Origin: Bacteroidales bacterium
Lineage (GTDB): Bacteria; Bacteroidota; Bacteroidia; Bacteroidales; Dysgonomonadaceae
Length of the DNA: 35,134 bases
Assembly: GCA_012727735.1 (NCBI GenBank)
Contig: JAAYGM010000098.1
Span: 1 to 35,134 of the forward strand
Direction: 5' to 3'
The notes below the pieces were generated by a model. The model saw nothing but the letters and a program-made list of their open reading frames with translations. It ran no database searches and had not been told where the DNA came from. The translations under genes were made by a program, and so were the position numbers. Positions within the stretch are counted from its first letter, which is position 1. Each line of letters begins with the position of its first letter. This document shows, in pieces, positions 1-35,134 of the stretch.

Positions 1-728
1 CGATGCTCTCGGGAGAGATAGCCAGACGCTATGGTGAGGAGGGGATGCCCGATCATACCATCTCCGCATGGTTTGAAGGATCGGCAGGACAAAGCTTCGG
101 CGCTTTCCTTGTGAAAGGAGTCACTTTTTATCTGCACGGAGAGACCAACGATTACCTGGGCAAAGGATTATCAGGTGGACGTATCATCGTGACACCCCCC
201 AAAGGCAGCATCTTTAAAGCTGAAGAGAATATTATCTGCGGGAATACTTCACTCTACGGAGCCACCTCAGGCGAAGTGTTTATTAACGGTATTGCCGGTG
301 AACGCTTCTGCGTACGTAACTCCGGGGTTACTGCCGTGGTGGAGGGTGCCGGTGATCACTGCTGCGAATACATGACCGGGGGATGTACCGTTGTCCTGGG
401 TGCTACCGGCAGGAACTTTGCGGCAGGAATGAGTGGCGGCGTGGCCTATGTACTGGATGAGGAAGGTGATTTCGACTTTTTCTGCAATATGGAGATGGTG
501 GAGCTGTCACTGGTGGAAGATCTCTCCGATGCGAGAGAACTGAAAAGTCTCATCTCCAGACATCAGCAATATACAAACAGTGAACAGGCAAAACGTATCC
601 TCAGCCACTGGGATGAATATGTGGAGAAGTTCATAAAAGTGGTGCCGATAGAGTACAAGAAGGTGCTGCAGGAGAAGAAAATTGCAGAACTGAACAAAAA
701 GATTGCTGTCGTTGAGCGGGATTATTAG
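1..728 (+). CDS. gltB: Glutamate synthase large subunit, C-terminal part (5' end outside window)
   Basis: This is the last 241 residues of the large (alpha) subunit of glutamate synthase, which makes two glutamates from glutamine and 2-oxoglutarate in the cytoplasm. Full-length large subunits have about 1500 residues, so most of the gene, with the amidotransferase and FMN-binding synthase domains, lies left of the window. What is visible is the GXGXG beta-helix domain: stacked repeats with glycine-rich turns such as [32 protein letters not shown] and [20 protein letters not shown], followed by a charged helical tail. The reading frame is open to the left edge, so the ATG at position 3 is not taken as the start. 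gltD follows 86 bp downstream on the same strand, as expected for a gltBD operon. Confidence 0.95.
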
Positions 729-814
729 TCCCCTCTTCTGAACGGCGATATCAGCGTGATGGCTGTGACAATCATTTAAAAATTCTTCCTTATGGGAGGC
801 AAAAGATAAATCGT

Positions 815-2236
815 ATGGGAAATCCAAAAGCATTCATGACGATACCAAGAAAAGAGGCCGGTTATCGTTTGGTAAGTGAGAGAGTACATGACCATGGTGA
901 AGTAGAACAGACCCTGAACAGGGAAGATCGCAAACTGCAGGCCTCACGCTGTATGGACTGTGGTATTCCTTTCTGTCACTGGGCCTGTCCCCTCGGCAAC
1001 AAAATGCCCGAATGGCAGGACCACATCTACAAGGGTGACTGGAAGAAAGGGGTGGAAGTGTTGCACGAAACCAACAACTTCCCTGAATTCACCGGACGCG
1101 TATGTCCCGCACCCTGTGAGAAGTCGTGCGTGCTTGCACTGCACGAGGCACCTGTGACCATTCGCGAGAATGAAGCATCGGTCACAGAGGTGGCTTTCCT
1201 GGAAGGGATGATCAAAGCAAGACCACCCAAACGGAGAACAGGCAGGAAGGTGGCCGTGATCGGTTCCGGACCGGCAGGACTGGCCGCCGCCCAACAACTG
1301 AACAACAAGGGTCACCATGTCACCGTCTTCGAGAAATCACACACACCAGGGGGGCTGCTCCGCTACGGTATTCCCAACTTCAAGCTGAGCAAACATATCA
1401 TCGACCGTCGTCTGGCATTATTGATTGAAGAAGGTATTGAGTTCATCACCAATACGGAGATAGGCAAAGATATAGCCGGGGAACAGATCATGGCTGGGTA
1501 TGATGCCGTCTGTCTGGCTGTTGGTGCCGGCAAACCCAGAGACATCACCCCTCCGGGAAGAGACCTGAAAGGGATTCATTTTGCCATGGATTTTCTTTCT
1601 CAGGAGATCCGCCTGCATCAGGGTGAGATGACTGCCACGGAAGAGCGGATTATAGCAAAAGATAAGCATGTGCTGGTGATTGGCGGAGGAGACACCGGCT
1701 CTGACTGTGTGGGCACATCCATCAGACAGGGCGCCGCAAGCGTAACGCAGATTGAAATCATGCCCAAACCACCGGCAGGCAGTAATCCCGCCACACCCTG
1801 GCCCAACCCGTTTCCTCAGGTATTGAAAACATCCTCCTCTCATGAAGAGGGATGCGAACGGAGATGGCTGCTCAACACACTCGCCTTCAATGGAGAGAAC
1901 GGCCATGTAAAAGAGGCCCTGGTGGAGGAGATCAGTTGGGAAAAGGATGAGAGGGGACGCTTCTCCATGGTCTCCTCGGGAAACAGAGAAACGATGAAAG
2001 CCGATCTGGTATTGCTGGCACTCGGATTTGTCCATCCTGTGCAGGAAGGATTGCTGAATGAGCTGGGGGTGACCTACGATGTGCGGGGAAACGTCTCCGT
2101 GGACAGGCAGCACAACAGCAGCGTGGCCAGGGTGTTTGCCACCGGTGATGCGATGATGGGCGCCAGCCTGGTGGTAAAAGCCATCGCTTCAGGGAGGAAA
2201 GTCGCGGAACACATTCATCAGCAACTAATGAGATGA
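815..2236 (+). CDS. gltD: Glutamate synthase small subunit (beta, NADPH oxidoreductase)
   Basis: The small subunit takes electrons from NAD(P)H and passes them through FAD and iron-sulfur centres to the large subunit. The protein has 473 residues, the usual length. The N-terminal Fer4_20 region has a cysteine set at C46, C49, C54 and C58 (CMDCGIPFCHWACP) and a second set at C97, C101 and C105 (CPAPCEKSC). An FAD-binding GxGxxG motif starts near residue 146 (VAVIGSGPAG). A second Rossmann motif for the pyridine nucleotide lies near residue 288 (VIGGGDTGSDC). A GGAGG sequence lies about 16 bases upstream of the chosen ATG. It sits between gltB and asnB on the same strand, so the three probably form a nitrogen assimilation operon. 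Confidence 0.96.
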   Translation: MGNPKAFMTIPRKEAGYRLVSERVHDHGEVEQTLNREDRKLQASRCMDCGIPFCHWACPLGNKMPEWQDHIYKGDWKKGVEVLHETNNFPEFTGRVCPAPCEKSCVLALHEAPVTIRENEASVTEVAFLEGMIKARPPKRRTGRKVAVIGSGPAGLAAAQQLNNKGHHVTVFEKSHTPGGLLRYGIPNFKLSKHIIDRRLALLIEEGIEFITNTEIGKDIAGEQIMAGYDAVCLAVGAGKPRDITPPGRDLKGIHFAMDFLSQEIRLHQGEMTATEERIIAKDKHVLVIGGGDTGSDCVGTSIRQGAASVTQIEIMPKPPAGSNPATPWPNPFPQVLKTSSSHEEGCERRWLLNTLAFNGENGHVKEALVEEISWEKDERGRFSMVSSGNRETMKADLVLLALGFVHPVQEGLLNELGVTYDVRGNVSVDRQHNSSVARVFATGDAMMGASLVVKAIASGRKVAEHIHQQLMR

Positions 2237-2355
2237 TTCGGAGATTCGATGATTCTCTCAATAAATCAGCAAGCAGGAACATATTGTGTATCCTGCAAAC
2301 CGGAGTCGGAAAATAGACCGATCGGTCAATCTACAAATCAGAAAATCAATAATAT
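2237..2355. promoter_or_regulatory. gltD-asnB gap with a 12-bp perfect palindrome
   Basis: The 119-bp gap holds the perfect palindrome GACCGATCGGTC at 2316-2327, about 28 bp before the asnB start. Its form, an uninterrupted inverted repeat close to a start codon, resembles an operator for a dimeric repressor such as a TetR-type protein. Just after gltD there is also a short imperfect direct repeat built on GATTCGGAGATTCGATGATTC-like units (about 2234-2256). No regulator gene for the palindrome is visible in the window, and a chance palindrome cannot be excluded. Confidence 0.35.
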
Positions 2356-4023
2356 ATGTGTGGAATAGTTTGTACTTTTAATATAAAAATCCCGAAGGAG
2401 CAATTGCGACCGCAGCTGTTGAAGATGTCAAAGAAACTGCGACACAGGGGACCGGACTGGTCCGGTATCTACTCCGGCGACAGCGCCATCCTGGCACATG
2501 AGCGTCTTGCAATCGTCGATCCTGCCTCGGGAAAGCAACCGCTGTTCAGCAAAGATGGCAAGCTGGTCCTTGCCGTGAACGGGGAGATTTACAACCACAG
2601 AGAGATACGAAAACAATATGAGCACCGTTACGAGTTTCAGACTCAATCGGACTGTGAGGTGATTCTTGCGTTGTACCGCGACAAAGGTGCCGCCTTTCTG
2701 GAAGATCTGAACGGCATCTTTGCTTTTGCCCTCTATGATACCGAGAAGGATATTTTCCTTATCGGTCGCGATCATATCGGTATTATCCCCCTGTACCAGG
2801 GCTGGGACAGCGATGGTGCCTACTATGTGGCATCCGAGCTGAAAGCACTGGAAGGGTATTGTAATAAGATTGAAGAGTTCCTGCCGGGACACTATTACTT
2901 CAGCCCGGATGAAAAAGCAACACGGTGGTATCTGCGTGACTGGATGGAGTATGAGAACGTGAAAGACAACGATTCCGATGTGGATGCCTTAAGGAAAGCG
3001 ATGGAGGAGGCAGTACAACGTCAGCTGATGAGCGATGTCCCCTATGGAGTGCTGCTTTCGGGGGGGCTGGATTCCTCCATCATCTCGGCCATAGCCAAAA
3101 GATTTGCAGCAAAGCGTGTGGAGACTGATAACAGGGAGGATGCGTGGTGGCCGCAACTACATTCATTTGCCATCGGACTGAAGGGGTCACCCGACCTTGC
3201 CGCGGCAAGAAAAGTGGCTGCACACATCGGATCTATCCACCACGAAATAGAGTATACCATACAGGAAGGACTAGATGCCATACGCGATGTGATCTATCAT
3301 ATCGAGACCTACGATGTGACCACCGTCCGTGCCAGCACACCCATGTACATGATTGCACGCTATATCAAATCGATGGGCGTGAAGATGGTGCTTTCAGGTG
3401 AAGGGGCTGACGAGATCTTCGGTGGTTATCTCTACTTTCATAAAGCACCCAATGCGGAAGAATTCCACAAGGAGACAGTACGCAAACTGAGCAAGCTGCA
3501 TCAGTACGACTGCCTACGTGCAAATAAATCACTTGCATCGTGGGGCGTGGAGGGTCGCGTGCCCTTCCTCGACAAAGAGTTTCTGGATGTGGCCATGCGG
3601 ATTAATCCGAAAGCAAAGATGGCCGGAAACGGCAAAATTGAGAAACATATATTGCGACAGGCTTTTGCTGACTGCCTTCCGGCAGAGGTAGCCTGGCGTC
3701 AGAAGGAGCAGTTTTCCGACGGTGTGGGTTACAACTGGATCGACACCCTCAAAGAGATCGCCGGCCATAAAGTGACTGATGAACAGATGGTGAACGTGCA
3801 TCATCGTTTTCCTATCAACCCGCCACTCACCAAAGAAGAGTATGTGTACCGGTCAATCTATTCAGAGCTGTTCCCTTCAGACTGTGCCGCACAATGCGTA
3901 CCCTCTGTACCTTCTGTGGCATGCAGCTCTCCTGTTGCCCTGGAATGGGACGAAGCATTCCGGAAAAATGCCGATCCTTCCGGCCGCGCGGTAGGCACAG
4001 TCCATGACCATGGATACAAGTGA
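2356..4023 (+). CDS. asnB: Asparagine synthetase B (glutamine-hydrolysing)
   Basis: The enzyme makes asparagine from aspartate, ATP and glutamine in the cytoplasm. It has 555 residues, nearly the length of E. coli AsnB. The N-terminal glutamine amidotransferase class II domain begins MCGIVCTFN, with Cys2 as the catalytic nucleophile after removal of Met1. RHRGPDWSG and the NGEIYNH motif follow, as expected for the glutaminase site. The synthetase domain carries the ATP-pyrophosphatase loop SGGLDSS at residues 235-241, and later SGEGADEIFGGY. The start codon is fixed by Cys2. It lies 119 bp after gltD on the same strand and consumes the glutamine/glutamate-linked nitrogen that gltBD handles. 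The C-terminal tail of about 50 residues is rich in Cys, Pro and Ser and looks less conserved. Confidence 0.96.
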   Translation: MCGIVCTFNIKIPKEQLRPQLLKMSKKLRHRGPDWSGIYSGDSAILAHERLAIVDPASGKQPLFSKDGKLVLAVNGEIYNHREIRKQYEHRYEFQTQSDCEVILALYRDKGAAFLEDLNGIFAFALYDTEKDIFLIGRDHIGIIPLYQGWDSDGAYYVASELKALEGYCNKIEEFLPGHYYFSPDEKATRWYLRDWMEYENVKDNDSDVDALRKAMEEAVQRQLMSDVPYGVLLSGGLDSSIISAIAKRFAAKRVETDNREDAWWPQLHSFAIGLKGSPDLAAARKVAAHIGSIHHEIEYTIQEGLDAIRDVIYHIETYDVTTVRASTPMYMIARYIKSMGVKMVLSGEGADEIFGGYLYFHKAPNAEEFHKETVRKLSKLHQYDCLRANKSLASWGVEGRVPFLDKEFLDVAMRINPKAKMAGNGKIEKHILRQAFADCLPAEVAWRQKEQFSDGVGYNWIDTLKEIAGHKVTDEQMVNVHHRFPINPPLTKEEYVYRSIYSELFPSDCAAQCVPSVPSVACSSPVALEWDEAFRKNADPSGRAVGTVHDHGYK

Positions 4024-4320
4024 GCATCTCTGTTAAATTTCCTGTTGTGGCTCCCCTACCCCGGGAGCTCTGTATTTACCTGTTCGTATAATTTCATCTT
4101 TTTGATTTTTCTTGTGAGTAATACTAAATGTCTGAAAAAGAACCTCTCAAAAACAAACACCAATCGTTTGACATAAAATGAAGTTTTTTTCTTTCGTTTG
4201 TTAGAGAAAATTATCTATCTTTGACAAATTTAAAAGAAAGCAGATTGTGCACATGCACAGAGCTGATTAATAACACATTATCACAATTAAGTCTAAATAC
4301 AAACATAATTTTAAAAAGTA
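4024..4320 (+). promoter_or_regulatory. Intergenic region with a sigma-ABfr type promoter for the symporter gene
   Basis: This 297-bp gap separates the nitrogen cluster from the sugar locus. TATCTTTG at 4216-4223 matches the Bacteroidota -7 consensus TAnnTTTG exactly. TTTG at 4197-4200 lies 15 bp upstream and TTTC at 4192-4195 lies 20 bp upstream, so the -33 element is only approximate. A start near 4230 would leave a leader of about 90 nt. Near the asnB end, GCTCCC (4050-4055) can pair with GGGAGC (4063-4068), but no clear T-run follows, so it is at best a weak terminator. The rest is AT-rich with no coding signal. Confidence 0.45.
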
Positions 4321-6222
4321 ATGGGTAATTCGGGATTTATGACTATCGATTTCATCATAGTCGGGGTATACATGATTCTCCTTATAAGTCTGGGGCTTTT
4401 CCTTTCCAGAAATAAGAAAGGAGTGGAAAAAACCGCCAACGACTATTTTCTGGCGGGGAATAAACTAACGTGGTGGGCTGTGGGTGCATCACTGATAGCA
4501 GCAAACATCTCTGCGGAACAGTTTATCGGGATGTCAGGATCAGGTTATAAGATTGGTATCTGCGTGGCTGCCTATGAAATCATGGCAGCGGTGACACTCA
4601 TCATTGTGGCCAAGTTTTTACTGCCTGTGATGTTAAAAAGAAAGATCTATACCATTCCTCAGTTCCTGCGTGAACGCTACAATGATGGAGTGGGAATGGC
4701 ATTTTCAGTATTCTGGCTATTCCTCTATATATTTGTGAATCTCACATCAGTAGCGTGGCTCGGTTCAATTGCCATTGAACAGATACTGGGATTGGAAGGA
4801 TTCCGCATGCAAATCGTACTGATACTGTTTATCATCGCCGGTATCTATTCTATCTACGGAGGATTGGCCTCCGTGGCGTGGACTGATGTACTGCAGGTTA
4901 TCTTCCTTATAGGAGGCGGATTAATCACTGCATACTTTGCCCTGGAGGCTGTCTCGGGTGAAGGAAAAGGAGCATGGGACGGTCTGACCATCATTTATGA
5001 AAAGATGAAAAGCATACCCAACGACACCCACTTCAACCTGATTGTGGACAAATCAAAATCACCCGATGCATTCAGGGATCTGCCCGGCATCGCCGCCATC
5101 GTAGGAGGGGTCTGGCTGACCAATATTGGCTATTGGGGCTTTAACCAGTATATCATACAGAAAGGTCTTGCAGCTAAAAGCATTAATGAAGCACAGAAGG
5201 GACTTATTTTTGCAGGCTTCCTGAAGATATTAATTCCTTTTATCGTGGTAATACCCGGTGTTACTGCCTTTATCATGTTCAATTATCCGCAGGATATCCC
5301 CGGTATTCAACAAGGTTATGTTGATCTGGGCGGGACGATCAATGTGTCTGATGATGCCTATCCCTGGCTGATCAGGAATTTTGCTCCGGTAGGTATCAAA
5401 GGGCTATCCTTTGCTGCCCTGTCAGCAGCGGTCATCTCTTCATTGGCTTCAATGCTCAACTCTACCTCTACCATCTTCACGATGGATATCTTCAAACAAC
5501 ATATCAAGAAAGATGCAACGGACAGACAACTGGTAAGAGTTGGTCGTATCGCGGCTTTTCTGGCACTGGTGATTGCAATCATCGCTGTTGAACCGCTACT
5601 GGGAGGATTAGACCAGGCATTCCAGTATATTCAGGAATATTCAGGCTTTATCTACCCGGGTATCATCGTGGTGTTTGGTTTAGGTCTGTTGTGGAAAAGA
5701 GCCTCATCGAAAGCTGCAGTATGGACATCCATCCTTACGATCCCTATGGGCGTGTTGTTTAAAATAGCGATGCCGGAGATGCCATTCCAGTTCAGAATGG
5801 GATATATCTTCATCATTCTGTTCATGGTATTTGTCGCCATCACTTTTGTAGACAGCACGAAAGTAGCATCAGAGGAGGTAGATGAAGCCGACAGAAAGAA
5901 GATGCTCAAATGGGCAAGAATCACACTCTTCTTCTCTCTGTTCTTCATTCTTTCAGCTACGATACATAAACTATTGTTAGTCAGCGGAAGCAGCAATGAA
6001 TGGGTTGTCTATCTCGAGAACATTGGTTTTGAAGCTTTCTTTTTCTTTGGTTCACTTATATTTTCAATATCACTCTTTCTCTTCTCCAATGCCAATTCCA
6101 AGTACCGGGATAGTAAAGCTGTCCCCTTCGACCTGTCACTATTCAAAACGGATAAGGGTTTTGCATTAGGTGCACTTGGCATCTGTATCCTTGTAACAAT
6201 AATTTATATCTTATTATGGTAA
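4321..6222 (+). CDS. Sodium:solute symporter family protein (SGLT-like sugar transporter)
   Basis: A 633-residue inner-membrane protein of the SSS family (the LeuT-fold group that includes vSGLT), which imports solutes with sodium. Many hydrophobic segments are visible from residue 8 to the end, about 13 to 14 in all. Family motifs are present: NDYFLAGNKLTWWAVGAS after the first helix, then ANISAEQFIGMSGSGY, and GGLASVAWTDVLQ in the middle. SLASMLNSTSTIFTMDIF later matches the helix that carries sodium ligands in this family. The substrate is not readable from sequence. Its place at the head of a galactan-type degradation locus suggests a monosaccharide or uronate released by the neighbouring enzymes. 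It is separated from the next gene by a hairpin followed by a short T-run (6255-6295). Confidence 0.9.
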   Translation: MGNSGFMTIDFIIVGVYMILLISLGLFLSRNKKGVEKTANDYFLAGNKLTWWAVGASLIAANISAEQFIGMSGSGYKIGICVAAYEIMAAVTLIIVAKFLLPVMLKRKIYTIPQFLRERYNDGVGMAFSVFWLFLYIFVNLTSVAWLGSIAIEQILGLEGFRMQIVLILFIIAGIYSIYGGLASVAWTDVLQVIFLIGGGLITAYFALEAVSGEGKGAWDGLTIIYEKMKSIPNDTHFNLIVDKSKSPDAFRDLPGIAAIVGGVWLTNIGYWGFNQYIIQKGLAAKSINEAQKGLIFAGFLKILIPFIVVIPGVTAFIMFNYPQDIPGIQQGYVDLGGTINVSDDAYPWLIRNFAPVGIKGLSFAALSAAVISSLASMLNSTSTIFTMDIFKQHIKKDATDRQLVRVGRIAAFLALVIAIIAVEPLLGGLDQAFQYIQEYSGFIYPGIIVVFGLGLLWKRASSKAAVWTSILTIPMGVLFKIAMPEMPFQFRMGYIFIILFMVFVAITFVDSTKVASEEVDEADRKKMLKWARITLFFSLFFILSATIHKLLLVSGSSNEWVVYLENIGFEAFFFFGSLIFSISLFLFSNANSKYRDSKAVPFDLSLFKTDKGFALGALGICILVTIIYILLW

Positions 6223-6254
6223 TGAAACGAACAGTTCTTCCAGTCTGATAAATG

Positions 6255-6296
6255 AATCAAGCCATTAAGTTCAAAAGCTTTCTGGCTTGATTTTAT
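6255..6296 (+). terminator. Terminator-like hairpin after the symporter gene
   Basis: A perfect 10-bp stem is formed by AATCAAGCCA (6255-6264) and TGGCTTGATT (6283-6292), with an 18-nt loop, and the 3' arm runs into TTTTATT. It looks like an intrinsic terminator, but the next gene starts only 16-20 bp later on the same strand. It could therefore also act as an attenuator or mRNA-processing site that lowers expression of the downstream gene. Confidence 0.6.
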
Positions 6297-6311
6297 TAAT
6301 GGGTAAAATGT

Positions 6312-8216
6312 ATGTATAAAAAAAATCTTCTGCTGTTTGTCATAATTGGAACTATATTTAGCTCCTATGGACAGAGTGCAGCAATTATTAATTCAGAGAA
6401 CAGGCTCTCTGTAAATACAATTTCCGAAAAAGGAGCCTGGTGCTGGTTTGCCGATCCGCGAGCGTTGCACTATGAAAATGAGAGCGGCACCATCAATAGC
6501 ACCTATATTGGTTATATCGATGTGCAGGGGTACATCAAGGCTACACAGATCGATCATCTTCTTAACAGGAGGAATGAGGTGATGATCCGTTCCTGGTTTC
6601 AGCCCGATGATCACAATAACCCCACCTTCCTGGTGCTGCCTGACGAACGGATTATGATTTTCTACGCGCGTCATACCGACGAGCCCTGTTTCTATTACCG
6701 GGTGTCACGGGAGCCGGGTGATATCACCACACTAGGAAGCGAGATAAGACTGGAGACAGATTACAACACCACCTACCCTTCCCCTTTCATCCTTTCCGAT
6801 GATCCTGAGCATATCTACCTCTGCTGGAGAGGGATTGGATGGCACCCCACCATTGCCCGGCTAACTCTCCCTGATGCGCAGGACAAAGTGACGTTCGACT
6901 GGGGACCCCATCAGATAGTCCGCTCCATGAATGGAGCAGGAGGTGTAAGGCCTTATGCCAAATATGCCTCCAACGGCAGAGATAAGATCTATCTTGCCTA
7001 CACTTCCACCCACCCCGACAATCAGCATGAGAATCACATCTATTTCAATTATCTGGATATTCACAGTAAAGAGCTGAAGGATATCAAAGGGAACAGGCTG
7101 TCAGTTGTTGGAGATCCTCTCCTCCATGATGTGAACACTTCACCCGCTTACAGAGAAAAACATCCCTTCGCGGTGGTCGACAGTTCACCTTATCGCAACT
7201 GGATATGGGAGCTGACACTCGATCAAAACGAAAATCCCGTGATGGCAACGGTAGGCATCAGTCACGACAAGTCATCGCACGATTATTATCATATCCGCTG
7301 GAAAGGCAACAGGTGGCAGAAAACATTTCTCTCGAATGCAGGTGGACACTTTCATCAGTCGCCCGATATAGAGCAATGTTACAGCGGAGGGATGGCGATA
7401 GAGAAGCACAATCCGCAGATCATCTACGGATCGGTTCCGGTAGCAGGTAAACATGGACCGGTATATGAGCTTAAGAGGTTCACTGTAGCCAGTGACGGAA
7501 GTTCTGTGGCGGTGGAGCAGATCACATTCAACTCCGCGAAGAACAACATACGTCCATTTGTTGTTGCCGGCAGACCGGATGATTCATCGCTGCTGTGGAT
7601 GCAGGGCGATTATTACGACTGGATTGTAAGTGCTGTACGGCCACTGGGATTCCCGACAGCCATCCGGACCAGTATACCAATCCCTCATAGTATGGTTGAT
7701 CTGAAAACAGGAATGATATACAGCAACAGTGATGTAAAAGTATCTGATACCAACAGATTGAAGATAACAGTACCTGAATCAAAATCATTCACCATTGCAA
7801 TGGAATTATCTCCCGACTCAACAGAATACCATGGTGATATCCTCACCTTTGCCGGGGTGACCTATTCACTCCCTGAAGAGGAGCGCGCAGTACCATTGTT
7901 GAAAGCCGGCAAGAGAGCTTATGTGAGCAGCAATATCCTTGGAAACTCCGACAGATGGCAGGAGAAAGCAAGGAATACCAACGGCCAATGGTACCTGCAG
8001 GTCAAACCCGACACATTCAGGCTGGTGATCACCTACGAACAGGGAACACTGCGTACCTACATCAATGGATTAATTGATCAGTCTGTGGAAATAGATGGGT
8101 TATCACTCACAGATATTGCAGCAGGGGGCATCAGAGGTGCAGCAGATGAACTGAGAATCTACAACCGTGCTCTCACACAGGATGAAATACAATCTCTGTG
8201 TGTGCCTTTTCAGTGA
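6312..8216 (+). CDS. Secreted BNR_4 beta-propeller protein with C-terminal LamG-like domain
   Basis: A 634-residue exported protein. Residues 1-24 form a signal peptide (MYKKNLLLFVIIGTIFSSYGQ). Residues about 35-450 match the BNR_4 type of seven-bladed propeller, with GAWCWFADPRALHY near the start and repeated blade motifs such as DHNNPTFLVLPDERIMIFYARH and KIYLAYTSTHPDNQH. Residues about 470-634 look like a concanavalin-type LamG domain and end in DELRIYNRALTQDEIQSL. Related folds occur in lyases PL24, PL25 and PL27 and in the GH145 rhamnosidases, several of which act on rhamnose-glucuronate linkages. Next to a GH105 module, a role on rhamnose-capped glucuronate is attractive. I cannot tell lyase from hydrolase or a non-catalytic binder. 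The gene converges on the regulator gene, whose stop lies 5 bp away. Confidence 0.75.
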   Translation: MYKKNLLLFVIIGTIFSSYGQSAAIINSENRLSVNTISEKGAWCWFADPRALHYENESGTINSTYIGYIDVQGYIKATQIDHLLNRRNEVMIRSWFQPDDHNNPTFLVLPDERIMIFYARHTDEPCFYYRVSREPGDITTLGSEIRLETDYNTTYPSPFILSDDPEHIYLCWRGIGWHPTIARLTLPDAQDKVTFDWGPHQIVRSMNGAGGVRPYAKYASNGRDKIYLAYTSTHPDNQHENHIYFNYLDIHSKELKDIKGNRLSVVGDPLLHDVNTSPAYREKHPFAVVDSSPYRNWIWELTLDQNENPVMATVGISHDKSSHDYYHIRWKGNRWQKTFLSNAGGHFHQSPDIEQCYSGGMAIEKHNPQIIYGSVPVAGKHGPVYELKRFTVASDGSSVAVEQITFNSAKNNIRPFVVAGRPDDSSLLWMQGDYYDWIVSAVRPLGFPTAIRTSIPIPHSMVDLKTGMIYSNSDVKVSDTNRLKITVPESKSFTIAMELSPDSTEYHGDILTFAGVTYSLPEEERAVPLLKAGKRAYVSSNILGNSDRWQEKARNTNGQWYLQVKPDTFRLVITYEQGTLRTYINGLIDQSVEIDGLSLTDIAAGGIRGAADELRIYNRALTQDEIQSLCVPFQ

Positions 8217-8221
8217 ACCAA

Positions 8222-11200
8222 TCAAGAATCTACCGATCCTGAAAACCGTTCAATATACTCACTCGGGCGCATACTGAACTCTTTCTTGAAGCAGGAGCTG
8301 AAATATTTTGGGTCGTTAAAGCCGACTGCGTAGGCCAGATCGGAAATCCTGATACCCCTGTTTTGATTCATGATCCGGCATGCAGCTTTCATTCTGATAT
8401 TGGTAATAAAGGCAGAACTGTTTAAACCGGTGAGTGTCTTCAACTTGTTATAAAGGGTTGATTTACTCACGTTCATCTCCTCAGAGAACTGTTGCTGGTC
8501 GAAAGATGAGTCATCGAGATGACGGTTTACACAGTCGATGGCCCTCTGCAAAAAATCCTCATCCAGGTTGGTGAAATTCATCTCTTTCATGTCGAAGACC
8601 AGCTGGCTCTTGAAGTCACGGGCAATCCGTTCACGGTTCTTAAGTAGATTTTTTATCCTGGCGTGCAGTACATTCAGATTAAAAGGTTTGCTGATAAACG
8701 CATCGGCCCCCGACTCATAGGCATCGGCACGGTCTTTCTCATCCTTCTTCGCGGTCAGCAAGATAATAGGTATGTGACTGTATTCAATATTGCTCTTCAG
8801 CAATTTACACAATTCAATCCCGTCAATCTCCGGCATCATGATATCTGAAACAATGAGGTCAATCTTTTCATGTTCCAGCATCAATAAAGCCTCTTTTCCG
8901 TTCATGGCGGTGTAGACCTGGTAGTCGTTACTCAACAACCGCTGAATCAACTGGAGGATCTCTTCATTGTCCTCCACCGCCAGCACGGAAGGGAGCTTCA
9001 TCTGTTTTTTGTCAGTGATCACTGTTCCGGCACTTATTTCGTTCTCGTCAACAACCATATCGGGCTGGCCTGTTTGCTCTGAGAGATCGATCTCCGACTC
9101 TTCAAAGTAGGAAATATCGATGGGAAGAACCACGATGAACTCACTCCCCTGACCCGGCTCACTGACAACTTCAATGGTACCGTGAGAAAGGGTCACGAGA
9201 TCTTTCACCAGCGACAGTCCTATACCCGTCCCGGTGGTTTTGTGGCGACGATAGTCTCCTTCGTAAAACCGTTTGAATAACATCTGCTGCTCCTCCTTCG
9301 GAATGCCTGCACCGTCATCTTTCACCGAGATGAGTATCTGATCTCTCTCCACTGAATAATAGGAAAGTGTGAGCTGTATGGAACCACCCTCCTGCACATA
9401 CTTGGCAGCATTGGAGATAAGATTATAGAGTATCTTATCCAGCTTGTCAATATCAAACAATCCCTGAATATTTACCGGGTCACTCAGAAAGGAGAAATGA
9501 ATCCTCTTTTTCCGGATCAGTGAATAAAATGAATCGGCAGAGTTCCTCACAAACTCAGAGATATTCCCAAAAGAGACACGCAGCTGGAGGTTCCCCGATT
9601 CAGCCTTCCTGAACTCAAGGATCTGTTGCAACAATCGGGTCAGCCGCTGAATATTGCGAGACATGGTTGAATATAAACTATCGCTGCGGGGGGCTGATTG
9701 TTGCAGCTCATCTACAGTGGCCGAAATAATGGTGAGTGGTGTCAGGAACTCATGGGTTACGTTGGTAAAAAACTGAAGCTTGGCATGATTCAGCTCTCCT
9801 GCCTTAGCCTGTTCCATCTCTCTGTATCGCAGCTGATTACGAAGATGTAATCGGTTTATCACATTCCGGTAGATTATGTAACCTGATAGGAGCAGCAGAC
9901 AGGCATAGATTAGAAAAGCCCACCATGAAAGCCATAAAGAAGGTAACACCACTATCTTCAACCGCTTGACCTCATCGTTCCATACACCATGATGAGCTGT
10001 TGCTTGTAAGAGAAAAGTATAGTTTCCGGCGGGAAGGTTATTATAGTAGGCTGTGTTCTGGGTTGCATCGCTATACCTCCATTCAGGGTCGAATCCTTCC
10101 AGTTTATAGGCATACCTGTTCAGATTAGGATGTTTAAAGTTCAACGAGGCAAAATGAATACTGAAGTTATTATATCTGTGCGGTATAGTGATGCGTTCAG
10201 AAAAAGAGGGTGTAACAGCCGAGATGGAGTGGGCAACCTCAGGTTCCAGATCGGAGAAAGATCGGTTATTAAACTCTATATCTGTAATATAGAAAGGTGA
10301 CTGAACTATATCTGCATTGACCCTTGCCGGGGAGAAGCAGGCCAGTCCTTTATATCCTCCGAAATAGAGCTTCCCATTGTAGCTGTATGATGACTTAGGT
10401 ATAAAAAAATTATCATGCAAACCGTCTGCAATAGTATAGATACGATAGCCCGTAAGGTCATCCCCCTCATCAAACGAGAGTCTTACAAGGCCTTTGTTGG
10501 TGCCAATCCATAGGTTGCCCTCTTCATCCTCCCTGATTGAATTGATCATACTTCCCAGGATGGAGCTATGTGGCGATTTGTCAATGAACCTATCTGTTTC
10601 CGGATGATAGAGATAGAGCTTTCCGCTCTCTGCCCCGGCCCACAAACGGCTTGATGAATCCAGGAACAACATGTTGAATGTGTTGGAGGTGACCCTGTTG
10701 TTCTCCCTGGTGTAATTGCGAAAGATCAGATCATCCGGTTTACGTGGATCACCTTCCACGCTGATAAGGCCATCGTTGATGGTGGCGATCCAGATCTTCC
10801 CCTTTCCATCCTCCGTGATATGGATCATGGCAGAATTTTCCAGTTCTCTGCCCTCAACAGTTATCTCATTGAATGTCCTGCCTGTTCCGTCACTGAGACG
10901 CAGACCCAGACCCTGCTGGGTGCCGATCCACCAGTTCTGCTGCCGATCCACATAGAGACTGCGAATACGATCCTCTCTGATAAAATCGCTATTATGTGAA
11001 GTAAAGGTCTCTACCGGCGCTCCTTTCCGGTAATGCCACAACCCGTCACCATAGGTAGCGAATAGTAGTCCATCGCCATCAGACTCACTGATCTCATAGA
11101 TGGTAGACTGCATGAAACCGTTGAATTCAGGCATTTCCGATTGCCGGATGATCTTTTGTGTCTGTTGGTCATAATAAACAATCCCATAGGTTCCCACACT

Positions 11201-12349
11201 CATCCACATATTTTCATTTTGGTCCAGTAAAACAGAACGGATGGCTGCGGTGGGCATCTCGGGAAGATGTACCTGAAAGAAATCAAACAATGGCTGTTCG
11301 GTATTCGTGAACATCACCCCGCCGCCAATGGTGCCAATCCAGATATTTCCGCTGTTGTCATTGATGATGGAGTTGATCTCGTTGCTGGGCAATTTGTTTG
11401 TTTCATGAAAGGTGTTATAATTGATAAAGGTTTCCGGATAATCATAATCCAGGATACTGAGTCCGCTCCGCGTACCCACCCATAGCGTTCCGGTATGCGG
11501 ATCTTCACAGATATCATACACAATGTTGTCCGACAAGCTTGTGGGAAGTGAATCATCATGGAGATAGGTTTTCCAGCTAAAACGATCCATCTCACGGGGA
11601 TGTTCCAACAGATGCAATCCCCCCTCCCATGCACCCACCCAGATATTCTCCCTGCTGTCCTGGTAGATGACATGAGCTGAGTTGCGCGGATTCAGCCGGG
11701 GATAAGTATATATGATGTTCTTTGTGGGCGAGAATCGATAGAGTCCACTGTTCCACGTACCTATCCAGATCTCGTTCTTATTGTCCTCATAAATAGATTT
11801 TACCGGGGCGGTAATCGGTAAATCCCCCATATTCAACGTGGAGTGATGAACAAAACTACCGCTATCTCTGTCAAATACAAACAAGCCATCATCCAGTCCT
11901 ATCAGCACACGATTCCCGCCGGTGATAAGGATGGAAGCGACAACCTTACTGGTACTGTTATGGATGGGTATCACCTCAAAGAGTCCACTGGATTTGTCAA
12001 ACCTGCTCATACCGCTGGCAGTACCAATCCACAGGCTGCCACTGTTGTCATCTGCCAGGCAGTAAATATTATTATCTGACAGATGGTGTGAATTGGGCAG
12101 GTCGGATCTGAACACCGTGATCCGGTATCCGTCATACTTGCAGAGACCATTGCGTGTGGCAAACCACATGAAACCTTCCCTGTCCTGATATACTTTCTGA
12201 ACTTCGCTGGTGGGCAGTCCCTCCGTCGTGTTCAGAATCCTGAAATCCAGCAGCGGTAAACCGGTTACATTCTCCGATTTCAACAGTCCGGCATAAAGAA
12301 AGAGCACAGCAAGTAAACCAGATAAACGACAGATAGCACCAACCTTCAT
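8222..12349 (-). CDS. Hybrid two-component system regulator (sensor kinase, receiver and AraC DNA-binding in one chain)
   Basis: A Sus-type one-chain regulator that senses a glycan fragment in the periplasm and switches on nearby genes. After a signal segment come two sets of Reg_prop propeller repeats (units like NIWIGTIGGGV and GNLWIGTNKGLVRLSF) to about residue 700. A Y_Y_Y domain follows (727-795), then a membrane helix (about 805-827). The cytoplasmic part has HisKA with phospho-acceptor H866 (NVTHEFLTPL), HATPase_c, a receiver with D1169 (VSDIMMPE), and a C-terminal AraC-type HTH (about 1270-1372, with FNDPKYFSSCFKKEF). An upstream in-frame ATG exists at 12367. I prefer 12349, because AAAGGTGA lies 6 bp ahead of it and the shorter protein starts with a cleaner signal peptide (MKVGAICRLSGLLAVLF). 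The gene is divergent from the GH2 gene and probably controls this locus. Confidence 0.93.
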   Translation of the reverse strand: MKVGAICRLSGLLAVLFLYAGLLKSENVTGLPLLDFRILNTTEGLPTSEVQKVYQDREGFMWFATRNGLCKYDGYRITVFRSDLPNSHHLSDNNIYCLADDNSGSLWIGTASGMSRFDKSSGLFEVIPIHNSTSKVVASILITGGNRVLIGLDDGLFVFDRDSGSFVHHSTLNMGDLPITAPVKSIYEDNKNEIWIGTWNSGLYRFSPTKNIIYTYPRLNPRNSAHVIYQDSRENIWVGAWEGGLHLLEHPREMDRFSWKTYLHDDSLPTSLSDNIVYDICEDPHTGTLWVGTRSGLSILDYDYPETFINYNTFHETNKLPSNEINSIINDNSGNIWIGTIGGGVMFTNTEQPLFDFFQVHLPEMPTAAIRSVLLDQNENMWMSVGTYGIVYYDQQTQKIIRQSEMPEFNGFMQSTIYEISESDGDGLLFATYGDGLWHYRKGAPVETFTSHNSDFIREDRIRSLYVDRQQNWWIGTQQGLGLRLSDGTGRTFNEITVEGRELENSAMIHITEDGKGKIWIATINDGLISVEGDPRKPDDLIFRNYTRENNRVTSNTFNMLFLDSSSRLWAGAESGKLYLYHPETDRFIDKSPHSSILGSMINSIREDEEGNLWIGTNKGLVRLSFDEGDDLTGYRIYTIADGLHDNFFIPKSSYSYNGKLYFGGYKGLACFSPARVNADIVQSPFYITDIEFNNRSFSDLEPEVAHSISAVTPSFSERITIPHRYNNFSIHFASLNFKHPNLNRYAYKLEGFDPEWRYSDATQNTAYYNNLPAGNYTFLLQATAHHGVWNDEVKRLKIVVLPSLWLSWWAFLIYACLLLLSGYIIYRNVINRLHLRNQLRYREMEQAKAGELNHAKLQFFTNVTHEFLTPLTIISATVDELQQSAPRSDSLYSTMSRNIQRLTRLLQQILEFRKAESGNLQLRVSFGNISEFVRNSADSFYSLIRKKRIHFSFLSDPVNIQGLFDIDKLDKILYNLISNAAKYVQEGGSIQLTLSYYSVERDQILISVKDDGAGIPKEEQQMLFKRFYEGDYRRHKTTGTGIGLSLVKDLVTLSHGTIEVVSEPGQGSEFIVVLPIDISYFEESEIDLSEQTGQPDMVVDENEISAGTVITDKKQMKLPSVLAVEDNEEILQLIQRLLSNDYQVYTAMNGKEALLMLEHEKIDLIVSDIMMPEIDGIELCKLLKSNIEYSHIPIILLTAKKDEKDRADAYESGADAFISKPFNLNVLHARIKNLLKNRERIARDFKSQLVFDMKEMNFTNLDEDFLQRAIDCVNRHLDDSSFDQQQFSEEMNVSKSTLYNKLKTLTGLNSSAFITNIRMKAACRIMNQNRGIRISDLAYAVGFNDPKYFSSCFKKEFSMRPSEYIERFSGSVDS

Positions 12350-15728
<3,379 letters not shown>

Positions 15729-15836
15729 TATCCTCACAGCTGGCAGATACTTTTTGGCAACAGTTTTATAGGTCAGCAGGCAGATAGCTGCAACAGGCCA
15801 TTTAATATATTTTTACAAATAATGAAGCTATTTGAA

Positions 15837-15875
15837 ATATCGCACCTCCCCTCATCGGGAGGATGCGGTATTTTT
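15837..15875 (+). terminator. Intrinsic terminator after the GH2 gene
   Basis: The 5' arm ATATCGCACCTCCC (15837-15850) pairs with the 3' arm GGGAGGATGCGGTAT (15857-15871) around a 6-nt loop. There is one bulged A at 15863 and one G-U pair. The 3' arm runs into five T residues (15871-15875). It sits 108 bp after the GH2 stop codon and should separate that gene from the susC transcript. Confidence 0.88.
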
Positions 15876-16325
15876 AAATGATATATTTCAATGAAACTAT
15901 TTCCTCAAACAAAAACAGGAGCAACACAGGCTTCAGAAAGTGACATGACGACCACTTATTACTGAATACCTGGGAGTTACAGCAGAAAAGAAAGAGTGTT
16001 AAAATTTAGGCTCACTCCTATCTTCACTAATATTCTACCTTTATTAATGATATTTGGAGCTTATTCATTCACACTGAAGCTATCTTTGCCTGCTCACTGA
16101 ACAAACCATATTTATAAAAAAATGATGATGACGCGAACCTGAAATTAGCAACACTTAACAACATTACTAAATTACTAACAAAATACAAGATTTACCCAAA
16201 CCTTCTATTGAAAAATATTTATTCGTATGTGACGAAAAAGCTTAAATACTCAACTCAAATAATAATTGTAATAATCACTCAACCTGCCGTACAGAATCCG
16301 GCAATAAAAATTACCTAAAAATCTT
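15876..16325 (+). promoter_or_regulatory. Long AT-rich leader and promoter region of the first susC
   Basis: TATCTTTG at 16081-16088 matches the TAnnTTTG -7 box exactly. TTTG at 16053-16056 lies 24 bp upstream, a little farther than usual for a -33 box. A start near 16095 would give a leader of about 230 nt before the susC ATG at 16326. Close to the start codon TGCCG (16285-16289) and CGGCA (16299-16303) can form a small hairpin followed by an A-rich stretch. No convincing gene lies in this interval; a 24-codon ATG frame at 15891 lacks a ribosome site and any recognisable feature. Confidence 0.5.
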
Positions 16326-19300
16326 ATGTATAAACTAAAGACATTCTTTTTATTTACAGTCATAAACCTGTTCTGTTTTATGACCTACGCCCAGAACATT
16401 GTTAGGGGTAACGTCGCTGATGAAGAAGGCGAGGCCGTAATCGGTGCCAGCATACTGCAAAAAGGTACCTCCAATGGTACGGTTACCGACATCGACGGAG
16501 ACTTCTCCTTCAGCGCTCCCATTGGATCAACCCTTCAAATAAGCTATATCGGCTACATCACGCAGGAGGTAGCAGTGACAAGTCAGTCCTTAAACATTGT
16601 GCTTCTGGAAGACACAAGAACACTCGACGAAGTGGTCGTGGTGGGCTTTGGTACACAGAGAAAGGTGAATCTTACCGGATCGGTAGGCATAGCCACTGCT
16701 GAGGATATTGAATCAAGACCAGTAAACACGGTATCTGATGCGCTCCAGGGGATTATCCCCGGGTTGCAGCTGACCCATAATGCGGGCGATATCGAGTCGA
16801 ATATGTCTATCAGAATCCGTGGTACCGGCACCATCGGTGAAGGCTCCAGCGATAGCCCACTGGTGTTGATCGACGGCATGGAGGGTGATATCAACCTGCT
16901 CAATCCGGAGGATGTAGAGTCAATCTCAGTACTCAAGGATGCTTCCGCGTCATCTATCTATGGTTCACGCGCTGCTTTCGGTGTGATACTGATCACAACC
17001 AAGAAAGGTAGTGAAGGGAAAACCATGGTGAACTATAACAACAGCTTCCGCCTTACCAGCCCCATAAGTATGCCGGAGATGATGGACTCCTACACTTTTG
17101 CCAACTATTACAACCAGGGTGCACTGAATGCCGGATGGGGTACCATCTTTAATGATGCGACGATGAAAAGGATGATGGATTTCCAGGCGGAAGGCGGCAC
17201 CAGCACCGGAGGTCTACTGACCGACGGTAAAGTATGGGGAAAGCCCGCGGGAGACCCATTTACCACAGGATATGCCAATACTGACTGGTACAATGAGCTC
17301 TATCGTGACAATGCACTCTCACAGAACCACAACCTCAGCATCAGCGGGGGTAGTGAGAAGCTGAACTATTATGCCTCTCTCGGATATCTGAATAATAACG
17401 GGATGCTTCGCCACGGCTCTGATGGTCAGGACAGGTACAATGCTTCCGGAAAAATCAGCGCCCGTCTGGCTGACTGGGTGACATTCAACTACAGCATGCG
17501 ACTGATACGGCAGGATCTTAACCGTCCCACCAATTTCGGTGGCGGATTCTACGAGAAAATAGGACGTCAGACATGGCCCAACCTACCAATATATGATGAA
17601 AACGGCTTCTACCACAATAGTAATGGTGATACACCGGCAATGATGCTTGCTCTGGGTGGTGAGCGACAGGCACAGACCGACAGGGTCTATCAACAGGCAG
17701 CATTCATCCTGGAGCCGATAGAGAACTGGCGTACACACGTTGAATTCAACTACAGTATCTATAACCAGGATGTACGTCAGACCGGACTGCCCTACTACAA
17801 TCATGATGTGGAGGGAAATGTCATTGACACCCAGGGCACCTCAAGTCTTCACCAGTCATACAGAAAAGAAAACTATATGAACTGGAACATCTATTCAGAC
17901 TACTCATGGACCATGGATGATTCCCATAACTTCAAAACAATGGTCGGTTTCCAGGGAGATGAACAAAAACAAAGCTCCTTCTCTGCCACCGGCTATGGCT
18001 TACAGGCCGAGAACCTGCCGGAACTTAATCTGGTTTCAGGTGTGGACGGACAGGGTGTGGACAGGGAAGCAGAGATTGCAGGGTATCGCAACCAGTGGTC
18101 AACTGCAGGTTTCTTTGGCCGTATCAACTATGACTATGAAGGGCGCTATCTGGCTGAGGCCAATCTGCGGTACGACGGTTCTTCACGTTTTCGCAGAGGA
18201 AACAGATGGACCTGGTCTCCCTCCTTCTCTCTGGGATGGAACATTGCCCATGAAGGATTCTGGGAAGATATGGTCGACGTAGTCAACCAATTCAAGGTGC
18301 GCGGATCTTATGGCGTACTGGGCAACCAGAGTACCACCGGATGGTATCCCACCTACCGTACCATGACAATCAACTCACAGGCAGGAAACTGGCTGCAGTC
18401 GGGAACCCGTCCAAACACCGCATGGGTGAACAACCTGGTAAGTACCTCTCTCACATGGGAGACGATACGCACCTGGAACATCGGCCTCGACTGGGGCATG
18501 TTCAACAACCGCCTGACAGGTACTTTCGAAACTTTCGTACGATTCACCGACGATATGGTGGGGCCGGCCATGGAACTCCCTGCAACACTGGGACTCTCAG
18601 CACCAAGCTCCAACAACAGTGACCTGAAGACGGTGGGTAATGAGATTACTCTCACCTGGAGAGATCGCATCTCCAGTGACTTCAGTTATGGTATCACACT
18701 CAATGTTCACGATGCCAGAACCTTTATCCGCAGTTATCCCGGCAACACAACGAAATCGATATGGAACTACAATAACGGTCGTGAGATTGGCGAAATTTGG
18801 GGATATGAAACAGCTGGTATTGCAAAAACACAGGAAGAGATGGATGCCCATCTCGAGGCTGTGGGTGGACAAACAGCTCTCGGCTCTGAATGGTCGGCAG
18901 GAGATATCATGTATGCCGACGTCGACGGCAAGCCGGGCATCAGCGCGGGGGCAGAGACACTGGGCGACCATGGTGACCTGAAGGTGATTGGCAACAGCAC
19001 ACCCCGCTACTTCTTCGGGGCTGATCTTACAGCCAATTACAAAGGTTTCGATGTGCGTGCCTTCATCCAGGGTATTGGTAAACGTGATTATTTCACCGGC
19101 AGTCCTATTTTCTGGGGTGTCACCAGCAACCAGTGGTGGTCAGCAGCACTTGGAGCACATCAGGACTATTTCCGTCCGAACGATATCGGGCTTGAGGGTA
19201 GAGTAATCGCGGCCAACACCGACTCCTATTTCCCACGTCCTGTATTCGGCACCAGCAAGAACCAGCAAAGACAGACTCGTTATCTGCAGAATGCCTCCTA

Positions 19301-19526
19301 TATCCGTCTGAAAAACCTGCAGCTTGGTTATACCATCCCGGTACATCTCAGCCAGAAAGCAGGCATCTCCAACTGTCGGCTGTTCGTTTCGATCGATAAT
19401 CTCCTGACAGGTACCAACCTGCTGAAGGTATTTGACCCGGAAACAATTGACGGCGGGTACGAGAGCTATGGAAACGCATATCCCCTGGCACGTACATTCT
19501 CGTTTGGGATATCTACATCATTTTAA
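16326..19526 (+). CDS. SusC-like TonB-dependent outer-membrane transporter (first locus)
   Basis: A 1066-residue outer-membrane protein that imports glycan fragments with energy from TonB, working with the SusD partner encoded 21 bp downstream. The signal peptide is about residues 1-22 (ending TYAQ). A carboxypeptidase D regulatory-like domain follows (about 25-95). The TonB-box region TLDEVVVVGFGTQRKVNLTG is next, and then the plug domain with the SusC signature SVLKDASASSIYGSRAAFGV. The rest is the beta-barrel, which ends in SFGISTSF with a C-terminal Phe as expected for an outer-membrane barrel. The substrate is set by context and is likely oligosaccharides from a galactan-type polymer. 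The gene has its own promoter region and a terminator behind it after susD, so susC-susD probably form a two-gene transcript. Confidence 0.95.
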   Translation: MYKLKTFFLFTVINLFCFMTYAQNIVRGNVADEEGEAVIGASILQKGTSNGTVTDIDGDFSFSAPIGSTLQISYIGYITQEVAVTSQSLNIVLLEDTRTLDEVVVVGFGTQRKVNLTGSVGIATAEDIESRPVNTVSDALQGIIPGLQLTHNAGDIESNMSIRIRGTGTIGEGSSDSPLVLIDGMEGDINLLNPEDVESISVLKDASASSIYGSRAAFGVILITTKKGSEGKTMVNYNNSFRLTSPISMPEMMDSYTFANYYNQGALNAGWGTIFNDATMKRMMDFQAEGGTSTGGLLTDGKVWGKPAGDPFTTGYANTDWYNELYRDNALSQNHNLSISGGSEKLNYYASLGYLNNNGMLRHGSDGQDRYNASGKISARLADWVTFNYSMRLIRQDLNRPTNFGGGFYEKIGRQTWPNLPIYDENGFYHNSNGDTPAMMLALGGERQAQTDRVYQQAAFILEPIENWRTHVEFNYSIYNQDVRQTGLPYYNHDVEGNVIDTQGTSSLHQSYRKENYMNWNIYSDYSWTMDDSHNFKTMVGFQGDEQKQSSFSATGYGLQAENLPELNLVSGVDGQGVDREAEIAGYRNQWSTAGFFGRINYDYEGRYLAEANLRYDGSSRFRRGNRWTWSPSFSLGWNIAHEGFWEDMVDVVNQFKVRGSYGVLGNQSTTGWYPTYRTMTINSQAGNWLQSGTRPNTAWVNNLVSTSLTWETIRTWNIGLDWGMFNNRLTGTFETFVRFTDDMVGPAMELPATLGLSAPSSNNSDLKTVGNEITLTWRDRISSDFSYGITLNVHDARTFIRSYPGNTTKSIWNYNNGREIGEIWGYETAGIAKTQEEMDAHLEAVGGQTALGSEWSAGDIMYADVDGKPGISAGAETLGDHGDLKVIGNSTPRYFFGADLTANYKGFDVRAFIQGIGKRDYFTGSPIFWGVTSNQWWSAALGAHQDYFRPNDIGLEGRVIAANTDSYFPRPVFGTSKNQQRQTRYLQNASYIRLKNLQLGYTIPVHLSQKAGISNCRLFVSIDNLLTGTNLLKVFDPETIDGGYESYGNAYPLARTFSFGISTSF

Positions 19527-19547
19527 AAAACCATAAATTATTATCCG

Positions 19548-21596
19548 ATGAAACTTATTAATTATAAATATCTATTCAACATCATTCTGATGACAGTACT
19601 CTTTGCCGGCGTCACATCCTGTGATGACTTCCTGGACAAAGAACCCATGTCGAACATCTCCCCGGAGAAATTTTACTCCTCCGCCTCTCAGCTGGATGCG
19701 ATACTGATGGATCTCTATCCCAACATCCTTCCCGGGCACTCCAACTGGAGCTATGGCATTTACGGGGAAGACAACGGAACGGATAACCAGATAGGTGTCA
19801 CAGCGCACAACCGCTACACAACTGACCGCTGGCTGGTACCCAACAGTGAGTCAAACAACTGGGCATTCAACCGCATCTATCATATGAACTTCTATCTCAA
19901 CCAGACACTCCAGAAGTTCGGGGAGAACATGGATGGCTCTGAGTCGGTGATTACCGGCAACTCAGCCCATGTGAAACATTATATCGGTGAAATGTACTTT
20001 CTTCGCGCATTTGAATATTTCAAGAAGCTGCAGATGTTCGGCGACTTCCCTATCATCACCGAACCACTACCCGATGATATTGAAGTACTTACAGAAGCCA
20101 GCAAACGCTCACCACGCAATGAAGTAGCACGCTTCATCCTGGAGGACCTGGACAAGGCATATGCATATATGGGCGAGACAGATTTGAATACTACCCGTAT
20201 TAATAAAGATGTAGCCTTACTGCTTAAATCGAGGGTAGCCCTCTTTGAGGGAACATGGCTGAAGAACTTCAAGGGTACAGCTTTCGTGCCGGGGGGAGAA
20301 AACTGGCCGGGAGCAGAACAACACCCAAGTTACAGCTATCCCGCGGGAAGCATCGACGGTGAAGCCACCTGGTTCCTCACACAGGCAGTTGATGCTGCCA
20401 GGATTGTGGGAGATAAATACAAGGGCAGCCTCACACCCAACAGCGGCAACCTGCAGCAATCACCCGATGAGCCGGAGAACCCTTACTACAACATGTTTTC
20501 AGGTGAAGATCTCTCTGATTACCCCGAAGTGATGTTGTGGCGTCAATATGGACGCGGTCTGGTTACTCATAATGTCAACTCGGCAGCTGGCAGGGGTAAC
20601 TACCGTATCGGACTGACCAGGGGTTATGTACAGAATTTCCTGATGGCCGACGGGACACCGGTGTATACCCACGGTGCATATGATGAAGGCAACGGATACT
20701 ATATGGGAGACAAGACCATCGCAGATGTACGTGCCAATCGTGACAGCCGCCTCTCCCTGTTCCTCAAAGAGCCGGGACAGAAGAATATCCTCTTTGAGCC
20801 CGATAACCAGGAAGGTACAGAAGCAGTGATGACAGAACCCTTCCCGGCCATCACGCTGGGTGACACCGAACGTGGCTATGCTACCGGATACGCTCTCCGC
20901 AAGGGTGGCTCACTCAACAGAAAACACTACGCCAACGGTGGAGGATTTACTGCAGCCATCGCATTCCGATCGGTTGAAGCATTGCTGAACTATATTGAAG
21001 CAAGCTACCTTCTTAACGGAACCATCGATGCAACAGCAGCCGACTACTGGAGATTGATCCGCGAAAGAGCTGGTGTAGATACTGATTTCAACAACACCAT
21101 CGCATTGACCGACATGAGCAGGGAAGCAGAAAATGACTGGGGTGCCTACACCGCCGGAACAGTAATCTCAGACCCCACACTCTATAATATCCGTCGTGAA
21201 CGCCGCAGTGAGCTGCTGGCAGAAGGATTCCGTTATATGGACCTCCGCCGCTGGCGTTCTATGGATCAGCTGATTGAGACACCTCACCACATGGAAGGAT
21301 TCCATCTCTGGAACACACCGATGCAGGAGTGGTATAATGAAGGGGAGCTCACTTACGATGAAGGGACAAACTCAACTGTTTCTCCTCCGGAGAAGAGTGA
21401 ATACCTCCGTCCCTTTGAACGTTACTCCGGACAGGCTGGCTACAATGGATGTACATGGAGAATGGCCCACTATCTTGAACCGATCATGATCAAGCAGTTT
21501 CTGCTCACCTCTCCCGGAGGAAGTGACCCGGCAGAGTCGACCATCTACCAAAACCCCTACTGGCCACTGGAAGCAGGCGTACCGGCCAGCAATTGA
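19548..21596 (+). CDS. SusD-like outer-membrane glycan-binding lipoprotein (first locus)
   Basis: The lid partner of the SusC protein just upstream; it binds glycan at the cell surface and helps load the transporter. Residues 1-25 form a lipoprotein signal ending GVTSC, with the lipid-carrying Cys at 25, followed by DDFLDKEP. Acidic residues right after the Cys fit the known surface-export signal of Bacteroidota. TPR-like helices follow, with the family motif EMYFLRAFEYFKKLQMFGDFP near residue 150, and the C-terminal RagB/SusD region with NIRRERRSELLAEGFRYMDLRRW. At 682 residues it is longer than the usual 500-600, with the extra length spread over loops in the middle and C-terminal half. It is followed by a strong terminator. 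Confidence 0.94.
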   Translation: MKLINYKYLFNIILMTVLFAGVTSCDDFLDKEPMSNISPEKFYSSASQLDAILMDLYPNILPGHSNWSYGIYGEDNGTDNQIGVTAHNRYTTDRWLVPNSESNNWAFNRIYHMNFYLNQTLQKFGENMDGSESVITGNSAHVKHYIGEMYFLRAFEYFKKLQMFGDFPIITEPLPDDIEVLTEASKRSPRNEVARFILEDLDKAYAYMGETDLNTTRINKDVALLLKSRVALFEGTWLKNFKGTAFVPGGENWPGAEQHPSYSYPAGSIDGEATWFLTQAVDAARIVGDKYKGSLTPNSGNLQQSPDEPENPYYNMFSGEDLSDYPEVMLWRQYGRGLVTHNVNSAAGRGNYRIGLTRGYVQNFLMADGTPVYTHGAYDEGNGYYMGDKTIADVRANRDSRLSLFLKEPGQKNILFEPDNQEGTEAVMTEPFPAITLGDTERGYATGYALRKGGSLNRKHYANGGGFTAAIAFRSVEALLNYIEASYLLNGTIDATAADYWRLIRERAGVDTDFNNTIALTDMSREAENDWGAYTAGTVISDPTLYNIRRERRSELLAEGFRYMDLRRWRSMDQLIETPHHMEGFHLWNTPMQEWYNEGELTYDEGTNSTVSPPEKSEYLRPFERYSGQAGYNGCTWRMAHYLEPIMIKQFLLTSPGGSDPAESTIYQNPYWPLEAGVPASN

Positions 21597-21622
21597 ATGA
21601 AGTAATGATGAAATGACAAGAT

Positions 21623-21671
21623 AAATCGGGTAGTCAGCGTTTGAATTAACGTTGCCTACCCGATTTTTTTT
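21623..21671 (+). terminator. Intrinsic terminator after the first susD
   Basis: AAATCGGGTAG (21623-21633) pairs perfectly with CTACCCGATTT (21656-21666). A smaller inner stem CGTT/AACG surrounds the loop, and a run of eight T residues (21664-21671) follows. It lies 27 bp after the susD stop and separates susCD from the multi-enzyme lipoprotein gene. Confidence 0.9.
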
Positions 21672-21807
21672 ACTTTTTAATTAAAAATTGAAAAACAATT
21701 ATTATTTTTAATATTCCAATTCTATATTATTGAAAAACAGGTTTTTTGTAAGATAAAAGAGCGAATCCTCTTATTCTTAGTACCAACACATAACATATCT
21801 CTTTGCA

Positions 21808-24800
21808 ATGAACAAGATTAAAATGATTGCCTTCTATACCGTTATTCTGCTGCTGAATGTAGCCTATGGCTGTAATTCAACTTCAAGGGTACAGGCATCG
21901 AGTACTCAACCGGCTCAAGCCAGAGCCGAAGCATTGGATGTAATTAATAAGGCAAATGATTACTGGCAATTAAACAACCCCGATCACGGTGATGCGTTCT
22001 GGCACCGTGCAGCTTATCACACCGGCAATATGGCAGCGTATGAGGTGACAAAAAAAGAGGAGTACCTCCGCTTTTCCGAAGCGTGGGCTCAGAAGAATGA
22101 TTGGAAAGGGGCTCAGTCAGAACAGAAAGAAAACTGGAAGTACGCATACGGGGAAACGGATGAATATGTACTTTTTGGTGACTGGCAGATCTGTTTTCAG
22201 GTCTATGCCGACCTCTATAACCTGTCACCGGCAGATCATAAGATCGCACGTGCCATGGAAGTGATGGAGCATCAGATGAACACACCACAGAACGACTACT
22301 GGTGGTGGGCCGACGGTCTCTACATGGTGATGCCGGTGATGACGAAATTATACCAGATAACACACGATGAGCTCTATCTCAATAAACTTCACGACTACTT
22401 CAGTTTTGCAAGAGAGCTGATGTATGATGAAGAGGCAGGTCTCTTTTACAGAGATGCCAAATACCTCTATCCGAAGCATCAGACAGCAAGCGGGAAGAAA
22501 GATTTCTGGGCTCGTGGTAACGGATGGGTGTTCGCCGGACTGGCAAAAGTGCTGGAAGATTTACCCGCGAGCGATCCTCATCGCGATGAGTATATTCAAA
22601 TATTCCGGAAGATGGCCTCATCGCTGAAAGCATCACAACAGGCCGAAGGATACTGGTCGAGGAGTATTCTCGATCTGCAGCAGGCACCCGGTTATGAAAC
22701 CAGTGGTACTGCGTTCTTTCTCTACGGCTATCTGTGGGGTATCAATAACGGTTATCTGAATGAGCAGGAGTATACTCCCGTCGCAGAGAAAGCATGGAGC
22801 TATCTGACAACCATCGCCCTCCAGGAGGACGGAAAGGTGGGATATGTGCAGCCTATTGGCGAGAGGGCCGATCAGCACAAAAACGTAGGTCCGGAAACAA
22901 CAGCCGACTTTGGTGTAGGTGCCTTCCTTCTTGCAGCTTCTGAGATGGTGAAGTATGCCCAATCGAAAAGTTCCTTCACCCCCGGTGCAATCTGGCGGGA
23001 CAACCAGGGCAATCATATCAACGCACATGGCGGAGGCATTCTCTACCACGATGGCACCTACTACTGGTACGGGGAACATCGTCCTCACAGAGGTTATATC
23101 ACCGAAGAGGGAGTCACCTGCTATACGTCTGAGGATCTCTATAACTGGAAGAATGAAGGGGTGGTAATGCCGGTTTCAGTGGATGAAGAGAGTCCCATCG
23201 CGAAAGGATGTATCATTGAGCGGCCTAAAGTGATCTATAATGAGGCCACGAAGAAGTTTGTGATGTACTTCCATCTCGAACTGAAGGGGCAGGGATATGC
23301 TGCCGCGCAGTATGGTGTTGCAACAAGTGATTCTCCCACGGGACCTTTCACCTACCTGAAATCGTCACGGGTAAACAGCGGACACTGGCCGCTCAACATG
23401 TCAGGCGAAGAGCAGCAGCTGAAGGTTACCATTGATGATCATGCTGAATGGTGGACACCGCAATGGAGCAAGGATGTGAACGAGGGGATGTTCGTACGGC
23501 GTGATTTTCAGGGAGGACAGATGTCGCGCGATATGACACTGTTTGTTGATGAGGACCGGAAAGCGTATCATATCTACGCCTCGGAGGAGAATCTGACACT
23601 GCAGATAGCAGAGCTGTCGGACGATTACCTGAGTCATAGCGGCCGCTATATACGCGTGGAAGCGGGTGGTCATAACGAAGCACCGGCAATCTTCAAGAAG
23701 AATGGACGTTACTTTATGATTACCTCCGGTTGCACCGGATGGGAACCCAACGCTGCACGTCTGCTGGTGGCCGGTGAGATCATGGGAGAATGGAACGTAA
23801 TGCCCAACCCTGCAAGAGGAGAAGGAGCTGAACGCACCTTTGAATCACAAAGTACCTTCATCCTGCCGGTCGCCGGCAAAGAGGATGCTTTTATCTTTAT
23901 GGCCGACAGGTGGAAACCACGAAGCCTGGGCGACAGCCGTTATATCTGGCTGCCGGTGCTGTTCGAAAACGGATACCCCATACTCAGATGGATGGAAAAC
24001 TGGTCGCTCGCTATTTTTGATGATCTGACTGCCGACAGGAACAGTCCCCCTGAATATGATGGTTACAGCCTGGTGTGGAGTGACGAATTTGAGAATGAAG
24101 GAAGGCCCGATACCAACGTATGGTCTTTCGAGAAAGGATTCGTAAGGAACAATGAACTGCAGTGGTATCAGGAGGAGAATGCTCTCTGCAAGGAGGGTAT
24201 CCTTACTATCTCGGCACGCAGGGAGACCGCGGAGAATCCAATGTATGAAGAGGGAAGCAACGACTGGAGAAAAAGCAGAAGCCATGTCGGATACACCTCA
24301 TCATCAATCAAAACCCAGAGTAAAAAGGAGTTTCTCTATGGACGCTTCGAGGTCAGGGCACGGATACCTGTTGCCGGAGGATCCTGGCCGGCCATATGGA
24401 CACTGGGAACTGATATGGAGTGGCCCTCAAACGGCGAGATAGATATCATGGAGTACTACCTTATCGACGGCGAGCCCCATATCCTGGCTAATACCGCGTG
24501 GGGGACGGATCAACGCTACAACGCCATGTGGGACAGCTCCGCTACTCCCTTCACCCATTTCACCAAAAAAGATCCGCACTGGGCCGATAAATTTCATATC
24601 TGGCGCATGGACTGGGATGAAGAAGCTATCCGCCTCTACCTCGACGGGGAACTGCTGAACGAAACACTCCTGAGTGAGACCATCAACGGATCACTGGGTG
24701 ATTTTAAAAACCCCTTCCAGCAACCCCACTACCTGCTCCTGAACCTGGCAATCGGCGGTCAGCACGGCGGCACACCCGATGAAGCCGCTTTTCCGCTACA

Positions 24801-24840
24801 CTATGAGATAGATTACGTGAGAGTCTATCAGTCCCGTTAA
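21808..24840 (+). CDS. Three-enzyme lipoprotein: GH105 + GH43 (subfamily 24/34 type) + GH16
   Basis: One unbroken 1010-codon frame carries three catalytic modules. The lipoprotein signal ends NVAYGC (Cys22). Residues about 35-375 are GH105, an unsaturated uronyl hydrolase fold, with AYHTGNMAAY, D125 (FGDWQ), D169 (WWWADGLYM) and FWARGNGW at 233-240. Residues about 390-735 are a GH43 five-bladed propeller with NAHGGGILYHDGTYYWYGEH near 405, E471 (IIERPKV) and likely acid E624 (NEAPAIF). It has Ala-His where most GH43 enzymes carry the base Asp, as in GH43_24 exo-beta-1,3-galactanases. Residues about 750-1010 are GH16 with intact GEIDIME (nucleophile E877, D879, acid/base E882). Linkers are short. 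The mix suggests end-trimming, uncapping and internal cleavage of a beta-1,3-galactan. GH16 could instead be a laminarinase type. The protein lies downstream of susCD behind its own terminator-bounded gap. Confidence 0.88.
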   Translation: MNKIKMIAFYTVILLLNVAYGCNSTSRVQASSTQPAQARAEALDVINKANDYWQLNNPDHGDAFWHRAAYHTGNMAAYEVTKKEEYLRFSEAWAQKNDWKGAQSEQKENWKYAYGETDEYVLFGDWQICFQVYADLYNLSPADHKIARAMEVMEHQMNTPQNDYWWWADGLYMVMPVMTKLYQITHDELYLNKLHDYFSFARELMYDEEAGLFYRDAKYLYPKHQTASGKKDFWARGNGWVFAGLAKVLEDLPASDPHRDEYIQIFRKMASSLKASQQAEGYWSRSILDLQQAPGYETSGTAFFLYGYLWGINNGYLNEQEYTPVAEKAWSYLTTIALQEDGKVGYVQPIGERADQHKNVGPETTADFGVGAFLLAASEMVKYAQSKSSFTPGAIWRDNQGNHINAHGGGILYHDGTYYWYGEHRPHRGYITEEGVTCYTSEDLYNWKNEGVVMPVSVDEESPIAKGCIIERPKVIYNEATKKFVMYFHLELKGQGYAAAQYGVATSDSPTGPFTYLKSSRVNSGHWPLNMSGEEQQLKVTIDDHAEWWTPQWSKDVNEGMFVRRDFQGGQMSRDMTLFVDEDRKAYHIYASEENLTLQIAELSDDYLSHSGRYIRVEAGGHNEAPAIFKKNGRYFMITSGCTGWEPNAARLLVAGEIMGEWNVMPNPARGEGAERTFESQSTFILPVAGKEDAFIFMADRWKPRSLGDSRYIWLPVLFENGYPILRWMENWSLAIFDDLTADRNSPPEYDGYSLVWSDEFENEGRPDTNVWSFEKGFVRNNELQWYQEENALCKEGILTISARRETAENPMYEEGSNDWRKSRSHVGYTSSSIKTQSKKEFLYGRFEVRARIPVAGGSWPAIWTLGTDMEWPSNGEIDIMEYYLIDGEPHILANTAWGTDQRYNAMWDSSATPFTHFTKKDPHWADKFHIWRMDWDEEAIRLYLDGELLNETLLSETINGSLGDFKNPFQQPHYLLLNLAIGGQHGGTPDEAAFPLHYEIDYVRVYQSR

Positions 24841-24930
24841 ACGAGATTCAACGAAACAGGGATGTAAAATGGGAGAACAACCCCGGATATTGACAAAAAT
24901 AATCGTCAATAAATGGTGATTAGAATAAAA

Positions 24931-24968
24931 GAGAGACTGTCGCAAAATGGAGACAGTCTCTCTTTTTT
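24931..24968 (+). terminator. Intrinsic terminator after the three-enzyme lipoprotein gene
   Basis: GAGAGACTGTC (24931-24941) pairs perfectly over 11 bp with GACAGTCTCTC (24952-24962). The loop has 10 nt, and six T residues (24963-24968) follow. An A-rich stretch before the stem gives some T-run on the other strand as well, so it may work in both directions. It lies 90 bp past the stop codon. Confidence 0.92.
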
Positions 24969-25066
24969 ACGGTAAAAGGAAAGACGGGAAACCTCATTGT
25001 CTTGTGTTGGTGAAAGTAATAATCGGGAGGTGATGCAGGTAGATTCATAGGGGTATAGCCATAACT

Positions 25067-25121
25067 CCTTCGAATATCCTTCGAATATCGTTCGAATATG
25101 CTTCGAATATGCTTCGAACAG
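25067..25121. repeat. Five tandem 11-bp repeats with TTCGAA core
   Basis: Five head-to-tail units with an 11-bp period run CCTTCGAATAT, CCTTCGAATAT, CGTTCGAATAT, GCTTCGAATAT and GCTTCGAACAG. Each contains the palindrome TTCGAA, so the array reads similarly on both strands and spaces the palindromes by about one helical turn. Only the first two bases of the unit drift, until the last copy. It could be a protein-binding array, a remnant of a repeated intergenic element, or simple repeat drift. Confidence 0.85.
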
Positions 25122-25204
25122 ATCCGAAGATGTAAAGAGCGAATAATGGCTAATATTATATATCGTTTTGCACTATATAAAGCGATGCTTAGGAAATGGG
25201 ATTG

Positions 25205-25242
25205 AAAAAAAGGCCATCTCATGGTTTATTATGAGACGGCCT
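25205..25242 (-). terminator. Intrinsic terminator after the arabinanase-like gene
   Basis: Read on the minus strand, AGGCCGTCTCAT (plus 25231-25242) pairs with ATGAGATGGCCT (plus 25211-25222), a 12-bp stem with one mismatch and an 8-nt loop. It is followed by seven T residues (plus 25205-25211). It lies 38 bp past the stop codon of the minus-strand GH43 gene and ends the second locus. Confidence 0.88.
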
Positions 25243-25280
25243 CTTTGTATTTGCTTATCGCCTGGTGAATCGGGTACTGA

Positions 25281-26960
25281 CTATTTCAGTTTTTTTCCCC
25301 AGAAGGTGGCATTCAGAATCTTTTCGGTACCTGCATAAACAATCGTAACACGTCGCGGGTTGGCCTCCCAGTCCACTTCCCTTTCAACGCAGACAATCAC
25401 ATTGCCCAGGGAGAGCTGTTTTTTGGATGCATCGTAACTCCAGCTGCCAGTCAGCGCGCCCGATAGTGTGCCGTTGGCATGGAGGGTTAAAGCCGTTGCC
25501 CTGTTTTGTTGCCCGTAACTGTATTCCAGTTTGATGTGTTCCCAGGTTCCCACAAGTGAGTCTTTGGTGATGGCACCGTAATCGGGTACGGCGGCGTAAC
25601 GTTGGGGCAGTGCGATGGGCCAGAGGTTGTCGGGTTCGCTTTTAGATGCAGGGCACCATACGATACGGCGGACATGTCCCATCATGATGGCATTGGAGTA
25701 TGCGTTGCCGCCAACGTTCTCAGGCAATCGTCCCTGCGACATGTAGAACCATTCGTTGCTGTTTTCCTTTTTGAAGACAGCGCAGTGTGAAATGCCTACC
25801 CATCCGGGGTTGAGATTGAACTTGTAAGGGTGGGTCACAATCGGATAGCTGTCTCCCCGTCCGTTGGTGAAGTTGCGGCCGGTGATGTCGAGGTAGGGAC
25901 CTTCAATGTTTTCACTTCTGACCACCCGGGTGTTGTAGGGTACATCAAGCCCGTCGTAGGCCATGAACAGATAGTAGTAACCATCCTTGTAAATAATCTC
26001 GGGAGCTTCGCTACCCTGCCAGCGTGACGCAGCTGTGCGAGTGCCCACTCTCACTCCATAGCGTGTCTCGAGCTCGCTCGCACTGTCAGCGTAAGGCTCC
26101 CCTTGCATATTAAGCGGTTTACCCGTTGTTGCATCCACCTGCTGGAGAGCAAAACCGCTGTGCCATGAGCCATATATCAGGTAATGCTTCCCCCCGGGTG
26201 TTACGATATAGGTAGGGTCGATCGCGTTGTAATAGAAATAGGCATCCCAACTGGAGAGGCTGGTGCGACTGTAATTTTTTCCACGATCGGATGAGGAGGT
26301 GGTCACGTATCCCTTGTCTGTCCATACGGCACCGGCAGGATCGGTCGATTCACACATGCCGATAAAGGCACGCTCCACCCAGCTGCCGTCGAAGTTGGCC
26401 GACGTATTGTCTTTGCCCGTTTTGATATAGTTATCGATGATGATGCTGTAGTACATGCGCAGGATCTCCTGCCCGCCCACATTGACCCGCCTGACGACAG
26501 GAGCCCAGTAGCCATAATTGATATTCTCCCCGGCAATAACATCGAGTCCCATGCGCGAACGGATGGCGTTGAGCGAGTCGGCCACCCAGCTGGGGGCATC
26601 ATAAAAGGGTCCTCCCACCCAATCCCAGTTGACCAGGTCTGTTGAGCGCTTGCCCTGAAAATGACCATGCCCTTCGTGCGCATTACCGTATGAAGCATCG
26701 GTGCCATACATGTAGTAGTATCCGTTGTAATAAGCAACTGAGGGGTCATGCACGTTGGCCAGGTTCCACGCTCCCCGTTTCGACCAGGAGGCAATCGCCG
26801 AGTAGTCGTCGGCGTAGGTCGGGATGGTCCATCCGTTTCCATTTCCGGGTTCAGGCTCCGGCTTCTCCCCCCCGGGATCAATTCCGTCATCCTTGCTGCA
26901 CCCTGCCAACAGCAGGGCGGTGATGCCGATGAATAAAAACAACAGATACTTGCGTCTCAT
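25281..26960 (-). CDS. GH43 endo-alpha-1,5-L-arabinanase-like lipoprotein
   Basis: Predicted to cut alpha-1,5-linked arabinan. With the start at 26960 the protein has 559 residues and begins with the lipoprotein signal MRRKYLLFLFIGITALLLAGC (Cys21), followed by an acidic Gly/Pro-rich spacer. The frame extends upstream to 27038, but that start would put 26 polar residues before the signal, so I reject it. The GH43 propeller shows the base D72 (NVHDPSVAYY), GYWAPVV, a pKa-modulating D248 (NAIDPTYIV) and the acid E318 (GSEAPEIIYKDGYYYLF). GISHCAVF carries the His seen at the propeller centre in this group. The C-terminal 90 residues (GTWEHIKLEYSYG to FWGKKLK) resemble the beta domain found after the catalytic part in extracellular endo-arabinanases. 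It is the last gene of the second locus, 85 bp after susD. Confidence 0.9.
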   Translation of the reverse strand: MRRKYLLFLFIGITALLLAGCSKDDGIDPGGEKPEPEPGNGNGWTIPTYADDYSAIASWSKRGAWNLANVHDPSVAYYNGYYYMYGTDASYGNAHEGHGHFQGKRSTDLVNWDWVGGPFYDAPSWVADSLNAIRSRMGLDVIAGENINYGYWAPVVRRVNVGGQEILRMYYSIIIDNYIKTGKDNTSANFDGSWVERAFIGMCESTDPAGAVWTDKGYVTTSSSDRGKNYSRTSLSSWDAYFYYNAIDPTYIVTPGGKHYLIYGSWHSGFALQQVDATTGKPLNMQGEPYADSASELETRYGVRVGTRTAASRWQGSEAPEIIYKDGYYYLFMAYDGLDVPYNTRVVRSENIEGPYLDITGRNFTNGRGDSYPIVTHPYKFNLNPGWVGISHCAVFKKENSNEWFYMSQGRLPENVGGNAYSNAIMMGHVRRIVWCPASKSEPDNLWPIALPQRYAAVPDYGAITKDSLVGTWEHIKLEYSYGQQNRATALTLHANGTLSGALTGSWSYDASKKQLSLGNVIVCVEREVDWEANPRRVTIVYAGTEKILNATFWGKKLK

Positions 26961-27045
26961 CTCATTAAAATTTACGTTAGAAACTTCCTTATCAACATGC
27001 AAAAAAGAGGTTGATAAGAAAGTCTCTAAATTAAGCAATTAATTT

Positions 27046-28800
27046 CTATTGTACAACAGGACGAATATTGTACTTCTCCCTGAAAGCGGGACCGTTATCT
27101 TCATTCTTGTTTGCTGAGTTGCCTTCCAGGTTAGGGTTGGCATTCAGCGTAGATTGATAGATAGGGAAATATTCATGTCCTTTGTAAAAATAATTGAACG
27201 ACGAGTCGTCAGCTGTTTCAGCGGTAAGTTCTTCGGTTGAGGCAGTGCCGTCGCGCTTGTAATAACCATGCTTTACCAGCTGATTCAGACGTCCCTGATC
27301 GTAGAAAAATCCCCAGCGCAGCAGGTCGATACCACGTCCGTTCTCGCAACCGAACTCTTTCGGACGTTCCACGTTTGCAATCTGTTCGAAAAGAGCATCG
27401 GCAGAGGGGAAGTCGGCAAGTTTGAGCTCCGGCAGCGCTACGCGGCGACGTACCTGGTTGATGTAATCAATCGCTGTCTGGGTGGGTCCGTTGATTTCGT
27501 TCTCACATTCAGCAGCACGCAGCAAGACATCACTGTAACGCATCATGCGGAGGTTGACGCCGCACTGCAGCCCGTTTGTAATGGAACTGTAGATGTTGTT
27601 TCTTGCATTGGTGAACTTGGCAATTGATATACCCCCTTGTGCATTGTTTGACAGAGGTGTTTCAGTAATCTCATTTTTATAAACAATGTTACTGCGCGGA
27701 TCACCGTTTGGATAGGCTGCTGTTTTCTGGTCGGTATAGCTGTTGTATTCATCTTCGTAGGTCACCAGCGTCCAGTACAAACGAGGATCGAGACGACCAT
27801 CAGTGGAGGACTCTTTTATGAACAGGTTGTACAGCCATGGTGAACCGGCCAGGTCACCCCAGCTTCCCAACTCCTGAGAAGCATAGTTGCTTTCTACGGC
27901 GTGACCCTGGGTTGCCTCCGAACTAATGTTTACCGGCGTCCACTCTTCGTCGGTACCCCCTGTTCCATAATCCATGAATTGTACCTCGAAGAGGCTCTCC
28001 ACATTATTCTCGTAGGGTGAACCTTCCCTGAAGTTATCGCCATAGTCGGCGGTGAGTGCGTAATGTCCGAATTTACCGGCGATGATATCTTTCAATATCG
28101 TATAAGCCGCATCAAATTTATGACGGAACATCAATGCACGGGCCATATACCCCGCAGCAGCTCCGCTTGTGGCACGTCCCTGTGCCCATTCACCCCCTTT
28201 ATCGCGTGACGGAAGCATCTCCATCGCCAAGGCCAGGTCAATCTCAATCTGGTCAAACACTTCGTCCTGTGTATTGTTAGGTGCATACATGGTGTTGATA
28301 TCAGAATAAGAGGCGTAGTCGGTAATCAATGGCACGGTCTGATAATAGGTAGAGAGGTGGTAGTATGCCAAAGATCTGAGGAAGAGTGCCTGCCCGGCGA
28401 TCTCATTGTATGACTCCTGTGACATCTCAACGGCATCTACTTTCGACAATACAAAGTTTGTGCGATTCACCACATGGTACCAGTCACGCCATATCCATTG
28501 GTCACCGATATCAATCGTTCCCGGTGAGTTGAGATTGTCGTACTCCAGATACCATTGCTGGGATGAATTCCACACTTCGTCGCCACGTACGGCATCCATT
28601 GTGTAACCGACACGGGCAAACGAGCCTTCGAGGCGAACACGGTTGTAGCAGGCGATGACAGCCTCCTGAAGTTCAGCCTCTGATTCGCCGAAATCGTACG
28701 TTGTCTGATTGTTCGGGTTTACAACATTGAGTGCGTCATTGCAGGCTGTGAAGCCTCCGATAAGCGCCAACATTATAAGGATGATATTTAAATTTTTCAT
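27046..28800 (-). CDS. SusD-like outer-membrane glycan-binding lipoprotein (second locus)
   Basis: A 584-residue SusD/RagB protein, the surface partner of the SusC protein encoded just upstream. The lipoprotein signal is MKNLNIILIMLALIGGFTAC with the lipid Cys at 20, followed by NDALNVVNPN. A helical TPR-like core carries the family motif GQALFLRSLAYYHLSTYYQTVPL. The C-terminal half has VLLRAAECENEINGPTQTAI and the ending region with ENGRGIDLLRWGFF. The length is normal for the family. It lies 114 bp after susC, a wider gap than in the first locus, but no terminator is seen between them. With an arabinanase behind it, the bound glycan is most likely arabinan. Confidence 0.94.
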   Translation of the reverse strand: MKNLNIILIMLALIGGFTACNDALNVVNPNNQTTYDFGESEAELQEAVIACYNRVRLEGSFARVGYTMDAVRGDEVWNSSQQWYLEYDNLNSPGTIDIGDQWIWRDWYHVVNRTNFVLSKVDAVEMSQESYNEIAGQALFLRSLAYYHLSTYYQTVPLITDYASYSDINTMYAPNNTQDEVFDQIEIDLALAMEMLPSRDKGGEWAQGRATSGAAAGYMARALMFRHKFDAAYTILKDIIAGKFGHYALTADYGDNFREGSPYENNVESLFEVQFMDYGTGGTDEEWTPVNISSEATQGHAVESNYASQELGSWGDLAGSPWLYNLFIKESSTDGRLDPRLYWTLVTYEDEYNSYTDQKTAAYPNGDPRSNIVYKNEITETPLSNNAQGGISIAKFTNARNNIYSSITNGLQCGVNLRMMRYSDVLLRAAECENEINGPTQTAIDYINQVRRRVALPELKLADFPSADALFEQIANVERPKEFGCENGRGIDLLRWGFFYDQGRLNQLVKHGYYKRDGTASTEELTAETADDSSFNYFYKGHEYFPIYQSTLNANPNLEGNSANKNEDNGPAFREKYNIRPVVQ

Positions 28801-28914
28801 ATGATAAATATATTTATTTTTAAAGATATCTTACTGAACTTGCTTTAATCATCTGTTGGTGTGACAATGATCATCCTGCTCGTTTCATATTGATAGCTTT
28901 TTATGATTATAGTC

Positions 28915-31900
28915 TTAGAATGAAAAGTTCACACCAAACATCAGTGTCTTTGGCGTCGGGAATGAAGAGTAGTTGTAACCGGGTGTAAATGTACCACCGG
29001 CAAAATCCACATTGTAACCCTTGTATTTGGTCAGTGTGCCCAGATTTTGTGCTGATGCATACAGGCGCACATTGTTCAGATAACCACCAAACCATCTGTC
29101 AGAGAAGTTATATCCCAGAGTGATGTTGGCAATCTTCAGATAGGATGCATCCTGCAGAAAACGCTCACTGAACATATCGTTGGTGATTGAACCTGAAGAC
29201 TTGTAGGCTACACGAGGTACACTGGTATTGGTGTTCTCCGGTGTCCAGGCATTCAGCAGATCAACGCTCTTGTTAAGCGTACCGTAGGAGCTATGCAATG
29301 TGAGGTCTACAAAATCAACCACTTTGAAACCTGCAGCACCATAGGTCGACAGACTGAGATCAAAACCTTTCCATTCAACACGTGCATTCAAACCGAAGTG
29401 CACCTTTGGTATACCGCTGCCCAGGAATGTCTGGTCCTCGTTGGTAATTTCACCGTCGCCGTTAAGGTCTGCATAGGCCACATCACCCGGTTGTGCTCCG
29501 GGTTGGTTGATGTACATGCCTTCGGAGTTGACACGGCTATCGATCTCGGTCTGTGACTGGAAGATACCTTCGTAGACGTAACCGTAGAATGAACCCACCT
29601 CACGACCTACCTCGGTGCGGCTATAACCATCAGTACGCGGTTCGCCTGAAACACCCAGTTTTGTCACCTTGTTGTTTAAGGTGGAGAAGTTGGCGGAAAT
29701 ATCATACTTCAGCGCATTGCGGCGGTTGCGATAGGTAACCAGGAACTCAAGGCCTGAGTTTTCCATCGTCGCAGCATTCATTGTTACCGTTTCGTTTGTT
29801 GCTCCCGCGTTGGCAGGTACTGCCACACTATAGAGCAGATCTTCTGAAGTTGACTTGTACCAGTCGACAGTAAACTCCAGCTGATTGTTGAACATACCCA
29901 GGTCGAGACCAATATCGAGCATTTTCTTCTTCTCCCAACGGATGGCAGTGTTTACATAGTTCGAGATGGATGATCCGGTAATCTTGTTATTTCCGAAGCT
30001 ATAGGTATAGTCACCTCTTGCCATCACATCCATGTACTGGTATTCACCGATGTTCTCATTCCCAAGTTCACCATAGCTGCCACGGAGCTTGAAAAGGTTG
30101 ATAGTCGATGGATCTACAGCGAAGAAATTCTCACGTTCGATACGCCATCCTGCCGATACCGACGGGAACCAACCCCAGCGGTCCAATGAAGAGAGACGGC
30201 TTGAACCATCGCGACGTACCGTTGCCGAAAGAAGGTATTTCTCATCGTAATTGTAATTGACACGTCCGATGTAGGAAGCCAGCACGTGCTCACTCTCGAA
30301 ACTTGTTGCTGATGTTTCCTCAGCATTGTTTACCTGCAGATAGTATGGTTCAGGCAGGTTAACACCTTTACCTGTGAGCGTGTGATAAATTTCACGCTGG
30401 AAAGTTTGACCCACAACCACATTGAAGTGGCTGAGCCCAAATTTACCATCGTAGGTCAGCAGGTTCTCAGCCAGCGCATCACTATAGTTGCGATAGCCCT
30501 GCGACAGTGTCTCATTGCTCTTTGCGAGGTAGTTGGTGGTACTCTGAATAAATGCGGGCACGAAGGTGAAGTCCTTGGCGAAGGTCTTGCTGTAGGAGAG
30601 GTTCAGCTTGTAATCAAGCTTGTGATTCTCATTTTTCCTGCCAACCATGTCAAAAAGGTCGACCGTTACCGATCCGGAAGCAACAATGCGGTCAACAACA
30701 GCGTTTCTCTCCAGCAGGCTGTTGGTGAGCAGCACGTTGGTTACACGCAGGTCGCCATGTACATCGTCATAGTATGTACCAAACCCGTGTGAGTCGTAGT
30801 TGTATTGTGATGCAGATGAAATTTTGTCATCCAGCACCCAGGTCGATTCATCATAAGCCTTGATGGTTGGAGGCAAAAGCAGCGCCGACGCCATCACCGG
30901 GTATTGTGCACCATAGAGTCCCTGCACATACTCGTTGGCGTTACTGAGCGCCATATTATCCTGATCGCTGTGGCTATACACCACGTTTGTTTGAATCTTG
31001 ATGAACTTAGCTTCCATGACATTGTTCACGCGGGCTGTGTAGCGCTCGAAGTTGGGGCCGGCACCTACCATGGTTCCTTCCTGTTTGTAGTAGTCGAGAC
31101 CGATGTTGTAAGTATTGTTGGCACCACCTCCTGAAAGGTTGATGTTGTGATTCTGACGAACACCTGTTTTGAACGCTTCATTGAACCAGTTTGTGTTCAC
31201 CACGCCCGGATCGATATACTTTTCACTTGCAGGATTATATCCGGCAGGAACATCCATACCACTGTTATGGTATGCCATGGTGGTGTACTCACCATACTGG
31301 TGGGAGTCCATCACATTATATACACCACTTCGCACCTGATCGACACCCATGTAACCACTGTAATCGATCTTCATCGGTTTGTTCCTGACACCCTGCTTGG
31401 TGGTGATAATCACCACGCCATTGGCAGCACGCGAACCGTAGATGGCAGCAGCAGAGGCATCCTTAAGCACCTGAAGTGTTTCAATATCGTTTGGTGAGAA
31501 GTCACGGATGGTTGTTCCCATGGGTACACCATCTACAACATAAAGGGGGGCGGTGTTGCCAAAGGAACCGATACCACGGATACGTACCGTAGGGTCTGCT
31601 CCCGGTTGTCCGTCGGAGGTGATCTGCACACCGGCAATTTTCCCCTCGAGCATGGTTGAGATGTTTGAGTGGGACACCTTCTTCATCTCATCGGTATTGA
31701 CCACAGCCACTGAACCGGTAAGATCTACCTTGCGCTGTGTACCATAACCGACAACAACGACCTGGTCGAGCACCTGCAAATCCGGAACCATGGTGATGAC
31801 GCCCAGTTCGGTTCTGCCACCCACATTCATTTCAACACTTCTGGTTCCCACAAAAGAGATAACCAGTGTAGCATCGGCAGGAACTGAAAGAGAGAAGCTG

Positions 31901-32112
31901 CCATCGGCGCCGGTAACAGTACCTACGGTTGTTCCGGGTTGCTGTACGGTTGCGCCCGGAAGCGGGTCACCATACTCGTCAATGACTCTACCTTTTACCG
32001 TGATCTCGCCTGCTTGTGTCGTTAACACCTGGCCGGCATTGCCGTTACTTTCTGCGAATGTTGCCGGTGCGAGGACCAGTAATCCCAACAGGATTAATAA
32101 TGAATATTTCAT
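28915..32112 (-). CDS. SusC-like TonB-dependent outer-membrane transporter (second locus)
   Basis: A 1065-residue TonB-dependent importer for oligosaccharides. The signal peptide is MKYSLLILLGLLVLAPATFA. A carboxypeptidase D regulatory-like domain spans about residues 36-110 (ITVKGRVIDEYGDPLPGATV). The TonB-box region VLDQVVVVGYGTQRKVDLTG follows, then the plug with APLYVVDGVPMG and the SusC signature LQVLKDASAAAIYGSRAANG. The barrel ends LMFGVNFSF with a terminal Phe. It lies 24 bp after the two-copy repeat lipoprotein gene and 114 bp before susD, so these genes are likely co-transcribed from the promoter upstream of 33849. It is clearly a different paralogue from the SusC at 16326, with only the family motifs shared by eye. 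Confidence 0.95.
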   Translation of the reverse strand: MKYSLLILLGLLVLAPATFAESNGNAGQVLTTQAGEITVKGRVIDEYGDPLPGATVQQPGTTVGTVTGADGSFSLSVPADATLVISFVGTRSVEMNVGGRTELGVITMVPDLQVLDQVVVVGYGTQRKVDLTGSVAVVNTDEMKKVSHSNISTMLEGKIAGVQITSDGQPGADPTVRIRGIGSFGNTAPLYVVDGVPMGTTIRDFSPNDIETLQVLKDASAAAIYGSRAANGVVIITTKQGVRNKPMKIDYSGYMGVDQVRSGVYNVMDSHQYGEYTTMAYHNSGMDVPAGYNPASEKYIDPGVVNTNWFNEAFKTGVRQNHNINLSGGGANNTYNIGLDYYKQEGTMVGAGPNFERYTARVNNVMEAKFIKIQTNVVYSHSDQDNMALSNANEYVQGLYGAQYPVMASALLLPPTIKAYDESTWVLDDKISSASQYNYDSHGFGTYYDDVHGDLRVTNVLLTNSLLERNAVVDRIVASGSVTVDLFDMVGRKNENHKLDYKLNLSYSKTFAKDFTFVPAFIQSTTNYLAKSNETLSQGYRNYSDALAENLLTYDGKFGLSHFNVVVGQTFQREIYHTLTGKGVNLPEPYYLQVNNAEETSATSFESEHVLASYIGRVNYNYDEKYLLSATVRRDGSSRLSSLDRWGWFPSVSAGWRIERENFFAVDPSTINLFKLRGSYGELGNENIGEYQYMDVMARGDYTYSFGNNKITGSSISNYVNTAIRWEKKKMLDIGLDLGMFNNQLEFTVDWYKSTSEDLLYSVAVPANAGATNETVTMNAATMENSGLEFLVTYRNRRNALKYDISANFSTLNNKVTKLGVSGEPRTDGYSRTEVGREVGSFYGYVYEGIFQSQTEIDSRVNSEGMYINQPGAQPGDVAYADLNGDGEITNEDQTFLGSGIPKVHFGLNARVEWKGFDLSLSTYGAAGFKVVDFVDLTLHSSYGTLNKSVDLLNAWTPENTNTSVPRVAYKSSGSITNDMFSERFLQDASYLKIANITLGYNFSDRWFGGYLNNVRLYASAQNLGTLTKYKGYNVDFAGGTFTPGYNYSSFPTPKTLMFGVNFSF

Positions 32113-32136
32113 AGTTTATATTTTTTTTCTTTATAA

Positions 32137-33849
32137 TTAGTCAACAAGTACAAGGTAAGCCCCTTCTAAAACAAGAGCAAAAGTCAGATCAGTACTGTCT
32201 ACTGTGATGCCCTCATATTTCTGGAAATGGGTTTCGCCATTCACGTAAGTCACATTGTAAAGGATATCAGCTGTGTCGTCACCATTGTTCGTAACAGTGA
32301 TCACCACCTTTGAGCCATTGATGCTGGATGCGAAAATATCCCAGTTCCAGTCAGACGTGGCGGTGGCAGTGGCATAGCCGTCACCCCATCCGTAGTTATC
32401 CATGCGGACAACCCCATATTCAGTCAGGTCCGCTTTACGCAGAATGGTACTGGGGCTGTGGTAGGGCTGAAGATTGTTGGAGTAGCAATACATGGTAATC
32501 GACTTGCTCTCACCCGATGCAACAGGATAATCGTCAGAGAATTCGCTCCACCAGGGAGTAGAGAAGTCATTAAAACCTACCTGACTTGTGCCCTTCACCA
32601 GGGTGACCGGGCAATTGAGAGTAACCGTACTGGTGGCACCCACATAGGTAATCACTGCATTTTGTGTGCCTTCGGCTGCCGGTATCTTACTGAATTTGAG
32701 ACCTGAGTTGGCCAGGTGACCGGTTGTTCCATCGGAATAGGTAGCGGTAACCACGAGCCCCTGCCTGTTGAACAGGATGGAGTCGGTGCTGAAGAAATGA
32801 TATTCAGTGATATATGGCATGGTCGAAATCTCCATACTTGCAACCGGGTTGGTCACCTCCAGGGTGTAGAAGGTGGTTACGGCCGGGCCATAGGCCCCTT
32901 GCTTTGTTTTGTTGTATGAAACGACCACCGTCTTCTGCCCGAGGGTAGTCATATCCGGAATAACCATGAATGATACATCTGTGGTGTCCACCTGTTCCGA
33001 TGATCCGTCTGCATAAGTAACCGTTGCAACGGCATCACCCCAGAAGTCCTCGTTGCCAAACTCCACAAACTCCGGAGCACCCTCCACAACAATTGAGACA
33101 GGCACAACATCTTCTACAACAGTAACTTTTGATGGAATAAGGTAAGCCTCCTTCATCTCAAAAAAGCTGCCGTCGCAAACAAGGAAAGCCACGATATCCT
33201 TCGCTGCAGAAACCGGTTGCTGGTAAGTCATCACCAGCTCAACCCCGTTTGTACCAAGTGCTGTAGCCGTTACAAACACATTACCGGTAGCCGAGTGGTC
33301 TATTTCCAAAGTAACATTGGCACCCTGCATGGTGGTGCGGAAGTCGTTCCATATATCTCCATCCCCATCAACATCGGGATAGTCGAAGGAGATCATGCCA
33401 GCATCGTAGGCATAACCCTCTTCCGCCATGGTACCACCCCAGCCGTATGCATCGGAGCGTAATACAAAATACTCCTTGTAACCATCACCATCACGATCTG
33501 CAACCTCATTGGCGATGGCAAGGTTCCAGTTGTTCCAGTTTTCAGCACCGGAGTGGTTCACAAACTCCAGATGCAACAGTTTGTTTACAGGAATGGCGAA
33601 ATAATCAGAGAAAGCGGTCCACCAGGCAGCGCTTTTATCCTCAGCACCGACGATCGCCGTGGCAATGTCGATGTAAGTGGTGTCACCGGTAGTGTGTTTG
33701 GCCTTTTCGGCCGCAATTGAATCAATCCTGCTTTGCAGGTCAGAGGGCGCACCAATTGTATAGGTCTCCAGCTTCTCACACCCAATCAGGACAAATGCTG
33801 CCAAAATTGATGCGAATAAAGCACCTCTAATCAGTTTTGTTGTTTTCAT
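32137..33849 (-). CDS. Lipoprotein with duplicated WW-FSD domain and two Ig-like domains (candidate surface glycan-binding protein)
   Basis: A 570-residue protein with no enzyme motif that I recognise. The lipoprotein signal ends FVLIGC (Cys24), followed by EKLE. Residues about 60-205 and 425-570 are two copies of the same domain. Copy 1 has WWTAFSDYF at 76-84 and VLRSDAYGWG; copy 2 has WWSEFSDDY at 433-441 and VVRMDNYGWG, and both end in similar strands (FLVCDGSFFEM versus FALVLEGAYLV). Copy 1 alone carries Asp-rich loops (DRDGDGYKEYF and DYPDVDGDGDIW) that could bind calcium. Between them lie two Ig-like domains (about 210-315 and 320-420), each with an ATVTYADGSS or ATYSDGTT strand. The gene is first in the minus-strand operon, 24 bp before susC. 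Position and aromatic-rich copies suggest a surface glycan-binding role, which is inference. Confidence 0.8.
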   Translation of the reverse strand: MKTTKLIRGALFASILAAFVLIGCEKLETYTIGAPSDLQSRIDSIAAEKAKHTTGDTTYIDIATAIVGAEDKSAAWWTAFSDYFAIPVNKLLHLEFVNHSGAENWNNWNLAIANEVADRDGDGYKEYFVLRSDAYGWGGTMAEEGYAYDAGMISFDYPDVDGDGDIWNDFRTTMQGANVTLEIDHSATGNVFVTATALGTNGVELVMTYQQPVSAAKDIVAFLVCDGSFFEMKEAYLIPSKVTVVEDVVPVSIVVEGAPEFVEFGNEDFWGDAVATVTYADGSSEQVDTTDVSFMVIPDMTTLGQKTVVVSYNKTKQGAYGPAVTTFYTLEVTNPVASMEISTMPYITEYHFFSTDSILFNRQGLVVTATYSDGTTGHLANSGLKFSKIPAAEGTQNAVITYVGATSTVTLNCPVTLVKGTSQVGFNDFSTPWWSEFSDDYPVASGESKSITMYCYSNNLQPYHSPSTILRKADLTEYGVVRMDNYGWGDGYATATATSDWNWDIFASSINGSKVVITVTNNGDDTADILYNVTYVNGETHFQKYEGITVDSTDLTFALVLEGAYLVLVD

Positions 33850-34163
33850 ACGGTAATATTTTATAATTTACATTTAAGTTCTGTGGAACAATTCCGCAAA
33901 GTGATGAGCAGAAGCCGGGTTCCCATGGGTTATGACATCTCGGGGAACAAGCTGTGCTTGGTTAAGATAACAATTTCAAGGCATTTTAAAAAATTAAGCA
34001 ACTTTTGACTAAAAAAACATACATTAATAACTGCAAAGATTCGAATAGTTCGGTTAACTATGGTGGACAAAAGACTAAATAAGGTGGAGAAATGAGCAAC
34101 CCTCTTCTTTTAACAATAGGTACAGCGTGAAAGATAATTGTAGCTATCGGCATCTCCCTCATT
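33850..34163 (-). promoter_or_regulatory. Promoter and leader region of the second locus
   Basis: This 314-bp gap follows the regulator gene and precedes the lipoprotein-susC-susD-GH43 operon, all on the minus strand. The best -7 match is AATCTTTG (plus-strand complement of 34034-34041), seven of eight positions, with no -33 TTTG at the usual distance. The leader would be about 180 nt. Within it a 6-bp hairpin with a 3-nt loop is seen at 33883-33897, and GTTCCC (33919-33924) and GGGAAC (33943-33948) form a spaced inverted repeat. No terminator with a clear T-run is visible after the regulator gene, and no small gene is supported. Confidence 0.35.
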
Positions 34164-35134
34164 TTATCTCTCCAGAAGTTTACTTGGCGCGATATTGAAT
34201 TGTCTGGAGAAACAACGTGTGAAATATTTCGGATCATTGAATCCAACCTCATAGGCAATATCAGCAATATTCTTATTTTTTGTTTTTTTGTTCTGCAGTA
34301 TAATGTTATAAGCCAGATTAAGCCTGTAGATGCGGATAAACTCACCGGCTGATTTCCCGCTCAATGCTTTCAGCTTTTTGTTCATCAGTGATTTGCTCAC
34401 ACCCACGGTATCAGCAAAATCGGTCACCTCGAAATAGGAATTTTGATAATTTTCCTTCATCACCTCCAGCACCTTGTCCATGAATTTTTTATCGTTCGAC
34501 TCTTCGCTGATCTCGAGTGTCTCCACCGACATCTCATCGATAAATTTCTGCTGATATCTCTCACGTGTTTCCAGTATATTACGTATTCTTGTGATTAACA
34601 TATTTTCATCGAATGGCTTTACGATGTAGGAATCAACTCCCATGCGATAACTGTCGGTACGTGCCTTCTCCGATGTTTTTGCTGTGAGCATCAGAAATGG
34701 AATGTGCGACAGGGTGAAATTCTCCTTCACTTTTCTCGAAAGCTCAAGGCCATCCATTTCAGGCATCATCAGATCACTGATGATAAAATCGACATTGTAA
34801 TGTTCCAGTATCTCAAACGCTTCCACCCCGTTGCCGGCCTCAAGCGTGTTATAATAGGGAGACAACAGGGAACATACATAGCGACACATGTCTCTGTTGT
34901 CCTCCACAACCAGAAAAGTGAGTTTATCCTTTTGCCATTCCCTCAGATTCTGCTCATTCAATTCTCCCTCATCGTTGTTGAAACGCTTTACAGCCTGCGG
35001 CACCTGTGACTGTGGGTTGATGGTGTGCAGCGGCAATATTATCCGGAAGGAAGAGCCTGCAGTTTTGTTGTTCTTTATCCAGATATTTCCTCCTAGTGCC
35101 TCCACCACCTGTTTGGTCAGATATAGACCTATCC
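34164..35134 (-). CDS. Hybrid two-component system regulator, C-terminal part (5' end outside window)
   Basis: The visible 323 residues are the end of a second Sus-type hybrid regulator. The frame is open to the right edge, so the GTG at 35108 is not taken as the start. At the edge the kinase ATP-binding domain ends with IGLYLTKQVVEALGGNIWI, a typical G2 box. A receiver domain follows, with phospho-acceptor Asp in IISDLMMPEMDG (codon at 34773-34775) and the conserved Lys in YIVKPFDENML. The AraC-type HTH makes up the C-terminus, with VGVSKSLMNKKLKALSGKSAGEF and VGFNDPKYFTRCFSRQFNIAPS. The periplasmic sensor part is not in the window. It lies just upstream of the arabinan-type operon in the same direction and most likely controls it. 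Confidence 0.95.
   Translation of the reverse strand, partial: IGLYLTKQVVEALGGNIWIKNNKTAGSSFRIILPLHTINPQSQVPQAVKRFNNDEGELNEQNLREWQKDKLTFLVVEDNRDMCRYVCSLLSPYYNTLEAGNGVEAFEILEHYNVDFIISDLMMPEMDGLELSRKVKENFTLSHIPFLMLTAKTSEKARTDSYRMGVDSYIVKPFDENMLITRIRNILETRERYQQKFIDEMSVETLEISEESNDKKFMDKVLEVMKENYQNSYFEVTDFADTVGVSKSLMNKKLKALSGKSAGEFIRIYRLNLAYNIILQNKKTKNKNIADIAYEVGFNDPKYFTRCFSRQFNIAPSKLLER

Follow-up and report, generated by a model that had tools for sequence, protein, structure and literature searches.

A GH105-GH43-GH16 protein probably directed at type II arabinogalactan and its differently ordered fusion relatives in Bacteroidota

The 35,134-nucleotide stretch of DNA analysed here (the window) encodes a three-enzyme protein of 1010 residues, which we regard with good confidence as a probably periplasmic, membrane-anchored protein for type II arabinogalactan, the glycan of plant arabinogalactan proteins (AGPs). 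In the same reading, it is a probable fusion of a GH105 gene with a GH43-GH16 gene in the Proteiniphilum lineage and one of several fusions of arabinogalactan enzymes in Bacteroidota. The triple is a new combination of known arabinogalactan enzymes, and the repeated shuffling of its modules is the more interesting result. For the window protein we infer the substrate, the cell location, the cooperation of the modules, the direction of fusion and the source of the uronate. The features of the locus are as follows.

8222..12367, minus strand: hybrid two-component regulator, from its position the probable regulator of the locus
12600..15728, plus strand: LacZ-type GH2 beta-galactosidase, probable partner
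16326..19526, plus strand: SusC-like transporter of the same locus
19548..21596, plus strand: SusD-like lipoprotein, CDD at the lipid cysteine
21808..24840, plus strand: GH105-GH43_24-GH16 three-module protein, 1010 aa, assigned from the ORF, Pfam and relatives
21808..21873, plus strand: signal peptide and lipoprotein cysteine (C22); the seven residues that follow, NSTSRVQ, include none that is acidic
21895..22971, plus strand: GH105 module, aa 30-388, D125 and D169, nearest solved structure 5noa
22972..24021, plus strand: GH43 subfamily-24-like module, aa 389-738, E471, E624 and Q681, nearest 6eug (BT3683), 62%
24040..24837, plus strand: GH16 module, aa 745-1010, E877, D879 and E882, laminarinase-like, nearest 6t2n (34%)

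Three modules in one open frame

The reading frame of the triple starts with ATG and contains zero internal stops. Pfam placed Glyco_hydro_88 (PF07470, the GH88/GH105 model; aa 45-383, E 5e-85), Glyco_hydro_43 (E 2e-16) and Glyco_hydro_16 (aa 805-1003, E 3e-13) in this order, each above its curated cut-off. The final helix of GH105 passes directly into GH43, and the gap between the GH43 and GH16 matches is about 6 residues. The single frame and the short linkers of the preliminary description are thus borne out; the residues that it had called intact (D125 and D169 of GH105, E877 and E882 of GH16) all stand at those positions, and its GH43 of the 24/34 type can be narrowed to GH43_24-like, given the 62% identity to BT3683 (E 1e-158 to 6eug). 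The AlphaFold2 model of the protein, built from 46 sequences, had a mean pLDDT of 87.1 and a pTM of 0.69, and does not fix the relative placement of the modules. Foldseek TM-scores by target length were 0.96 for GH43 against 6eug, 0.91 for GH105 against 5noa and 0.82 for GH16 against 6t2n.

D125 and D169 are taken to be catalytic by analogy with YteR/UGL. The GH16 module reads E877-I-D879-I-M-E882, and EXDXXE is the catalytic motif of GH16. In the GH43 module E423, E471, D575, E624 (acid) and Q681 (base) are present; E471, E624 and Q681 occupy the key positions by alignment with Pc1,3Gal43A, and E624 and Q681 align with its Glu208 and Gln263, the glutamine replacing the usual aspartate base. 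The part of the Pc1,3Gal43A source available to us assigns catalytic roles to Glu102, Glu208 and Gln263 (PMC7939473). The ten catalytic positions tested were invariant in 104/104 GH105, 89/89 GH43 and 57/57 GH16 module sequences, in a set filtered at 90% length and 44% identity and including near-duplicates.

The GH105 module was 65% identical to 5noa, 56-57% to 4Q88 and 28% to 4ce7. The title of the 5noa entry names the Rha-GlcA lyase BACCELL_00875 and its chain name a family 88 hydrolase; the lyase role of BACCELL_00875 is described in the available part of PMC8377490. Solved laminarinases and an O-glycanase shared 33-35% identity with the GH16 module, and laminarinases were about as near as 6t2n. 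Its fusion to GH43_24 suggests an endo-beta-1,3-galactanase; because identity to solved enzymes is at this level, its substrate may instead be a beta-glucan or another galactan.

Anchoring and cell location

The lipoprotein assignment made earlier is plausible: by eye, Cys22 is preceded by a weak lipobox, VAYG-C. Inspection by eye also showed no acidic residue within the first six positions after the cysteine in the window protein and its five complete relatives, unlike the window's SusD-like protein with its CDD. Acidic residues after the lipid cysteine are a signal for surface export. By this rule, the lack of the signal suggests that the triple would be a lipoprotein at the periplasmic face, and an endo-acting cut at the cell surface is not indicated. 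A lipoprotein-type cysteine was seen by eye in the complete triples and in the stand-alone GH105 of G056 and G051; the GH43-GH16 protein has none in G056, and the versions of G051 and G054 may have one.

The locus and its counterparts

The window has the composition of an arabinogalactan locus, comprising SusC, SusD, GH2, a hybrid regulator and the triple. In L085, a GH2 relative with 59% identity lies two genes beyond the 43-105-16 triple. The order SusC-SusD-triple-GH2-GH43 was found in L186, L188 and L040, and its unfused counterpart, SusC-SusD-GH105-[GH43-GH16]-GH2-GH43, in L185 (G056); Pfam identified several of these syntenic genes, and the others were assigned by their resemblance to genes of the window or of another locus. 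Around the triple of G066 (L200) there was no relative of the window's SusC/SusD. The scanned neighbours of the G074 triple (L187) included no SusC/SusD pair and no carbohydrate genes, and were POTRA, BatD, stress-protein and riboflavin-type genes.

Distribution of complete and partial forms

A search of 101 genomes of the window's family (E up to 1e-100, best 8 or fewer candidates per genome) found the complete triple in one frame in 6 genomes (G000, G055, G066, G074, G078 and G087) and a triple cut by contig ends in G059 and G069. All eight belong to the window's genus (39 genomes). The novelty that had been suspected for this order does not hold in the sense of a singleton, since five further complete and two cut relatives share it. 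Most GH88/105 frames among the matches listed from the 101 genomes were about 360-420 aa long, with further groups near 600 and at 710-780 aa and one frame of 954 aa; the 6 frames above 1000 aa were all complete triples. Fusion or extension occurs beyond this GH105 subfamily; frames above 1000 aa, among the matches listed, do not.

Partial forms were also found. A stop closes the GH105-GH43 frame of G070, and the 10 kb examined there contain no GH16. In G075, GH105-GH43 is split over two contigs, and only the last 38 residues of GH16 occur, in another frame. G060 carries GH105 and GH43 as adjacent genes with a GH16 remnant of 55 residues, and G051, G054 and G056 encode a GH43-GH16 protein and a separate GH105. 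The GH16 losses in G070 and G075 indicate that this module is dispensable in some relatives.

Shuffled fusions in other Bacteroidota

The window and 204 further loci contained 60 ORFs with at least two of the listed modules, in 20 architectures; as the loci were picked for their resemblance to the window protein, these counts are not population frequencies. Contig ends cut 8/60 of the ORFs, L049 and L054 are near-identical, and 13/20 architectures are one ORF each, several from MAGs; the order and phylum searches scored the best 2 or fewer candidates per genome. The 105-43-16 order was found in 9 ORFs, namely that of the window, those of its relatives (five complete, two cut) and that of L042 (titled a Prevotellaceae MAG). 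L170 and L171, which come from different genomes of a single genus not in the window's family, have the 105-16-43 order, and L085 (titled a Dysgonamonadaceae MAG) has 43-105-16. All six ordered adjacencies occurred: 43>16 (26), 105>43 (13), 16>43 (9), 105>16 (4), 16>105 (2) and 43>105 (2). Pfam confirmed the unusual orders in L085, L170, L171, L077 and L181.

Two-module ORFs included GH43-GH16 (n=16) and GH16-GH43 (n=7). Other fusion partners were DUF2264, GH145-type BNR_4, GH127, a GH51-type arabinofuranosidase and GH35, and among the longer fusions were 105-43-DUF2264, 43-105-DUF2264, 16-105-DUF2264, GH127-16-105-DUF2264 (5' end cut), 105-BNR_4-GH127 and 43-16-GH35. Pfam alone adds fusions of GH43 with a fucosidase (alpha-L-fucosidase) and of DUF2264 with GH16. 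From family knowledge, these partners presumably act on AGP sugars, namely galactose, arabinose, rhamnose-capped glucuronate and fucose. The literature searched, judged by titles and abstract openings, held no report of the GH105-GH43-GH16 triple or of order shuffling. A wider proposal, which we put forward tentatively and a little short of even confidence, is that arabinogalactan enzymes have been fused repeatedly and independently in nearly every order in Bacteroidota, including a dehydratase placed behind the hydrolase that consumes its product, and that selection favours the fused state as such and not any set architecture, through the handing on of substrate or a fixed stoichiometry at a single branched glycan.

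Source of the unsaturated uronate

DUF2264, the 'GH154' type and a proposed glucuronate dehydratase, directly followed GH105 in 11/12 DUF2264-bearing ORFs. Its nearest solved structure was 8oi4, named a beta-galactosidase, followed by two named glucuronate dehydratases. As far as the available part of PMC12269599 goes, two 'GH154' proteins, BT_3677 included, dehydrate terminal glucuronate, a dehydratase is proposed for the whole family, one of the two primes its substrate for attack by a GH88 hydrolase, and doubt is cast on the reported hydrolase activity of 8OI4. The GH105-DUF2264 fusions, of which the literature searched held no report by titles and abstract openings, offer independent genomic support for the recent proposal of 'GH154' proteins as glucuronate dehydratases that supply unsaturated-uronate hydrolases.

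By its nearest structures, the L052 BNR_4 protein was GH145-like; identity to this protein was 78%, 58% and 49% for the BNR_4 modules in the fusions of L118, L094 and L096. GH145 includes a characterised rhamnosidase on gum arabic and members without that activity, according to the accessible part of PMC8377490. The BNR_4 protein of the window (6312-8216), considered as a source of unsaturated uronate, was not similar to the GH145 type; it had no solved relative at E 0.001, and two chance-like matches at E up to 10. Searches of the host genome (99.5% complete, 309 contigs) and of G055 (listed as 100% complete) yielded neither DUF2264 nor a GH145-type protein. Among the eight triple genomes, at E up to 1e-20, DUF2264 occurred in G059 and G087 and a GH145-type protein in G069 and G078. 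In the host, the GH105 substrate may come from PL27, from an unrecognised lyase or from fragments released by neighbours.

Function, origin and alternative readings

In the proposed mechanism, GH16 would make internal cuts in the beta-1,3-galactan backbone. GH43_24 would work from chain ends, releasing beta-1,3-linked galactose and passing over beta-1,6 side chains, and GH105 would act at side-chain ends, where it would release 4,5-unsaturated glucuronate. That the three modules act on one polymer, as the preliminary description held, gains strong indirect support from the shuffled orders and the fusions with other arabinogalactan-sugar enzymes. The sequence that it proposed (internal cut, chain-end trimming, uronate removal) is unsupported, given the bypass of side chains by GH43_24 enzymes described in the available part of PMC7939473. 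Because of this bypass, uronate decapping need not gate the backbone steps. Co-occurrence on the same chain is by itself no proof that modules cooperate. Counting against the arabinogalactan reading as a whole are the GH16 that is gone in G070 and reduced to a tail in G075, so that the three-part unit is not always retained, and the non-carbohydrate neighbours in G074.

The modules could alternatively have been joined for co-expression or shared anchoring only and act on different polymers of the plant cell wall, for example GH105 on pectin fragments and GH16 on beta-1,3-glucan. This would fit a GH16 that is laminarinase-like by nearest structures, GH105-family matches that include YteR and an ulvan-pathway enzyme, a host genome in which no DUF2264 or GH145-type protein was found, and relatives that keep GH105-GH43 without GH16. 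We nevertheless consider it unlikely, as the same subfamilies recur fused in different orders and with other arabinogalactan-sugar enzymes, and the GH105 module is far nearer to 5noa than to 4ce7. An artefact (a chimeric contig or a missed stop) might be suspected in a draft of 309 contigs. It can be dismissed with near certainty: the same complete frame is present in five further genomes, independent copies that include assemblies of 3 (G078) and about 10 (G074) contigs, the window frame has no internal stop, and selection acts across the junctions in relatives. In four close pairs of triples, dN/dS was 0.04-0.23 per module and 0.07-0.25 over stretches around both junctions; dS had reached saturation in both pairs that involve the window protein, apart from the comparison of GH16 with L040 (ratio 0.05). 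These low ratios argue that intact triples are kept by purifying selection.

Within the Proteiniphilum lineage, a GH105 gene for a lipoprotein probably became joined to an adjoining GH43-GH16 gene. The separate GH43 gene of G056 and G060 has its own signal peptide and follows GH105 after a short gap, and in the triples the final GH105 helix passes directly into GH43; we infer fusion rather than fission. A single Proteiniphilum origin was not rejected for any module (AU p 0.43 for GH105, 0.56 for GH16, 0.12 and 0.27 for GH43; the GH105 and GH43 test sets include rows of G070 and G075). The tree hinted at a GH43 swap between two Proteiniphilum triple lineages, a candidate that we set aside since a single clade stands at p 0.12 and 0.27. 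This single origin, together with the GH16 tail behind GH105-GH43 in G075, which shows that triples do break down, would also suit a single ancient triple fusion followed by breakage and rearrangement. Joining L042 to Proteiniphilum was likewise not rejected for GH16 (p 0.33), but GH43 rejected it (p 0.0018) and GH105 gave a borderline result (p 0.037), these GH105 and GH43 p-values being lenient as the clade tests used reduced sets picked after viewing the trees. An earlier GH105 test (p 3e-6) also forced G056 and G060 out and was not applied to L042. An independent origin of the L042 triple would therefore be supported by GH43, borderline by GH105 and unsupported by GH16. All three module trees (GH16, GH105 and GH43) place the 105-16-43 and 43-105-16 proteins away from the Proteiniphilum group, and a single ancestor would not easily give rise to three different orders, which argues for separate assembly; one ancient fusion is quite improbable beside repeated fusion. 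Repeated fusion in different orders offers a natural experiment on whether physical coupling helps to digest a branched glycan.

Comparison with known systems

The nearest parallel to the GH105-DUF2264 fusions is the pairing of BcGDH with BcGH88, and BT_3677, in the available part of PMC12269599. Here DUF2264 is fused directly behind GH105 in 11 ORFs, whereas BcGDH and BcGH88 are separate enzymes of a B. caccae pathway for chondroitin; the window protein itself is without DUF2264.

GH43-GH16 genes of the Dysgonomonas type and of other Bacteroidales have the same two modules in the same order next to SusD (L203 and L202), but GH105 lies outside the gene, elsewhere in the same locus in G010 and on another contig in G031. 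The earlier statement that such families are encoded by separate genes in known Bacteroides arabinogalactan loci is only partly right; the two-module ORFs counted above are common in the loci examined, and the residue numbering of BT3683 leaves room for an N-terminal part.

BT3683, the GH43_24 exo-beta-1,3-galactanase of B. thetaiotaomicron (PDB 6EUG/6EUH/6EUI), is the closest solved relative of the window GH43, with which it and Pc1,3Gal43A share the glutamate acid and the glutamine base; its structure entry is titled a beta-1,3-galactosidase. In BT3683 the GH43 seems, from the residue numbers Glu367 and Gln577, to be preceded by some 280 N-terminal residues, whereas the window GH43 is central; we know of no GH105 there. 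Finally, the solved chains of the Bacteroides GH105 enzymes 5NOA and 4Q88 are one module of 381 and 359 residues, whereas the window GH105 is fused at its C-terminal helix.

Divergence and loss within the triple fusion

Synonymous divergence (dS) between the GH105-GH43_24-GH16 genes of two loci, L186 and L040, was 0.08 for the GH43, 0.17 for the GH105 and 0.69 for the GH16 module. Such strongly unequal values inside one fused gene hint at recombination within the gene in this pair. Among relatives of the window with partial forms of the fusion, GH16 was not found behind GH43 in the 10 kb of locus examined in genome G070, and only a remnant of it was seen there in G075 and G060.

Close relatives with GH16 missing or remnant:
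L043 1-2133
L195 2316-3490
L192 1036-2389

Other fusions of GH105 and GH43_24-type modules

L060 7932-10175, direct GH105-DUF2264 fusion
L172 2934-7001 and L177 3133-5442, fusions in which DUF4861 either precedes or follows GH105 (Pfam)
L140 283-2661, GH43_24-type module and alpha-L-fucosidase in one ORF
L190 and L191, right-handed beta-helix-GH43_24 fusions

ORF module architectures across the loci revealed the direct GH105-DUF2264 fusion also in L062, L063, L064, L065, L068, L069, L072, L077, L079 and L175. A dehydratase role has been proposed for the DUF2264 family ('GH154'); such a single chain may both produce and consume unsaturated glucuronate. DUF4861 fused to GH105 could provide another step on uronate.

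Additional features of the window

6312-8216, BNR_4 and laminin-G-like protein
25281-33849, divergent second SusC/SusD locus

The BNR_4 protein, possibly a lyase or a binding protein, had no relative among solved structures at an E-value of 0.001. The GH43 of the second locus bears a lipocalin-like C-terminal domain, and arabinan is perhaps the target of this locus; its relatives in L186 share 93% (SusD) and 87% (GH43) identity.
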